DNA of 56,751 nt. Source: a virus. Location of the stretch: the IMG/VR virus record IMGVR_UViG_3300036945_000784, positions 1-56,751 of that record; one strand, 5' to 3'. The notes beneath the pieces are model-generated. The model was not told where the DNA came from. It worked only from the letters and a program-made list of their open reading frames with translations, and searched no databases. This document shows, one piece after another, positions 1 through 56,751 of the stretch; within the stretch, counting starts at the first letter, position 1; each line of letters starts with the position of its first letter. A program made the position numbers and the translations under genes.

Positions 1-49
1 GAAGCCCGCAGCGCCGAAGAAATCATCCAAGCAGCGCAAATGGACATTC
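1..49. repeat. Left copy of 49-bp terminal direct repeat
   Basis: Bases 1-49 are identical to bases 56,703-56,751. A coding frame continues without a break from the right copy into the left copy, so this is best read as the overlap of a circular sequence. It could be an assembly overlap of a circular or circularly permuted genome, or a short true terminal redundancy. The sequence alone cannot distinguish these. Confidence 0.95.
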
Positions 50-367
50 TACAAGTCAGCGCCTTGGCTGGCCTTGCGCGCGAAGGTATATGAGAAATAC
101 CACGGTAAATGCTGCCTTTGCGGGCGTTCTCACCGGCACGACGGCGTGAAGATCCACGCTGACCACATCAAGCCGCGCTCCAAGTATCCGCATCTGGAGT
201 TGGTCGAGGACAACATCCAACTGCTCTGTGAGGACTGCAATCTAGGCAAGAGCAATCGTTACACAACCGACTGGCGCTCTAGCTCCGATCAGCCTTCGCC
301 TGCTCCGCAAGAAAGCGCGCATAGTCCGCAAGCTGCCCCCGCCGTCGCTCGTCCAGCTTCGGCATGA
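2..367 (+). CDS. HNH endonuclease, 3' part (gene spans the window ends)
   Basis: This is the C-terminal half of a 250-aa protein whose first 128 codons before the repeat lie at 56,317-56,702. The visible part has the zinc/HNH core: CCLC-G, then HADHIKPRSKYP, then DNIQLLCEDCNLGK. It carries the paired CxxC motifs and the catalytic His-Asn of the family. HNH enzymes cut DNA; phage versions act as homing nucleases or in DNA processing. Its last 89 bp overlap the 3' end of the repressor gene on the other strand, and the low-complexity Ala/Pro/Ser tail is simply the antisense of the repressor's C-terminus. It sits in the immunity region and reads toward the repressor, so transcripts would converge. 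Confidence 0.85.
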   Translation, partial: KPAAPKKSSKQRKWTFYKSAPWLALRAKVYEKYHGKCCLCGRSHRHDGVKIHADHIKPRSKYPHLELVEDNIQLLCEDCNLGKSNRYTTDWRSSSDQPSPAPQESAHSPQAAPAVARPASA

Positions 368-614
368 TGCTGGTGACTTCCGCAGTGGCTGGGCTTTCTT
401 CCTGATCGGGATCGCCCACGCCGTTGACCAGCCATTCCGTGTTCGTCTTGAGCGCGCCCGCAAGTTTTTGCAGCGTGTCGATGCGCGGGTTCTGGGTTTT
501 TCCCGACAAGATCGCCTGCACGAGATGAGTGTTGGGCCCAACCTCCAGCGAAATTGCGCGGGCACTTGTGCCTAGCGCCTTGATCCGCGCGGAAATTCGG
601 TCTGCGAGACTCAT
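279..614 (-). CDS. CI-like phage repressor (XRE-family HTH), 111 aa
   Basis: This is a small helix-turn-helix protein predicted to bind the five GGTRC-N6-GYACC operators and hold lysogeny. The HTH lies at about residues 17-40 (SARAISLEVG...LVQAILSGKT) and is followed by LQKLAGALKTNTEWLVNG, a typical XRE/CI continuation. There is no LexA-type self-cleavage domain, so induction cannot occur by classical RecA-stimulated autoproteolysis. The ATG at 614 is chosen because an operator ends one base upstream and an upstream extension would read through the operator region and the divergent gene. It is transcribed away from the Cro-like gene. Repressor function is inferred from family, position and operators. 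Confidence 0.8.
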   Translation of the reverse strand: MSLADRISARIKALGTSARAISLEVGPNTHLVQAILSGKTQNPRIDTLQKLAGALKTNTEWLVNGVGDPDQEESPATAEVTSIMPKLDERRRGQLADYARFLAEQAKADRS

Positions 615-615
615 A

Positions 616-631
616 GGTACAAAATCGCACC
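616..631. promoter_or_regulatory. Operator site, right cluster, copy a
   Basis: GGTACAAAATCGCACC fits the dyad GGTRC-N6-GYACC perfectly in both half-sites. It lies one base before the repressor start codon, so a bound protein would block translation initiation or transcription of the repressor. Its wider 19-bp context (616-634) matches the reverse complement of 672-690 at 16 of 19 positions. Confidence 0.7.
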
Positions 632-649
632 GCCGCCTCTTAGAGCCTA

Positions 650-665
650 GGTAGAAAAAGGCACT
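650..665. promoter_or_regulatory. Operator site, right cluster, copy b (degenerate)
   Basis: GGTAGAAAAAGGCACT lies between the two strong copies, 34 bp from copy a and 25 bp from copy c (start to start). It resembles the left-cluster site GGTAGAAAAAAGTACC. It keeps GGTA at one end and GCAC at the other but is the weakest of the five. Confidence 0.5.
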
Positions 666-674
666 TGCAGGGGC

Positions 675-690
675 GGTGCATTTATGTACC
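675..690. promoter_or_regulatory. Operator site, right cluster, copy c
   Basis: GGTGCATTTATGTACC is a perfect GGTRC-N6-GYACC dyad that ends directly before the ATG of the Cro-like gene at 691. There is no room for a normal Shine-Dalgarno sequence between operator and ATG, so the mRNA is leaderless, uses the ATG at 700, or overlaps the operator. Confidence 0.7.
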
Positions 691-972
691 ATGTCCCCCA
701 TGGCGAAGCTTAAACCAGAAATCCAGCAGTTTGTCGCGCTAGCGGACCAAGTTCGCGAGAAGCGAAATATATCGCGCGCGACTTTGTCCAAGGCGATCTT
801 CAACGATCGCGCCGGGGTCATCGACCACCTGGCGAAAGGGAAGGGGTGCAGCGTCGTCAGCTTCTTGGAAGCTGAGCGCGAACTGCGCCGCATGGACATC
901 GACCCGAACTACACGCCCCCGAAGCACAAGCCCAAGATCAAGGGGCGTGAGCGTCAGGCCGTATCGGCATGA
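691..972 (+). CDS. Cro-like small DNA-binding protein, 93 aa
   Basis: First gene of the rightward operon, divergent from the repressor. The predicted helix-turn-helix is around residues 24-45 (NISRATLSKAIFNDRAGVID), followed by a basic tail rich in Lys, Pro and Arg. By position it is the natural Cro or second regulator, but it has no recognisable family match beyond an HTH-like segment. Two ATGs are possible, at 691 and 700. A GTG at 676 would lie inside the operator and is unlikely. Regulation is expected through operator copies b and c immediately upstream. Confidence 0.65.
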   Translation: MSPMAKLKPEIQQFVALADQVREKRNISRATLSKAIFNDRAGVIDHLAKGKGCSVVSFLEAERELRRMDIDPNYTPPKHKPKIKGRERQAVSA

Positions 973-1202
973 CCCCGGAAATCGCTCATCTCAACGACGT
1001 TCTGCCTGCCCATGTGCTGCATGATGTCAGCCTCAACGGCGCGCATGGATGCGCACCATTTCAGGAATATCTGCACCGTCGTGATGTGCGTGACGGTTTC
1101 GGTTATGCGCCCGTCCGCGTCCTTCTTAGCCATGACGGTCGCAACGGTTCCGTTCGCCGCGTCAAAGACGTAGCGCCCAATACTCTCAACGAATTCAGCC
1201 AA
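954..1202 (-). CDS. Small unknown protein on minus strand, 82 aa
   Basis: I do not recognise this protein. Its composition is that of a real soluble protein (residues 36-58 read ETVTHITTVQIFLKWCASM then RAVEAD), unlike the opposite strand. A TTG start at 1,202 is preceded by AGGGGG with 4-base spacing; an ATG at 1,133 is the alternative. It overlaps the last 19 bp of the Cro-like gene and points against the rightward operon, so its transcript would be antisense to the operon leader. Coding status is uncertain. Confidence 0.45.
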   Translation of the reverse strand: MAEFVESIGRYVFDAANGTVATVMAKKDADGRITETVTHITTVQIFLKWCASMRAVEADIMQHMGRQNVVEMSDFRGHADTA

Positions 1203-1536
1203 GTAGCCCCCTGCGTGCCCGGTTTGGGTGCGACAATATTGCGGCCCCGCGACGCGTCAAGGGCTTCGGTACGATATCGAACAATCATCCCCACTCGGCC
1301 TAACGGCCACCCCCCGCAGCAAACCCCCGACCCCCACGCCCAAGCCTGCTGCTCGGGGCTCCTTCATTCAGTTTCGCGCTCCACCCCCAACCAGAGCGCG
1401 AACAGCAGCCGGGCGTCCCAATCCCCCCCCGGACCCCAACGCCCGGCTGCTGACCCTTCTCCGAACGTGACCTGAAACGAACGAAGGCCCCGGATTGCAC
1501 CCGGAGCCCTCGCCAAGACATCGCAGCCTTTACGGA
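1203..1536. other. Non-coding C-rich interval with large hairpin
   Basis: No convincing gene is visible. The stretch is unusually rich in runs of C on the plus strand, including an 8-C run at 1,423-1,430. It holds the 14-bp perfect inverted repeat at 1,403-1,452 and, further down, GGCCCCGG...CCGGAGCC near 1,486-1,508. These suggest a structured leader, a terminator/antiterminator segment, or a replication-associated site between the regulators and the replication operon. Confidence 0.5.
1403..1452. repeat. 14-bp perfect inverted repeat around a C-tract
   Basis: Arms are CAGCAGCCGGGCGT (1,403-1,416) and ACGCCCGGCTGCTG (1,439-1,452) with a 22-base loop containing eight consecutive C. There is no T-run on either side, so it is not a standard intrinsic terminator. 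Confidence 0.8.
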
Positions 1537-2607
1537 ATGGACCTCCGCAACGTGACACGCGACAAAATCCTTAACGCACGAAATGACGGCGAGTTCGTGA
1601 CGCCGCTGCGTGTGCTCGATCTCTTCAGCGGAATTGGCGCCTACAGCCTCGGCCTTGAACGGACAGGCGGTTTCCGCACCGTCGCCTTCTGCGAGATCGA
1701 AGAATACCCCCGCAAAATCCTCAGGAAACACTGGCCCGATGTCCGCATCTTCGAAGACGTCCGCGACCTCAACGCAGGCGTCCTGCGAGACGCTGGAATT
1801 GTTCCCCAGTGGATCGTTGCTGGCTGGCCATGCCAGGACATCAGCCTTGCGGGCACAGGATCTGGCCTGGACGGAACACGCTCGGGCCTATGGGGCGAGA
1901 TCGCCCGTCTGGCTGGCGAACTGGGAGTCGAAGGACTCATCCTGGAAAACAGCTCAAACCTCCTTGGCATCAACGGGGGATTTGACTTTGGCCGCGTTCT
2001 CGGGGACCTGGCCGCGCTCGGGTTCGATGCGGAATGGCACTGCCTACCAGCTGCCGCCTTTGACGCACCCCACATCCGTGATCGCCTCTGGATCGTGGCG
2101 AACCGGCGCCGAGATGTTTCCGACGCTGCATGGGGTTGGGAAGCCGGGCCAACCGAGGAGAGCTGGCCCGAGTGGAAACGAATTGGGCCGGGAAGTGAAC
2201 AACCGCGAGCGGGCGATGATGCCCACGCTGACGAAAGCGGACGGTACGGGCGGACCTGGTCGGAGCGAGAAGCGCAAGGGCGGGGACAACCTGCGGACGC
2301 ACGTAGCCATGATGCCGACGCTGTGCGCTCGGGACTATCGGGACTGCGGGGCTCCCGCGGAGTGGGAGCGCAACTCGTTAGGTCTGACGGCGACGGTTTT
2401 GCTGCCTACTCTAACAGCTACGCGCCGATCGGGACTGCAATCGCACGGCGAGAACGCCATACTTGGGAGCCTGAACCCGACGTGGTGCGAGTGGTTCATG
2501 GGGTTGCCAATCGGGCACACCGAATTGCCGCCCTCGGGAACCTGAACCCTCCAATTGTTCCGTACACGATCGGCCGCGCCATCCTCCAAGCGAGGGCAGC
2601 AGCATGA
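1537..2607 (+). CDS. DNA cytosine-5 methyltransferase
   Basis: This enzyme transfers a methyl group from SAM to cytosine C5 in phage DNA, usually to evade host restriction. From the ATG at 1,537 (356 aa) motif I is DLFSGIG (28-34), motif IV has the catalytic PCQ (98-100), motif VI is ENSSN (137-141, normally ENV), motif VIII is RDRLWIVA (181-188), and motif X is GNLNPPIV (about 334-341). Residues about 190-300 are a low-complexity Asp/Ala/Arg/Gly stretch where the target-recognition domain would be, and this is exactly where another frame looks conserved. TTG 1,495 and GTG 1,600 are alternative starts. It opens the coupled early operon and overlaps the next gene by ATGA. Confidence 0.85.
   Translation: MDLRNVTRDKILNARNDGEFVTPLRVLDLFSGIGAYSLGLERTGGFRTVAFCEIEEYPRKILRKHWPDVRIFEDVRDLNAGVLRDAGIVPQWIVAGWPCQDISLAGTGSGLDGTRSGLWGEIARLAGELGVEGLILENSSNLLGINGGFDFGRVLGDLAALGFDAEWHCLPAAAFDAPHIRDRLWIVANRRRDVSDAAWGWEAGPTEESWPEWKRIGPGSEQPRAGDDAHADESGRYGRTWSEREAQGRGQPADARSHDADAVRSGLSGLRGSRGVGAQLVRSDGDGFAAYSNSYAPIGTAIARRERHTWEPEPDVVRVVHGVANRAHRIAALGNLNPPIVPYTIGRAILQARAAA
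1739..2545 (+). CDS. Overprinted second frame inside the methyltransferase gene
   Basis: A frame-shifted reading frame is open from 1,610 to 2,545. From about 1,793 on it reads like a recurrent phage protein found next to cytosine methyltransferases. Elements are SLLAGHARTSALRAQDLAW, SSWKTAQTSL, FSGTWPRSGSMRNGTAYQLP, two MMPTL repeats, DGTGGPG...GGDNLRT, and the ending LNPTWCEWFMGLPIGHTEL. This family memory is mine and was not searched. The start is unclear: ATG 1,739 has no strong ribosome site, and a frameshift from the methyltransferase is possible. It is almost entirely embedded in the methyltransferase gene, so either both frames are translated or one is a relic. Function is unknown; a role in target recognition or methylase modulation is only a guess. 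Confidence 0.55.
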   Translation: MSASSKTSATSTQASCETLELFPSGSLLAGHARTSALRAQDLAWTEHARAYGARSPVWLANWESKDSSWKTAQTSLASTGDLTLAAFSGTWPRSGSMRNGTAYQLPPLTHPTSVIASGSWRTGAEMFPTLHGVGKPGQPRRAGPSGNELGREVNNRERAMMPTLTKADGTGGPGRSEKRKGGDNLRTHVAMMPTLCARDYRDCGAPAEWERNSLGLTATVLLPTLTATRRSGLQSHGENAILGSLNPTWCEWFMGLPIGHTELPPSGT

Positions 2608-2822
2608 CCTCCGAAATCCAAACCCGCGCCCCCGAGATCAGAAATCTCGCTTCCAAATGCTCCACCATCAATGAGCTGGCGAAATCGCTCGGCTGGAACA
2701 TGGAAACCGCCCGCCACGCCAACACCGTCCTCGAACTCAACCTCCCCGACGCTCGCCTCCAAACAGGGCCACGCACAGAGGCGAAGGCAAACCCGAAACA
2801 ACCGAAAAAGGCGGGCAAATGA
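2604..2822 (+). CDS. Small HTH-like protein, 72 aa
   Basis: I do not recognise the family. Residues about 20-45 (STINELAKSLGWNMETARHA) look like a helix-turn-helix, and the C-terminus is basic (Lys/Pro/Gln). It overlaps both neighbours by ATGA, so it is translated as part of the chain from the methyltransferase to the replication genes. A DNA-binding accessory role in replication or early control is plausible from context only. Confidence 0.7.
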   Translation: MTSEIQTRAPEIRNLASKCSTINELAKSLGWNMETARHANTVLELNLPDARLQTGPRTEAKANPKQPKKAGK

Positions 2823-3187
2823 CCGACGCAGAGACGTTTTACCTTGAGTTCGACCCGCTCACAGGCCAGCCGATCGACCCGGCGCCGCCCGTGGTGCTGA
2901 TTGCCTCGCCCCCGGCCCGCGCCCGCAAGATCATCGCGGAAGTCGCGGCGGCCTATGAACTGACGCCCGAGGATCTGACTGGCCCGCGCCGGTTCAAGTA
3001 CCTCATGGAGCCCCGCTGGCTCGCCATGCGGCGCATCCGTGAGGAGCTGGGCTACTCATTCCCCCACATCGGACGCCTTTTCAATCGCGATCATTCGACG
3101 GTCGTTTGGGCCATTCGTGGCGGGCGTCCCTACGACCCCACAACACAACTCCGCAAAGCAAACGAAGGTCAGGAGCGTGCAGCGTGA
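2819..3187 (+). CDS. DnaA domain IV-like DNA-binding protein
   Basis: A 122-aa protein whose C-terminal half resembles the DnaA-box-binding domain of the bacterial initiator: about residues 60-100 contain PRWLAMRRIREELGYSFPHI followed by GRLFNRDHSTVVWAI. The DHSTV turn is the DnaA signature that reads DnaA boxes. The AAA+ ATPase domain of full DnaA is absent. It could bind DnaA-like sites near the phage origin or compete with host DnaA. It is coupled by ATGA upstream and GTGA downstream within the replication operon. Confidence 0.75.
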   Translation: MTDAETFYLEFDPLTGQPIDPAPPVVLIASPPARARKIIAEVAAAYELTPEDLTGPRRFKYLMEPRWLAMRRIREELGYSFPHIGRLFNRDHSTVVWAIRGGRPYDPTTQLRKANEGQERAA

Positions 3188-3369
3188 ACGAAGCAACCGA
3201 ACTCGCCCAGCATCTCGACGCCGCCTACGCCGCCTACAAGCGCCGCGTGGGCAGGCCCCAGGCCATCGAACGTCTCAAGCACATGCTCGCCCGTGATGAG
3301 GAGGCCCAGCGCGTCCTTGAGGCCAGCAAAGAGCGTGTCTGCACCCCGTATCCGAGGGCCGCAGAATGA
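3184..3369 (+). CDS. Small helical protein, 61 aa
   Basis: A short all-helical protein of unknown function, rich in Ala, Glu and Arg. The GTG start at 3,184 is chosen because it forms a GTGA overlap with the stop of the DnaA-like gene. Its own stop overlaps the helicase ATG. Its position between a DnaA-like protein and the replicative helicase suggests a helicase loader or accessory factor, but nothing in the sequence proves this. Confidence 0.65.
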   Translation: MNEATELAQHLDAAYAAYKRRVGRPQAIERLKHMLARDEEAQRVLEASKERVCTPYPRAAE

Positions 3370-4769
3370 GCGACCCGCTGATCCGCAAGACCGTCAACGA
3401 TCAACTCGGGCAGCATCTCGAGGGGGCGCTGATCGCGTGCGCCTTCTCGAGCAATGAGCTTCTGGACACCTTCGACGTGCTGCCGGCGCCCGGCGACTTC
3501 CTCGCTGGCTGGAACCCGATCATCTGGGAATGCGTGCTCGAGACGCGCAAAACCGGGGAGTTTTCTGCCGCCCGGTTTATCGAGCTCCTGAAGGGTCACG
3601 GCTTTGCGGTCAAAGACGTCAACGAGGTCATCTCGAGCGTCAACAAGAACTTCCTCTATGCCGAGGAGGTCAAGCACGCCGTCGAGTTCCTGCTTCAGCG
3701 CCGCCTCGTCCTGCGCTCCGAAACCTGCGCCAACGAGTATCTGGCGACCCTTCAGCGCGAGCCGTTCCAGAACGCGCCCGCCAATCTCGAGCGCCTTCAG
3801 CGCCAGTTGGCCGACGTTGCGGCAGGCGCTGTCTCGAGCGATACCTGGGCCTTCGGGGATGACGTCTCGAGCTCCATGTCGCCGTCCGTCAAGACCGGCT
3901 GGGCCGACTATGACGAGATGACAGGCGGTTTCGAGCTCGCCGCGTTCGGTATCATCGCCGCCCGCCCGTCGATTGGCAAGTCCGCCGCCATGTGCAGCGT
4001 GGCCCATGCCATTGCGGCTCGAGGCGATGGCGTCGGCGTCTTCTCGCTCGAGATGCGCAGCTATGCCCTGCAATGCCGGATGGCCGCGGCTCGAGCCTAT
4101 CGCCCCTTGACGGTCATGGGCGGAAACAGCGGCAATCCCTATTACGAGCCGTTCCTCAAGAAGCGGATGCCGGACGGCCCCAATTACCGGAAAATGCTGG
4201 TCGGGCTGAACGAAGTCCGAGCTCTGCCGATCGCCTTTGACGAAACCAAGGGCCTGACCGTCTCCGAGATCCGCTCGAGAACCCGCCGCCTCAAGGCGAA
4301 GATGGAGCACAAGGGCACGCCCCTGCGCGTGCTGTTCGTTGACCACATCGGCCACGTCACCCCAGAGAAGAACCGGGGCGGGAACAAAACCCAGGAAGTG
4401 ACCGACATTTCCAAGGGCCTGATGGACATGGCTGGCGAGCTCGGGATTGCCGTCATCGGCCTGTCCCAGCTCAACCGGGCGACCGAAAGCCGGACGAACA
4501 AGCGCCCGACGCTGGCGGACCTCCGCGATTCCGGATCGCTCGAGCAGGATGCCGCGCACGTCACGTTCCTCTACCGCGACGAATACTACGCCGACCGAGC
4601 TCATGACGACGCCGAGACACCCGCTGGCCGCGTCGAGCGGAACACAATGGAGCTCATCGTCGCCAAGCAGCGCAACGGCCCTGTCGGGACCGTCAAGCTG
4701 TTCTGCGAGATGGGCGCCAACGCGATCCTCGATCGCGAGGACGAGTGGCAGGCGAGGTCGGCGGCATGA
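3366..4769 (+). CDS. DnaB-like replicative helicase
   Basis: A ring helicase that unwinds DNA 5' to 3' at the fork (467 aa, close to the usual 450-480). An N-terminal helical domain spans residues 10-115. The RecA-like core has Walker A ARPSIGKS (199-206), Walker B LRVLFVDHIG (320-329), the QLNR motif (368-371) and LRDSGSLEQDA (386-396), which is diagnostic for the DnaB family. It overlaps its neighbours by ATGA at both ends. The gene carries twelve CTCGAG hexamers in all three codon phases, far above expectation. No separate primase is visible, so host DnaG is presumably recruited. Confidence 0.92.
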   Translation: MSDPLIRKTVNDQLGQHLEGALIACAFSSNELLDTFDVLPAPGDFLAGWNPIIWECVLETRKTGEFSAARFIELLKGHGFAVKDVNEVISSVNKNFLYAEEVKHAVEFLLQRRLVLRSETCANEYLATLQREPFQNAPANLERLQRQLADVAAGAVSSDTWAFGDDVSSSMSPSVKTGWADYDEMTGGFELAAFGIIAARPSIGKSAAMCSVAHAIAARGDGVGVFSLEMRSYALQCRMAAARAYRPLTVMGGNSGNPYYEPFLKKRMPDGPNYRKMLVGLNEVRALPIAFDETKGLTVSEIRSRTRRLKAKMEHKGTPLRVLFVDHIGHVTPEKNRGGNKTQEVTDISKGLMDMAGELGIAVIGLSQLNRATESRTNKRPTLADLRDSGSLEQDAAHVTFLYRDEYYADRAHDDAETPAGRVERNTMELIVAKQRNGPVGTVKLFCEMGANAILDREDEWQARSAA

Positions 4770-5611
4770 GTGTTCAGGCAATCACCTGGGCTTATGCCCT
4801 GCGCGGCCTCTCGAGCGGACAGAAGTTCGCGCTCGTGACGCTGTGCAATCGCTGCGACGAGGATTGGTCCTGTTACCCGTCCGTCAAGCTGATCGCGGAA
4901 GAGACCGGCATGAGCGAGCGGACAGTGCGGGAGCATCTGGACGCGCTCGAGAACATGGGCGCGATGAAGCGGGATCGTACCCGCAACTCGGACGGCACGC
5001 TTGGCCGGTATCGGTATTTCGTCCAGCGGCAATTTCAGCCAGTGGCGAAATCTGCCGGTGGAGAAATCAAGGCAAAAACACCAGCGGCAAATCCTGCCAA
5101 TGGCGAAAAACCGCATCAACCAGCGGCGAAATCTGCCGGACAAGTAAACCGTCAGTTAGAACCGTCATCTATTTCGTTGAACGAGCCCTTCGAAGCACTC
5201 TGGGCCATGTGGCCGGCGAAGGGTCGGACCCGCTCAAAAGCCAAGTCGAAGGTTCTTGAGCAGTTCAAGCGGGCCTGCGACAAGCACGAGCCCGAGCAGA
5301 TCATCAACGCCTCAAAGCTCTGGCTGCGGACCATCACGGCGGAATACGCCCCGGCGCTGGATCGCTTTCTCCGCGATGGCCGGTACGAGCACCACCTGCC
5401 GAGCGGCAACGTGGTTCCCATCGGAAGCCGGGACGGCCTCGACTGGCCGTCGATCCTGGCCGACTGGCTCGAGACGGGCGCTTGGAAGCCCGCGCTTGGC
5501 CCCACCCCTGACCACACCGGCTATCGCGGCCCGCTCGAGCCGCTGCGCCCGCTGCTCGAGGGCAAGCCCCGCAATCACCCCGTCATCGCGGCCCTCTGGG
5601 CCAAGCTCGAG
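3417..5611. repeat. Dense cluster of CTCGAG hexamers
   Basis: Eighteen CTCGAG sites lie between 3,417 and 5,611, starting at 3417, 3446, 3537, 3632, 3786, 3833, 3866, 4018, 4047, 4090, 4274, 4539, 4810, 4946, 5468, 5534, 5555 and 5606. Fewer than one would be expected in this length at the local GC content. They fall in all three codon phases, so Leu-Glu codon pairs alone do not explain them. Elsewhere I saw only about a dozen in the other 54 kb, three of them at 10,409-10,456. Confidence 0.85.
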
Positions 5612-5641
5612 CTCAAACAGGAAGGGACACTGTTCGCATGA
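4766..5641 (+). CDS. Replication initiator/organiser with HTH, lambda O-like role
   Basis: A 291-aa protein that begins with a winged helix-turn-helix (residues about 10-70: SGQKFALVTL, YPSVKLIAEETGMSERTVRE), then a low-complexity linker with repeated AKSAG units, then a conserved-looking helical C-terminal domain (FEALWAMWPAKGRTRSKAK onward). This layout is typical of phage replisome organisers that bind origin iterons and recruit helicase. The linker repeats are encoded by DNA iterons at 5,023-5,139, as in lambda O. ATG 4,766 is chosen for its ATGA overlap with the helicase; the stop overlaps RusA the same way. Confidence 0.8.
   Translation: MSVQAITWAYALRGLSSGQKFALVTLCNRCDEDWSCYPSVKLIAEETGMSERTVREHLDALENMGAMKRDRTRNSDGTLGRYRYFVQRQFQPVAKSAGGEIKAKTPAANPANGEKPHQPAAKSAGQVNRQLEPSSISLNEPFEALWAMWPAKGRTRSKAKSKVLEQFKRACDKHEPEQIINASKLWLRTITAEYAPALDRFLRDGRYEHHLPSGNVVPIGSRDGLDWPSILADWLETGAWKPALGPTPDHTGYRGPLEPLRPLLEGKPRNHPVIAALWAKLELKQEGTLFA
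5023..5139. other. Candidate replication origin: iterons inside initiator gene
   Basis: Repeats of about 18-20 bp resemble CCAGYGGCGAAATCTGCCGG. Two are near-identical 20-mers (5,039-5,058 and 5,120-5,139, one mismatch). Degenerate copies start at 5,023, 5,081 and 5,097. Copies are spaced 16, 42, 16 and 23 bp, giving two doublets plus one. A relatively AT-rich stretch follows at about 5,141-5,180. Iterons within the initiator gene followed by AT-rich DNA is the lambda ori arrangement. Confidence 0.65.
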
Positions 5642-6063
5642 CCACCTGGACCCTGAAAGACATCGAAGCCCGCCCGCACGTCAAGCTGTCCACGCCGATC
5701 CGGTTCAAGCCAGCGGCTGACGTGGTGTCCATCGTCCTGCCGATGCCCCCTAGCGTGAACCGCTGCTGGGCAAACGTTGAGGGCGTCGGGCGCGTTCGAT
5801 CGACCGCGTATCGCCGCTGGTCGAAGGCCGCAACGCAGGAACTTCAGGCGCAACAGGCGGGGGCCATCCCCGGCAAGTTCGCAGTCGTCATCACCGCCAC
5901 GCGCACGAAGCGCAAGCGGGACATCGACAACCTGATCAAGCCGATCCTGGACCTGCTCGTCGGCGTCGTCACCGAGGATGACGCGGAATGCGAGCGCGTG
6001 TCTGCGGGCTGGGCTGACGAGGGGCCGGAAGGCGTCCGCATCGACATCCGGAGGGCAGCATGA
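5638..6063 (+). CDS. rusA: RusA-like Holliday junction resolvase
   Basis: A 141-aa endodeoxyribonuclease that cuts four-way junctions formed during replication and recombination. The N-terminal PMPPSVNRCWANV segment and the metal-binding RDIDNLIKPILDLL (about residues 92-105) followed by TEDDAECERV match the RusA family, with the expected aspartates. Length is normal (120-150 aa). It is coupled by ATGA on both sides. It pairs functionally with the distant Exo/ERF recombination genes in the leftward operon. Confidence 0.85.
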   Translation: MTTWTLKDIEARPHVKLSTPIRFKPAADVVSIVLPMPPSVNRCWANVEGVGRVRSTAYRRWSKAATQELQAQQAGAIPGKFAVVITATRTKRKRDIDNLIKPILDLLVGVVTEDDAECERVSAGWADEGPEGVRIDIRRAA

Positions 6064-6293
6064 GCGGTCGCCACATTCGAACCAACCAGCCGCACGACGT
6101 AAGGCAAGCCGCATCCCAAGCAGCCCAGCTCGTCACCCGCCAAACATGCGAGGGCTGCGCGCATCTCCGCATCCATCCCCGCCCCATGTGCGCAGGCGAG
6201 GGAAGTCCGCACGAGCGCCGCCCCCGCGAAACGTACCACGACAGGTGCAGGGCCTATTCAGTCAAAGGCGTCAACGTTGGGAGGGCGGCATGA
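6060..6293 (+). CDS. Small Cys-rich protein, putative zinc ribbon
   Basis: A 77-aa protein with CEGC, then MC and RC spaced in a way that suggests a four-cysteine zinc site (TCEGCAHLRIHPRPMC ... DRCRAYS). Short phage proteins of this kind are common in alphaproteobacterial prophages, but their role is unknown. It overlaps RusA and the GcrA-like gene by ATGA. Confidence 0.65.
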   Translation: MSGRHIRTNQPHDVRQAASQAAQLVTRQTCEGCAHLRIHPRPMCAGEGSPHERRPRETYHDRCRAYSVKGVNVGRAA

Positions 6294-6700
6294 TGTTCTA
6301 TTGGGGCGAACCAGAAATCGCCAAGCTGCGTGAGTTGTGGACGGCTGGCCTGTCATGCGCCCAGATCGCGCGTGAACTGAAGACGTCTAAGAACAGCGTC
6401 GTGGGCAAGGCGCATCGGCTTGGCCTGTCACAGCGCAGGCCGGGACGTATCGTGCATGTGCTTGCACCGCGTCCTGTCGCTGTTTCGAAAGAGGTAGGCT
6501 TCTCAATCATCGAGCTTGAACGCGAGCAGTGCCGCTGGCCGATCGCTGAAGCCCGCAGCGGCCATCGGTTCTGCGGCGATCAATGCCAGCCCGATAGCCC
6601 ATACTGCGAGGCGCACCGTGCGCAAGCGTATTCCGGCTTCAAGTTCCAGCGCCAGCGCCCGCCGCACGAGCACAACATCATTCGCAGCGAGGCAGCATGA
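6290..6700 (+). CDS. gcrA: GcrA-like cell-cycle transcription regulator
   Basis: A 136-aa homologue of GcrA, an alphaproteobacterial factor that binds sigma-70 RNA polymerase and activates promoters, preferring GANTC-methylated ones. Residues 5-45 form the characteristic N-terminal HTH (LRELWTAGLSCAQIARELKT then NSVVGKAHRLGL). The C-terminal sigma-interacting part has CRWPIAEA, FCG and PYCEAHRAQAYS, all standard for the family. The phage copy probably redirects host polymerase or mimics host cell-cycle control. Two consecutive ATGs are at 6,290 and 6,293; the first overlaps the upstream stop. This is the strongest single clue to host class. Confidence 0.88.
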   Translation: MMFYWGEPEIAKLRELWTAGLSCAQIARELKTSKNSVVGKAHRLGLSQRRPGRIVHVLAPRPVAVSKEVGFSIIELEREQCRWPIAEARSGHRFCGDQCQPDSPYCEAHRAQAYSGFKFQRQRPPHEHNIIRSEAA

Positions 6701-7122
6701 CCACCACAAGCCGCAAGCCCGAAGCCCTTCTCGCCCAGCGCCGCGACCGTATGCGCGACATCCAGCAGGCAATCGTCGCGCGTCAGAGCATATCCTGGCT
6801 GGCCCAGCAGTGGAACGTCACGAAGCCTGCGGCGATCGAATGGATCGGCAACAACGCGCCGCCAGACGTTCGCGCCGAACTGGCTGACAACGGGCGCATC
6901 ATCGCAACGCGGAAGCTCCGGGCCTTCGATCTCGGCAAGCGGCTGGAGATGCTGGCGCTGTGCCGCAAGGCGGGCTGGAACTGGCAGGACATCTCCGACG
7001 CGTTCGGGGTCAGCACGTCATCGCTGTTCCGCACGCTGCGCCGCCACGCGCCTGATGGGCTTGAGCAAGCCGCAGCCGACTATCGCGACGACGAGCCCGA
7101 ACAACACTCACACGCAGCGTAG
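6697..7122 (+). CDS. Protein with two HTH-like segments
   Basis: A 141-aa protein with two helix-turn-helix-like segments, near residues 30-50 (SISWLAQQWNVTKPAAIEWI) and 95-115 (NWQDISDAFGVSTSSLFRTL). I do not recognise a named family. It follows GcrA with an ATGA overlap and ends the fully overlapping part of the early chain, so it is likely another regulator. Confidence 0.65.
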   Translation: MTTTSRKPEALLAQRRDRMRDIQQAIVARQSISWLAQQWNVTKPAAIEWIGNNAPPDVRAELADNGRIIATRKLRAFDLGKRLEMLALCRKAGWNWQDISDAFGVSTSSLFRTLRRHAPDGLEQAAADYRDDEPEQHSHAA

Positions 7123-7148
7123 CTTTCAACCAACACAGGGGACCACAG

Positions 7149-7907
7149 ATGAAACTTCTTGAAGACCTAACAAAGCGCCGGGCGACTGCTGTCGAGCAGC
7201 GCGACGAGTATGATGCTGTAGTCGTAAAGTGGATTCACAAAGCGACTGACGTTCGCGACTTGATTGCAGACCTCGACCGCGCCATCGCCGCGCTAGAGCC
7301 CGCAGACCCGACCGCTGTTGCTATCGCCGCGTACATCGAAGCCGAGAACGCCCCCATCCCCGAGCCCGAGACGCAGACCGGGGATGATGGGCACATGCTT
7401 TCCGACTACGTCATTGATCGGATCATAGGCGACAGGGACGACGATCACGGCCCAGAGCAGGGCGACGAAACGCTAGGCGACGAACTGGACGAGCCCGACG
7501 ACGCCAGCGAGTTCGCTGAGCCCGACGACGAAGCCACCCGAGCCGCAGCCATAGAGCTGACAGCAGACGTGGAGCCTGTCGCAGACGACGACAGCGCGTA
7601 TGCCGTCATCCACTATCCGGATGGGAGCCGATACGCGGGTGAAGTCAACGAGCATGGCGAGCCCCATGGCTACGGGGTGATGACCGGGCCAGCGTCCGAG
7701 CCGCCCATCCCCGAGCCAGTCTGGAACGAGCCCCAGCCGACCGAGGGATACGCGCCTGTAGTCGATGCGCCTGTCACCAACCCCGAGGCTGACGCACTCG
7801 CCAAGGCTCACGACTACTACAGCCCGGAGAAGGTTGCGGAGCGCAATCGGTTCAACCCGTGGGGAGGCGTCTCTCACCTGTTCGGCAAGCCCAAGGTGGA
7901 CGCGTGA
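7149..7907 (+). CDS. Acidic protein with a MORN-like motif
   Basis: A 252-aa, very acidic protein (many Asp/Glu from residue 55 on) of unknown function. Residues about 1-50 are helical. Around 152-177 there is one MORN-type unit (YPDGSRYAGEVNE then HGEPHGYGVMTG), a motif that forms beta-hairpins in membrane- or lipid-associated proteins and usually occurs in tandem; here it is single. It has its own ribosome site (AGGGG at 7,137-7,141). It precedes three tiny membrane proteins that are coupled to it. Confidence 0.7.
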   Translation: MKLLEDLTKRRATAVEQRDEYDAVVVKWIHKATDVRDLIADLDRAIAALEPADPTAVAIAAYIEAENAPIPEPETQTGDDGHMLSDYVIDRIIGDRDDDHGPEQGDETLGDELDEPDDASEFAEPDDEATRAAAIELTADVEPVADDDSAYAVIHYPDGSRYAGEVNEHGEPHGYGVMTGPASEPPIPEPVWNEPQPTEGYAPVVDAPVTNPEADALAKAHDYYSPEKVAERNRFNPWGGVSHLFGKPKVDA

Positions 7908-8008
7908 TGTGGATCGAGCAGGGCTTTTGGATCTGTCTCGTCATGCTTGGCATCTGCCTCGCGCTCCCGGCGCTCAGCTTCGTATTCGGATGGGGGCGCA
8001 AGCAATGA
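7907..8008 (+). CDS. Single-span membrane microprotein, 33 aa
   Basis: A very short protein: MWIEQG, one hydrophobic segment (residues 7-28, FWICLVMLGICLALPALSFV), and a basic tail GRKQ. The ATG overlaps the TGA of the MORN gene, and the stop overlaps the next ATG. It is too short for most gene finders, but the perfect chain of overlaps supports it. Function is unknown. Confidence 0.6.
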   Translation: MWIEQGFWICLVMLGICLALPALSFVFGWGRKQ

Positions 8009-8112
8009 GCGGCGAACAACTCGCCCTGCTGGTGGGCGTCATCGCAGCCCTGCCATTCCTCGCATGGATCGTCTGGAACGCGATCAAGCATGGAAGCGGG
8101 GGGAACACATGA
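8005..8112 (+). CDS. Single-span membrane microprotein, 35 aa
   Basis: MSGEQLALLVG followed by a hydrophobic segment (residues 6-27) and a short polar tail. It is coupled by ATGA to the 33-aa gene before it and the 50-aa gene after it. It could work with its neighbours as a small membrane complex; no family is recognised. Confidence 0.6.
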   Translation: MSGEQLALLVGVIAALPFLAWIVWNAIKHGSGGNT

Positions 8113-8261
8113 GGCTCGCAGGCTTAGCCCTTCTGGCCCTCGTGGGCGCCCTCCTATGGCGACCCCAGACGGACATCAACGTCATCAACACAATCATCGG
8201 CGGGCTGGGCCTGACGTTCCTGGCAATCGGATCAATCGGACACGAAAGGAAAAGGCGATGA
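8109..8261 (+). CDS. Two-span membrane protein, 50 aa
   Basis: Two hydrophobic segments (residues 3-17 and 25-43) separated by WRPQTDINVIN, with a basic C-terminus HERKRR. Third in a run of coupled membrane microproteins between the MORN gene and the NusG-like gene. Holin-like topology is possible, but it sits in the early operon far from the lysis genes. Confidence 0.6.
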   Translation: MRLAGLALLALVGALLWRPQTDINVINTIIGGLGLTFLAIGSIGHERKRR

Positions 8262-8785
8262 CCACGGGGACGGAACTTGCATGGTTCGCGCTTCGAACGC
8301 TCCCAATGCGCGAACACATGGTCAGAAAGCACCTGATCTATCGGGGCTTCAAGGCGTTCGCCAAGACCGAGAAGAAGTTCGGGCGCTGGACTAACGGCAA
8401 GCGCAAGGAACGTGAAGCCGTCGCAGCGCCTGGATATGTTTTCATCGGCACAACCGGCAACCCGTGGATGGAGGTCCACCGCTGCCACATGATCCGGTCG
8501 GTGGTATCCCTTGAGGGACGCCCCGTGCGGCTCAATCCGGAGGCGCTGGGCGCGTTCTTGGACCTGCCCGACGAAAGCCTGCCGGACTATTTCCGCTTCT
8601 TCCGGGGCTCGCCCTTTGAGATTGGCGACATGGTCCGCATCGACGCGCCGGCATTCGAGGGCTTTGAACTTCGGGTCAAGGATATCCAGCGGCATGAAGC
8701 CGTGTTCGACCTCGTCATGTTCAATTCAGTCTCAACCGAGGTCCGGTTTCCTGTGGCTCAATGCTACAAGTCCGAAGCGGCTTGA
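8258..8785 (+). CDS. NusG-like transcription antitermination factor
   Basis: A 175-aa protein with an NGN fold at the N-terminus (residues 8-90: WFALRTLPMREHMVRKHLI, AAPGYVFIG) and a KOW-type C-terminal beta domain (residues about 120-170: FEIGDMVRIDAPAFEGFELR, then VRFPVAQC). NusG and RfaH paralogues ride on RNA polymerase and promote passage through terminators. As the last gene of the early operon it is well placed to switch on the late operon, which has no phage polymerase. ATG 8,258 overlaps the stop of the upstream gene. Confidence 0.82.
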   Translation: MTTGTELAWFALRTLPMREHMVRKHLIYRGFKAFAKTEKKFGRWTNGKRKEREAVAAPGYVFIGTTGNPWMEVHRCHMIRSVVSLEGRPVRLNPEALGAFLDLPDESLPDYFRFFRGSPFEIGDMVRIDAPAFEGFELRVKDIQRHEAVFDLVMFNSVSTEVRFPVAQCYKSEAA

Positions 8786-8921
8786 ACCGCTAGGGGTTGT
8801 GCTTCGCCGCAAACCGCCACAATATGCACGCACTGTTTGATGGGGCTGGAATCCGTCAACATGACCGGGACATGCGCAGGTGTTTCCCTGCGAGTAGGCG
8901 AAAGCCGAGCGTCCTGCGAGC

Positions 8922-8940
8922 TGGTCATGCAAAATGACCA
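8922..8940. promoter_or_regulatory. 7-bp perfect inverted repeat (TGGTCAT-5-ATGACCA)
   Basis: It lies in the 195-bp gap (8,786-8,980) after the NusG-like gene, 40 bp before the next start. It has no T-run, so it is more likely an operator or mRNA hairpin than a terminator. Nothing else is recognised in this gap. Confidence 0.5.
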
Positions 8941-8980
8941 TATCCTAAGCTATGTCTGAAATCAGGGAGGGGCTTCTCCC

Positions 8981-9574
8981 ATGTCCCTATCCTTCGCAGA
9001 CTTTGCGTGGATCTTGCTGGCCCTGACTGCGGCTATCGCGGCAGGGGCTTACTTCTTCAGCAAGAACCGCGTTGAGCCTGTCGGCGTCGTCCGCTCCAAC
9101 GACTTCACGGACGAGCGGCTAAGGCAGGCAGCAATCCAGGCCGTTAAAGGCGTGGACGTTTCCAAGATGGGCGCCGAAGAGGCTGAAGCGCACCTTGAAG
9201 AACTGGCCCGGCACGCTGTCGCCCGTGAATACGCAGAGATTTACCCCGGCCTGAGAGTGGAAGTCACCCCAAGCTGGCCCGATGCCAAATGCGTGATTTC
9301 GGGGAACATCGCCTCGATACGCCTATGGGTCGGGCACCGGATTTTTGGGGATAAAGAGGGCATCAGAAGCATCAACGTTGAGGTCAACAGAGCCCCGACC
9401 CTGAAGCTGGAAACGCGCCGCCCGATCAAGGAAGCGTGGGCAGATATCCACAGCCCGCCCGGCAAGGCAGAGCCCGTCGCGCCCCGGCTGAAGGTTGCGG
9501 CTGCATCGTCCAGCCCGCCGCCATCCACAACCCCGCCGCCACGGGCCAAAGCCAAACTCACGCCGAGGCGATAA
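8981..9574 (+). CDS. Membrane-anchored protein of unknown function
   Basis: A 197-aa protein with one N-terminal transmembrane segment (residues 7-27), a soluble domain (about 35-150) with alternating helices and strands, and a Pro/Ser/Ala-rich basic tail. The Shine-Dalgarno GGGAGGGG is good. No family is recognised. It could be an inner-membrane anchored phage factor; its stop overlaps the next start by one base (TAATG). Confidence 0.65.
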   Translation: MSLSFADFAWILLALTAAIAAGAYFFSKNRVEPVGVVRSNDFTDERLRQAAIQAVKGVDVSKMGAEEAEAHLEELARHAVAREYAEIYPGLRVEVTPSWPDAKCVISGNIASIRLWVGHRIFGDKEGIRSINVEVNRAPTLKLETRRPIKEAWADIHSPPGKAEPVAPRLKVAAASSSPPPSTTPPPRAKAKLTPRR

Positions 9575-9813
9575 TGCTGCGAATGGTGGTCAAAATCGTG
9601 GGCTTCAGACACGGCGGCAAGGCCGTGGTGAAGTTCCCGACGCACTTCCGCAGGATGCGCCCCGACCATCGCAAGAGCTTCCTGACGCAAGCGATGCGCG
9701 ACCTCCGCGCCGAATACGATCTCGCCTGCGAGCACGCACGGATAGCGGCTCAGCATGAGGACATTCGAAACGCAGAGGCGGCAACCGTCCGCGGCGAGCC
9801 TGCAACAAGTTAA
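9574..9813 (+). CDS. Small basic protein, 79 aa
   Basis: Unknown function. It begins MLRMVVKIVGFRHGG and is rich in Arg, His and Ala, mostly helical after residue 30. The ATG shares a base with the TAA of the preceding gene, indicating coupling. It is the last rightward gene before a converging minus-strand gene. Confidence 0.6.
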   Translation: MLRMVVKIVGFRHGGKAVVKFPTHFRRMRPDHRKSFLTQAMRDLRAEYDLACEHARIAAQHEDIRNAEAATVRGEPATS

Positions 9814-9874
9814 CCAGTTTCCAAAGGGAGGGCGGCTGGCTTTGACCAGCGCCTCCTCATCATCAGAACGCAAA

Positions 9875-9900
9875 CCGCCGCCCCATTTCTGGAGCGGCGG
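9875..9900. terminator. Hairpin between convergent genes
   Basis: CCGCCGC (9,875-9,881) and GCGGCGG (9,894-9,900) form a perfect 7-bp GC stem with a 12-base loop, between the end of a plus gene (9,813) and the end of a minus gene (9,921). A bidirectional terminator is likely by position, but the T-tract is missing. Confidence 0.4.
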
Positions 9901-9920
9901 CAGGCGTCAGGCTGAACCGG

Positions 9921-10781
9921 CTATCTATCGTTGGCAACCAGCTTCGGAACGAAGGGCTGCACCGGGCGGGCCTTGGCGGCATCTTTAGCCGCTTTGGCCT
10001 TGGCCTTCTCGCGGATGGCGCGCTGTTCGGCGCGTTCCTCGCGAACCAGTTGGCGGCGGCGCTCTTCGCGCTTTGCTTCAGCTTTCGCCTCGGCCACCAG
10101 TTTCGCCTCATGCTCCTTGCGGAGCCTGCGGGCGGTTGTCTCCAGCGACCAGATCGCGAGGGCGATCGAGAGGTCGAGGAGACCGCCAACCAGCCAGACG
10201 GCCCAATCAGGGGCCAGCGGACGGTAGGCTTCCGAGGCGGTCGCCAGCGCATCGCGTGCATTCTGGCGGTCAGCCTTGGCGGTATCGACTGCAAGCGCCA
10301 GCGGAGCGCGCTGGGCTTCCCACGATGCGGTTTTCGCCGCGGTCGTCTTCGGGCAGAGGCAATCGGGAAGAACGAGGGCCGGGAAGGCGTCGAGAGCGGC
10401 CTGCGCCTTCTCGAGCCGTCCGGTGGTCCGGCCAACCTCGAGCTGAAGCGGCTCGAGACCGGCATCAAAGGCATCCTTGTGAGGCGCTTCGATCGTCGTT
10501 CCGTAGAAGTTGTGGAAGCTGACGGCCTGCAGGGCCATCGCAACCATCAGAACCGGGATCACGCCGGCAGACGCCCAAGAGCGTCCAAGCGCAATCACGG
10601 TGAAGGGGATGACCAGGGCCGTAGCGCCTGCGCCAAAGGCGAGGGCAAGGCGGCTGATCTGGTCCATGTCGCTCTGAAGCCAGCCATAGACGCCCAAGGC
10701 GCCCATCGCGAAACTAAACAAGGCCAGAAAGACAAGGCCGGGTTTGAATCCGGCAGGGCGTGCATTAAGAGTTTTGGTCAT
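9921..10781 (-). CDS. Polytopic membrane protein with coiled coil
   Basis: A 286-aa protein from the ATG at 10,781 (a TTG at 10,802 is possible). Three hydrophobic segments lie near residues 12-32, 40-60 and 67-87. A long helical/coiled-coil stretch follows (100-190), then a fourth membrane segment (DWAVWLVGGLLDLSIALAIW) and a highly charged Lys/Glu/Ala/Arg tail. It is the only minus-strand gene between the early and late operons. The topology closely parallels the protein at 42,502-43,887, although sequence similarity is weak by eye. Function is unknown. Confidence 0.75.
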   Translation of the reverse strand: MTKTLNARPAGFKPGLVFLALFSFAMGALGVYGWLQSDMDQISRLALAFGAGATALVIPFTVIALGRSWASAGVIPVLMVAMALQAVSFHNFYGTTIEAPHKDAFDAGLEPLQLEVGRTTGRLEKAQAALDAFPALVLPDCLCPKTTAAKTASWEAQRAPLALAVDTAKADRQNARDALATASEAYRPLAPDWAVWLVGGLLDLSIALAIWSLETTARRLRKEHEAKLVAEAKAEAKREERRRQLVREERAEQRAIREKAKAKAAKDAAKARPVQPFVPKLVANDR

Positions 10782-11043
10782 TGGAAGAGTGCTTTCTTTC
10801 AATCAGACCGAGCGGCGTTGACGCGCCGACCGATCCGGCAGGGGGCTTAGGCTCCCTGCTGTTGGGGGTGTGGTTCAACCTGCAATGTCAAATAGCGGGG
10901 AAGTAATCACTTCCGTACTCGCAAGTTACGCGAAGTATTCGGCTGTCAAAGTCGAAATACGTGAACGGTAAGCCGAAATAATCACAAGTGCGTTACTTGC
11001 ATTACAGTCGTCTCCAAGTTGAGCGCAAGCAAAGGCTAGTATT
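10782..11043. promoter_or_regulatory. Divergent control region upstream of late operon
   Basis: This 262-bp gap between the minus-strand membrane gene and the first late gene is AT-richer than its surroundings and full of dyads: a GC hairpin at 10,839-10,858, GGAAGT-AATC-ACTTCC at 10,899-10,914, and a nested dyad at 10,921-11,000. It must contain the promoters for both flanking genes, but I cannot assign -35/-10 boxes with confidence. It is a natural target for GcrA- or NusG-like control of late transcription. Confidence 0.55.
10839..10858. terminator. GC hairpin sharing its core with the hairpin at 20,051
   Basis: CAGGGGGC-TTAG-GCTCCCTG forms an 8-bp stem (one G-T pair) with a tetraloop. 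The core GGGGGCTTAGGCTCCC (10,841-10,856) matches 20,055-20,070 at 15 of 16 bases. There is no T-tract. Confidence 0.45.
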
Positions 11044-11553
11044 GTGCGCGACAGGCCAAGACGAAGCACAATAACGGACGCGGCTGTTTCCTCGTCTCTG
11101 TCGTCGGCTTCCACGGGCGGAACAGGGCCGCAAGGCCCAACCGGCCCAACCGGCCCAACCGGACCAGCGGGGCCTACGGGTCCAGCGGGCGCGACCGGAG
11201 CGGCGGGTTCTAACGGCACCAACGGCACAAATGGCACCAACGGAACCAACGGCGCTGATGGAGCAACGGGCGCAACCGGCCCCGCAGGCGCTGCCTGGAC
11301 GGTCTATTCCGCAACTCTGACCCCGGCGAACGCCTACTTCGTGGAAAGCACGATATCGCATCCCGGCATGTCATCGGCAGCGCTGCTGCGTGCATGGCTC
11401 AAGGCTGGCGATGACAGCGACGAGAACAATGGCGAGGGAATGCCAGAGACAACGGTAGCGGCAAGGGGCGGGACTGACACGGTCACGCTCACGCTGCTGT
11501 CCCTGCTTCCGATGAATGGCCCGGTCAAGATCGCATACGAGGTTCTGGCTTGA
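11044..11553 (+). CDS. Collagen-like repeat structural protein
   Basis: A 169-aa protein. Residues about 25-84 are Gly-X-Y triplets (GPTGPTGPTGPAGPTGPAG, then NGTNGTNGTNGTNGADG), which fold as a collagen triple helix. Residues 85-169 form a small beta-rich domain that probably trimerises or anchors it. Such proteins occur in phage fibres and head decorations. The GTG start at 11,044 has AAAGG 9 bases upstream. It opens the late operon upstream of the terminase genes, an unusual place for a fibre. The next gene overlaps its stop. Confidence 0.75.
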   Translation: MRDRPRRSTITDAAVSSSLSSASTGGTGPQGPTGPTGPTGPAGPTGPAGATGAAGSNGTNGTNGTNGTNGADGATGATGPAGAAWTVYSATLTPANAYFVESTISHPGMSSAALLRAWLKAGDDSDENNGEGMPETTVAARGGTDTVTLTLLSLLPMNGPVKIAYEVLA

Positions 11554-12299
11554 AACTTTCAACCGACAAGGGCACGCCGCGCGTCCTGCACCCGCGCGAG
11601 AACCTGTACGACACGGGCACCCTGGGCTCGAACGGCGCCGAGGTTGTCATCGACTGCGATGGCTGCGCGTCCGTCATGGTGGATCTGCGCGGGACGTTCA
11701 ATGGCACGTTCGAAGCCGCCGGCACAGTAGACGGGACAAACTGGACGCCAATCCCGGTACGCGCGCTGAACGTGGCGGCTGTCGGCTATGTCGCTGCCAT
11801 TACGGGCACGACATCCGGCGTCTGGATCGGAAGCTGCCTCGGCTATCGCCGGGCGCGCATCCGCTGCACGGCCTACACATCGGGCGGGCCAACGGCATAC
11901 ATCAACGCCTCGCTGGCGCCAGACAACGGGCCGCAGACATTCGTCACCTCGACGCTGGCAACGGCTGTTGGCGCCGCTGCCGCTGCTGTGACGCTGACAA
12001 TTGCATCGCCAGGCGCTGGCCTGCGCCACTACCTCACATACCTTTCCATAAATCGTTTCGCGACAGCGCTGCTGACGGCGGCTGCGGCGCCGGTCACGGT
12101 GACCTCGACCAACCTGCCAGGCTCGCTGGCTTTCAGCTTCCCAGCCGAAGCTGCGGCGCAGGGCACGCTATTCCCGTGGCGCGAGGACTTCGCGTATCCG
12201 CTGGCCGTATCCGCACAGGGCACAGCCACCACGATCGTCTGCCCAGCCACAACCGCCGTAATCTGGCGCGTGTCGGCTGGATACTTTGTTGCGCCATGA
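11550..12299 (+). CDS. Probable virion protein (beta-rich)
   Basis: A 249-aa protein rich in Thr, Ala, Gly and Val with alternating strands. The N-terminal half resembles small phage structural proteins that follow collagen-like or fibre genes (VIDCDGCASVMVDLRGTFNG). The TTG start overlaps the TGA of the collagen-like gene. I infer a capsid-associated or fibre-associated role from composition and operon; no defined family is recognised. Confidence 0.6.
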   Translation: MKLSTDKGTPRVLHPRENLYDTGTLGSNGAEVVIDCDGCASVMVDLRGTFNGTFEAAGTVDGTNWTPIPVRALNVAAVGYVAAITGTTSGVWIGSCLGYRRARIRCTAYTSGGPTAYINASLAPDNGPQTFVTSTLATAVGAAAAAVTLTIASPGAGLRHYLTYLSINRFATALLTAAAAPVTVTSTNLPGSLAFSFPAEAAAQGTLFPWREDFAYPLAVSAQGTATTIVCPATTAVIWRVSAGYFVAP

Positions 12300-12520
12300 G
12301 CAACGTAATCAACCTGAAGGGTCAAGACGTAGGAGAGAACTACGTCGTCAGCCCTGATGCAGTGCTTGAAGGCGCAAAGGATCAGTTAGCCGAAGTCGTC
12401 GTGGTCGGCTTTCAGCATGACGGCACGATCTTCCTCGCCGGCTCCAAGGGCTCAATGAACACGCTCTGGCTCCTCGAGGCCGGAAAGCACGTACTCATGC
12501 GGATGAGTGAAAATGCCTGA
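12296..12520 (+). CDS. Small conserved-looking protein upstream of terminase
   Basis: A 74-aa protein (MSNVINLKGQDVGENYVVS..., ending LLEAGKHVLMRMSENA). Similar short proteins beginning MSNV-x-L-x-G are frequent next to terminase genes of alphaproteobacterial podophages; function is unknown. It is ATGA-coupled to the gene before it and overlaps the terminase small subunit start. Confidence 0.65.
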   Translation: MSNVINLKGQDVGENYVVSPDAVLEGAKDQLAEVVVVGFQHDGTIFLAGSKGSMNTLWLLEAGKHVLMRMSENA

Positions 12521-12965
12521 TACCGAAACCCTCAAGCCTGAGCCCCGTCCTGTCGGACGCCCCAGCAAGTATAAACCAGAGTTCTGCGCCGCCATCGTAA
12601 TGCACGGCAAACAGGGCATGACTGTCCCTGAAATGGCCGACGAACTCGATGTTTCGATCCAGACGCTGTACGAATGGAGCGGCGTTCACCCGGAATTTTC
12701 TGAAGCCTTCTCACGCGCGCAGGAAGCCGCAGAGGCTTGTTGGGCGCGAAAGATCCGCGAAGGGCTAGAGAAAACGCCCAGCGAGTTCCAGGGCGCGGCC
12801 AACCTCAAGTACATGGCGCAGCGCTTCAAGGGCTGGAGCGAGAAGGCGCATGTGGACACGCGTGAAATGGACCCGAAGGCCGACCCGCCATCGCCTGACA
12901 CTGATCGATCGGCGGCACGCAAGGTTTCAATGTTGCTCGCAAAGGCCGTTCGCGCAGAAGATTAG
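12513..12965 (+). CDS. Terminase small subunit
   Basis: A 150-aa DNA-recognition subunit of the packaging motor. It begins with GRPSKYKPEF and an HTH (MTVPEMADELDVSIQTLYEW) that would bind the packaging site. A helical oligomerisation part (FSRAQEAAEACWARKIREGL) and a C-terminal tail follow. Its position 70 bp before the large subunit supports the call. ATG 12,513 is preferred over the in-frame GTG at 12,507. Confidence 0.8.
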   Translation: MPDTETLKPEPRPVGRPSKYKPEFCAAIVMHGKQGMTVPEMADELDVSIQTLYEWSGVHPEFSEAFSRAQEAAEACWARKIREGLEKTPSEFQGAANLKYMAQRFKGWSEKAHVDTREMDPKADPPSPDTDRSAARKVSMLLAKAVRAED

Positions 12966-13035
12966 TTCGCCGCGGCTGAGCGTCCGAGGCATGAAATGCG
13001 GAAGTGAACCCGCTCCGTAAGGTGAAATCGTCCAA

Positions 13036-14625
13036 ATGAGCCAACTGGACGACATCCTAACGCGTCTCCAGAAGATGCCGGAGAAGGACCGGAAGGAAGT
13101 CCTCGGCCTCGCCAACAAGGCAACGGCGGGGATGAAGTGGCTCCCAAATCCTGGACCACAAACCGACGCCTACTTCTCCCCAGCCGACGAGCTGTTCTAC
13201 GGCGGACAGGCAGGCGGCGGGAAATCGGACCTGCTGATCGGCCTGGCGCTGAACGAGCACACAGTCAGTCGCCTGTTCCGTCGCCAGCACAATGACCGGC
13301 AAGCGCTGGTCGATCGCATGGCGCAGGTGCTTGGGACACGGGACGGCTATAACGGCTCTGACCATGTCTGGCGTATTCCGAACTCGGACAGGATTGTCCG
13401 CTTCGGCGCGCTATCAGATCCAACGGCGTGGGAACGCTATCAGGGCGACCCGACCGACCTGAAGGGGTGGGACGAACTCACCCAGTTCACGAAGGACGAA
13501 TACCGGACGGTCAACGCCTGGCTGCGAACGGTCAAACCGGGGCAGCGGACACGCATTGTCGGCGCCGGCAACCCGCCTGTGACGCCCGAGGGGCTCTGGG
13601 TCATTGAATACTGGGCAGCATGGCTGGATGAGAACCATCCGAATCCGGCTCAGCCCGGCGAGCTTCGATACTACACCACGATAGGCGACCAGGAGGACGT
13701 CGAGGTCAGCGCCGATTATGTGGGCGAGGGGCCAAGCGGCGAGATCATCCGGCCTCGATCGCGAACCTTCATCCCGGCTGGATTGGGTGACAACCCCGAT
13801 CTTGCCGAGACGGGCTACGGCTCGACGCTCATGGCCCTGCCGAAGCATCTTCGTGATGCTCTGGCATACGGCAGGTTCAAGGCTACCCTCGAGGACGCAG
13901 ACCGGCAGGTGATCCCGACATCGTGGATCGTCGCCGCTCAACAGCGGTTTCAGTTCCGGCAGAAAGACCTGACCGACAAGCCGATGACGGCGCTCGGTAT
14001 CGACATGGCTGATGGCGGCAAGGACCGCATGGCCTGCACGCCATTGCACGGGACGACGTTCGGCCCGGCCAAGATGAAACCAGGCGTCGAGGTCGATACC
14101 ACGGCCAAGCAGGCGGCATTCGCGGTTGAGAACGCCAAGGACGACCCGCAATTCAACATCGACTGCGGCGGCGGATATGGCGGTGGCCTGTCCTCGGCGC
14201 TGGAGAGCAACAACTTCAACGTGGTCCGCTGCAAGGGTGCAGAGGGCTCGGGCGAAAAGGAACGCTACGGCGATCGGGGCTTTGCCAACAAGCGAGCCGA
14301 ATGGGTCTGGCGCCTGAAGGAAGGGCTCGACCCGGAGAAGGGCGACAACATCGCGTTGCCGCCTGGTCGCGGCCTGCTGATGGAACTCGCAGCCTTCCGT
14401 GAGAAGGCGCACGTCGATTCACGCACCACGATTGCGATCGAGGGCAACGAAGAGATCAGCAAGCGCCTGGGCCGATCGCCTGACGAGGCGTGGTCTGCAA
14501 TCTTCGCGTGGGCTGAACCGAACGCACAACGCAAGCAGGACCGTGCTGCGACGAAGAAGAAGCGCAAGTCCGCAGGCTCAACGCCGGCACGTCATCACTC
14601 GAAAGTAGTCGGACGCCGATCATGA
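13036..14625 (+). CDS. Terminase large subunit
   Basis: ATP-driven DNA packaging motor and headful/site nuclease, 529 aa. The ATPase has Walker A GGQAGGGKS (56-64), Walker B ending in WDE (145-147) and the coupling motif VGAGNPP (175-181). The RNase H-like nuclease starts at GIDMADGGKD (321-330), with further acidic residues downstream. The C-terminus is basic. It follows the small subunit and precedes the portal, the usual podophage order. Confidence 0.93.
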   Translation: MSQLDDILTRLQKMPEKDRKEVLGLANKATAGMKWLPNPGPQTDAYFSPADELFYGGQAGGGKSDLLIGLALNEHTVSRLFRRQHNDRQALVDRMAQVLGTRDGYNGSDHVWRIPNSDRIVRFGALSDPTAWERYQGDPTDLKGWDELTQFTKDEYRTVNAWLRTVKPGQRTRIVGAGNPPVTPEGLWVIEYWAAWLDENHPNPAQPGELRYYTTIGDQEDVEVSADYVGEGPSGEIIRPRSRTFIPAGLGDNPDLAETGYGSTLMALPKHLRDALAYGRFKATLEDADRQVIPTSWIVAAQQRFQFRQKDLTDKPMTALGIDMADGGKDRMACTPLHGTTFGPAKMKPGVEVDTTAKQAAFAVENAKDDPQFNIDCGGGYGGGLSSALESNNFNVVRCKGAEGSGEKERYGDRGFANKRAEWVWRLKEGLDPEKGDNIALPPGRGLLMELAAFREKAHVDSRTTIAIEGNEEISKRLGRSPDEAWSAIFAWAEPNAQRKQDRAATKKKRKSAGSTPARHHSKVVGRRS

Positions 14626-14858
14626 AGAAGAAAGCCAAGGCCACAGCAGGCCAGCAGACGGACGCTCAGATCGCCACGCTTGCGCAGCAGGCGATGAAGC
14701 CGATGGACCTGCCCGACCCGGAGAACGCCGACATTACCGACAAGATCCGCATGAACGACGAGGCTGCACGCAAGCGCAAGGGCCGGATGTCAACGCTTGC
14801 AGGCGGCGCCTATGGCAAGTCTGCGACCGTGAAGACCATCGCCTCGGGCGGCATGTAG
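14622..14858 (+). CDS. Small unknown protein between terminase and portal
   Basis: A 78-aa protein, basic at both ends (MKKKAKATAG..., KRKGRMSTLAGGAYGKS). It overlaps the terminase stop by ATGA and ends one base before the portal gene. It could be a virion assembly cofactor; nothing specific is recognised. Confidence 0.65.
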   Translation: MKKKAKATAGQQTDAQIATLAQQAMKPMDLPDPENADITDKIRMNDEAARKRKGRMSTLAGGAYGKSATVKTIASGGM

Positions 14859-14859
14859 T

Positions 14860-16578
14860 ATGGCTTATGATGCTGGTCCCGATGCTCGATCCGGGCTGCA
14901 CAAGCGTGCGAAGAAGTGGCGCGATCGTGGTGAATCGGCATTCGGCAAGCAGACCCGCTGGCTGCATCTCTGGCAGAAGCTGGCGGAAATCTTCGCGCCT
15001 GAGCTTGCCAGCTTCACGACCAACCTGACTGATCCGGCGACGATCTACGACGGGCTGTTCACATCCAAGCCGCAGAAGTTCGCCCAGACATTGGCAGAGC
15101 GCATCGGCTCGATGACCAGGGCCAAGGGCGAACAGTGGTTCAAGCTCGTCGCCCAGCCTGAAGAGCTGATGGAGCGGGACGACATCAAGGCATGGTGCGA
15201 GGACGCGACGATGCGTCAGCGCAACGTGCTCTATTCGGCCAAGTCCATGTTCACTGTCGCAATGGCGATGGCTGACAAGCAGTACGCGATATTCGGAAAC
15301 TCGGTCGTCAGGTACGCCTACAACAGCGATCGATCCGGCGTCTATTTCGCGTCTGTCCACCTGCGTGATTGCGCGTGGGAAGAGAGCGCGGAAGGCATTG
15401 TGGACGCGGTTCACGAGCGGATGAAGCCGCGCGTGTCCCAGTTGCTGAGCCTGTTCAAGCGTGAAGAACTGCCGCGCGCCTGGCAGGAGATGCTGGACAA
15501 GCCTGAGTGTCAGGGCGACACGGTCGAGTTCCGCCGCTGCGTGGCTCCGGTCGATGCCTACGCTTACGAAGAGGGCGAGAAGAAGCCGCGTGCAACGGCC
15601 AAGTTCGTCTCGATCTACATCGCCCACGGTTCGGGCGTGAAGGATGAGGAACTGGGGCTCCGCGAGGAATATCTCGACCATTTCCCTTACAGCGTGCGCC
15701 GCTGGATGCGCCTGCCTGGCGAGGTTGTGGCGATGTCGCCTGCTGCTGGCATGGCGCTGGCGGATGGCGAGACGCTGAACACGGCCGAGGCTGCGGCGCT
15801 CAAGGGCATCGAGTTCACGGCTGATCCGGCGCTGACTGCGCCTGACGATGGGTTCATCGGTGAGGTCCGCATCCAGTCGGGTGCGATGCTCTATCGCAAC
15901 GTGGATTACGACCGGACCACGCAGGGCGATTTCATCCAGGCTGTTCCCGGTGGGGAAGCCAAGACGGTCCTCGAATACGTGCAGTTCAAGGCCATCGACA
16001 TGGCCAAGGCGTTCTTCAGCGACATGCTGCAAATGCCTGACCGTGAAATGACGCTGGGCGAGTTCAGACAGCGGTTCAAGAATGCGCTGCGCGATGCCTC
16101 GCCCATCTTCGAGCCGATCGAAGCCGACTATGCGACCATGCAGGACGGCGTGTTCACGCTGATCCTCAACGCACACGGCCCTGCTGATCCGTGGGGCGGG
16201 TTCCTGCCGGCGCCGGAAGAGCTTGAGGGCGACAAGACCAGGTTCGAGTTCCAGACGGCGTTGACCGAGGCGTTCACTGAGCTTCGGCGTCAGGAAGCGC
16301 TCGAGGTCCAGGCTCAGTTTCAGGCGCTGGCCGAGATGCAGTCGGATGCGGCTGATCACATCGACATGGACGAAGTGACCCGCGACAGCATGGCGAACTT
16401 CAAGACGAAGTGGACCCGCAAGCGCGATGTGGTCGAAGAGCGCCGCGCGCAGCGTCAGGAACAACAGGCGGCGCAGGCTGCTGAAGAGAAGGCGGCTATG
16501 GTTGCCGAGATGGCGGCGAAGGCCAACCCGGAGAACATGCGGATGTTGAAGCAGGATATGGAAGGGGCGGCCCAGTGA
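14860..16578 (+). CDS. Portal / head-tail connector protein
   Basis: A 572-aa protein of the podoviral connector family (T7 gp8 type), forming the dodecameric ring at the capsid vertex. Family features are the N-terminal RTRWLHLWQKLAEIFAPE-like segment, the LFTSKPQKFAQTLAERI helix, and a C-terminal QLRRQEALEVQAQ-like coiled region ending in Gln/Ala/Glu repeats. It lies after terminase and before scaffold and capsid. The next gene starts with GTG overlapping its stop. Confidence 0.88.
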   Translation: MAYDAGPDARSGLHKRAKKWRDRGESAFGKQTRWLHLWQKLAEIFAPELASFTTNLTDPATIYDGLFTSKPQKFAQTLAERIGSMTRAKGEQWFKLVAQPEELMERDDIKAWCEDATMRQRNVLYSAKSMFTVAMAMADKQYAIFGNSVVRYAYNSDRSGVYFASVHLRDCAWEESAEGIVDAVHERMKPRVSQLLSLFKREELPRAWQEMLDKPECQGDTVEFRRCVAPVDAYAYEEGEKKPRATAKFVSIYIAHGSGVKDEELGLREEYLDHFPYSVRRWMRLPGEVVAMSPAAGMALADGETLNTAEAAALKGIEFTADPALTAPDDGFIGEVRIQSGAMLYRNVDYDRTTQGDFIQAVPGGEAKTVLEYVQFKAIDMAKAFFSDMLQMPDREMTLGEFRQRFKNALRDASPIFEPIEADYATMQDGVFTLILNAHGPADPWGGFLPAPEELEGDKTRFEFQTALTEAFTELRRQEALEVQAQFQALAEMQSDAADHIDMDEVTRDSMANFKTKWTRKRDVVEERRAQRQEQQAAQAAEEKAAMVAEMAAKANPENMRMLKQDMEGAAQ

Positions 16579-16961
16579 CCCAGATCACATTCGTTGCGGC
16601 TGATGGCACGGCGCGTGCGGTTAGTTCAGCCTACCCGCTCCCGACGACCGGGGGCGGAGGCGGTGGAAACCCGGCTGGTGATGGCGCGGTCAGTACCGGC
16701 ACGACCACGTCGGTTGCCTCAACAACCGGCGCTCAAACCATCCTCGCCGCGAACACGGCGCGATACGGCGCGACGGTCTACAACGACGACGCCAACGCGC
16801 TCTATCTGTTGCTTGGAACGGGTACGGTGAGCGCCACGGTCTACACGGTGCAGATCCCGTCGCTTGGCTACTACGAAGTTCCCTACGGCTTTACAGGCAT
16901 CCTGACAGGCCTCTGGGCGGCTGACGGTGCGGGCTCGGCTCGCGTGACGGAGCTGACCTGA
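16575..16961 (+). CDS. Small structural protein, glycine-rich linker
   Basis: A 128-aa protein with a GGGGGG linker (residues 27-32) joining a short N-terminal segment to a beta-rich domain (TGAQTILAANTARYGATVYN). Likely a head-associated protein or fibre adaptor, inferred from its place between portal and scaffold. The GTG start overlaps the portal stop. Confidence 0.6.
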   Translation: MTQITFVAADGTARAVSSAYPLPTTGGGGGGNPAGDGAVSTGTTTSVASTTGAQTILAANTARYGATVYNDDANALYLLLGTGTVSATVYTVQIPSLGYYEVPYGFTGILTGLWAADGAGSARVTELT

Positions 16962-17431
16962 TGCCCATATTTACCAGGCCGACTTCCCGCATTTTGGCGG
17001 CTTCGGGCGTTCAGGTCACAACCGCATCAAACACGACCGAGCAGACTGTCCTGACTGTGTCCGTTCCGGCTGGCGCTATGGGTCCAAACGGCTATATTCA
17101 GATCATTGCCGAGGGCAGCTACACAAACAGTGCGAACAACAAGACGCTCAGGGCCAAGTTCGGCGCGGCCACAATCCTCGGCATTGTTCACACGACGGTG
17201 AACAACTGGAATTTTGAGGCCCGCGTCTTCAACCGTAACGGCGCGTCTTCGCAGCGATATTTCGTGCTGGGCAACAACGGCACGACGACAACGCAAACGC
17301 TCGCAGCGGCGTCTACATCAGCCATCGACACATCGGCTGTCGTTGCGTTCCTCATCACGATTGAAAAGGCGACTGGGGCTGAAACGGCCACGCTGGACTC
17401 ATACTCCATCGAAGTTGTGTACGGCGCCTGA
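16961..17431 (+). CDS. Small beta-rich structural protein
   Basis: A 156-aa protein of beta-sandwich appearance, rich in Thr, Asn and Ala (SVPAGAMGPNGYIQIIAEGS, SIEVVYGA at the end). The start codon shares one base with the preceding TGA. Possibly a head decoration or fibre protein; I recognise no defined family. Confidence 0.6.
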   Translation: MPIFTRPTSRILAASGVQVTTASNTTEQTVLTVSVPAGAMGPNGYIQIIAEGSYTNSANNKTLRAKFGAATILGIVHTTVNNWNFEARVFNRNGASSQRYFVLGNNGTTTTQTLAAASTSAIDTSAVVAFLITIEKATGAETATLDSYSIEVVYGA

Positions 17432-17433
17432 CC

Positions 17434-17739
17434 ATGAAGCTCACCTATGGCGATGGCGGGTCTGAGGACGTCCCGAAGCATGTCTGCCAGGCTTTCGCGG
17501 CCCTGGCGCGTGGTGATGCGTCTGGCGGGCAACAGAAGCTCTGCCTGATGTGGGTGTTCAAGCTGACGCAGCCGATGGGCCGGCCTCCGCTTCCTAACGC
17601 CAGTGAGCGCGCTGTTGGCATGAGCGATGGGGCGAGGATCGTAGGGCAACAAGTTGCCGAACTGGTCGGCGGGGAAGCCCCGTGGACCCTGAAACATCTT
17701 GGAGACGTGAATGACGACGGAAACGATCGCGAGACCTGA
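17434..17739 (+). CDS. Bbp19-like small virion-region protein
   Basis: A 101-aa protein containing KLCLMWVFKLTQPMG and SERAVGMSDGARIVGQQV, which resembles the short protein between portal and scaffold in BPP-1-like podophages. Function is unknown. It overlaps the scaffold gene by 29 bp in another frame. The family link is from memory of motif shape and is weak. Confidence 0.55.
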   Translation: MKLTYGDGGSEDVPKHVCQAFAALARGDASGGQQKLCLMWVFKLTQPMGRPPLPNASERAVGMSDGARIVGQQVAELVGGEAPWTLKHLGDVNDDGNDRET

Positions 17740-18643
17740 AGTCGTGGAAACGACCGAGACCAAGGTTGTCGAGAAGGTCGAAGCCAAGGCGCCGGAGAAG
17801 GTCGAGACCAAGGAGACATCCGACTGGCGCAAGTCGATCGTCGAGGCTCGCGCCAAGGGTGACGAGGCTGCTGCCACAAAGCTGTCGAAGCGGCTGGAAC
17901 GCTTCTCCGATCCTGGCGTGCTCTTCGACTCGCTGGAGCAGACCCAGCGCGAACTGCACGAATCCGGACGCATCAAGCTGCCCGGCAAGGAAGCGACGGA
18001 CGAGGAGAAGTCATCCTTTGCCAAGGCGCTGGGCGTACCTGACAAGCCCGAGGGCTACGCCAAGCTGTTCAAGCTGGAGCTTCCCGAGGGCGTGGCGCTG
18101 GACGAGAACGACCAGGCACAACTGAAGAGCATCACGGAATATCTCCACGGCAAGGGCGGCTTTGCGGCATCCCCCGACGTGGTGAAGGCAGCGCAAGAGC
18201 TTTACGTCGAGATGCGCGAGAACGCGCAGGCAGGCCTCGTCGCATCGGCGCAGGAAGCCAAGATGAGGGCCGAGCAGGCGCTCAAGGCCGAATGGGGCAA
18301 TGAGTTCAAGCCGAACCTTCAGTTCACCTCTCAGGGCCTGACGGCGCTGGCAGGCCGTGACGCGGGTGAGCTTAGCTCGGTGCAACTGGCTGATGGCTCG
18401 CTGCTCGGAGACAATCCGCTGTTCGTGAAGGCGATGATGCAGGCAGGACGCCTTGCCGGCCAGGACCCGCTGCTGTGGGCGGCATCCCAGATGGGCGGCA
18501 CGCCCTCGAGCCTCAAGGAACGCAAGAACGAGATCATGAAGCTGGCCTACGGCAATCCCGACGAGGTCAAGGAGTACAACCGCCTTGCTGGCCCTGGTGG
18601 CGAGCTTGAAGCGATCATCACGAAATTGGACAGCATCAGCTAA
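17711..18643 (+). CDS. Scaffolding protein
   Basis: A 310-aa, acidic, highly charged protein with Glu/Lys/Val repeats at the N-terminus (residues 8-36), long helices and the GRIKLPGKEATDEEK and ALGVPDKPEGY segments seen in T7-type scaffolds. It guides capsid assembly and is then released. It lies directly upstream of the major capsid gene. The 173-bp gap after it is GC-rich, with a possible hairpin but no clear terminator. Confidence 0.78.
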   Translation: MTTETIARPEVVETTETKVVEKVEAKAPEKVETKETSDWRKSIVEARAKGDEAAATKLSKRLERFSDPGVLFDSLEQTQRELHESGRIKLPGKEATDEEKSSFAKALGVPDKPEGYAKLFKLELPEGVALDENDQAQLKSITEYLHGKGGFAASPDVVKAAQELYVEMRENAQAGLVASAQEAKMRAEQALKAEWGNEFKPNLQFTSQGLTALAGRDAGELSSVQLADGSLLGDNPLFVKAMMQAGRLAGQDPLLWAASQMGGTPSSLKERKNEIMKLAYGNPDEVKEYNRLAGPGGELEAIITKLDSIS

Positions 18644-18816
18644 GTCCTAGAGCCCGGCGCGGCGCCTTTCCGGCGATCGGCCCGCGCGAAGCTCCGCAGG
18701 TTACCCGACCCAGTCGGCCCTGCGCCTCATCCAAGGCGACGAGAGCGGCCCCGCGTCTTGCGGGCTACCCGCTCTATTGCCGGCATCGCCCACCATGCAA
18801 ATGATGGGAAAGACCA

Positions 18817-19662
18817 ATGGTCAACCAGATCACGAACCAGTTTCGTTCCATTTATATGGACGAGTTCAAGATGGACTACGATCGCGATGTCGCAAAGATG
18901 CGGATCGCGACCTCTGCGAACGGCGTCATTAACGGCGGCACGGCATTCTTCGATGTCGTCGATCCGGCAGACGAAGCGGTCGAGAAGACCCGCGACGGCA
19001 AGGTTCCGAAATCGGACCTCGGCCTGTCTCAGGTCTCGGCCACGCTGCGCAAGATCCACAAGAAGTACCAGATCGACAACTTCGACCTGTTCCGTGCGAA
19101 CAAGAACACCCGCACGGCCATGTCGAAGCGCGGTCGCGGCGCCATCAACAAGGGCATCGACAACCTCGTCATCAAGACGCTCGACGCCACCTCGGTCGTC
19201 CACCCGGACGGCACGGTGACGGCCTCGACCCTGTCCGTGATCCAGCGCGCACTTCTCGTGTTGCTCAACAAGGACATCCCCGACGACGGGAACCTGTTCG
19301 GCGTTGTCACTCCTGCCTTTGCTCAGCAGATGCTGCGCATCGCGGAGTTCAAGTCGAAGGACTTCACCTCGGTCTCGGCTATGGACAACAACGCCTGGAC
19401 GATGAAGGTGCGCAACTGGATGGGTGTGAACTGGTTCACGCACACCGGCCTCACCGGCAACGGCACGGCGACCTCGAACAACTTCATCTTCCATCGCGAT
19501 GCGGTCGGCCACCTTCTCGAAGGCGAGCCCAAGCCGCATATGTTTGAGTCGGAAGAGGATGACTACGAGGGCGTCCGCTTCGACGTGATGCACGCGGCCT
19601 GCGTGCCGCTGCCCCGCGGCGTCATCAAGATCGTCCACAACGACACCGCCGCGCTCGCGTAA
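18817..19662 (+). CDS. Major capsid protein
   Basis: A 281-aa HK97-fold-type capsid subunit of the kind found in BPP-1-like and related podophages (YMDEFKMDYDRDVAKMRI near the N-terminus, DDYEGVRFDVMHAACVPLPR near the C-terminus). Identification rests on sequence appearance, its position after the scaffold, and a strong ribosome site (GGGAAAG). It has its own 173-bp leader, consistent with high expression, and a hairpin follows the next gene. Confidence 0.85.
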   Translation: MVNQITNQFRSIYMDEFKMDYDRDVAKMRIATSANGVINGGTAFFDVVDPADEAVEKTRDGKVPKSDLGLSQVSATLRKIHKKYQIDNFDLFRANKNTRTAMSKRGRGAINKGIDNLVIKTLDATSVVHPDGTVTASTLSVIQRALLVLLNKDIPDDGNLFGVVTPAFAQQMLRIAEFKSKDFTSVSAMDNNAWTMKVRNWMGVNWFTHTGLTGNGTATSNNFIFHRDAVGHLLEGEPKPHMFESEEDDYEGVRFDVMHAACVPLPRGVIKIVHNDTAALA

Positions 19663-19686
19663 CGGTCGGATCAGGAGAACTCGAAA

Positions 19687-20034
19687 ATGGCTTATATTGC
19701 AAAAGACCTGCACTGCGTCGCCACTGGCGGCGGTGCGGTTGGCCTACAGGTGTGGGTTTACGACACCGTGGACGCCATCGCGACCGTCTATGCGGCGGGC
19801 TACATCTCCGATGCTGGCGCGTCCGTCCTCGGTGGGCGCGGCATGGAGAAGGGCGACATCGTCATCGTCCGTCGCTGGACCACGGCCATTCCCGCAACCA
19901 CGGCTGAAAAGCTGACGGCAGCGGCTACGGCCAACGTCCTCGTCGCCACGACGATCCACAACGTGATCGGCATCTCGACTGCCGGCGCAGCCGACCTCAC
20001 GGACGGCCTCGCAATTACGATTACCAATACCTGA
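19687..20034 (+). CDS. Capsid decoration / head stabilisation protein
   Basis: A 115-aa beta-rich protein just after the capsid gene, with a YDTVDAIATVYAAGYISDAG motif typical of small decoration proteins found there in podophages. It probably binds the capsid lattice outside. The ribosome site is AGGAG. Confidence 0.65.
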   Translation: MAYIAKDLHCVATGGGAVGLQVWVYDTVDAIATVYAAGYISDAGASVLGGRGMEKGDIVIVRRWTTAIPATTAEKLTAAATANVLVATTIHNVIGISTAGAADLTDGLAITITNT

Positions 20035-20050
20035 CCGAACCTCTATGGCT

Positions 20051-20074
20051 GGCGGGGGGCTTCGGCTCCCCGCC
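20051..20074 (+). terminator. Strong hairpin after the capsid genes
   Basis: A 10-bp stem GGCGGGGGGC / GCTCCCCGCC with an ultra-stable TTCG loop, followed by ACAACTTT. It lies where T7 places its leaky late terminator after gene 10, so partial termination could keep tail genes below capsid levels. The T-tract is weak. Confidence 0.65.
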
Positions 20075-20093
20075 ACAACTTTAAGGACAACCA

Positions 20094-20606
20094 ATGCCAG
20101 ACCCCGTTCACTGCGTTCCGTCCGCGCTTGTCATCGACCGCGAGAACGCCCATCGCGCCTACTGGCTCTGCCGCGTTGCGCCGGGCCATACGCCCGAGGA
20201 CGTTCAGACCCCGCACTATTTCGGGATGCTTGCCGCCAAGTTTAAGGTCGGGGACGTGATCGAGATTTCTGCCGAAGACCAGAGCTGGTACGGCGAGATC
20301 ATGGTCCGGGCCATTCCGGCAGGCGTCAACCAGGTCCGCACGGCGCTGCGCTTCATCACCCATTTCGATGGCGCTGATCTGCCTGACGGCTGGGACATCA
20401 AGTATTTCGGCGGCGTCTCGAAGCACACGATCTTCAGGGGCGATGTCGCGATGGAAGGCGGCTTCTCCACGATCGAGGAAGCCGAGATCAAGCTGTTCGC
20501 TCTGGTGGACAAGGAGGCGACGTCTCTGGCTGTTGCTCCTCCCACCCCGCGTCGAGGTAAGGCCCCGCGTACATCGACGGATGCCCAGACGGTTGAGACT
20601 GTCTGA
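20094..20606 (+). CDS. Unknown late protein between capsid and tail genes
   Basis: A 170-aa protein with an N-terminal mixed alpha/beta domain (FGMLAAKFKVGDVIEISAED) and a flexible Thr/Pro/Arg tail. Position suggests a head-tail or capsid-interior component. No family is recognised. It shares one base with the next start (TGATG). Confidence 0.6.
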   Translation: MPDPVHCVPSALVIDRENAHRAYWLCRVAPGHTPEDVQTPHYFGMLAAKFKVGDVIEISAEDQSWYGEIMVRAIPAGVNQVRTALRFITHFDGADLPDGWDIKYFGGVSKHTIFRGDVAMEGGFSTIEEAEIKLFALVDKEATSLAVAPPTPRRGKAPRTSTDAQTVETV

Positions 20607-21232
20607 TGCCTTCCAAGAGCGCCATACTCAATTCGGCGCTTCACCTTATCGGTGAGCCGGAAGACGCAACGCCACTCACGACCACAAACAAGGAGTGGGT
20701 GAAGCGTGTCCGCGACCGATATGACGAGAAGGTCCGGCTTGCTTTCGAAAAGCATCCCTGGAACTTCTGCACGGATGTCGAAGTCCTGACGGCGACTGAA
20801 CCAACGCCGGCAGGATGGGACTACGGCTTCAACAAGCCTGCTGGCTGCTGGCGTATCGTGAAGGTCACGAACGGCGAGCACAACATGCGTCCCGATGGGG
20901 CCTCGATCATGTACGAGGACCGCGCCGGGCGCATCTGCTCGAACGAGGCGACGACCTGCCTCAAGTACATCTCGTCCGAATGGCTGACGCTTGAGGGTTC
21001 GTGGTCGCAGCACTTCGCTGATCTGGTGGCGGCGCTTCTCGCTCATGCGGTTGTGCCTGTCTCGGACAGCAACGAGAACACGATGGATCGTCTGGACAAG
21101 TGGCAGGCGAAGATGCTGCGCGTGGCGAAGAACTGGGACGCCCAGCAGCAGCCAGCCTGGCCTACGGGTCCGTCCCGCTGGCAGGTGTCCCGTTTCAGCG
21201 GGATGCGCGGCGGTCGCGAGAACGACACCTAA
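20606..21232 (+). CDS. Tail tubular protein A (gp11-like)
   Basis: A 208-aa adaptor that joins the portal to the nozzle in T7-like tails. It begins KSAILNSALHLIGEPE, followed by RVRDRYDEKVRLAFEKHPW; this N-terminal pattern (leucine-rich helix, IGE, then a Trp before aromatic residues) is characteristic of the gp11 family. The neighbouring nozzle genes support the call. Confidence 0.83.
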   Translation: MPSKSAILNSALHLIGEPEDATPLTTTNKEWVKRVRDRYDEKVRLAFEKHPWNFCTDVEVLTATEPTPAGWDYGFNKPAGCWRIVKVTNGEHNMRPDGASIMYEDRAGRICSNEATTCLKYISSEWLTLEGSWSQHFADLVAALLAHAVVPVSDSNENTMDRLDKWQAKMLRVAKNWDAQQQPAWPTGPSRWQVSRFSGMRGGRENDT

Positions 21233-21712
21233 ATGGCCACGCAGTCCAAGAGCATTACGGTCAGCTTTCTGGGCGAGGCTGACAGCTACGCCCTCGCGCG
21301 GGTCGATTTCGAGAACCATGCGTCTCTGGGCGAGCGGTTCGAGAACGTCTTCCTGATCGAACAAGGCGCGATGGAGCTTGCGCCGGGTACGCAATTCCTG
21401 CGGGCTACCCCATCCAATGGCGTGGCGATCCTGCGGCCTTGGGTGTTCTCCATCGAGAACGCCTTCGCGCTCGAGTTGAGCGACGAGCTTGTCCGGTTCA
21501 TTCAGGACGACGCCTATGTGACCCTGACGGGCGCTGCGGCCACTGTCGGGACGTTCACGGACGAGACTGCGGCGGCGCCATCAGGCGGCGATCCGCCCCC
21601 CACGGGAGACGGTGGCAGCGGGTATGAGCCTCCATCTGAGGGGTCGGGCTGCGTCTGGATCGAGTTCGGTGAGGGCCTGCCGGGCGGCTACTGGTATTGC
21701 ACCGCTTACTAA
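21233..21712 (+). CDS. Tail nozzle, N-terminal part as a separate gene
   Basis: A 159-aa protein whose residues about 20-90 (ALARVDFENHASLGERFENV, APGTQFLRATPSNGVA, then FALELSDELVRFI) match the beginning of podophage nozzle proteins. It then ends in a Gly/Pro/Ser-rich stretch and a short Trp/Tyr/Cys tail. In T7-like phages this domain is normally the N-terminus of one large nozzle protein; here the rest is the next gene. I infer a split nozzle, with both chains assembling together. Confidence 0.65.
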   Translation: MATQSKSITVSFLGEADSYALARVDFENHASLGERFENVFLIEQGAMELAPGTQFLRATPSNGVAILRPWVFSIENAFALELSDELVRFIQDDAYVTLTGAAATVGTFTDETAAAPSGGDPPPTGDGGSGYEPPSEGSGCVWIEFGEGLPGGYWYCTAY

Positions 21713-21727
21713 AGGCGTCCCTGATTC

Positions 21728-23989
21728 ATGGCATCATCCTTCACGGCAACGGGAGCGACGGGCGGGGCATTCGTCTGCGAGGCGGGCGATTATGCAATTG
21801 GCCGTTCGTCCGTCACGACCGCTGAGCCGACAGCCGAGGTATCCTTCAAGTTCAACGTCGCGCGCCGGCCTCTGGTACTGCGGGTCGGATCGACAGCGGG
21901 CGGTCAGGAGATTGTCGAGGACATCGAGTTTCCGCCAGGAGATTACGTCCACACATTCACGCCGGGTGTCTCGCCCTACTATCTCGAGTTCCAGCTTCGT
22001 GAGGTAGGTCAGGCGACCCTAAGCGGTCTGGAGCGTGTCGCGCCTGGTCTTCTGTCGCTACCAACGCCATACGACGGCGCCACGCTGCGATCGATCCGGT
22101 CGGAGCAGAGCCTCAACGTGATGTGGCTGGCTGACGGACGGACAAAGCCTCGCGTGCTGGCGCGGTTCGGGACGGCTTCGTGGGGCCTGCGCCTGTTCCA
22201 GCCCAAGGACGGGCCGTTCGAAAGCAACGAGATTTCAGGCATCACCCTGACGCCAAGTGCGCGGACCGGAACGTCAGTCATTACGGCGTCGGGGCCTGTG
22301 TTCAAGGCGACGGATGCGGGCTCGCTGATCCGGCTGACGCAGAACGGGCAATATGAGACGGCCTCGGGTAATGCGCTCAACGTCACGAGCGACGCGATCC
22401 GGGTGTCTGGCACGGGCGCTGCGGTTCGGACGTTCTACTACACGATCAGCGGAACGTTTGTAGCGTCGGTGACGCTGCAGCGATCGGTAGGGGGCGAGAC
22501 AAACTGGGCCGACGTGACCACGGTGACGAGCGCCACAAGCGCCTCGCTCAATGATGCGCTGGATGGCCAGGTCGTCTACTACCGCCTGAAGGTTACCGCC
22601 TGGACCAGTGGCACGGCGGCTATGGAGCTGACCTATTCGGGCGGCGTCACCGATGGCGTGGGCCGGATCTTCACGGTCGATGCCGACAACGCTGTGACCG
22701 TGGACGTGCTGGAGCCGTTCTCCACGACGGACGCAACCTCGATCTGGGCGCGCGGCTCGTGGTCGGATCGCTTCGGCTGGCCCAGCTTCCCGGCGCTGTT
22801 TGATGGGCGCCTCTCCTTCCTGCGTTCTGGCCGGCGCTGGCAGTCGGTGTCGGACGATTATGAGAGCTTCGACCTCGGATCGGAAGCCGATCGGGCGATC
22901 TCGGGGACTATTCCGGGGCAGATGAACCTGCCGCGCTGGGCCAAGGCGCGCGACAGGCTGATGATCGGCACGGGTGGCGGCGAGGGCTATATCTCCGCAG
23001 GCCGGGACGATGAGGTGATGACGCCTGACAATGCGCGAGCGAGGATCAGGACGGATCGCGGTTCGATCGACGCGGATGCAGCGCTGGTCGATGGCTCGCC
23101 CGCGTTCATTCACAGGTCGGGCCGCAAGGTCAACCTGATGGTGTGGGATGGGGCAGGGTACAGCCTGGTCAACCTCTCGCGCCTGCATCGGGATATCGCC
23201 GGAGTAGGCACAGGATCGCTTCTGGAGCTTGCCTATCAGCACGAGCCTGAGCCGCGCCTCTATGCGGTAAGATCGGACGGCCAGTGCGCCACCATGCTTC
23301 TGAGCGTGGCGGAGCAGGTCGGTGGCTGGTCGCGGATCGATCCGACAGGAGCGGACGCAAAGATCGAGAGCGTTTGCGTGGTTCCGGGTACGCCGGAAGA
23401 TCACGTTTACCGCGTGGTGAGCCGCACGATTGGCGGGTCCACGGTAAGATACGTGGAAAAACAAGCGCGTGAGCGTTGGACAAGCAGTTCAGCGGCATGG
23501 CGGCTTGAGGCGGCGCTTGAGTATTCGGGCGCTTCGACCTCGACGTTGACCGGGCTCAGCCATCTGGAAGGCCAGAGCGTTTACGTCTGGGGGAATGGCC
23601 GGATCAGCGGGCCGCACACGGTTTCTGGCGGGTCGATCACGACGAGCTTTGCCGTGACCTATGCGATTGTCGGGCTGAAGTACCAGGGTTTTTACAAGGG
23701 TCCTCGGGCTCCCAACATCACGAAGTCGAAGAAGATCGAGCGGCTGGGCCTTGTGCTGCACAACACGGTCGGCGGCGGTGTGAGCTGGGGCCAGGACTTC
23801 ACCGAGATGAGCACGCTGGATGATCGCAGCCGCGAGGATGCGACCTATGACAGCGTCCTGCCGGTCTACAGCGAGGACGTGGATTTCCCGCTGTCGGGCT
23901 CGTGGACAAACGATGCGCGCGTCTGTGTGCGTCTGGAGGGCGTTGGGCCGGCGACTGTTCTGGGCCTGGCGGTGACGACTGCGTCATGA
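21728..23989 (+). CDS. Tail nozzle / tail tubular protein B-like
   Basis: A 753-aa mostly beta protein. The region around residues 345-430 (WSDRFGWPSFPALFDGRLSF, SVSDDYESFDLGSEADRAI) carries the signature seen in nozzle proteins: Phe/Tyr-rich beta-propeller blades preceding D-x-x-SFD. Its C-terminal third resembles the DNA-gate and tip region of such proteins. It follows tail tubular A and the split N-terminal piece. The stop overlaps the next ATG. Confidence 0.75.
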   Translation: MASSFTATGATGGAFVCEAGDYAIGRSSVTTAEPTAEVSFKFNVARRPLVLRVGSTAGGQEIVEDIEFPPGDYVHTFTPGVSPYYLEFQLREVGQATLSGLERVAPGLLSLPTPYDGATLRSIRSEQSLNVMWLADGRTKPRVLARFGTASWGLRLFQPKDGPFESNEISGITLTPSARTGTSVITASGPVFKATDAGSLIRLTQNGQYETASGNALNVTSDAIRVSGTGAAVRTFYYTISGTFVASVTLQRSVGGETNWADVTTVTSATSASLNDALDGQVVYYRLKVTAWTSGTAAMELTYSGGVTDGVGRIFTVDADNAVTVDVLEPFSTTDATSIWARGSWSDRFGWPSFPALFDGRLSFLRSGRRWQSVSDDYESFDLGSEADRAISGTIPGQMNLPRWAKARDRLMIGTGGGEGYISAGRDDEVMTPDNARARIRTDRGSIDADAALVDGSPAFIHRSGRKVNLMVWDGAGYSLVNLSRLHRDIAGVGTGSLLELAYQHEPEPRLYAVRSDGQCATMLLSVAEQVGGWSRIDPTGADAKIESVCVVPGTPEDHVYRVVSRTIGGSTVRYVEKQARERWTSSSAAWRLEAALEYSGASTSTLTGLSHLEGQSVYVWGNGRISGPHTVSGGSITTSFAVTYAIVGLKYQGFYKGPRAPNITKSKKIERLGLVLHNTVGGGVSWGQDFTEMSTLDDRSREDATYDSVLPVYSEDVDFPLSGSWTNDARVCVRLEGVGPATVLGLAVTTAS

Positions 23990-24372
23990 TGTTCGAGGAC
24001 ATCACCGCGGCTCACATCCGGGCATGGGGCGAGCGGTCCTTTGGTGACGAGCACCTGATCTGCGGCTTTGCTGGGTTCTCGAACTCGGGGCGAATGGCTT
24101 GCCTGTTCTGCGCCTATCCCATTGGCGATCGGTGGTGGGTGGGGTTCAGCCGGAACGAGCACTGCACGCGCTCTGTCCACAAGCAGATTGTGAAGGCGCT
24201 GGATGCGCTGGCCTCGGTTGCGTTCGACGGGGTTCAGCAGATCACGGAAGTCTGGGCGCAGTGTGATGAGAGCCAGCCCCGCGCGCGGGAATGGATGGAG
24301 CATCTGGGCTTCGTGCAGATGACCCGGACGGACTGGAAGCTGGACCTGCGTAATCGGGTGAGGAAGCACTGA
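23986..24372 (+). CDS. GNAT-like protein of podophage tail module
   Basis: A 128-aa protein. The C-terminal AREWMEHLGFVQMTRTDWKL is the acetyltransferase-like 'GF' motif found in small podophage proteins placed between nozzle and internal core genes (T7 gp13 position). ATG 23,986 forms an ATGA overlap. Whether it acetylates anything is unknown. Confidence 0.65.
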   Translation: MMFEDITAAHIRAWGERSFGDEHLICGFAGFSNSGRMACLFCAYPIGDRWWVGFSRNEHCTRSVHKQIVKALDALASVAFDGVQQITEVWAQCDESQPRAREWMEHLGFVQMTRTDWKLDLRNRVRKH

Positions 24373-24950
24373 TGGCATTTCTTCTTCCTGCACTCGCCGC
24401 TGTCGGCACATTCATGGCGGCTCCTGCCGTTGTCGGCACGCTGGCGGTTGGATCTCTGGCCGTGGGCGCCTACGGCCTCTCCGAGAGCGCCAAGGCGGGC
24501 CGCAAGGCAGCGTCTGCATCTGATGCATCGGCACAGATCGAGGCGGCGCAGATCGAGGCGCGGGCCAAGTCTACGCTTGCCGAAGGCTCCTACAATGCCG
24601 ACCGCATCGGCAAGAAGGCGCGGGAAATCCTGGCACAGCGCCGGGCGATGGCGGCGGCGGGCAACAATTCAACGACCGATCAATCCGAGATGGCGGTGCA
24701 GGCGGAGACGATCCGCGAGGCGTCGATCGATCAGCTTCTGATCATGGCGAGAGCGGAAGATGACGCCAACAAGGATAGATACCAAGCGGAAACCACTAGA
24801 CGCACTGGAAAATCCCAAGCTAACATCATGCGCAACCAGACGCGGGCTGGGTCTATCAGCAGCGCGGCGTCACTGGCAAACTCGGCAAGTCAGGTTGATT
24901 GGGCGCAGTCGTTTGGCGGAACCACAACCATGAAGAAGCCTGTGGTCTAG
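24372..24950 (+). CDS. Internal virion protein, gp14-like
   Basis: A 192-aa protein with an N-terminal hydrophobic region (residues 3-35, Ala/Val/Gly-rich) and a long helical, Ala/Gln/Glu-rich body, ending GGTTTMKKPVV. This matches T7 gp14-type internal core proteins, which are ejected first and form a pore in the outer membrane. It shares a base with the preceding stop and overlaps the convergent lipoprotein gene by 4 bp. Confidence 0.7.
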   Translation: MAFLLPALAAVGTFMAAPAVVGTLAVGSLAVGAYGLSESAKAGRKAASASDASAQIEAAQIEARAKSTLAEGSYNADRIGKKAREILAQRRAMAAAGNNSTTDQSEMAVQAETIREASIDQLLIMARAEDDANKDRYQAETTRRTGKSQANIMRNQTRAGSISSAASLANSASQVDWAQSFGGTTTMKKPVV

Positions 24951-25216
24951 GCGCAGGTGATCTTGATGCTGCGGTTTTCCGTGGACGTCCGGTTCGTGAG
25001 AATGCGCGTTCCGACATCTTCGCTGATAAGCAGGTAGTTTCCTCCGCAAATCTTGCGCGCGTCATCATAGCATTCGGCAATCGAGGTTGCCTCTCCACCA
25101 CAATAAACGATGTGACCTGCCGCGCCGTCTGGGGTGAGAAACGCTTCTGACACAACGTCAGGCTCAGTCACGCATCCACCCAGCGCCAGAGCCAACATCA
25201 CTGCTTTGATCTTCAT
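24947..25216 (-). CDS. Lipoprotein moron gene in antisense orientation
   Basis: An 89-aa predicted lipoprotein: a short basic N-terminus, a hydrophobic stretch MLALALGG and the lipobox LGGC (Cys15). The mature part has four further cysteines (YCGG, AECYDD, KICGG, ITC). ATG 25,216 has GAGG 7 bases upstream. It is the only minus-strand gene within the late block, squeezed between gp14- and gp15-like genes, which is typical of a 'moron' expressed in lysogens. Superinfection exclusion or surface alteration is a reasonable hypothesis, not shown. Confidence 0.7.
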   Translation of the reverse strand: MKIKAVMLALALGGCVTEPDVVSEAFLTPDGAAGHIVYCGGEATSIAECYDDARKICGGNYLLISEDVGTRILTNRTSTENRSIKITCA

Positions 25217-25262
25217 GTCCTGCCCTCTGTCGATGGGCGGACCATAACCGTTCGAGCGCCCA

Positions 25263-26864
25263 TTGCCCACCGTACCGAATCGTTACGAGTCGCAGGTTGC
25301 CCCGCAGGCAAACCGGCGCATCATCGAACAGCCGACGCTCGCGCCCGACAACTCGATGGGCGATGCACTCACGAAGGTGGGGCAGGTCGGACTAGAAGTC
25401 GCTGGCCGCATCCAGAAGGCCCAGACCGACCAGGAACTCGTCAAGGCGGAGATCGACGCCCGCACGCGTCTGGACCGCCTCAAGCGCGATCTGGAGGCCG
25501 ATGCCGAGACGCCCGAGGTGGCGCTGCCGGATCGCTGGCGTCAGGAATCCGAGGCGATCCTCAAGGACGTATCCGGCAAGATCGGCTCCGAACGTGCTCG
25601 CACGCTGTGGATGGACCGCGCGAAAGGCTGGCAGGGCGAGGGCGAGAACTGGTCGGTTGACCTCTCGCGCAAGCGGTCTGTGGAAAAGGTTCGCGGCGGT
25701 CACATCACGAGCATCGCGGAACTGAACGCGACTGCCGGTGACGCGTCTATCTCGCCGGAAACACGCGCCGCCCAACAGGTTGCTGTGCTGGCCGGCATCA
25801 AGTCGAGCGCAGAGCTTGGGCTGGTCGGGCCGGATGATGTCGCGCGCTACGAGGCTGAAATTGCTGCCTCGGGCGTCAAGGATCGGTCGGTGCGCTGGAC
25901 AGCCGAGGTCGAGGCGCTGGCTGAGCAGGGTATGTTTGACACTGCCGAGAAGCTGGCGGCTGAGGGCGGCAAGGCGGGCATTCCGAAGGCGTATGTCGAT
26001 GACGCCAAGTCATCGATCAACAGAGCGAAAAGCCGGATCGAGAAGGAACGCAACGAGCGCTGGAACGTCAACGACGCCAACTTCCAGGTGGACGTCATGG
26101 CCGGCAAGAATGGCTATCGTCATGTGGACGAGGCTATCGCGCGCGGCGACATTGACCCAGCGCGGCGTGACACGCTCTACCGCGCCGTCAGGACCGAGGA
26201 AGATCGCCGGAGGGCTGAGGCTGAGGCATCGAAGCTTTCGGCTGCTGAGCGAGCGGCAGCGGAAAACCGCAGCAAGGATGTCAGGTTCATTTTCAACTCA
26301 ATGGCGGAGATGGACGGCGCGCGGTTCATGGGCGGCAAAGAGACGTGGAGCGACCAGCACCGCGCCTATTATGATCTGATGACCCAGGCCGATCAGCGCG
26401 CAGTGGACGAGCAAGTCCTGAAAATGCGCCTTGAAGGACCCAAGGTCGGGCCGACAAACGCCATCGAACGGGCGCTTCTGGATGAGGCCAAGCGTGTTGT
26501 TCCGGAGTGGCGGATTGGATCTGAAGCTGATCCGAAGAACCTGCCAACAGACTCGATTCCCTTCAGCGGTGTGTTGCGGAAGGTTGCCGAAGAGCTTTCG
26601 CCCACCATGGGCGGCAAAGAGATGACCGTGGATCAAGCGCGCGATGCCGTTGCGCGGGCGCTGCGTAGCTACCAGCCCGACAAGTGGATGGGCCTGCCGA
26701 CCAACGACCGTGACGCGTGGATGGATCGCGCCGGCGCCGCTGCTCCCTATGACGAGAACGCCAACATTCGCAACGAGATCAGAGCCGAGTTCGTCCGCAT
26801 GAAGCGCCGTGAACCCACCAAGGCGGAACTCGATGCGGAATTTGCGCGCGTGGTGGGTGACTGA
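25263..26864 (+). CDS. Internal virion protein, gp15-like
   Basis: A 533-aa, highly helical, charged protein. The N-terminal PTVPNRYESQVAPQANRRI is typical of proteins in this slot, followed by coiled-coil arrays (LVKAEIDARTRLDRLKRDLE). By position it is the T7 gp15 counterpart of the ejected core, spanning the periplasm. It starts at TTG 25,263; the stop shares one base with the start of the giant gene. Confidence 0.72.
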   Translation: MPTVPNRYESQVAPQANRRIIEQPTLAPDNSMGDALTKVGQVGLEVAGRIQKAQTDQELVKAEIDARTRLDRLKRDLEADAETPEVALPDRWRQESEAILKDVSGKIGSERARTLWMDRAKGWQGEGENWSVDLSRKRSVEKVRGGHITSIAELNATAGDASISPETRAAQQVAVLAGIKSSAELGLVGPDDVARYEAEIAASGVKDRSVRWTAEVEALAEQGMFDTAEKLAAEGGKAGIPKAYVDDAKSSINRAKSRIEKERNERWNVNDANFQVDVMAGKNGYRHVDEAIARGDIDPARRDTLYRAVRTEEDRRRAEAEASKLSAAERAAAENRSKDVRFIFNSMAEMDGARFMGGKETWSDQHRAYYDLMTQADQRAVDEQVLKMRLEGPKVGPTNAIERALLDEAKRVVPEWRIGSEADPKNLPTDSIPFSGVLRKVAEELSPTMGGKEMTVDQARDAVARALRSYQPDKWMGLPTNDRDAWMDRAGAAAPYDENANIRNEIRAEFVRMKRREPTKAELDAEFARVVGD

Positions 26865-29800
26865 TGCCAGTTATCCCATTCTCATCTGCCTCGCGTGCTG
26901 CGGGGGCCGCGGACGACATCACTGAGCAGGTCGAGGCTGAAGAAGCCAGGCGCTATCGCGAAGCCGCCGCCGCCAAGCTCAAGGATCTGATGAACACGCC
27001 GGTCAAACGGTTCGACCCCAACGGCGGGACGTCACCGATCAACATTCCCGAGCCCGTGACGGGCGGCTGGCGGGTCAGGACAAATGGCGACCCGCAGCCA
27101 AATGCGGACGCCCTGCCGGGTGGTGTGTTCAATCGATTGGTTGAGCCAGACCTGGACGACCCCGTCCGTGACGAAACGGGCTTCGGTCAGGTTGGCGAAT
27201 GGACTGAGGATCTGGCGCGCCCTGCTGCCCCCGAGGGCGATAGCGGCAGCGCAGGCATGGGCTCTGGCGGGCCCGGCGGTGAAGGCGGTCTCTCGGATCA
27301 GACGATATCCGATATCCGCGACCGGCTGCGTATTCGGAAGGAAGGCGACAGCACGCGCGAGCTACGCGCTCGGATGCTCAATGCGCCGAACGCGGATCAG
27401 GCGGCGATCGATGCTGACCTTGCCGAACGGCAGGGTGTGAATCGTCTTGAGGTCGAGCGCAACCGCGACACGTTCGTTGCGGTGGACCGTGCGCAGGCGA
27501 TCGATGAACTGCGGAAGACCGCCCCGAAGCTCCGCGCATGGCTGGACTACAACCCCGCCAACCTGGAAGTCGCCCACGACGATGTCGAGAGCCTCGGCTG
27601 GTGGGAGCAAACGCAGGCATTCTTCAGCCCCGGCAATCTGTCGCTGGAGAAGACCGGGCAGGCGCTGCAATCCGGCTTCGTGGACAAGATCCCCGAGCAG
27701 CTTTACGGCCTCGACCAGATGCTTGGCGATGCCAATGCGTCGATCTACAAGGCGCTCCCCGACTGGTTCCCCGGCAAGTTCGGGCTGGTGAACGAGCAGG
27801 TCCAGCGCTCGCTCATGGCCGACATGAAGCGGCAGGAGATGGCCGCGCAGGGCAAGGCGAACGCGCCTGTAGGCGAGACGTGGCTTGAGCGCGGTATCTA
27901 TGGCGCGGCGCAGTCGGCCCCATCCACGCTTGTCTCGCTCGCCATCACGGCGGTCACGAAAAGCCCCGTGGTGGGCTCTGGATCGATGGGAGCGACGACT
28001 GCGGGCGGCGCCTATGGTGAGGCGCGGGACGAGGGCAAGTCGCTGGGCGATGCCTTCCGCTACGCCCTGACGCAAGGCGGCATCGAGACTGCGACCGAGT
28101 TCATCCCGCTGAAGTTCCTCGTGGACGATCTGGCAAAGGATAGCTCGTTCGCAAAGACGTTCTTCCGTCAGGCTGCGGCTGAAGGCATCACCGAACAGGC
28201 GGCGACGTTCCTTCAGGACGCCTCGACGTTTATCGAACTGAACCCCGACAAGACGCTGGGCGAGTTCCTGGCTGAGCGTCCGAACGCCGCCCTTGAGACG
28301 CTGGTTGCGTCCACCATCATGTCAGGCGTCACGACCACGGTCGCGCAGGGGATGCAGGCTGCGGGCGACCAGATCGACAGGAACGCGAGACAGAAGCGTG
28401 CTGAAGCTCGCGCCAACTACCTGACGGACATGAAGAACAACGCCAACTCGTCCAAGCTGCTGAAGCGCGGGACGGTCGGCGCGGACAAGTATCGCGAGGT
28501 CGCTGCGCAGGCGTTGGCTGGCGGGCCGCGTGAGAACCTGTTGATTGACCCCGAGGCCATCCGCTCGCTGGCGCAGGAAAAGGGCGTCACGGTTGAGCAA
28601 CTTGCAACGGCATGGCGCATTGAAGCTGAGACAATCACAACCGCGATGGACACTGGCGATTTCGTCGCTGTGCCGACAGGCAACTATGCTGCCGCGCTGG
28701 TGACAGCCAAGAAGGACATTGGTGTTTCTGGTGATGTGATCGACCAGGCGCTCAGCGCGGACATGAAGTTCTCGCTGGACGATAGCACGGCACGCGAGAG
28801 TGAAGCCGCAAAGGCGGCATTTGAAGAGGCCATGCAGGCGCGGGCCGAAGTTGGTGAGCGCGAGCAGGCTTTTGCGGATGCCGAGGATCGGCTGCGCAAT
28901 ACGATCCGCCAGCAGATTGCCGACCTTGGCGTCTACAATGCCGAGACATCGGAGACGTATGCCGAGGAGCGTGCAGCGAAGGTCGTGACACTGGCGCAGC
29001 GCATGTCGGCGGCGTCAGGTCAGGAAGTCGATCCCGAGCAGCTTTACAAGGACGAGTTCGCGCCAATCGTTCTGGGTGGAACGTGGACAGAGGATAGCGG
29101 CGCCATCGCCCAAAGCATGGTGCGCACGGCCAACCCGCCCGGAGATGTGGAACTTGAGTTTGCTTCCAAGGAGCTTTCCCCGCAGGAGTTCGAAGCGTGG
29201 AAGGGCGCGCGTGACGGTCTCAGCAATGAGGCGATTGCGGAGCGGATGAACGCGGTCGAGCCCGATGCGGTTGTCTCTGCCGACGATGTGAAGCGCTGGC
29301 TGTTCCGTTCCCGCGAGCGTGGGTATGATTCGCAGAAGCCGCATTTCAACGACAGGGGCATGTCGCCGGTCACGCAGCGGCTGATCGAGCTTCGTGCGCG
29401 GGGCGTGAAGAACCCCCAGATTGCGGCGGCGCTGTATCCTGATGTGGATACCGAAACGGCGCTGAACCGCGTCAAGGCGCTCGCCAGCAAGAACAAGGCG
29501 AAGATCGAGGAGCGGAAGGCTGCGCTGGCGTCCCCTGGCAACCGTGGCGAGTTCCAGGCGCAGACGGCGACGATCAAGCGCAAGACAACCCTATTCGAGA
29601 GCCAGCGTCTCGATACGCTCTTGCACGAAGGGGCGCACGAATATCTCGACATCGTCTGGCGCATGTCCCGGCGTGAGGATGCCAATCCGTATATCATCGG
29701 TCATTGGGCGGCGATCCTGAACTGGCATGGGCTCCATCCCGAATGGAGCAATATGTACGACCCCGAGACGGGCTTCATCACTGCCGAGGGGCGCAAGCTT

Positions 29801-32800
29801 CACGAGACATTTGCCGAAGCTTACGGCGTTTACTTCATGACGGGTCAGGCGCCCACAACTGCGCTGCGGTCTGTATTCGAGACAATCAAACAGTGGATGC
29901 TGAGCGTCTACAAAGCCATGAAGCTCGGTATGTCTGCGGCCATCCGCGATGTCGGCCCGGAGACGCGGGCGAAGATCGACGCCGCAGAGAGGGCGGCGGG
30001 GAAGCGGCTGAAGACGCAAGAGATCATCGACCTGATCGTGCCTGCCGAAATCCGTCAGGTCTTTGACCGCTCGCTGGCGAGCGATGAGGCGATCAATGCT
30101 GTTCACGCTGGCTTCGTTGCCGATGGCGAGACGATGGCGAAATCCATCATCGCGAAGCTGGACCCGAAGGGCCTGTGGAAGCCGGAACGCAAAGAGAAGT
30201 TTATGGTTCGAATGCGCGAGCGGTACGCCGCAGCGCGCGATCTGGCGAAAGCCCGACATTCCGCCCTGCTCATTGAGCAACATACGCGCCGCCTGACGAA
30301 TGTTTATCAGGAAGAAGAACGCGAGGTCCGTCGCGAAGTCCAGTCCGAGATCGACGAGCGGCCTGAACAGCGGGCGTTCTACTGGCTCTCGACGGGACAG
30401 TATCGCGACACGCGAGAGGCGCAGGCAGAGGAGGCTGCTGCACAAGCCGAGGCCATGCTCAGCCTTGCGCAGGCTGACGGCTACCTCGGGGCGGACCTCA
30501 AGGAAGCGGCGGAATGGATTGCGGCTCGCGCGAAGGGGCTGGACATGTCCGATGCAGCCCGGAACGCCCGCGCCAAGGAGATGGGGTTCACGGCCAAAGG
30601 CTTCCACGAAACGACCGAGGATTCCGCTGTCGGTATCATAAGCGGCTTCGAACTGAACCGTCGCCGCGCCGCGACTGGCGACCATATCATGCCGGTTGGC
30701 GTGTTCACGAAGCCCACGGCAGGCAAGATCGGCATTGGCAAGGTTCAGGTGCCGCTCCTGATGCGCCTTGGCAACAACCGAACCTTTACGGATCGGGCAG
30801 AGCTGGAGGCGCATCTGCGGCAGGACGCAGCCTATGCGTCGATTGTCGATGAGATGAATGCGGCAGATGCCCGTTACAAGGAAAACTTCAATGCTCGGGA
30901 TGCGGAGTGGCGCAACACGGAACGCCGAAGCCCCGAATGGCGTCAGAGAAGCGACGAACTCAACGCCATCCTGAGCACATGGGAAGCCGAGATCAACCGC
31001 CTTGGCGAACAGGCTCGCAGCCGCGCAACTGACGTTCTCCAGGCTGAAGGGCTCAACTCGATCACGGTCACGAAGGACGAGGGCTCTTTCTCCCGCGCCA
31101 TCAAGACGACCGTGGTGTTCAACCCGAACGATCTACGCTCACCTAACGCGGCCTTTGATCCGGACAAATCGGACAGCGCGCGTCTTCTCGCTCAGGGCGA
31201 CGGTGACTGGATGGGCGCCTTCCTCGACAATTACGTGGAGAACCCGTCAGACCGATCGATTCAGCGCATGGTGCGGAAGATGTTTTCGCAAGGCACGCCG
31301 CCGGCAGTGAGGCTCCTGCGCTATGATGGGAAGACCATTGCCTTCGACGGCTTCAACTACACGCACGACGATGCAATCCAGCTTCTCGGAGCGCCGGAGA
31401 ACGCAGAGCGCGCCTTGATCGAAAGCGGGGATACCCTGGAGACTGTGCGTTGGTACGATGCGGGCGGATCGACGCTCGCGCAGACCGTCCAGCCCACGCG
31501 CCAACTCGACGCATCAGCCGCAACATACTGGGACGAGCCCATGGTGTTGGGTGCGGATGACCGCATCTTTCGGCCCGGCCAGCCTGACGCACTGGGCTTC
31601 ATCACCTCTGCCGAACGCGCTCTCGCGAACCCGCCAAAGCGATTCAAGAACGCGAAAGCCCTATCCGCTGACCAGTGGCGGAAACTCATGCGAGACGGCG
31701 GCGCATCGAAGGAGGCGTTTACTTACCAGATCGAGCCAGCGTTGCGCGCACTCGAGCAGGAAGGTGTCACCGGCGACATTCCAAAGTCGATGTTTGAGGA
31801 AGCTCTAGCGCGCAACCGCACGACATTCACCTCGATCGAGGAAACGCTCGCGACAAAGCCGAAGGGCGGTCTTGAGCCTATCAATGCTTCCGACGCGGCG
31901 AACTATAGTCAATACGTGGCGCCGGGCAGCTGGACGAACTACACGCAGCAACAATTCATCATGCCGGGATTAGACTACCGGAGCCACAACTGGGATGCGT
32001 CTGGAGTTGTCGGACATATCCGCACGACCGAGCGCAAAGTCGGCGGCGAAACTGTCCTGCACGTTGAAGAACTGCAAAGCGACCTTCATCAGGAGGGTGC
32101 GCGTTTCGGATACAAGGGCGAGCGCGTTGACGCAAAGACCCTGCTGGAGCGTGCTGGCGAGGATAAGCAGCGCGCTATGCTGCGCTGGATTGCTTGGCAG
32201 AAGGACAACCCCGGCAAGTTTGAGTTCAAGGCTGGCGAGCGCAATCCCGATGGGAGCGTCAAGCGTCAGGGCGGCTTTTGGACGGACGACGCTGTCGGTG
32301 CAGAGCTCATGCGAGAGGCTGAGGCCGCGGTTCAGCGGGAATACGACGCACTAAATGCTGCACAACAGGAGCGCGACACTCCGCAGCCGCCGCGCGCGCC
32401 AGTCGAGAACTGGGAGGAACCTTTCGTCCGGCATATTCTGCAGCGAGCAGCGAAAGATGGGTACAAGACCGTCACGTTCCCGACCCATGATTCACTCCAT
32501 GAAGTGCTGCGCAACGAGGGAACTGACAAGTTTTACGACGAGCGCCTACCCAACACGCTAAGCCGCGTAGCCAAGTCACTTGGCGTAACCGTCGGCAAAG
32601 AAACGCTGGATTTAGGTCTGAGGGTTAAGCGCGAAAAAGACACTGACGGCTCGACCATCTACAGCCTAGTAAACAAGGAAGGCCTGTTCGTCGAATGGGT
32701 GGACGGAGCAGATCACGGCAAGGCGGTAATCGCAGAGCGCAGCAGCGTGCCTGCGATTCAACTGACGCCGCAGGCGATTACCAAGCTTGCTGAAGGCGTT

Positions 32801-35800
32801 GCGCTATATCAGACGGGCGACGGCGCTGGGCGCACGACGCCGCCCCCAAACCTCCCCCCCATGCGCCTCAACCTCCAAGCCGTGCGCGACCAGTACGGCG
32901 AACAGGCGCTTGCAGAAATCCCGCCCGAGGTTGCAGCCTTCAGCGCGACCGCGAACGATGTCGATATGTACCTTGCGACTGCCCGCGACATCCGCAAGAC
33001 GCTGAACGAGACGCCGCCAAAGTCGCTGTGGAAGTACCTCTCGACGCCGCGCAACATCGGACAGGGCGAGGGCCGTATCAGCTACAGGGGCATCCGCGAC
33101 ACGGACGGCGAGATACTGAAGATCATTGGCGAGAAAAAGGCCGCGCGTGGGCTGATCGCAGACCCGACGAAAGACAGCAAGCGTTCGCGCTCCTATGACA
33201 TGCAGCAGGCCATCGAAGCCGCATGGGAGGCTGGCTATTTCGACGGGGAAGAGCTGCCGACGCCGGCGCAATTCCTCGACACGCTGCGCGCCGACATTGA
33301 TGGGCAGGCCCCGCGCTACCGCCGCGACGACATCCCGACTGTCAGCGTGATCGCCAACGCTGAACGCTGGGAAGCCTGGTTCGACCAGAACGACATCAAC
33401 ATCCACGAGAAGGACGTGAGCGTCCTACGCGCCAAGCTGGCCGTGATGCTGACCGGCCAGGGCGAGAACGCCATCGGCCCGGATGAAGCCGCCCCGTTCT
33501 TCAAGATGCCCAACGGCAGGGCGTTGCTCGACGGCCTGAAGCAAGGCCCGCTGCGTGACAAGCTCATCCGCGAAGAAACCCGCAAGCGCATGATCGAGCG
33601 CAATGGCGACGTGTTCCGTGACGGCACGATCATGGCGAAGGCCGAGGAATACGCCCGCAATGAGCTTCAGCATCGCCAGTGGGAAATCGAGCTGGAAGCC
33701 CTTGCCGAAGCCGGCGGGCAGCGCATTGCGACAAACGCATTGAAGCAGCAGGCCATCGAGAACCTCCGCTCCAAGCAGGTCCGCGAGGTGCTGAACTACA
33801 ACCAGTACCTCACGCTGGAACGTCGCTGGTCGGAAAAGGCGATCAAGGAGAAAGACCCGGCCAAGGCTGCGGAGTATGCGAAGTATCGGCTGCTGAACTC
33901 GCTTCAATACACTGAGGCGAAGAAGATGGCCGAGCAGATCGAGAAAGCGGTCAAGCACGCCAAATCTTTCGATAGCAAGGACAAGCGCATCAAGCTGCTC
34001 AAGGCGGGCAAGGACTACATCCAGCAGATCGATCAGATCCTTGAGGGCTACGAGTTCAAGTCGGTCACGCGGAAGAAGGAGCGCCAGAGCCTCGCCGCGT
34101 GGTTCGCGTCCAAGCAGGCTGCGATCGATCCGCTGCGTGACCTGTCGGGCCTGTCCGAAGAAGAGCTTATGGCGGCGCAGCAGGAAGAGATTGATCGCTC
34201 CGAAGCTCCGGCCGTTATGCAGGCGGACGCCGCTGTCAGGAACTACAAGAGCCTGACCGTCGAAGAACTGATGGCGGTTCGCGACCAGCTTGACATGATC
34301 GAGAAGATGGCTCGCCGCGAGGGCGCGCTGATGGTCGAGGGCGAGCGTCGGCTTCTCAGCCTGGCGCTTGACGACATCGAGGCGCAGGCGATTGCAGCCA
34401 AGCCAGAAGAATTACCCCCGGAATCATACGCCTCCTATGCGCCGAAGGAGAAGAACAAGCGGGGCTTCAAGGAGTTCTTTGTCGAACTGCGGACCATGCA
34501 ATCGATCGTCCGCTTCATCGACGGCATCGACAACGGCCCGCTGGCAAAGAACACGATCCAGAAGCTGAACAGGGCTGGAGCGGAAGGCGTGGCTCGCCTG
34601 CGGCTGGAGGAGGAGCGTGTCGTCGCGCTGTTCCGGGCAGCTTACGGCATCAACGTCGAGGCGCTGCGCAAGGATCAGATCAACATCCCCGGCATTCCGG
34701 TTCCGCTGGCGAAGATGGAGCGCCTGACGGTGGCCTTGTACTGGGGCACAGAGATCAGCCGGCGCCGCATCATGGATGGCTATGGCTGGGACCAGGCGAC
34801 CGTCCAGCGCGTCCTCGATACCCTTGACCAGACCGACTGGAAGTTTCTCACCTCGGTGTGGGACTATGTGAACTCTCTGTACCCCGAGGCGACGAAGGCT
34901 CACGAAGAGGTTCACGGCGTCCCGCTCAGCAAACAGCCGGGCCTGCCGATCGTCACAAAGTACGGAGTCATCCAAGGGGATTATTTCCCCATTCGTTACA
35001 ACCCGCACCAGTCGTCGCGGGCGGATCAGCAGGCCATCACGGACACGGCCAAACAGATCACGGGCAGGGCGGGTACGCGCAAGGCGACAGGCTCTACAAA
35101 GGAGCGCGTCAAGGGCAAGGTGACGATGCCCGTGCTGCTGGATTTCTCCATCACGCTCGGGGCGCATGTGAACGAAGTCGTGGGCAATATCGCCACGCAG
35201 AAGGCCATCCTTGATGCCGGGCGCATCATCGCCCATCCCCGCACGCAGAAGGTCATTGTCTCGCGGCACGGCTGGGTCACGTACAAGGCGCTGATGAGCG
35301 CGATGCGTGACACCCGCAACGGGCTTGCTGGCCCTCGGGGGCCGACAGAGCGCATCATGGTCCGCGTGAGAAACGGCGCAACGAACGTCGCGCTGGGTCT
35401 TAACATCGGCACAGTCATCAAGCAGATGCTTGGCTACACGACATCGATCGTGCGGCTTGGCGACCAGCGCACGGGGCCGATTGCCGGGGCTGGCTGGCTG
35501 CTTCGCGGCATGGTTCGCATGGGCTTCAGTGCAAGCGGGATGCAGAACGGGACGGCGTTCATTCTTGAACGCTCGCCCTACATGCGCGTGCGTATGCAGG
35601 TGATGAACCAGGCGATTGCCGACCAGCAGCGCCGGATCAATGACGGGAACATCAAGGCAGACGCCAAGCGCGCAATCGATGTGGCGTCCATGTTCATGAT
35701 GCAGCGCGTTCAGTGGCTCGCCGTCGATGGGCCTACGTGGCTTGGCGCATACGAGAAATTCACGGCCAGCGGCATGTCGGAGAAGGATGCCGCGGCTGGC

Positions 35801-36439
35801 GCAGATCAGATCGTCATCGACGCACAAGGCAGCGGTGAGATATTCCAGGTCTCCGCGTTCCAGCGCGGCGGGCCGATGCAGCGGATATTCACGAACTACA
35901 TCACGGCAGCCATTGCGAACTGGAACCTTGCGGTCAACACCACGCGCCAGACCAACTTCCGCAATCCGGGACAAGCTGCAATCTGGGCAATGAACATGGG
36001 CGTGCTCATGGTTGTGCCCGTGATCGGCAGCATGGCGGTTGCGGCGATGATGTCGCCGGGCGGTGGCGATGAAGATGAGCCGCTTGAAGAACAGTACATC
36101 CGCGAGCAGGTCGCTTTCCTGATCGGGCCGCTCGGTCTCTTCGGGCAGTTGGGCAGCGCTGTCGCCGGGTTTGGCTATAATGGCCCGCAAGGAACGCGCG
36201 CCTTTGAGGAGGCAAGCAAGGTCATCACGGAAACATTCACAGGCGCAGAGCGCGTGCGTGAGGGGACTGCGACGACGAAAGATGCGATCGATATCCTGCG
36301 CCCGGCCAACATGGCGGCGGGCGTCTGGTTTGGCTATCCAGCCGCCGCTCTGGACAGGTTCGTCCGCGGCGCTGAAGCTCTGATCAGCGGAAGGACTGAG
36401 GACCCGAAAGCCCTTCTCTCAGGGCCTCCGAGAGAGTAG
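26864..36439 (+). CDS. Giant multidomain internal virion protein (polyvalent), 3191 aa
   Basis: It occupies 17% of the genome in the T7 gp16 slot, so it is expected to be packaged and ejected into the host. Domains by residue: 345-420 is a hydrophobic Gly/Ala-rich segment. 915-990 is a zincin-like region with HEGAH (921-925, HExxH) and a downstream HETFAEAYG (980-988) offering a Glu ligand. About 1240-1440 is a candidate ADP-ribosyltransferase-like domain ending VVFNPNDLRSPNAAFDP. About 1580-1990 is a phage-specific domain with HVEELQSDLHQEGARFGY. 2100-2550 is coiled coil. 2840-3050 is a conserved-looking C-terminal region with QGSGEIFQVSAFQRGGP and FTNYITAAIANW, followed by a hydrophobic stretch. 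Domain calls are by eye; catalysis is untested. Confidence 0.85.
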   Translation: MPVIPFSSASRAAGAADDITEQVEAEEARRYREAAAAKLKDLMNTPVKRFDPNGGTSPINIPEPVTGGWRVRTNGDPQPNADALPGGVFNRLVEPDLDDPVRDETGFGQVGEWTEDLARPAAPEGDSGSAGMGSGGPGGEGGLSDQTISDIRDRLRIRKEGDSTRELRARMLNAPNADQAAIDADLAERQGVNRLEVERNRDTFVAVDRAQAIDELRKTAPKLRAWLDYNPANLEVAHDDVESLGWWEQTQAFFSPGNLSLEKTGQALQSGFVDKIPEQLYGLDQMLGDANASIYKALPDWFPGKFGLVNEQVQRSLMADMKRQEMAAQGKANAPVGETWLERGIYGAAQSAPSTLVSLAITAVTKSPVVGSGSMGATTAGGAYGEARDEGKSLGDAFRYALTQGGIETATEFIPLKFLVDDLAKDSSFAKTFFRQAAAEGITEQAATFLQDASTFIELNPDKTLGEFLAERPNAALETLVASTIMSGVTTTVAQGMQAAGDQIDRNARQKRAEARANYLTDMKNNANSSKLLKRGTVGADKYREVAAQALAGGPRENLLIDPEAIRSLAQEKGVTVEQLATAWRIEAETITTAMDTGDFVAVPTGNYAAALVTAKKDIGVSGDVIDQALSADMKFSLDDSTARESEAAKAAFEEAMQARAEVGEREQAFADAEDRLRNTIRQQIADLGVYNAETSETYAEERAAKVVTLAQRMSAASGQEVDPEQLYKDEFAPIVLGGTWTEDSGAIAQSMVRTANPPGDVELEFASKELSPQEFEAWKGARDGLSNEAIAERMNAVEPDAVVSADDVKRWLFRSRERGYDSQKPHFNDRGMSPVTQRLIELRARGVKNPQIAAALYPDVDTETALNRVKALASKNKAKIEERKAALASPGNRGEFQAQTATIKRKTTLFESQRLDTLLHEGAHEYLDIVWRMSRREDANPYIIGHWAAILNWHGLHPEWSNMYDPETGFITAEGRKLHETFAEAYGVYFMTGQAPTTALRSVFETIKQWMLSVYKAMKLGMSAAIRDVGPETRAKIDAAERAAGKRLKTQEIIDLIVPAEIRQVFDRSLASDEAINAVHAGFVADGETMAKSIIAKLDPKGLWKPERKEKFMVRMRERYAAARDLAKARHSALLIEQHTRRLTNVYQEEEREVRREVQSEIDERPEQRAFYWLSTGQYRDTREAQAEEAAAQAEAMLSLAQADGYLGADLKEAAEWIAARAKGLDMSDAARNARAKEMGFTAKGFHETTEDSAVGIISGFELNRRRAATGDHIMPVGVFTKPTAGKIGIGKVQVPLLMRLGNNRTFTDRAELEAHLRQDAAYASIVDEMNAADARYKENFNARDAEWRNTERRSPEWRQRSDELNAILSTWEAEINRLGEQARSRATDVLQAEGLNSITVTKDEGSFSRAIKTTVVFNPNDLRSPNAAFDPDKSDSARLLAQGDGDWMGAFLDNYVENPSDRSIQRMVRKMFSQGTPPAVRLLRYDGKTIAFDGFNYTHDDAIQLLGAPENAERALIESGDTLETVRWYDAGGSTLAQTVQPTRQLDASAATYWDEPMVLGADDRIFRPGQPDALGFITSAERALANPPKRFKNAKALSADQWRKLMRDGGASKEAFTYQIEPALRALEQEGVTGDIPKSMFEEALARNRTTFTSIEETLATKPKGGLEPINASDAANYSQYVAPGSWTNYTQQQFIMPGLDYRSHNWDASGVVGHIRTTERKVGGETVLHVEELQSDLHQEGARFGYKGERVDAKTLLERAGEDKQRAMLRWIAWQKDNPGKFEFKAGERNPDGSVKRQGGFWTDDAVGAELMREAEAAVQREYDALNAAQQERDTPQPPRAPVENWEEPFVRHILQRAAKDGYKTVTFPTHDSLHEVLRNEGTDKFYDERLPNTLSRVAKSLGVTVGKETLDLGLRVKREKDTDGSTIYSLVNKEGLFVEWVDGADHGKAVIAERSSVPAIQLTPQAITKLAEGVALYQTGDGAGRTTPPPNLPPMRLNLQAVRDQYGEQALAEIPPEVAAFSATANDVDMYLATARDIRKTLNETPPKSLWKYLSTPRNIGQGEGRISYRGIRDTDGEILKIIGEKKAARGLIADPTKDSKRSRSYDMQQAIEAAWEAGYFDGEELPTPAQFLDTLRADIDGQAPRYRRDDIPTVSVIANAERWEAWFDQNDINIHEKDVSVLRAKLAVMLTGQGENAIGPDEAAPFFKMPNGRALLDGLKQGPLRDKLIREETRKRMIERNGDVFRDGTIMAKAEEYARNELQHRQWEIELEALAEAGGQRIATNALKQQAIENLRSKQVREVLNYNQYLTLERRWSEKAIKEKDPAKAAEYAKYRLLNSLQYTEAKKMAEQIEKAVKHAKSFDSKDKRIKLLKAGKDYIQQIDQILEGYEFKSVTRKKERQSLAAWFASKQAAIDPLRDLSGLSEEELMAAQQEEIDRSEAPAVMQADAAVRNYKSLTVEELMAVRDQLDMIEKMARREGALMVEGERRLLSLALDDIEAQAIAAKPEELPPESYASYAPKEKNKRGFKEFFVELRTMQSIVRFIDGIDNGPLAKNTIQKLNRAGAEGVARLRLEEERVVALFRAAYGINVEALRKDQINIPGIPVPLAKMERLTVALYWGTEISRRRIMDGYGWDQATVQRVLDTLDQTDWKFLTSVWDYVNSLYPEATKAHEEVHGVPLSKQPGLPIVTKYGVIQGDYFPIRYNPHQSSRADQQAITDTAKQITGRAGTRKATGSTKERVKGKVTMPVLLDFSITLGAHVNEVVGNIATQKAILDAGRIIAHPRTQKVIVSRHGWVTYKALMSAMRDTRNGLAGPRGPTERIMVRVRNGATNVALGLNIGTVIKQMLGYTTSIVRLGDQRTGPIAGAGWLLRGMVRMGFSASGMQNGTAFILERSPYMRVRMQVMNQAIADQQRRINDGNIKADAKRAIDVASMFMMQRVQWLAVDGPTWLGAYEKFTASGMSEKDAAAGADQIVIDAQGSGEIFQVSAFQRGGPMQRIFTNYITAAIANWNLAVNTTRQTNFRNPGQAAIWAMNMGVLMVVPVIGSMAVAAMMSPGGGDEDEPLEEQYIREQVAFLIGPLGLFGQLGSAVAGFGYNGPQGTRAFEEASKVITETFTGAERVREGTATTKDAIDILRPANMAAGVWFGYPAAALDRFVRGAEALISGRTEDPKALLSGPPRE

Positions 36440-36448
36440 AATCGGAGC

Positions 36449-37020
36449 ATGGCAAAGTGCAGCGCAAACGACTGTGAGCGCGAGGTTCTGGCAAAGGATC
36501 TTTGCGGCAAGCATTACTCGCGCAAACGACTTACTGGTTCGCTTGATGCAAAGGCGCAGTGTGAGGCTGGCGCAGGTGTAAAGTTTCTTGAAGCTCTCCG
36601 TGGATTTAAGGGGGAGGCTTGCGTTCGTTGGCCCTACGGAATTGGAGGCCCGGATACGGCGCCGTGACGTGGCGAGGCAAGCGAATGGGCGCGCACAGAG
36701 CAATGTGCGAAATGGAGCACGGGCCTCCGTCGTTCCCGAAAGCGGATGCCGCGCATCGATGTGGCAACAGGTGGTGCGTAAATCCTAACCATCTGCGCTT
36801 CGCGACGAGAAGGCAGAACGTAGAAGACGCGCGCGAGCACGGAACACTTATCACGGGCGAAACACACCCCGGCACAAGGCTAACACCTGACGACGTCCGA
36901 AAAATCTACATCGACAAGCGTTCTGATAGCGAAATAGCCCTAGAATACGGCTGTAGCTCGTCCGCCGTCTTTTACATTCAAAGCGGACGAACATGGCGCT
37001 CAGTGACCGGCGCTAAGTAG
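36449..37020 (+). pseudogene. HNH endonuclease gene split by a frameshift
   Basis: Two overlapping frames together match the intact HNH protein at 47,158-47,754. Frame 1 (36,449-36,667) supplies the N-terminal Cys cluster (CSANDCEREVLAKDLCGKHY) and CVRWPYG. The -1 frame (open 36,619-37,020) supplies PGYGAVTWRGKRMGAHRA, then HRCGNRWCVNPNHLRF and a C-terminal HTH. The junction lies near 36,640-36,655 in GGAATTGGAGGCCCGG. It is either a disabled mobile nuclease, a sequencing indel, or a programmed frameshift. It sits between the giant gene and the tail spike, a typical homing spot. Confidence 0.75.
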
Positions 37021-37051
37021 TCAACCACGCCACTACTGACACCTCCTCAAA

Positions 37052-37073
37052 GCCCTGCTGGAAACAGCGGGGC
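37052..37073 (+). terminator. Hairpin with downstream T-run before tail-spike gene
   Basis: GCCCTGCTG-GAAA-CAGCGGGGC forms a 9-bp stem (one G-T pair) with a GNRA loop; CGTTTTT follows after 7 bases. Likely an attenuator or terminator between the HNH remnant and the spike gene. Confidence 0.55.
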
Positions 37074-37102
37074 GAGATCGTTTTTGACCGGAGCAACACC
37101 CA

Positions 37103-40100
37103 GTGCCCTATGACGTGATGGCGACCCACAATCCTCGCGTGGTCTTTATTGGATCTGGTACGCGCGGGCCTTTTACTTTGAATGATAGCTCGGGAAATCC
37201 GATCCGCATTCGCAGCACTGCGCACTTGGTCGTTCGCCGCTACGCCTCGGTAACTGACGAGACTGGTACTGCTCTTGCGGTAAACACGGACTTCACCGCG
37301 AACCTGACGGACGTGGATGCCGTGACCATCACGCTGACCTCGGCGCAGGCTGTTCTCGCATCGACGGAGCGCCTGGTTGTCACGCGACTTCAGTCTCTGG
37401 CCGATGTGATCTCGCTGTCATCGGGTGGCAACTTCTCGGCAGAGGCCCTGTCGGCTGCGATGTCGGTTCTGACCGAGGAGCTTCAGGAAGCGCGGCGAGA
37501 TATCGACCGATCGCTCAAGGTGGATTGGCGCGAAACCGCAGAACAATCTCTTCCAATCGCCCCTACAAGTGTGACGAAGCTGCTTGGCCGAGCGACAGAC
37601 GGTTCGGTTGTGCATCTTGAGATTGCCGACATAGACGCCATCGAGGTGGGGCTCGGGTCGGGCTGGGCGCCGGTCCTCGCCGCTGAGCTTGGGTCAACGT
37701 GGCCGACACTTCTGGGCAACGCCTACACAGGCCCTACGCGCGCCTCATGGTATGAGACCGACGTTGTTACCGGAGCCGCTGCGGTCAATGCCGCCCTTGC
37801 GACGGGCGCGAAGCACGTCATCGTGGACGTCACCTGCACCGGAACAACGCCGATCGTCATCAGCGGCGATTACGTGACGCTGGAAGGCGAAGTCAGGGGC
37901 GACCAAAGGCAGCGCACCATTACCTATTCCGGCACTGGTGATGCGATCAGCGTTACGTCAGCCTTTCACGTCAACATCCGCAATCTGAATATCGAGCATA
38001 CCGGAACGGCAGGGAAGTGCATCGACCTTGAGGACGGCGAGTTTCACGACATCTCGTTCTGCCGTCTAGCGGGAACCAATGTCGCCGCAACCGACCCGCT
38101 TCTCTACACGCGCGGCTCGTATGCCAGCATCAAGGACAATGAGTTCTACGTTGCCCGCGCCGGGGCTGCGTATTGCGTGGAGGTGGATCGGACATCCGCA
38201 GACATCAACATCGAGACCGTCATCGAGGACAACGTGTTTGGCGGGACGGGGCAGGGCATTTTTGTTCACGCCAGCGGAGGCGCGGCGCGTCCTGAAGGCA
38301 TCCGCATCGAAGGCAACTCGTCTATCCTGACGGGGGACGCGTTCCTCGATGTTCGCGAAACGCTCGAGCTGCGCGTAATCAACAACACGATCGATCAGTG
38401 CCAGGCCTATGGCATTGTGCTGTCGCCGGGTACGCAGAACATCGACGGCGTCCTGATCTCGAACAACTGGATTTCTCCGTATCGCGCCGACGCGACGAAC
38501 GGCGTTGGCATCTACCTGAACGAGACGGCGCCCGGCAATTGCGTCAACATCGACATCAGCAACAATGACATCCAGAACGCGGCCTTTGGTGTCGCCGCGA
38601 AGGATAACACGGCATCGCTGATCATAAGCGACAACCGCTTTTCCAACATTTCCAACTGCTCTGTCGATGTCGAGAACGCCGGCTCCACGACAATCAGCGG
38701 CAATACGGTTCTGTTCGCTGGCACGACAAACTTCATCCTGCTCGATGGGGCCAGCGGCGGGCCTTTCATCGTCACTGATAACCAGTGGGATGGAACGAAG
38801 CCGTTCACGCTGACCATGACGGACAAGCGCAAGTTCCGCTTTGCCCGCAACATGGGCGTCCGCATCGGACAGAACGAACTGCACATCCTCGACTTCTATA
38901 CGAGCTACGGCGCCGGCGCGGACAGCGCGGCCTTCTGGGCGATGATTGCAGAAGCGGGCGAGGGTACGCGGTGCATCATCGATCCGGGCGGTCCTTACCT
39001 GATTGGCGCTGGAACGCTTGAGCCGAAATCTGGCCTGGACTACGGCGGCTATACCATCTTCGCGGACGGAGCCACGATCACGCCACTTGCCGCGTGTGCA
39101 GTGTGGTTTGACATCACCGGCTCGGAGATCATCTGGGATGGCGGCTTCATCAAGGACGAGTCGGGGCTTGCGGGCATCGCGTTCCGGTTTACGAAAGAGG
39201 AATACAACAACTATCGTCAGATCGTCCGCAACGTTCAGGGTTCCGGACAGGTCGGTGGATCTCAGATCTTTCTCCAGGTGAACGGCGCTGACTCGGGGCG
39301 TCTTCAGAGCGCGCTCATTCTCAACTATTGGAAACTGCTGCACATCCGCGATGGCGGTGTTGGCTTTCATGGCGAGGATATTGTCAGCCGTGGGGGCAAG
39401 TTCGGTGTCCACATTGACACAGCAAGCACGATCACAGTTACCGCCAGTGTCGGGGACGGCTTTACCATTGCATCTAACGTTCTGACGCGACAGGCTGGCG
39501 GCGCTCAGAGCTTCATCTCTGACGGCATTCTCGTAGACGCGGTGGTAACGCTCGGCGCATTCACGACGAACAACGGGCGCGTCTGTCGGGTCACGGCCCG
39601 CACTGCAACAACGCTGACCCTGTCGCCGATCGACGGCGGCGGGAACCTGACAGACATCGGAACGCCGGACACCAACGCCACAGTCACAACTGACGCCTCG
39701 CCCCATAGTGAAGGGGCTGTGTTCTCGCGGCTGGAAATCCTGCCGACAGTGGCCGATTGCATCGCCTTCCTTGTTGATGACGCGCTGCAACTCTCAGTGA
39801 CCGATTCAATTCTCGACGGTCAGTACGGGACAAACGGCATCGGCCTCAAGTTTGCCGGCGCAGGTGGCGGCAAGTCGGTCTATGCCGCAAACGTTCTGAA
39901 TACCTGGCTGGCGGGCGCACCGTCCTCGTGGGCAGCGCTTGTAAGCGGTGGCTCGAACGAGCGCCTGTCGTTCTGCAACGTGACGCTTGCTGGCGACAAC
40001 ACCACCAACGCCACTGGCGGCATTTCGATGACGGCAGTCGCCAGCTTCGTCTTCGATAACGTTCGTACGTTCGCCCTGACAGGAGTGTCTGCGGCCTTCA

Positions 40101-40597
40101 ACAACGCGAATGGGACCGTGAAGGATAGCGACTTCACCATTGGGTCGGACCCAACCGAGGTAACAGGCGCGATCTATTGGGACACGGACGGCCCCGTGCC
40201 GGCCACGCGCTCGCTCCTATCGAGCTATGTGCGTCAAGCGCGGGCGCTGGCGGCTACCTATACGCAGGCGACGGGCTCTGCTGTTGCGTCCGGATCGGGG
40301 TCTCTCACTGACGTGTCAGCCGCCGTCTGGATCAAGCGCATCGGGAAGCTGATCGAGACGCATATTGAATTTACCAACACGAACAACGGGACAGGCGCTG
40401 GCTCGATTTTGATTCCGCTGCCAATTGCACCGAAGGCTGCGACCACCCAGATTATGCCGGGTCGCACAAGCGGTCTTGTCGCTGTTACGGCGGGGATGAC
40501 GGGAACATCGCAAGTGCAGGTTGTTACGGCGACAGGCACATATCCCACCGGAACCGGTGTTAGCTTCATCGTCGACGGACACTACGAAGCGGCCTAA
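37103..40597 (+). CDS. Tail spike / fibre with beta-helix domains
   Basis: A 1,164-aa receptor-binding protein. Residues 1-150 match the T7 tail-fibre adaptor type (VVTRLQSLADVISLSSGGNF, LTEELQEARRDIDRSLKV) that docks to the nozzle. Residues about 210-590 form a first right-handed beta-helix (repeated N-x-I/N-x-F-x steps such as ISNNDIQNAAFGV). At about 592-640 a second helix starts with the pectate-lyase-like entry DFYTSYGAGADSAAFWAMI. The C-terminus (1065-1164) is a compact beta domain ending VDGHYEAA. Such spikes bind or degrade surface polysaccharide. GTG 37,103 has GGAG 9 bases upstream; ATG 37,118 lacks one. Confidence 0.85.
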   Translation: MPYDVMATHNPRVVFIGSGTRGPFTLNDSSGNPIRIRSTAHLVVRRYASVTDETGTALAVNTDFTANLTDVDAVTITLTSAQAVLASTERLVVTRLQSLADVISLSSGGNFSAEALSAAMSVLTEELQEARRDIDRSLKVDWRETAEQSLPIAPTSVTKLLGRATDGSVVHLEIADIDAIEVGLGSGWAPVLAAELGSTWPTLLGNAYTGPTRASWYETDVVTGAAAVNAALATGAKHVIVDVTCTGTTPIVISGDYVTLEGEVRGDQRQRTITYSGTGDAISVTSAFHVNIRNLNIEHTGTAGKCIDLEDGEFHDISFCRLAGTNVAATDPLLYTRGSYASIKDNEFYVARAGAAYCVEVDRTSADINIETVIEDNVFGGTGQGIFVHASGGAARPEGIRIEGNSSILTGDAFLDVRETLELRVINNTIDQCQAYGIVLSPGTQNIDGVLISNNWISPYRADATNGVGIYLNETAPGNCVNIDISNNDIQNAAFGVAAKDNTASLIISDNRFSNISNCSVDVENAGSTTISGNTVLFAGTTNFILLDGASGGPFIVTDNQWDGTKPFTLTMTDKRKFRFARNMGVRIGQNELHILDFYTSYGAGADSAAFWAMIAEAGEGTRCIIDPGGPYLIGAGTLEPKSGLDYGGYTIFADGATITPLAACAVWFDITGSEIIWDGGFIKDESGLAGIAFRFTKEEYNNYRQIVRNVQGSGQVGGSQIFLQVNGADSGRLQSALILNYWKLLHIRDGGVGFHGEDIVSRGGKFGVHIDTASTITVTASVGDGFTIASNVLTRQAGGAQSFISDGILVDAVVTLGAFTTNNGRVCRVTARTATTLTLSPIDGGGNLTDIGTPDTNATVTTDASPHSEGAVFSRLEILPTVADCIAFLVDDALQLSVTDSILDGQYGTNGIGLKFAGAGGGKSVYAANVLNTWLAGAPSSWAALVSGGSNERLSFCNVTLAGDNTTNATGGISMTAVASFVFDNVRTFALTGVSAAFNNANGTVKDSDFTIGSDPTEVTGAIYWDTDGPVPATRSLLSSYVRQARALAATYTQATGSAVASGSGSLTDVSAAVWIKRIGKLIETHIEFTNTNNGTGAGSILIPLPIAPKAATTQIMPGRTSGLVAVTAGMTGTSQVQVVTATGTYPTGTGVSFIVDGHYEAA

Positions 40598-40623
40598 TCT
40601 TCTCTGCAGCAACGGATGTCGTC

Positions 40624-41409
40624 ATGTTCCGGCCGGAAGAAACGCATGAGTTCTGGCGGCGCCAGTCGGTCGATCACATGATCGGCACGCTGGTCGCCAT
40701 GCAGCGCGAGAGCAGCGACATGCTGCGTGAGCGCCTTGATGCTGAAATCTTCAGTGCCCGCCGCGGTGTTGCGTCAGTCTTGATCCGTGGACGAGGCGTC
40801 GAGGTTGGTGCTGGATCTCGCCCCTGGCCGTTACCCGCCTCAGCCTCCTGCCTGTATGGTGACGTGCGTGACGCGGCAGGGCTTGAGGCATATTTCGGAA
40901 ACTGTGTCGGACCTTGCGAGTTCGTGGACGCGCAGACGTTCGACGTGGTGGCGCCGGCTTCGCTCGACTTCATCGTTCACGCGCACGTCATCGAGCATCT
41001 GTTCGACCCCTTCGGTTCCATCCGTGAGGCGCTGGCGCGTCTAAAGCCTGGCGGCATCCTGCTGATGGCCGTTCCAGACATGCGGCACACCTTCGACAAG
41101 TGGCGGGCGCCGACCATGTTCGACCACCTTCTGGCAGACATGAAAGACGGCGGCGCTGGCACTAAACTTGCCGCCTATCTTGAGCACATCCGAGACGTTC
41201 ATCCCCACCTGGCTGAACCGATTCCTGATGATCAGCACGAGGCGGAGGCGCGGCGTATCATGGCCGCTGGCTTTGACGTTCACGTCCACGCGTGGACTAT
41301 GGAGACGCTGCAAGAGCACATCGCGCGCCTTGCGCCTGAGTTCGGCTTTACGGTCGAAGCTTGCCTGTTCGTGGTGAACGAAACAATCGTTGCGCTTCGC
41401 AAGCGCTGA
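40624..41409 (+). CDS. SAM-dependent methyltransferase (class I)
   Basis: A 261-aa enzyme with a Rossmann fold: SAM-binding GVEVGAGSRPWPLP (about residues 59-72), then LDFIVHAHVIEHLFDPFGSI and LKPGGILLMAVPDMRHTFDK. This pattern is typical of methyltransferases in polysaccharide and glycan gene clusters rather than DNA methylases. It directly follows the tail spike, so it may modify host surface glycan or the virion. It is a probable accessory (moron) gene; substrate is unknown. Confidence 0.75.
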   Translation: MFRPEETHEFWRRQSVDHMIGTLVAMQRESSDMLRERLDAEIFSARRGVASVLIRGRGVEVGAGSRPWPLPASASCLYGDVRDAAGLEAYFGNCVGPCEFVDAQTFDVVAPASLDFIVHAHVIEHLFDPFGSIREALARLKPGGILLMAVPDMRHTFDKWRAPTMFDHLLADMKDGGAGTKLAAYLEHIRDVHPHLAEPIPDDQHEAEARRIMAAGFDVHVHAWTMETLQEHIARLAPEFGFTVEACLFVVNETIVALRKR

Positions 41410-41426
41410 TACCCGGAGACATTGTC

Positions 41427-42029
41427 ATGTCGGAAGCCGCCGCCCATCACAGGGCGCTGTTCGTTGCGTTTACTGAAATGGGAGTGCGGGTCGATATCCG
41501 CCGAACGACAGAAAACTCCGCTGAAGTTCTGGAGCATTCGCGGCGCAAACCATCGCTTACGCCTGTCATGCACGGTAGCGGCGTCACCAATGCGGACGCA
41601 GACGCGCTGCTGTCGCGCATTGCCGAACTCAGCAGAGAGAACGAACAGCTTCGCGCCGCAGCCGAAGCCCCGCTTCTTCCCGCCCCTGATGCGCTCATGT
41701 CGGATTGGGGAGAGGTGGGGCCGTATCCTGGTATCCCTGACGACTTCGGCCAGCTCATGACGGGCGATGAAACGCTGGAGCAGGCCGTCGAGCGCATGAC
41801 GCTGGGCGTCGATGAGCTTCTGGACATGGCAACCGTGCTTTCCGATCAGTCGCTTGAACTGGCGCTCTGCACAGTCCCGCCTGAGCGGGTGAACGAATGG
41901 ACCGAGAAGCTCATCACCGAGAAGGCGCGTCTGCGGAGGCTGCGCGGCACGGTCGATGAGAACTTCGGGCGCGAGAACCTCGTCAGCCGTGTGCAGGGCA
42001 TGTTTGCGCAGGTGGGAGCAAAGCGATGA
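41427..42029 (+). CDS. Unknown helical protein, 200 aa
   Basis: A mainly helical soluble protein with a short coiled coil (LLSRIAELSRENEQLRAAAE) and an acidic middle part. ATG 41,427 has GGAG 10 bases upstream. It begins the accessory block leading to the Hsp70-like gene. No family is recognised. Confidence 0.65.
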   Translation: MSEAAAHHRALFVAFTEMGVRVDIRRTTENSAEVLEHSRRKPSLTPVMHGSGVTNADADALLSRIAELSRENEQLRAAAEAPLLPAPDALMSDWGEVGPYPGIPDDFGQLMTGDETLEQAVERMTLGVDELLDMATVLSDQSLELALCTVPPERVNEWTEKLITEKARLRRLRGTVDENFGRENLVSRVQGMFAQVGAKR

Positions 42030-42050
42030 TTTCGAAAGGGGCTGGGCAAA

Positions 42051-42479
42051 ATGGAACTTCTGCTGAAGGAGCAGCTTGAGCTGCAAAAACGCTCGTCTGA
42101 GCGATCCGATTGGGAAAAAATCGCAGCGTTGCAAGAGGCCGTTTCAGTCCTGAAGTCACGCTTTGAAGGCGCGCTGGACAGCATTCGCGAAAAGCTTGGC
42201 GATGCTGTGAGTGATGAAGACATCAAGGAGATTCGACGCGAGTGGGAGACGGCTATGCGTGATGCACTATCAGGTGTTCGTGAGCACTTCGCCACGGCCA
42301 ATGAGAACCAGTCCAATGCGCTTCTGGCGCAAGTGGAATTGATGCTCGCACGCGATCGGGAGATGGCGGCGAACGAAGCAAAGAAGACGCGCCAACAGGT
42401 GCTGTTTCTGATCCTTGGAGCGGTGCTTTCCATTTTCGGGGCGCTGTTTGTCTTCTGGGAAACCACCGCGCGCATGTAG
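42051..42479 (+). CDS. Coiled-coil protein with C-terminal membrane anchor
   Basis: A 142-aa protein: residues 1-115 are helical and charged (coiled coil), residues 118-138 a transmembrane segment (VLFLILGAVLSIFGALFVFW), then a short tail. Tail-anchored topology puts the coil in the cytoplasm. It is adjacent to a larger membrane coiled-coil gene and the Hsp70-like gene, suggesting a shared complex. Confidence 0.65.
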   Translation: MELLLKEQLELQKRSSERSDWEKIAALQEAVSVLKSRFEGALDSIREKLGDAVSDEDIKEIRREWETAMRDALSGVREHFATANENQSNALLAQVELMLARDREMAANEAKKTRQQVLFLILGAVLSIFGALFVFWETTARM

Positions 42480-42501
42480 CGCGAACGAGAGGGCTGGGCA
42501 T

Positions 42502-43887
42502 ATGAAAATCCTCGGATGGGAGTGGCAGGGCAATCACCCTGACCACAAGGAGCGGCTTGCCGCCACGCGTATCCTGCGCTGGTCCAAGAGCGGCCTGATC
42601 GGAGCCTCTGTCGGCTCGATCATCGCCGTCTATGTTCTCGACGCAATCTTCTTCATTGCGTGGGCGCCGACCTGGTATCTCGTGCCGGTCTTCCTCCTGA
42701 TCGCGCTGACCATTCGTTCCTGCGGCGTGTTCGCTGGTCCGGTCATGCAGCGCATCAGGGGCATGGCCGACCTGAAGAAAGAGGCGCGCACGATCCGCAC
42801 GCTTTCCGTCGTGGCGGGGCTTCTCTGCCTTGTGCCGGCGCTTTCGTTCTTTGCTGGCGGTCACAAGGTCCAGACGCAGGGCGCGACCATTGCCGAAGCG
42901 ACAACGGCAGTCTCCGACACCAACAAGGCCGCGCGCATCGAAACGCTGCAAACGCAGATTGCCCGCATCGAAAAGAACCGCGACGACTCGATCTCTGAAG
43001 CGAATATGTCGATCCAGCTCATCGCGCAGGACGGCGTTCCGGGAATCAGCCCCGCAGACAACCAGAACATCGCCCTGCTGCGTCAGGAGATCCAGAAGTA
43101 CCGCACGGACGCCAGCGGAGAAATCAACTCGCTGGAAACGCAGATTGCCGAGATCGAGCAGCAGCGGGAAACGATCCAGACGGAGACAGCGGAGGTCAAG
43201 ACCGAAGTTTCGCCCGCCGACGCCATCTTCTCGGTGCTTGGCTCTATCTGGGGTGACGCCCTTATCTGGGGCCTGACGATCCTGTTCCTGTTCGCGCTGT
43301 GGATCGAAGCTATGGCGTTCTTTGGCCTTGGCGCGATCGAGGGGCTGGTTGGCCGTCTGGATGCAGCCATCAAGCGTGTCGAGATCGAAGCCATCGTCCA
43401 CAAGGCGCAAGTCGAGGCAGAGCTGTCCCGACAGCAGGCAATGGCAGAACAGGAACTAGCCGAGATCAGGCTGCGGGCAGAGGAGGCCCGTGTTCGCCTG
43501 GAGGCGATCAAGGCGGGCGATGATCCGGACATCTACGACGCGATGCGCGCGGCAGAGCGCAACCTCAAGCGCGCTGAAGCCAACGCGATCATCTCTGGCA
43601 TCCTCCAGAGAGCGGAGAATGCGCAGAACCGCGCCGTCACGGATGCGCCGACCGTCACCCTGCTTCAGACAGCGGACATCCCGGCGCAAGATACCGCGCC
43701 ATCCGAGATACCCCAGCCGACGCCTGACCCGATCGTTCTGGTCGATCCCGCGCCCGTCAAGCAAGGGCCACGGAAGGGCGGCAAGAACTCGTCATTCATG
43801 AAGGCCGCAACCAAAGCGGCGCGTAACCGCGTGCTTATCCTCGCTGACCGCAGCAATGCCCAAGCCATGAAGGTTGCCGCACAATGA
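42502..43887 (+). CDS. Polytopic membrane protein with long coiled coil, Hsp70 partner candidate
   Basis: A 461-aa protein. Three N-terminal membrane segments (about 33-52, 56-73, 96-112) are followed by a non-cytoplasmic coiled coil (120-235: IETLQTQIARIEKNRDD, INSLETQIAEIEQQRE), a fourth membrane segment near 245-275 (WGDALIWGLTILFLFALWI), then a long charged cytoplasmic helix (290-370) and a Pro/Thr linker with a basic end. Its stop overlaps the Hsp70-like ATG (ATGA), so the two are made together. The topology mirrors the protein at 9,921-10,781. Function is unknown; a membrane platform for the Hsp70-like ATPase is inferred. Confidence 0.75.
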   Translation: MKILGWEWQGNHPDHKERLAATRILRWSKSGLIGASVGSIIAVYVLDAIFFIAWAPTWYLVPVFLLIALTIRSCGVFAGPVMQRIRGMADLKKEARTIRTLSVVAGLLCLVPALSFFAGGHKVQTQGATIAEATTAVSDTNKAARIETLQTQIARIEKNRDDSISEANMSIQLIAQDGVPGISPADNQNIALLRQEIQKYRTDASGEINSLETQIAEIEQQRETIQTETAEVKTEVSPADAIFSVLGSIWGDALIWGLTILFLFALWIEAMAFFGLGAIEGLVGRLDAAIKRVEIEAIVHKAQVEAELSRQQAMAEQELAEIRLRAEEARVRLEAIKAGDDPDIYDAMRAAERNLKRAEANAIISGILQRAENAQNRAVTDAPTVTLLQTADIPAQDTAPSEIPQPTPDPIVLVDPAPVKQGPRKGGKNSSFMKAATKAARNRVLILADRSNAQAMKVAAQ

Positions 43888-45419
43888 TTGACTGGATCGC
43901 GATTGACCTCGGTACATGCAACTCAGCAGTTGCCATCTATGGACCTCTTGGCCCCGAAGTCCTGAAGATCGACGGATCGGAACTGGTTCCGTCTGCCGTC
44001 ATGCTGGTTCACACCGACAACCCCGAAAATCCGTGGGAAGTGGTTGTGGGGCAGCGCGCCTTGCGTGCGCGTGAACGTTCGCCGCGTTCGCCCTACTGCT
44101 TCACCAGCTTCAAGCGCCAGCTAGGGGCCGTCTACAACCCGGAGGAAGCCTATCCGGAGCAGATGTGCGAGGGCGTCGATGCGGAAGGCAAGCGCACCGG
44201 AATGCTCGCCTACCAAGGCTATGACGGGTTCACTTATCCGCCCGAGGAACTGGTCAGTTATGTGCTGATCCATCTTCGGGAAGCGGCTGAAGAAAAGCTG
44301 GGCAAGTCGGTCAAGAACGCCATCATCTGCGTACCTTCCGCCTACAATATCGCCCAGAGCAACGCACTGCGCAAAGCGGCAGAGATGGCGGGATTCGAAG
44401 AAGTCGAATTGCTGCACGAGCCGGTTGCCGCGGCCATTGCGCATGGCTTTAAGGAAGAAGCCGAGAAGGTCAGCCGCATCTTCGTGGTGGACGTTGGGGC
44501 TGGTACGACTGACTGTGCAGCGTTCGAGATCGGCGGCGGTCTGTTCCGCGTGCTGGGGACCAACGGTGCGGCGCTTGTTGGCGGCGACGATTGGGATCTG
44601 CGTCTCCGCAGCCTGGTCATGACGCTGCATGAGTTTGAGCACGAGAACTCCGCACTTGCCACGCAGCCTGACGCGCAGCGCATGTTGTTGATCGAAGCCG
44701 AAGCGGCCAAGCGCCGACTGTCGGAAGACGACCTCACCGAGTTCCGCGTCGAGGACATCGACATCGACAAGAAGACCAACGAGGATGTTCACGTCATCCA
44801 GCGCATCAGCCGCGACCACATGGACGAGGCGACCAAGGAACTGCTGCGCGACATTGAAGACGCGATGACGCGCACAATGGCCGAAGCCAAGGAGAAAGAC
44901 CCCCGCTTTTCGGTGCATGATATCGACTGCGTAATTCTGGTGGGCGGGCAGACGCGCGTGAAATCGATCCAGAGGAAGGTTGCGCACTTCTTTGGGAAGG
45001 CGCCGGCCTCAGGCGTTGACCCCGAATTGGCCGTCGTGCTTGGGGCCGCCGTGAAGGCAGGCATCCGCGAAGGCAGGCTGGCAAGCATCACCATCGAGAA
45101 CATCACATCGCACGGCTTCTCAATCGAGACGCACGACAAGCCGGAAGACGTGGCAACCGAGATCGTTCGCAAGGGGACGGCCTACGGCACGAAGGCAACG
45201 TGGTGGCTTAGGCCGCGTGGCGATGCAGGCCAGGCCGTGATGACGCTGAAGCTCTTGCAGGGCGATTCCAAGGAGCCGGGCGAGAACATCCTTGTATGGG
45301 AGCATCAGATCGCGATCGATGCCGAGGCTCCGGAAGACGTGCAGCTTGACGTGGAAATCGGCCCGTCAGGCGAGCCTATCCTTGACGTGGCTGGTGTATC
45401 ATTTGGCAGGGCGGCATGA
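43884..45419 (+). CDS. Hsp70/DnaK-like ATPase, lid-less
   Basis: A 511-aa actin-fold chaperone homologue. Phosphate-1 motif DLGTCNS (8-14), connect region VPSAYNIAQSNALRKAAEMA (150-169) with LLHEPVAAAIAHG, phosphate-2 VVDVGAGTTD (201-210), GGDDWDLRL (233-241), adenosine motif ILVGGQTRVKSIQ (351-363), and DPELAVVLGAAVKAG (379-393). Residues about 400-511 resemble the beta part of the substrate domain; the helical lid of DnaK (638 aa) is missing. Phages rarely encode Hsp70. It is coupled to a membrane coiled-coil gene upstream and to the endolysin downstream by ATGA overlaps. Folding of virion proteins, a membrane ATPase function, or anti-defence activity are all possible. Confidence 0.88.
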   Translation: MIDWIAIDLGTCNSAVAIYGPLGPEVLKIDGSELVPSAVMLVHTDNPENPWEVVVGQRALRARERSPRSPYCFTSFKRQLGAVYNPEEAYPEQMCEGVDAEGKRTGMLAYQGYDGFTYPPEELVSYVLIHLREAAEEKLGKSVKNAIICVPSAYNIAQSNALRKAAEMAGFEEVELLHEPVAAAIAHGFKEEAEKVSRIFVVDVGAGTTDCAAFEIGGGLFRVLGTNGAALVGGDDWDLRLRSLVMTLHEFEHENSALATQPDAQRMLLIEAEAAKRRLSEDDLTEFRVEDIDIDKKTNEDVHVIQRISRDHMDEATKELLRDIEDAMTRTMAEAKEKDPRFSVHDIDCVILVGGQTRVKSIQRKVAHFFGKAPASGVDPELAVVLGAAVKAGIREGRLASITIENITSHGFSIETHDKPEDVATEIVRKGTAYGTKATWWLRPRGDAGQAVMTLKLLQGDSKEPGENILVWEHQIAIDAEAPEDVQLDVEIGPSGEPILDVAGVSFGRAA

Positions 45420-46681
45420 ACGACCATCTGACCGTAGGCGAATGGTTCTATCGCGAGATAGACGAGTTCGAGAACGCGCCTGCGGACTGTCGCCAGACAG
45501 CGGACGGCTGCGCTCTGGAAGCCTATCTCTGCCCCAGCAATCAGTGGACCATCGGTGATGGCTGCTGCTTCTGGGAGGATGGGCGTCCGGTCCAGCAAGG
45601 CGACACGCTGCCCGATGACGAACACCTGCCTGAGCGCCGGCGAAAGCTGCTGGGCTTCAACGCCAAGTATTGCGAGGAGTATGTCCGCAGGTACGTCACG
45701 GTCCCGCTGACGCAGAACCAGTTCGATGTGCTGTGCAGTTTCCGGTTCAACACCCGTGAGACAACGCTGAGCGGATCTTCGCGGCTGTTGCCTGCGATCA
45801 ATGCGCAGAAGTGGCAGGATGCCGCTGTCGCAATGACGGAGTTCGTCTACGGCTCTGGTTCAAAGCGCGGCCCGGTCAAGCTTCCGCCGAAGGGCTGGGA
45901 CGTGGAAAAGAGCGGCGGGCAATGGTGGGCAATCCCGCCCGATCACCTGACTGGCGCTGAGCGCATTGAGCTTGGCTCAGAGGAGAAGTGGTATCCCTAC
46001 CAGGACGCGCACAGGGGCCTGCTGAGACGCCGTCTCTGGGGCGGGCTCGTCTTCCTCGATTATGACCCCCGCGACGTGACGAAAGACAACGACGTTGCTT
46101 TGCCGACCAAGGCCAAGCTTTTGTCCACGGGCGTCTGGCGCGATTCCATCAGCACGGAAGGGCTCACGACGCTGGCGCATGTTCGGATGCGCGCCAAGCC
46201 TCTCCCGCCCGCAGAGCTTGTCCTCACCACCCCCATCAAAGCTGATCCCGTCGCTGTGCCAGCGGCAGGAACGGCGGGCCAGCCTGTGCCGCTGCCCGGC
46301 CCAGTACAGGCTGGACCTGCAATCAAGACTTCCGCGAGTGGTTCCTCGGAAGCGGTGTCGGTCAAGCCAACGGTCCCAGCTCCCCAGCCAGTACCTACGG
46401 CTCGACCGGCGCCTGCTTCTGTGCCTGCGGTAATTCCCGCGCCGTCGCTCCCGAAGGATGCGGCGCCTGCGAGCATTGAGCCGAAAGACATGGTGATGTC
46501 CAAGCGCTTCTGGGGCCTGACGGTCACGGCGCTTGGCACAACGAACCTGCTCCCTCAAGCCGCGCAAACGTGGGTCACGAACGAGGGCAACCGCGAGCTG
46601 ATCACATGGCTGATCGTCGTGGCAATCGGGTTCGCGCTCTACAAGTATGGGCAGCACAAAGCGAAGAAGCCGCTGAAATGA
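45416..46681 (+). CDS. Endolysin: lysozyme domain with C-terminal membrane segment
   Basis: A 421-aa peptidoglycan hydrolase of the GH24 (T4 lysozyme-like) type. Residues 28-50 give the active-site region, TADGCALEAYLCPSNQWTIG. The family triad Glu-8-Asp/Cys-5-Thr aligns to D30-C39-T45, so the catalytic Glu appears replaced by Asp. A catalytic-domain remainder (to about 220) includes QFDVLCSFRFNTR. A Pro/Ala linker (275-350) and a C-terminal hydrophobic segment (395-410, LITWLIVVAIGFALYKYG) with a basic end follow. It overlaps the Hsp70-like and i-spanin genes by ATGA. Confidence 0.8.
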   Translation: MNDHLTVGEWFYREIDEFENAPADCRQTADGCALEAYLCPSNQWTIGDGCCFWEDGRPVQQGDTLPDDEHLPERRRKLLGFNAKYCEEYVRRYVTVPLTQNQFDVLCSFRFNTRETTLSGSSRLLPAINAQKWQDAAVAMTEFVYGSGSKRGPVKLPPKGWDVEKSGGQWWAIPPDHLTGAERIELGSEEKWYPYQDAHRGLLRRRLWGGLVFLDYDPRDVTKDNDVALPTKAKLLSTGVWRDSISTEGLTTLAHVRMRAKPLPPAELVLTTPIKADPVAVPAAGTAGQPVPLPGPVQAGPAIKTSASGSSEAVSVKPTVPAPQPVPTARPAPASVPAVIPAPSLPKDAAPASIEPKDMVMSKRFWGLTVTALGTTNLLPQAAQTWVTNEGNRELITWLIVVAIGFALYKYGQHKAKKPLK

Positions 46682-46986
46682 ACATCGCAGCGATCGGGAC
46701 GGGCATCTGGGGCTTTCTCAAGCGCATCCCGGATTGGGTGCTCTGGGCTCTCGCGGCCATCATCTTCCTGAAGTTCGTGGACATGCGGGCAGAGCATCGC
46801 GGGCGCAAGGAAGAGGGCGCCAAGCGCGACAAGGAAGCCGCCGAAGTCGAGCGTGAAGTTGTCACCAACATTCAGGAGAATACCGATGCAGTCATTGCTG
46901 AGGCTGACGCTGTGCGCAGCCATACCGCTGCTGGCGTCCTGCCAGACGGAAGCTCGACCCTCGAAAAGCATCATTACCGCGACTGA
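46678..46986 (+). CDS. i-spanin (Rz-like)
   Basis: A 102-aa inner-membrane lysis protein: one N-terminal membrane segment (residues 8-35, DWVLWALAAIIFLKF) and a charged periplasmic coiled coil (KRDKEAAEVEREVVTNIQEN). It works with the overlapping outer-membrane lipoprotein to fuse the two membranes at the end of lysis. It starts with an ATGA overlap after the endolysin. The identification rests on topology and the nested Rz1-like gene. Confidence 0.75.
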   Translation: MNIAAIGTGIWGFLKRIPDWVLWALAAIIFLKFVDMRAEHRGRKEEGAKRDKEAAEVEREVVTNIQENTDAVIAEADAVRSHTAAGVLPDGSSTLEKHHYRD

Positions 46987-47161
46987 AGGGGCCATCTGGA
47001 AAGAGGCGCTTTGCTCAACCGGCAAGGCAATCCTGATCTCGCGCGGCGATGTCCTGACCGTCGAAACAGCCGAGCAGGTTGGCGACCACAATAATTCGCT
47101 CTGGTGCGCCTGCCCTGAGAAGCGCCCGGCGAGCTTCGACGCGTCCATTTGCAAGGTCTAG
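46886..47161 (+). CDS. o-spanin lipoprotein (Rz1-like), overlapping Rz
   Basis: A 91-aa protein starting inside the Rz gene in another frame. The signal LLRLTLCAAIPLLASC has a lipobox with Cys19. The mature part contains SRGDVLTVETAEQVGDHN, similar to Rz1 proteins of alphaproteobacterial phages. AGGAG 8 bases upstream supports ATG 46,886. The 101-bp overlap with Rz is the classic Rz/Rz1 arrangement. Confidence 0.78.
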   Translation: MQSLLRLTLCAAIPLLASCQTEARPSKSIITATEGAIWKEALCSTGKAILISRGDVLTVETAEQVGDHNNSLWCACPEKRPASFDASICKV

Positions 47162-47754
47162 GCGACGTCCAGCCACTTCCAGTTCTGACCGTCTGTCATC
47201 GCTCCAATGGTGCGGCGGGCAACGCCGAACATCTCAGCCAGTCGGCGCTGTGAGTATTCGCCAGTCGCATACAGGCGGCGGACTTCGCGAACCTGATCCT
47301 CGGTCAGCGTGGAGTTAGGGTGGGTGTTGCCTTGACACGCTGTGCCGTGAATCAGCCTGTCGGCCTGGTTCTCGGCAGGAGTGGCCCAGCGCACATGAAA
47401 CGGTGAGAAGCAGCCTAGATGGCCCTTGCCGCAGTTGTGCGCCGCCTCGTGCTCTGGGGAGGGTGGCGGGCCGTGCATGTGCTCACACGCGACGCGGTGC
47501 GCGCCAATCGTCTTGCCGTTGATGTAGACCTTGCCCCGTCCCTTGTTGCTTTTGGAGTACGGCCAGATCATGCAATCGCCCGGCTTCGCGGTTGCCAGTG
47601 CATCACTGAGAAATTCCAATGCTTCTCCGGGCGAGGCGTTTCGGCCTAGCGGATTGCCGTTCCTCTTCCATCGTTTGTAGTGAGCGTTGCACCATTCTTT
47701 GTGGGACGCTGGCTTGTCACACCCATCAACCGAACATATCCGCTGAGTATCCAT
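47158..47754 (-). CDS. HNH endonuclease, intact paralogue
   Basis: A 198-aa protein with an N-terminal Cys/His cluster (CSVDGCDKPASHKEWCNAHY), a DNA-binding/HNH middle (GKTIGAHRVACEHMHGPPPS, then HNCGKGHLGCFSPFHVRW), and a C-terminal HTH (EVRRLYATGEYSQRRLAEMF). It is the intact relative of the frameshifted gene at 36,449-37,020. It is inserted in antisense between spanin and holin candidates, typical of a free-standing homing nuclease. ATG 47,754 has GGAGAGG 5 bases upstream. Confidence 0.82.
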   Translation of the reverse strand: MDTQRICSVDGCDKPASHKEWCNAHYKRWKRNGNPLGRNASPGEALEFLSDALATAKPGDCMIWPYSKSNKGRGKVYINGKTIGAHRVACEHMHGPPPSPEHEAAHNCGKGHLGCFSPFHVRWATPAENQADRLIHGTACQGNTHPNSTLTEDQVREVRRLYATGEYSQRRLAEMFGVARRTIGAMTDGQNWKWLDVA

Positions 47755-47874
47755 GACGCCTCTCCAAAGGCCGTTGTGGTCAGGCGAGGGTGAGCGCTCC
47801 AACGCTCCCTTCGCCGCTCTCCGGATTCTAGCCGTCCGAACGAGGACATCAACCTAGAAATGGAGACTAAAGCC

Positions 47875-48072
47875 GTGGCTACTCAAGTGACCGTGCCTGA
47901 CTTCGATACGTTTCTGGATGTCGTCGGCGTCATCGTCGTCGTCTATCTCGGCTGGATCTTCGGCGGTGGCCCGCCGATCCCGTTCCTGGCTGAACTCGTC
48001 CCGTTCATCACGGCGACTGCGGCTGGCATCGTCGGCTGGCGCTATTTCCGCAAGAACAACAAGACGGCCTAG
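47875..48072 (+). CDS. Two-span membrane protein, holin candidate
   Basis: A 65-aa protein from GTG 47,875 (GGAG 9 bases upstream); ATG 47,860 would add five residues. Two hydrophobic segments (about 15-30, GVIVVVYLGWIFGG, and 38-54) and a basic C-terminus (WRYFRKNNKTA) resemble class II holins. It is placed in the lysis region after the spanins, separated from them by the inserted HNH gene. Holin function is inferred. Confidence 0.6.
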   Translation: MATQVTVPDFDTFLDVVGVIVVVYLGWIFGGGPPIPFLAELVPFITATAAGIVGWRYFRKNNKTA

Positions 48073-48075
48073 TCC

Positions 48076-48294
48076 ATGCGTCTCAGCCCTGTCACGCTCG
48101 CGGTCCTATCCGTGTTCGTGGCAGGGCTCGTGGCGTCTGGTGTGTGGCTGCTAGGGCTGGAGAGCGACTGTCGCGCTAGGTGGCAAGGCTCAGGCTTCCA
48201 GCACGATTACCGCAACGGGCAGTGCATGGTTCTGGCCGGTAGCAGGTGGCTGCCTGAAACCTCCGTGAAGATCCACGTCAGGGAGCCGGGTTAG
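48076..48294 (+). CDS. Small exported or membrane protein
   Basis: A 72-aa protein with an N-terminal hydrophobic segment (residues 5-27) and a polar remainder with two cysteines (SDCRARW, NGQCMVL). It starts 3 bp after the holin candidate, so it may be part of the lysis cassette or an accessory periplasmic protein. Function is unknown. Confidence 0.6.
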   Translation: MRLSPVTLAVLSVFVAGLVASGVWLLGLESDCRARWQGSGFQHDYRNGQCMVLAGSRWLPETSVKIHVREPG

Positions 48295-48752
48295 CGCTTG
48301 CTTCGATCATAGCGAGCTTTCAGTCGGGCATTGGTCTTTTCCACGGCAGCGCGCATTTCATCGGCGGTCAGAAACTCGCGAACCTCTGGCGCACTATAAG
48401 CAGCGGCAAGCTTCTTCATCAGCGCCGTTGCGCCCCGAGGCGCTACCAGGCTGGGCTTCCAGTAAAGCGCCAGCTCAACCGAATAATTGAGAATCCGCTC
48501 GACGGGAGACTGGCTGTCTCTAGAATACCAGCCGCCATAGACATCCCACAGATAGCCTTCAGTCGTTCCATCCGACCGGAAGTGCTCGTTGTCATCGATC
48601 TGCCCGTACTGGAGCGGGATTGGCCCCCGCACCCAGAAGCAGCCATGCTCAATCGCCGTGGAAACCGACTGGCTATCGAAGCTGTAAGCACCCACGACGA
48701 TGTCGATGTAGGCATTCTTCGGAGCCAGCTTCATCGGCTTCCAGCGCGTCAT
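48291..48752 (-). CDS. Unknown protein, 153 aa
   Basis: A soluble-looking protein with many aromatic residues (GCFWVRGPIPLQYGQIDDNE, DVYGGWYSRDSQ) and a helical C-terminus. A ribosome site (GAGAGGACGAG) precedes the ATG. It is convergent with the preceding gene (4-bp overlap) and lies beside the attachment region, a typical place for a lysogen-expressed accessory gene. No family is recognised. Confidence 0.6.
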   Translation of the reverse strand: MTRWKPMKLAPKNAYIDIVVGAYSFDSQSVSTAIEHGCFWVRGPIPLQYGQIDDNEHFRSDGTTEGYLWDVYGGWYSRDSQSPVERILNYSVELALYWKPSLVAPRGATALMKKLAAAYSAPEVREFLTADEMRAAVEKTNARLKARYDRSKR

Positions 48753-48789
48753 CTCTCGTCCTCTCAGCAGGGGGGTGAAGTGCGTCTAT

Positions 48790-48824
48790 CGGTTAACGTA
48801 GGGGAATGACGCACGCGTTAACCG
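48790..48824. promoter_or_regulatory. 9-bp perfect inverted repeat near attP
   Basis: CGGTTAACG and CGTTAACCG with a 17-base spacer, about 135 bp before the tRNA-like core. A second inverted pair (TCTCGGG and CCCGAGA) lies near 48,842-48,878. Candidate arm sites for integrase or Xis. Confidence 0.5.
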
Positions 48825-48958
48825 GACATTACTGGAACGCTTCTCGGGGCTTTCTCCGAATACTGTCCCGAGACTTCCCCGCTGTTCCCGTTAGATTCAC
48901 GACGAAACCCTACGATGGGCAGTTGCTGAAACCTGCGAAAACGCCCAAAAGACCGCCA

Positions 48959-49003
48959 CGGAGTGTGGCGCAGTCTGGTAGCGCATCTGCTTTGGGAGCA
49001 GAT
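48959..49003 (+). other. attP: attP core: 5' half of tRNA-Pro (TGG)
   Basis: The 45 bases reproduce a proline tRNA from its first base through the anticodon stem: acceptor CGGAGTG, D-arm GCGC-AGTCTGGTA-GCGC, anticodon stem TCTGC, loop TTTGGGA (anticodon TGG), stem GCAGA. The T-arm and the matching acceptor strand CACTCCG are absent, so it is not a functional tRNA. It lies 5 bp from the end of the integrase gene. The expected attachment site is the host tRNA-Pro, with crossover in the anticodon region. Confidence 0.88.
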
Positions 49004-49008
49004 GATCA

Positions 49009-50139
49009 TCATACGCCACCCGGTTGTTTCGAGACACTATTTTCAGCGCCGGAAACGTCGTCTCCGAACTTTTCTCCGGATTTCATGGCGGACAGCGCTG
49101 CGAGGCGATCTTTTGTGCTGACCTGCACATAGCGGCGCGTGGTCCCGATATCGGCATGTCCAAGCTGAGATTGAGCGACCGCGATTCCGGCTTTGCGCGT
49201 CAGCTTCGTTGCTACGTCGTGCCGGTGATCGTGAATGGTCAGATCCGTCAGCCCAGCGCGCTTGATGGCGCGGCGCAGGGCGAGGCGAATGCTGTTGTAG
49301 GTCATGGGCCGCAGCTTGCCGCGAACCTCCCTGAACCACACCGTAGGCAGCTTGGCGGCTATCGCGCGCGACTTCCTCGCCAGCATCAGCCGGCCGTCAT
49401 CGGGAAGCAGGTCCACAACGTAGGTGGAGCCGTCCTTACGGTCGCGGATGCGGATCGATACCTGGCCCTGCACTTCGTAGACCTCGGACGGGTCGAAGAA
49501 CATTTCCCCGAGCCTTACTCCGTAGGTCGCGAGGAAGTTTCGGAACGGGCGAAAGTCAGCACGCAGCGAGGCGTCCAACCTCGCGTGTTCTTCATCCGCA
49601 ATCTCGCGCGACCGCGGCGAGGCTTCGGTCAGCCGGACGGCGCTCCAGTCTATGCGTTGCAGGGACTTGGCGCCCCAGACGATTTCGGCACGGCGCATGA
49701 TGCGTTTGAGGACGTCCACAACCTGCCGGTTTACCGTCGAGGCTTTGACGGCGCGGGTTTTCACCCCATCCTTGGAGCGGTATTCGGCCAGCATCAGGCG
49801 GCGCCGGCGCACAGCCTCGGACACGGTTGCCGTGGTGATTTCCTTGAGCCGCAGGTCGCCGCCTACGCACAGCTCGACCAGCTTGAGCGACCGCAGCCAG
49901 TTCTTCGCTGACGGCTGTGTCTGACCGACTTCCTCGAACCATCGATCGCAGGCCGTCGAAACGGTCATTTCGCTGACTGCGTCCGGTTTGATGCCAGCTT
50001 CAGCGTTAGTTCGCGCCTTGCGTTCCACCCGCTTGGCTTCTGCGAGGTTCGTGGTGTTGCACGGCCCCCGGTATTTGACCCGCGCGATCTGGAACTCGTA
50101 GACGTAACGGTCTGTGCCCCTTGGCTGGTAGACTGACAT
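49009..50139 (-). CDS. int: Tyrosine-family integrase
   Basis: A 376-aa site-specific recombinase. The N-terminal arm-binding beta part is residues 1-50 (YVYEFQIARVKYRG), the core-binding domain about 58-165, and the catalytic domain from 180: Arg209 (TYGVRLGEMF), H303-x-x-R306 (IHDHRHDV), LGH with His328 and nucleophile Tyr337 (TTRRYVQV). All key residues are visible. The stop lies next to the tRNA-like attP core. The N-terminus overlaps the Xis candidate by 175 bp. Confidence 0.93.
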   Translation of the reverse strand: MSVYQPRGTDRYVYEFQIARVKYRGPCNTTNLAEAKRVERKARTNAEAGIKPDAVSEMTVSTACDRWFEEVGQTQPSAKNWLRSLKLVELCVGGDLRLKEITTATVSEAVRRRRLMLAEYRSKDGVKTRAVKASTVNRQVVDVLKRIMRRAEIVWGAKSLQRIDWSAVRLTEASPRSREIADEEHARLDASLRADFRPFRNFLATYGVRLGEMFFDPSEVYEVQGQVSIRIRDRKDGSTYVVDLLPDDGRLMLARKSRAIAAKLPTVWFREVRGKLRPMTYNSIRLALRRAIKRAGLTDLTIHDHRHDVATKLTRKAGIAVAQSQLGHADIGTTRRYVQVSTKDRLAALSAMKSGEKFGDDVSGAENSVSKQPGGV

Positions 50140-50354
50140 TCCGGAGCCCTCCCCAGGTATAGCCGGACGTGGCTGGCGGTGAACTCGACGCGGTTTCCGA
50201 ACGGTATGCCCTGAAGGCGACCTTCCCGGATGTCTTCTAGGACGCGAGCATAGTCGATCCCAACGATCCGCGCGACTTCGCGAGCCGATACCACGCAGCG
50301 GGTGGTAAAGGCTTCCTGAAGACGGGCTTCCGTTAGGGGATCGAGCGTGCTCAC
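49965..50354 (-). CDS. Excisionase-like winged-helix protein
   Basis: A 129-aa protein. Residues about 20-70 (CVVSAREVARIVGIDYARVL, GIPFGNRVEFTASHVRLYL) resemble AlpA/Xis-type MerR-like winged helices that bend DNA at attachment sites. The GTG start at 50,354 makes a GTGA overlap with the gene before it. The C-terminal half (out of frame over int) is Ser/Arg/Thr-rich and may be disordered. It is located directly upstream of int, as expected for xis. Confidence 0.68.
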   Translation of the reverse strand: MSTLDPLTEARLQEAFTTRCVVSAREVARIVGIDYARVLEDIREGRLQGIPFGNRVEFTASHVRLYLGRAPECQSTSQGAQTVTSTSSRSRGSNTGGRATPRTSQKPSGWNARRELTLKLASNRTQSAK

Positions 50355-50704
50355 TTCTCCCCGCTCCCCGCTAGTGCTGCGGCGCGGCGGAGGTCGCCAA
50401 TATAAACGCTGCACTCTTGGTTGTAGCTGCCTCCCCACACAGGCGTTGCGTCATCGCTCGCCACATGCGGCGGTATCCAGTTGGCGAGTTGCTCTGCCGC
50501 GTATTCCGCAAACGGCTTCAGCGCTTCTCTAAGCGCAGCATTCTCCCGCTCCAGCTCGGCTAGGCGAAGTGCGGCGGCGCGGAGTTGAACGGCCTCCTTT
50601 CGCGCTACAAAACCGATTGCGCTGGTCACGTCTGCCGCGGCCTCACGCTCGCAACCGTTGGCCCATTCCGTCAGCCTCTCCACCAGTTCTTGCGTCGTGC
50701 TCAT
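50351..50704 (-). CDS. Unknown coiled-coil protein, 117 aa
   Basis: A helical protein with a leucine-heptad stretch (LRLAELERENAALREAL) and an aromatic C-terminal part (WIPPHVASDD). Similar 'ERENAALREAL' proteins are common early phage genes of unknown role. It is coupled by GTGA to the Xis-like gene and by ATGA upstream. Confidence 0.65.
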   Translation of the reverse strand: MSTTQELVERLTEWANGCEREAAADVTSAIGFVARKEAVQLRAAALRLAELERENAALREALKPFAEYAAEQLANWIPPHVASDDATPVWGGSYNQECSVYIGDLRRAAALAGSGEK

Positions 50705-50955
50705 AGTCCCCTCATGTGTCGCGCGATGGTGTAGCCGCCTTCAACAATGGCGGTGTTGATCTGTCGGCCAAGCTCCTCGGGATCAATTGCAGGCTTGGCC
50801 GCGATTATCTCCAGCGCGTCGGCAATGCGCTTGAGGGAAATAGCCGTGGAGATTTCGGCGGCGTTGCGATTGTCGATGTGTGTGCTGACACCTGCGTTTG
50901 GCTCCAGCGCTTTGTACAGGTTGAACGGTTTTGGATTGTCACTCGTCGTGCTCAT
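50701..50955 (-). CDS. Small unknown protein, 84 aa
   Basis: A mainly helical protein, MSTTSDNPKPFNLY then ISTAISLKRIADALEIIAAK. ATG 50,955 has AAGGA 10 bases upstream and overlaps the stop of the next upstream gene. No family is recognised. Confidence 0.6.
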   Translation of the reverse strand: MSTTSDNPKPFNLYKALEPNAGVSTHIDNRNAAEISTAISLKRIADALEIIAAKPAIDPEELGRQINTAIVEGGYTIARHMRGL

Positions 50956-51161
50956 GGGCGGGGGTCCTTCAAAGTTGGGCGGCTCGCGCAGAACCAACCC
51001 GTTAGCTCCCCGCGAATGGGCTCCAATCCGGCAGGGCAGGCATACTTGTCGGCCTCGTCTTTTTTGCGATCATCAACCGTAAGAACCAGCACCAAGCCGC
51101 CAATCGCCACGAGACAAAGGGCGGAGATGAAAAACACTGGCGTACTTTTCTCGCCCATCAC
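50952..51161 (-). CDS. Single-span membrane protein, 69 aa
   Basis: An N-terminal membrane segment (residues 8-28, PVFFISALCLVAIGGLVLVL) followed by a small soluble part with two cysteines. ATGA overlaps on both sides. Unknown role in the leftward operon. Confidence 0.6.
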   Translation of the reverse strand: MMGEKSTPVFFISALCLVAIGGLVLVLTVDDRKKDEADKYACPAGLEPIRGELTGWFCASRPTLKDPRP

Positions 51162-51340
51162 TTCTTCTCCTGTGCTGCTGGTGGGGCGGCGTCGATCACT
51201 CGCGCCACGACCGTGTCGATAAGATCGACCGCCTCGTATTCGCCCTGTTCGGTTAGGTACGTTGCCAGCTTGTTGAGCCCGGCAATCAGCTCTGGCGATA
51301 CGCGCGGGGGCTCCACATCATCATCCTGTGCTGCCATCAC
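51158..51340 (-). CDS. Small acidic protein, 60 aa
   Basis: Acidic helical protein (ELIAGLNKLATYLTEQGEYE). Two ATGs in tandem; the first makes the ATGA overlap with the upstream gene. Function is unknown. Confidence 0.6.
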   Translation of the reverse strand: MMAAQDDDVEPPRVSPELIAGLNKLATYLTEQGEYEAVDLIDTVVARVIDAAPPAAQEKK

Positions 51341-51762
51341 GTTCTCTCCCGAACTTTGCCGTCAAACCCACGTTTCAGCTTCGGATGCGTCAGGCTGCGG
51401 CCCGCGCTCTGCCATTTCGACGGCGAGCGGCTTTCCGGCATCCGACCGAAGGGGCGGCTGGGGATTGCCTTCGTGACGCGGGGCTTGTTCTCCCCTCGAA
51501 TGCGACGGCCCTTTTTGGCCTCGCGATTGTCGTTCGCCGTCTTGGGCTTGTGGCAGGGAATGCAGAGCAGTTGCCAGTTCTCAAGCTCATGTTTTCCGAG
51601 CGCATCCAGGCGAATTATGTGATCAATATTGTAGTTGCCGAGTGAGACTTTCTCGCGGCACTTGGCGCAGCGCGCTTCGTACTTGATGAACACGGACGCC
51701 ACTTCGCGCGCTGTGAAGCTCTTGCGTTTGAGGGGCTTGGGCAGCGTGTTGGTGTCAGGCAT
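51337..51762 (-). CDS. HNH endonuclease, 141 aa
   Basis: Compact HNH nuclease: CAKCREKV (zinc pair), YNIDHIIRLDALGKHELENW and LLCIPCHKPKTAND, with the conserved Asp-His and Asn-His geometry. The C-terminus is basic and Arg/Lys/Pro-rich. It is the fourth HNH-type gene in this genome, embedded in the leftward operon and overlapping the upstream gene. It may be a homing nuclease or a recombination/repair nuclease. Confidence 0.78.
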   Translation of the reverse strand: MPDTNTLPKPLKRKSFTAREVASVFIKYEARCAKCREKVSLGNYNIDHIIRLDALGKHELENWQLLCIPCHKPKTANDNREAKKGRRIRGENKPRVTKAIPSRPFGRMPESRSPSKWQSAGRSLTHPKLKRGFDGKVRERT

Positions 51763-52312
51763 CGCGATCTGCAATCAGGTCAAAGATTTTCTCACCGATT
51801 TTCGCAAACTCATGCCCGAAGCGCCGACGCGCCGCGTAGTGAAAGCTTGAGATCATGTTCTCGACGGCAAACTCGGCGTACACTTCCTCGATCGTGTCAC
51901 CGGGGTTCGCGATAAACTGGTGATCGTTCATCGTGCAGTGGCGCTGGCGCTGCGTCTTGTCGGCAGCAGCAATCAACTTGAGAACGTTGTCAGTGATCTT
52001 GCGCCCGTACTCGTTTTCGTGCGCGGCGGTGTCGGCGGCTAGCGGGCGATCAGCTTTCGGAAAAGCGAGCCGAACCGCCTTCGCCCATGAAGCGGGAATT
52101 TCCCATTCCGAGGCCATGTAGCCAAGGTTGCTGGCGAGGGTTTCGTATGAGCAATCCTTCGGCGCGTTCCGCTTGATGGAGTTGCGGTAGGCAACCAGAA
52201 ACGCCGCCCGTGCGTCTGTGTCGGAACAGTTGCGCATAGCGGTCGGCATGTCACCGATTGCCTTGGGCGCTGTTCCGTCGATCATCCCAGCCGTCCACTC
52301 TTGCAGGTTCAT
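51755..52312 (-). CDS. Unknown protein, 185 aa
   Basis: A soluble helical protein (DARAAFLVAYRNSIKRNA, LASNLGYMASEWEIPASWAK). No recognised family. ATGA overlap with the DUF1367-like gene upstream suggests a linked early function in recombination or host takeover. Confidence 0.6.
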   Translation of the reverse strand: MNLQEWTAGMIDGTAPKAIGDMPTAMRNCSDTDARAAFLVAYRNSIKRNAPKDCSYETLASNLGYMASEWEIPASWAKAVRLAFPKADRPLAADTAAHENEYGRKITDNVLKLIAAADKTQRQRHCTMNDHQFIANPGDTIEEVYAEFAVENMISSFHYAARRRFGHEFAKIGEKIFDLIADRDA

Positions 52313-52827
52313 GCAGCCCTCCCACGAGCCTTGCCTTCAGTCGGCCAGACATCGTCGCCCAGCATGGCGGTGATCTCGTCCTTGATGTCGCCTTCAGGCA
52401 GGCCCGGCCAGATTTCAGCACGCACATAGGCCAGCGCCTTTTCCAGCCACGCCTGAAAGTCGGCCTGCGTCATCGACTCGTAAGCGATCGATGCGGGCCA
52501 TTCGAGGAAGGCTGGCGTCTTCAAGCCTGGCACGCGGATGTACTTGCGTTCGACGTGGCCCGTGTTGAGTTTCAGTTCCTCAACAACGTGCTCCCGGCTA
52601 TCGAACCTCTCGCTGTTCTGGTGGATCTTCTCGGCCATCGCCCAGAGCAGCTTGAGCTGGTCATAGTTGCGCGCTGTCTCAGTGACGATGTGAACCGTCC
52701 GTCCTGCCCGCACCTTTGCCAGCGTTTCGGCTGACATGGCATTGTCAGGCACGAGCGCGCGAACAACTTCCCCGGTTTCGGGGATGATGACTTCGCGGAC
52801 TTTGGCAAAGAGCGGGAAGCCGGTCAT
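52309..52827 (-). CDS. DUF1367-like phage protein
   Basis: A 172-aa protein with YDQLKLLWAMAEKIHQNSER and PASIAYESMTQADFQAWLEK, the pattern of the DUF1367 family found beside lambdoid recombination genes. Function is unknown; linkage to Nin-type recombination functions has been noted in other phages. ATG 52,827 overlaps the stop of the next upstream gene. Confidence 0.65.
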   Translation of the reverse strand: MTGFPLFAKVREVIIPETGEVVRALVPDNAMSAETLAKVRAGRTVHIVTETARNYDQLKLLWAMAEKIHQNSERFDSREHVVEELKLNTGHVERKYIRVPGLKTPAFLEWPASIAYESMTQADFQAWLEKALAYVRAEIWPGLPEGDIKDEITAMLGDDVWPTEGKARGRAA

Positions 52828-53270
52828 GCTGCTTTCTCCGGATTGCGGCGAAAGTGCTTGCCGGAACCCAGCGGCGTCGTGAGAGCCATCTCGACGGGCC
52901 AATTGCGATCCTGAATGCGCTTGACGATTGGGCGATAGCGCAAGCCATTGCGGCGGCAGTACTCGCGAAGCGTAACTCGCTCTTCACCGTGCATTACGTA
53001 AATGCAGTTTCGGCGATTGCTGTTTTGCTCTTTGCGCGTTGCCCAACGGCAATTGTCTGGTGAATACGGGCCGTCATTGTCCTCACGATCCAGCAGACCG
53101 CCTTCGGGACGCGGAGCCATATCAGCTTCAAAATTCTCGAATTTCTGCCAGCGCTCGCAGACTGAAATGCCGCGACCACCATAGTCTGCATACGCTTTGC
53201 AATTTGGGTTTCGGCAACGGTCCAGCATTGCCGCCCAAATCCAGTAAAGGCGGTCTTTGGGAGTGCTCAC
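52824..53270 (-). CDS. HNH/AP2-type mobile nuclease family protein
   Basis: A 148-aa protein with the recurrent phage pattern LYWIWAAMLDRCRNPNCKAY, YGGRGISVCERW, then DNCRWATRKEQNSNRR and a C-terminal HTH-like part. Members are free-standing endonucleases that spread between phages. It is inserted between the exonuclease and the DUF1367-like gene but keeps ATGA overlaps with both, so it is integrated into the operon. Confidence 0.75.
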   Translation of the reverse strand: MSTPKDRLYWIWAAMLDRCRNPNCKAYADYGGRGISVCERWQKFENFEADMAPRPEGGLLDREDNDGPYSPDNCRWATRKEQNSNRRNCIYVMHGEERVTLREYCRRNGLRYRPIVKRIQDRNWPVEMALTTPLGSGKHFRRNPEKAA

Positions 53271-53887
53271 GCAGCCTTCTCCATTGGCTGAAGCAAGGCA
53301 ACCTTGCGATCAACTTCTGCAAGGAACGCGAGAACTTCCTTCTCCAATTCGGCGATGACTTTCTCGTCTCGCGGAACGCGCTTCACGAACAACTGTAGAT
53401 GCGCAGGGAAGGCGGGGCTGAATGAAACATAGTCACACCACTTGCGGCCTGTGACGCCCATTTGCCACATCATTTGGGTGACGTATTTCGTGGGAACGGC
53501 CTGGCTAAGTAGTGTCTCAAGGTGCGCGGCAGGCTGCGGCGCCTTGATCTCAATCAGCCCGTCATCATCCACGAAGCCGTCAGGGCTGGCGCCGCTCATC
53601 GGCACGCGGGGATGGTCAACGAACGAAGCCAGCACCACGTCCACGTTGCGCATGAACTCATAGGCGGCTCGCGCCTGCGGTTCGGTGTCGATTCCGTGCT
53701 GCATGGCGGCGTTCGTGTAGCCCTCGACCACGACGCCCGTCAGGCGCTCGCAGATGATCTGCGCCTCGTAATTGGCGCGCGAGGCTGACACGCCCGTCTT
53801 GGTCTTGGCGATTACGTCAGCGACACGGGAAGCTGTGACGCGGCCAAGCCTGGCCTGCTTCCACTCGATGCTACCTTGCTCAATCAT
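53267..53887 (-). CDS. YqaJ/lambda-type exonuclease
   Basis: A 206-aa 5'-3' dsDNA exonuclease that makes 3' tails for single-strand annealing. It begins GSIEWKQARLGRVTASR; the metal site is GASPDGF with EIK (D-(x)n-ExK) near residues 98-116; TKYVTQMMWQMGVTGRKWCD is the family's C-terminal signature. It works with the ERF annealing protein encoded by the gene immediately upstream (ATGA overlap). Confidence 0.9.
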   Translation of the reverse strand: MIEQGSIEWKQARLGRVTASRVADVIAKTKTGVSASRANYEAQIICERLTGVVVEGYTNAAMQHGIDTEPQARAAYEFMRNVDVVLASFVDHPRVPMSGASPDGFVDDDGLIEIKAPQPAAHLETLLSQAVPTKYVTQMMWQMGVTGRKWCDYVSFSPAFPAHLQLFVKRVPRDEKVIAELEKEVLAFLAEVDRKVALLQPMEKAA

Positions 53888-54648
53888 TTGACACCCATAG
53901 CTTCGGCCTTGGCCTTCAGCGCCGCCATTGCCTGATGGAATTTTTGCACCGTCAGGGCGCCCAGCGTCGGCTCCTTCAGGTAGGCGGCGAACTTGCTTTC
54001 CTCCGTGCCGGTCTTCTTCATTTCGGCGCGAAGCTCATCCAGTTGCTCGTCGCTGATGAACTCGACCTCGACGGGCTGCGACATGGCGCCGTTGCCGTCA
54101 TCGTCTGTCGTGGCGATGTCGAAGATGGCTTCCTTGAGCGCACGGCGTCCGTAGGTCATGGTGGACTTCCACGCGTGGATTGCGGGCTTGTTGGCGTTGC
54201 CCTTCGCGCCCGCGCCATCCAGCGGCACGTCTGCGCGGTACTCGCGCTTGTGGCCGTTGGCGTGAGACACGGTGCAGCCGATGCCGAGATGGTCCGGCTT
54301 CTCGCTGTTGAACGGCCAGTATTCGGTCGAGAAGCCGTGCGCAGCGATGACAGGATCGCAGACCGCCGCAATGTCAGCGAGGTCGGCGTAGTTCTTCTTC
54401 GTGTGCGAGTTCGCGGTTGATCGACCAACGACAGGCAGGTTTGCCTTCACCTGGCGCATGGCTTCGTTGTAGGCTGCGGCCTCGTCGCGCTCGCGGATCA
54501 TGTCGAGGCGTGAAAGCAGGGCCTCGGCGCGGTCCATCGGGAGGTCTGCCCGGTTGAGCAGTTCCATCACAACGCGGACTTCGGCGGTGTAGGCAGGCGT
54601 CGAGTTGGCAACCTCGTTGCGGTTGTCGTGTTTTGCTAGTGCAGTCAT
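53884..54648 (-). CDS. erf: ERF-family single-strand annealing protein
   Basis: A 254-aa recombinase that anneals complementary single strands. Typical ERF segments are KANLPVVGRSTANSHTKKNY ADLADI, the PVIAAHGFS region, and TMTYGRRALKEAIFDIATTD with the DDDGN that ends the conserved core. With the exonuclease gene it forms a Red-like pair, useful for genome circularisation and recombination-dependent replication. Confidence 0.88.
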   Translation of the reverse strand: MTALAKHDNRNEVANSTPAYTAEVRVVMELLNRADLPMDRAEALLSRLDMIRERDEAAAYNEAMRQVKANLPVVGRSTANSHTKKNYADLADIAAVCDPVIAAHGFSTEYWPFNSEKPDHLGIGCTVSHANGHKREYRADVPLDGAGAKGNANKPAIHAWKSTMTYGRRALKEAIFDIATTDDDGNGAMSQPVEVEFISDEQLDELRAEMKKTGTEESKFAAYLKEPTLGALTVQKFHQAMAALKAKAEAMGVK

Positions 54649-54818
54649 GACTTCAGTTCCCTCTGATTAGCTTGCTCAAGCCGCCTAGCGACTGCCTCGA
54701 TCTCAGCCGCTGCCTGCTCCATCGCCAGCTCTGTGCGGCGTAAGCGTGCGAAGGCTTCATCGAGAGGGCAGACGGGACGGCGCTTGCGGGGGAATGCGAT
54801 GACGTTAGAGGCGGTCAT
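54645..54818 (-). CDS. Small Arg/Glu-rich protein, 57 aa
   Basis: MTASNVIAFPRKRRPVCPLD followed by a helical region with RRTELAMEQAAAEIEAVARR. It fills the gap between ERF and the next gene with ATGA overlaps at both ends, which strongly supports coding. Function is unknown; possibly an ERF partner. Confidence 0.65.
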   Translation of the reverse strand: MTASNVIAFPRKRRPVCPLDEAFARLRRTELAMEQAAAEIEAVARRLEQANQRELKS

Positions 54819-55039
54819 GTGCGCCCCTGCATCCGCTCGATGGCGATCTCTTCAAGGATGCGGTACGGCGCGGCGTTGTGTCTGGCGGTGATTTCGAACA
54901 GGCCAGCGTCATCGCTGGCGGCGTTCACTTCGCGGTCATGCTCACGGATCAGCGCGCGGGCTGCTTCCTTCGTGAGTGCGAGCTTGATGACGGAGAGGTC
55001 TTTGCTCTCGGCAAAAGTTCTAAGCTGTTCTAATGTCAC
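54815..55039 (-). CDS. Small unknown protein, 74 aa
   Basis: A helical protein (LTKEAARALIREHDREVNAA). ATGA overlaps with its neighbours place it in the leftward chain. No family is recognised. Confidence 0.6.
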   Translation of the reverse strand: MTLEQLRTFAESKDLSVIKLALTKEAARALIREHDREVNAASDDAGLFEITARHNAAPYRILEEIAIERMQGRT

Positions 55040-55326
55040 TTGGTTTCTCCAGTGGCTTTGGCGATGGCGGCGCGGGCGTCGTCTTGCGCCATCTGGCTTT
55101 CAATGGTTCCGTTGATGCCGAAGCCGAGCAGGTTTTGCAGGGCGTCCAGAAGCTCGGGCGCGGCAGCAATCAAAAGCGCGTTTGCGCTGATGCGTTCGGG
55201 ATGCTCAACGTCTTTATGGACAGTCTGGGCAATGGGGTGATTGTTCTCGTCGTAGATGTGACGCTGCCCAATGCTGTTTGCAGTGATGCTGGCCTCCCAA
55301 GGCCCCGGGGTATGTTTCGCGCTCAT
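55036..55326 (-). CDS. HTPGPW-type phage protein
   Basis: A 96-aa protein of a widespread but uncharacterised phage family that begins HTPGPW, has a short beta core, and contains ANALLIAAAPELLDALQNLL. It is usually found in early operons near recombination genes. It overlaps its neighbours by ATGA. Confidence 0.75.
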   Translation of the reverse strand: MSAKHTPGPWEASITANSIGQRHIYDENNHPIAQTVHKDVEHPERISANALLIAAAPELLDALQNLLGFGINGTIESQMAQDDARAAIAKATGETK

Positions 55327-55403
55327 GGTACGTCATCCTCAGTCGGGAGTTCGGGAAAGGGGAAGGTCAGCCATTCGATCAGGCGGCACAGAAGCGCGGT
55401 CAC
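55323..55403 (-). CDS. Microprotein, 26 aa
   Basis: A GTG-initiated frame, beginning MTALLCRLIEWLTFPF and ending EDDVP. It fits exactly between two genes: its GTG overlaps the TGA of the upstream gene (GTGA), and its TGA overlaps the ATG of the HTPGPW gene (ATGA). Amphipathic or membrane-active N-terminus. Support is purely from the overlap pattern. Confidence 0.5.
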   Translation of the reverse strand: MTALLCRLIEWLTFPFPELPTEDDVP

Positions 55404-55636
55404 AACTTTCGCTTCATGACGATGCGGGCGCAGCGCGTGCAGCAGTCCGGCGTGATCTGTTGGATCGGCCCGATGGTCAGCCACCCGGAACGATCACGAC
55501 CGCAGAGCGTGGTGATGCCGCTGTGCGCGATATGGTAGACATCGCGCTTCCACGGGTCCGTCAGCTTCTGGCCCGCGCGCTGATGCACGGTGTGAGGTTT
55601 CGCGGAGCAGACTGCGATCAGGGCGGTTGCCATCAC
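55400..55636 (-). CDS. Small Cys/His-rich protein, putative zinc binder
   Basis: A 78-aa protein with HTVHQ, HIAHSGITTLCG and CCTRCARI, suggesting a zinc-finger-like fold. ATGA overlap with the upstream gene fixes the start at 55,636. Function is unknown. Confidence 0.62.
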   Translation of the reverse strand: MMATALIAVCSAKPHTVHQRAGQKLTDPWKRDVYHIAHSGITTLCGRDRSGWLTIGPIQQITPDCCTRCARIVMKRKL

Positions 55637-55998
55637 GCCGCCCTCTCATCACGGCGCTGGTCAGCGAGATAATCAGCGGCCTCGTACATCGCCTCGGTGG
55701 CGCGCTCCCGAAGGAACGTGTCGTAAGCGCTCCACTCGTTGCTCTGGATTTCAGCGCGCTCGACTGCGGAGAGGTGCACAATCGGGAAGGCGCCATACGC
55801 AGCCGCGATGAACAGCGGCGCGTCGATGGCTGACATCTCGTCCGTCAGCCCTTCGATCATCGCGTCGAATACGCGGCGCATCTTTCGGGCGGGAAGAATG
55901 CTGCGGCCTTCGTAGGCATCGTCAATCGCGCTCAGGATGGACTGGCCAGCTTTGTGGCCTGCTTCGCAGAGGGCGTCGGCTTCGTGTTCGATGTTCAT
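55633..55998 (-). CDS. Unknown helical protein, 121 aa
   Basis: An acidic, Ala-rich helical protein (MNIEHEADALCEAGHKAGQS, then RATEAMYEAADYLADQRRDE). ATG 55,998 is preferred over longer frames because those run back into the preceding gene. It is the second gene of the leftward operon. No family is recognised. Confidence 0.62.
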   Translation of the reverse strand: MNIEHEADALCEAGHKAGQSILSAIDDAYEGRSILPARKMRRVFDAMIEGLTDEMSAIDAPLFIAAAYGAFPIVHLSAVERAEIQSNEWSAYDTFLRERATEAMYEAADYLADQRRDERAA

Positions 55999-56008
55999 CG
56001 GTGTGCTC

Positions 56009-56191
56009 CTAGGTGTTGGGGGAAGCGGAGAGCGCGGCCTGATAAACGGCGCGGGCCTCGTCCGAGAGGTTGCCGAGAGGGCCAAGCGCGATCTGAAGCA
56101 GACGCTTGCGGGCGCTGGCCGGAGTTTCCTTCAGCATCGCGGCGACGTTCTCGCGCGCTTCGCTGGCGGTCATCTGATGGCGGGTGGTCAT
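56009..56191 (-). CDS. First gene of leftward operon, 60 aa
   Basis: A small helical protein (TASEARENVAAMLKETPASA). Its start lies about 40 bp downstream of the predicted leftward promoter with operators, so it would be the first product made after infection or induction. In lambda this place is taken by the N antiterminator, but no arginine-rich RNA-binding motif is visible here. Confidence 0.6.
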   Translation of the reverse strand: MTTRHQMTASEARENVAAMLKETPASARKRLLQIALGPLGNLSDEARAVYQAALSASPNT

Positions 56192-56228
56192 CGGTGTCTC
56201 CCTGCCCGTGTGGTGGGCTGATGGGAGA

Positions 56229-56257
56229 AAGCTACACGGTGTAAAAAAGTACCGCAA
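56229..56257 (-). promoter_or_regulatory. Predicted leftward early promoter
   Basis: On the minus strand TTGCGG, a 17-bp spacer and TAGCTT form a sigma-70-like promoter about 40 bp before the first leftward gene. The operator at 56,238-56,253 fills the spacer, so repressor binding would directly block it. The -10 match is modest. Confidence 0.45.
56238..56253. promoter_or_regulatory. Operator site, left cluster, copy 1
   Basis: GGTGTAAAAAAGTACC matches the GGTRC-N6-GYACC operator except for one half-site base. It lies in the spacer of the predicted leftward promoter. Confidence 0.65.
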
Positions 56258-56264
56258 GGGGGTT

Positions 56265-56280
56265 GGTAGAAAAAAGTACC
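56265..56280. promoter_or_regulatory. Operator site, left cluster, copy 2
   Basis: GGTAGAAAAAAGTACC lies 27 bp (start to start) from copy 1 and shares AAAAAAGTACCG with it. Two operators on nearly the same DNA face could allow cooperative binding. Confidence 0.65.
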
Positions 56281-56316
56281 GAATGTACGATGGGTCAAAA
56301 TTGAGGATTGACCCGA

Positions 56317-56751
56317 ATGCAGATCGTTCAGACCAAGCCCGAACGCCAAGCGCTCATGATGCACTTGCGTAAACTGTGCGGAGCGGCGGGCATTCCGCCG
56401 AACAAAACGATTGCCGGGTTGGTCACGTACCTGGCGGGTAAACCGATGAGCCATGCGCAGGCGCTGGATTGGCTGGCGGCAGATATGGCCGCGAATCCGC
56501 CAAGGCTTCGACCCGACCCGAAGCCGCCAAAGCCCGAAGTCTATGCGAAGCCACAGCCTTACAAGCCGAAGCGCAAGAACAAGCCGAAGCTCAGTCGTGA
56601 GGAGCGCGCGGCGCGCAGCAGGGCGGGGCATGAGCGCAAGCTGGCGCGGGATGCCGCCTTCATAGCGCGTGCTGAGGCGCGCATGTTGAAGCAGCGCGGC
56701 GAGAAGCCCGCAGCGCCGAAGAAATCATCCAAGCAGCGCAAATGGACATTC
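56317..56751 (+). CDS. HNH endonuclease, 5' part (gene spans the window ends)
   Basis: N-terminal portion of the 250-aa protein that continues at position 2 (bases after 56,702 are the repeat). From ATG 56,317: MQIVQTKPERQALMMHLRKL, an all-helical domain to about residue 65, then a long Lys/Pro/Arg-rich linker (KPPKPEVYAKPQPYKPKRK) before the HNH core. It is transcribed rightward, divergent from the leftward operon, so its promoter shares the operator-containing interval 56,192-56,316 and may be repressor-controlled. Confidence 0.82.
   Translation, partial: MQIVQTKPERQALMMHLRKLCGAAGIPPNKTIAGLVTYLAGKPMSHAQALDWLAADMAANPPRLRPDPKPPKPEVYAKPQPYKPKRKNKPKLSREERAARSRAGHERKLARDAAFIARAEARMLKQRGEKPAAPKKSSKQRKWTF
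56703..56751. repeat. Right copy of 49-bp terminal direct repeat
   Basis: Identical to bases 1-49; marks the circular junction. Confidence 0.95.

Follow-up and report, generated by a model that had tools for sequence, protein, structure and literature searches.

The window analysed here is a stretch of 56,751 nucleotides and comprises an entire IMG/VR record. It encodes a DnaB-like helicase, a terminase, T7-like tail proteins and an integrase, and represents a temperate, podovirus-like phage. An ORF of 511 aa with an ATG start is located on the plus strand at 43884–45419 (stop codon included), in the position where the original prediction had placed a phage-encoded Hsp70. The protein matches the HSP70 profile PF00012 with E=5.9e-76 and 256.4 bits against a curated cut-off of 20.6, its residues 5–476 being aligned to profile positions 2–454 of 599. 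A phmmer search against the PDB finds E. coli DnaK (E=7.7e-55, residues 5–491). The equivalog cut-offs of NCBIfam are missed both for DnaK (246.2 against 648 and 245.6 against 822.55) and for HscA (197.5 against 620). The protein also matches PHROG 22485, whose function is unassigned, thus phage databases had already clustered Hsp70-like proteins. An actin-like fold of the MreB or ParM type had been considered as the alternative and does not hold, as MreB reaches 59.2 bits compared with 256.4 for HSP70 and about 110 extra residues align to the substrate-binding beta-domain (SBD-beta).

Three parts of the protein can be delineated on the plus strand by alignment with DnaK. The nucleotide-binding domain (NBD) covers residues 1 to about 396 (43884–45071). 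All three nucleotide-binding motifs that had been quoted for the ORF are present. DLGTCN is found at residues 8–13, DVGAGTTD at 203–210 and GGQTR at 354–358, together with K77 and E179, and the DNA encoding these motifs is unique within the window. In DnaK numbering, the core ATPase residues D8, N13, K70, E171, D194, T199, D201, G341, G342 and R345 are retained. The phage proteins were aligned with E. coli DnaK, HscA, HscC and YegD and other DnaKs, and the ATP-binding and catalytic set (D8, K70, E171, D194, T199, D201 and G341-G342) is conserved across all aligned phage proteins. The interdomain linker is found at 45078–45107, where LASITIENIT replaces VKDVLLLDVT of DnaK. It is followed by the predicted SBD-beta, residues 409–511 (45108–45416), which is supported by phmmer as well and whose alignment runs to about DnaK 505. 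No phage member of the alignment has residues past about DnaK 507, hence the helical lid (SBD-alpha) is absent; the sequence stops where the lid would start, as had been predicted. The substrate region had also been described as shortened. This needs correction, as the alignment has the beta-sandwich kept and the lid alone missing. An AlphaFold model of the protein was computed from five close sequences, a shallow input, with a mean pLDDT of 43.8, too low for the fold to be read from it. Judged from the alignment, the ORF is a real Hsp70 with intact ATPase residues and a retained SBD-beta, and it is lidless.

The residues that contact J-proteins are changed. In all phage proteins of the alignment, R167 is replaced by E, D, K or Y and N170 by D, H or E; in DnaK, R167 is a contact site for the J-domain motif HPD (PMC8215388). 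D393 of the linker is kept in most of the phage relatives and is N in the window Hsp70. In DnaK this residue also serves the J-domain and allosteric coupling. A J-domain (PF00226) is not matched in the window, neighbours of the Hsp70 gene included, and a J-protein could still come from the host. The simplest reading of these substitutions is that the phage Hsp70 would work without DnaJ.

The Hsp70 gene lies in a compact operon on the plus strand. It is preceded by three genes, here named A, B and C. Gene A (41361–42029, start codon uncertain) has a conserved C-terminal part of about 100 aa and a variable N-terminus. In the window and its relatives this N-terminal part is highly variable, as if it belonged with the changing spike genes upstream. 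Gene B (42051–42479) encodes 142 aa with a soluble part and, according to hydropathy and relatives, a C-terminal membrane anchor at residues 117–135. Gene C (42502–43887) encodes a membrane protein of 461 aa, as indicated by hydropathy and AlphaFold. The Hsp70 gene is followed by a phage lysozyme with a C-terminal hydrophobic anchor (45416–46681, Pfam PF00959), an Rz-like inner-membrane spanin candidate (46684–46986, from its position, its overlap with Rz1 and its conservation in relatives) and an Rz1-like outer spanin (46853–47161, PHROG 1275 Rz-like spanin, E=4.6e-8). The ATGA overlaps proposed on both sides of the Hsp70 gene are found, with gene C stopping at 43887 and the lysozyme gene beginning at 45416. 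The locus had been placed between tail spike and lysozyme; its assignment to the late/lysis block stands, but a methyltransferase gene and A, B and C intervene between spike and Hsp70.

Several other features were observed around this block. An HNH endonuclease gene (36619–37020, Pfam/PHROG match) is located directly before the spike gene, and a similar HNH-like ORF is found after the spanins on the opposite strand (47158–47802). Homing genes may target the spike/lysis region. An ORF of 3,191 aa (26864–36439), with partial relatives in contigs L026 and L040, probably encodes a giant virion protein. Beside the integrase gene, the stretch 48960–49007 (GTGTGGCGCAGTCTGGTAGCGCATCTGCTTTGGGAGCAGATGATC) resembles the 5' half of a tRNA-Pro(TGG) gene and is likely attP; its peptide signature VAQSGSASALGAD recurs at the end of L047.

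The gene is not confined to the window. Thirty IMG/VR contigs, the window included, carry both C and a lidless Hsp70, some of them as near-copies (L033–L035, L036/L037). The 29 further contigs dispose of the concern that the gene might be missing from all related phages. The closest relatives of the window Hsp70 are from four contigs, with identities of 99, 99, 99 and 80%, and wherever the protein is complete its length is 486–513 aa. With the other type of C as query, 27 viral contigs were found. Hsp70 lies behind C in 26 of them and the 27th ends within C. The reverse query with Hsp70s of other classes returned the same contigs and three more (L074, L077, L078), in each of which C comes first. 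The genes are arranged as A-B-C-Hsp70, usually with lysozyme and Rz/Rz1 behind them, and the stop codon of C and the start codon of Hsp70 overlap as ATGA in 24 of the 30 contigs. Extra DNA is present between Hsp70 and lysozyme in L027, L048 and L050. In L047 an insertion of 0.75 kb with an HNH-endonuclease-like ORF (1296–2018) separates C from Hsp70. In some temperate phages, an Hsp70 family is thus located before the lysis genes with a constant partner, the membrane protein C.

The presence of an Hsp70 in a small phage is rare, as had been anticipated: among 50,697 phage records no match of at least 60% identity was found. A scan of genome contigs gave ordinary DnaKs only (L014, L015). Phage Y6 (L016) was considered as a further small-phage member of the family and rejected; its record, which is unverified, encodes a full-length DnaK that groups with E. 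coli DnaK. Several further short records with Hsp70 matches look like host DNA and were also discarded. Alignment and gene content together bear out the central claim, namely that a small temperate phage of the podovirus-like type encodes an Hsp70 without a lid.

In a maximum-likelihood tree, 22 phage proteins form one group with a support of 95/100 and a stem of 1.4 changes per site. This clade is apart from bacterial DnaK, HscA and HscC. It is also apart from the DnaKs of huge phages, which are of full length and branch within the bacterial DnaKs. The window Hsp70 thus groups with phage homologues and is not a recent capture from a host, since the phages form one long-stemmed group separate from bacterial DnaKs. 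Against its four relatives the window Hsp70 has a dN/dS of 0.02–0.11, which marks it as a maintained gene. The range in the whole family is 0.02–0.16, indicating purifying selection.

The constancy of the operon bears on a role in the folding of virion proteins, one of the functions originally proposed. The Hsp70 would then be a general folding helper for virion proteins, for example the 3,191-aa protein or the large tail spike. The gene is located late and a large beta-helical spike is encoded shortly upstream, and spike proteins of other phages require folding help. But a general helper is hardly expected to be lidless, with changed J-domain contacts and with no J-domain encoded in the window. 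In addition, the spike genes upstream differ among relatives whereas A-B-C-Hsp70 stays the same, and the partner that recurs throughout is a membrane protein. We regard this role as most unlikely, given a membrane/lysis module that persists next to variable spike genes.

The membrane protein C consists of a body and a C-terminal tail. In the window C, hydropathy places transmembrane (TM) segments at about residues 35–53, 60–78, 101–119 and 258–276. A coiled coil lies between TM3 and TM4, and the fourth segment is followed by a proline-rich linker and a basic tail. With low confidence, AlphaFold predicts helices only and draws the tail as helical too. The count of four segments is taken from the clearest members (window and L046), as the simple hydropathy cut-off is not reached by several segments in some relatives. 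The tail should face the cytosol, provided that the N-terminus does so and the membrane is crossed four times. Some resemblances within C were discarded. An HPD tripeptide in the N-terminus of the window C (NHPDHK, residues 12–14, 42535–42543) was considered as a J-domain motif; it is part of no J-domain, is absent in the other type of C and is probably due to chance. Matches to HlyD and TonB reflect mere coiled-coil and proline-rich resemblance. A peptidoglycan-binding-like motif in type-2 C (LLLAQGLYFGSVDGIRQDKT) found no support in Pfam and PDB. Between the coils of type-2 C, LLLAQGLYFGSVDGIRQDKTESAM (7320–7410 in L003 and the same region in other members) resembles peptidoglycan-binding repeats, also without Pfam support, and a 979-aa ORF in L002 (155–3094) has a stretch similar to this LLLAQGLYFGSVDGIRQDKTESAM motif.

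The body of the window C is found in the window only. Compared with the four close-relative contigs (L002–L005), the body is replaced and the C-terminal tail is shared. This conserved, putatively cytosolic tail (43738–43884, plus strand, delimited by comparison with relatives) co-segregates with the type of Hsp70. Tails fall into class I (window, L002–L005), class II (most others), class III (L045/L046) and a class IV-like group (L026, L047, L077, L078). Identity of the tails correlates with identity of the Hsp70s (Spearman 0.88; partial 0.87 given the C body), a value reached in 0 of 2000 permutations, a test that leaves the physical linkage of tail and Hsp70 in place. The correlation of the tails with the C bodies is 0.14 (partial 0.05). 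Single pairs illustrate this. The C bodies of L005 and L048 are 100% identical, with tails of 36% and Hsp70s of 39% identity. For the window and L002 the bodies are 22%, the tails 85% and the Hsp70s 99% identical. Within class II, L032 and L038 have tails of 72% and Hsp70s of 97% identity, so the match holds by class and is not fine-grained. In four pairs the exchange points are located in the proline-rich linker. As tail and Hsp70 co-vary and the change-over lies in the linker, the tail-Hsp70 block appears to be swapped as a unit, flanked by the conserved C body upstream and the lysis genes downstream.

Such a pattern might also arise from linked passengers, i.e. from adjacency and gene-junction signals only, with a job of the Hsp70 that is unrelated to C. 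The tail adjoins the Hsp70 start, so a single crossover in the linker keeps both together even without contact between the proteins. The crossovers sit in a repetitive proline-coding linker, and the last residues of the tail may overlap the ribosome-binding site; the tail end may indeed be kept in part for translating the next gene. Among the compared contigs no recombinant between tail and Hsp70 was seen. Adjacency would hardly account for a heptamer pattern that is kept at the same place in all intact tails even though the tail classes are just 15–48% alike, nor for the survival of this pattern in L047, where the 0.75 kb insertion lies before the Hsp70 gene. We therefore consider the passenger explanation unlikely.

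The heptamer is NRVLILA in the window (43825–43845, plus strand), and every intact tail has one of NRVLILA, ERLLVIG, ERLIVIP, DAYIPVP, EAYIVVP and DQFIAVP. DnaK has been co-crystallized with the peptide NRLLLTG, and its published binding profile combines a hydrophobic core, with L, I or M in central position, and flanks that are preferably basic (PMC2717214). With an ad hoc peptide score, the heptamer region is the top cytosolic 13-mer in classes I–III, not in L026, L047 and L077. The resemblance to the DnaK peptide is suggestive of a docking site for Hsp70 in the C tail. The best explanation of all these observations, which we favour with moderate confidence on the basis of sequence comparison, is that the phage proteins constitute a phage-specific, lidless and J-independent Hsp70 subfamily dedicated to the membrane protein C.

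Two other readings involve the membrane and have to be weighed against this dedicated pairing. Hsp70s hold tail-anchored proteins before membrane insertion. As a late holdase, the phage Hsp70 would keep the hydrophobic ends of the lysozyme, of B and of C soluble until insertion, the C tail being one client among others. B has a C-terminal membrane segment, a hydrophobic C-terminal region is found in 21 of 21 lysozymes examined, and the SBD-beta is retained. However, the type of Hsp70 tracks the C tail (0.88) above the lysozyme (0.59) and B (0.43), and extra DNA can separate the lysozyme gene from Hsp70, which makes the holdase reading rather improbable. The lysozyme ends themselves consist of a proline/alanine-rich linker and a hydrophobic segment, and at least three C-terminal types are shuffled among the window phage and its relatives. 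In the other reading, C and Hsp70 would form a membrane complex that, in the lysogen or late during infection, keeps out incoming DNA or counteracts a defence of the host. Superinfection exclusion or anti-defence would suit temperate phages (an integrase is present) that carry membrane proteins in cassettes open to exchange, and the swapped C bodies look like diversification. But PADLOC gave weak matches only, and the genes lie in a late operon beside the lysozyme gene in a conserved order, not as a scattered accessory gene. We consider this role very unlikely. Among the roles originally offered, that of a membrane machine fits best.

For an Hsp70 dedicated to C, the following mechanism can be proposed. 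Synthesis from the adjacent gene would bring the Hsp70 to C, where it would grip the hydrophobic-basic heptamer in the cytosolic tail and thereby become tethered to the inner membrane. With neither lid nor J-protein, it would be the tail that triggers hydrolysis, and nucleotide exchange would be fast. From Hsp70 biochemistry, lidless binding is expected to be weak and fast, which would suit a partner that is tethered and locally abundant. In the course of the ATP cycle C would then be held or let go, and its coiled coil would extend into the periplasm. Our guess is that this cycle could control or time lysis, acting with the tail-anchored lysozyme, B and the spanins, or serve another late membrane step. 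Lysis is the first guess because the neighbours are a lysozyme with a hydrophobic C-terminus and Rz/Rz1; gene position is its sole basis. It is conceivable, if still doubtful, that a J-protein-free Hsp70 with the C-tail peptide as its sole trigger acts as a membrane-tethered ATP-driven clamp, serving phages as a lysis clock or to generate force across the inner membrane. The arrangement suggests an ATP-driven membrane device of a kind without earlier description.

A comparison with known systems shows where the phage family stands. With bacterial DnaK it shares the NBD motifs, the catalytic residues and, by sequence, SBD-beta at about 30% identity. It differs from DnaK in being lidless, in its changed J-domain contacts and linker, in having no DnaJ beside the gene and in forming a separate clade. 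HscA is a precedent for dedication, as this Hsp70 binds a single peptide in a single client (PMC8215388). The proposed principle would be shared with HscA and the LPPVK peptide of IscU, namely one Hsp70, one client and one short peptide, but HscA has a lid and the J-partner HscB, and its client is a soluble Fe-S scaffold and not the tail of a membrane protein. E. coli YegD (450 aa) is also without a lid, yet in the alignment it is without SBD-beta too, has R at the K70 position and sits on a very long branch. DnaKs are likewise encoded by huge phages, such as Lak phages, uncultured phages of 480–735 kb and moraphages; those examined are full length (627–656 aa), in contrast to the present family. 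In moraphages, DnaK occurs together with DnaJ, both recently derived from bacteria (PMC12619734). The closterovirus Hsp70h is likewise a divergent Hsp70 specific to viruses and is paired with a viral partner dedicated to it (p61, PMC12978162), but it is from plant RNA viruses and is likened here by description and not by sequence. A 2026 survey of viral HSP70s covers closteroviruses, giant viruses and one phage DnaK more than 96% identical to a bacterial one, and reports no lidless phage family (PMC12978162). Neither a lidless phage Hsp70 nor an A-B-C-Hsp70 operon is described in the literature searched. The phage protein is surely an Hsp70 by descent, but its domain content, partner and context set it apart from the members described so far.

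The usual view of Hsp70s is that of general chaperones dependent on J-proteins, on a lid and often on an exchange factor. These phages appear to retain the ATPase and peptide-binding core only, paired with C and preserved across divergent phages. To our knowledge, no adjacent ATP-using component is generally described for phage lysis genes, and the phage Hsp70 adds one next to them. If the docking is true, the family would provide a naturally minimal Hsp70 for which one client peptide is defined, along with four or more matched classes of tail and Hsp70, and the lid-free and J-free coupling of an Hsp70 would become directly testable.
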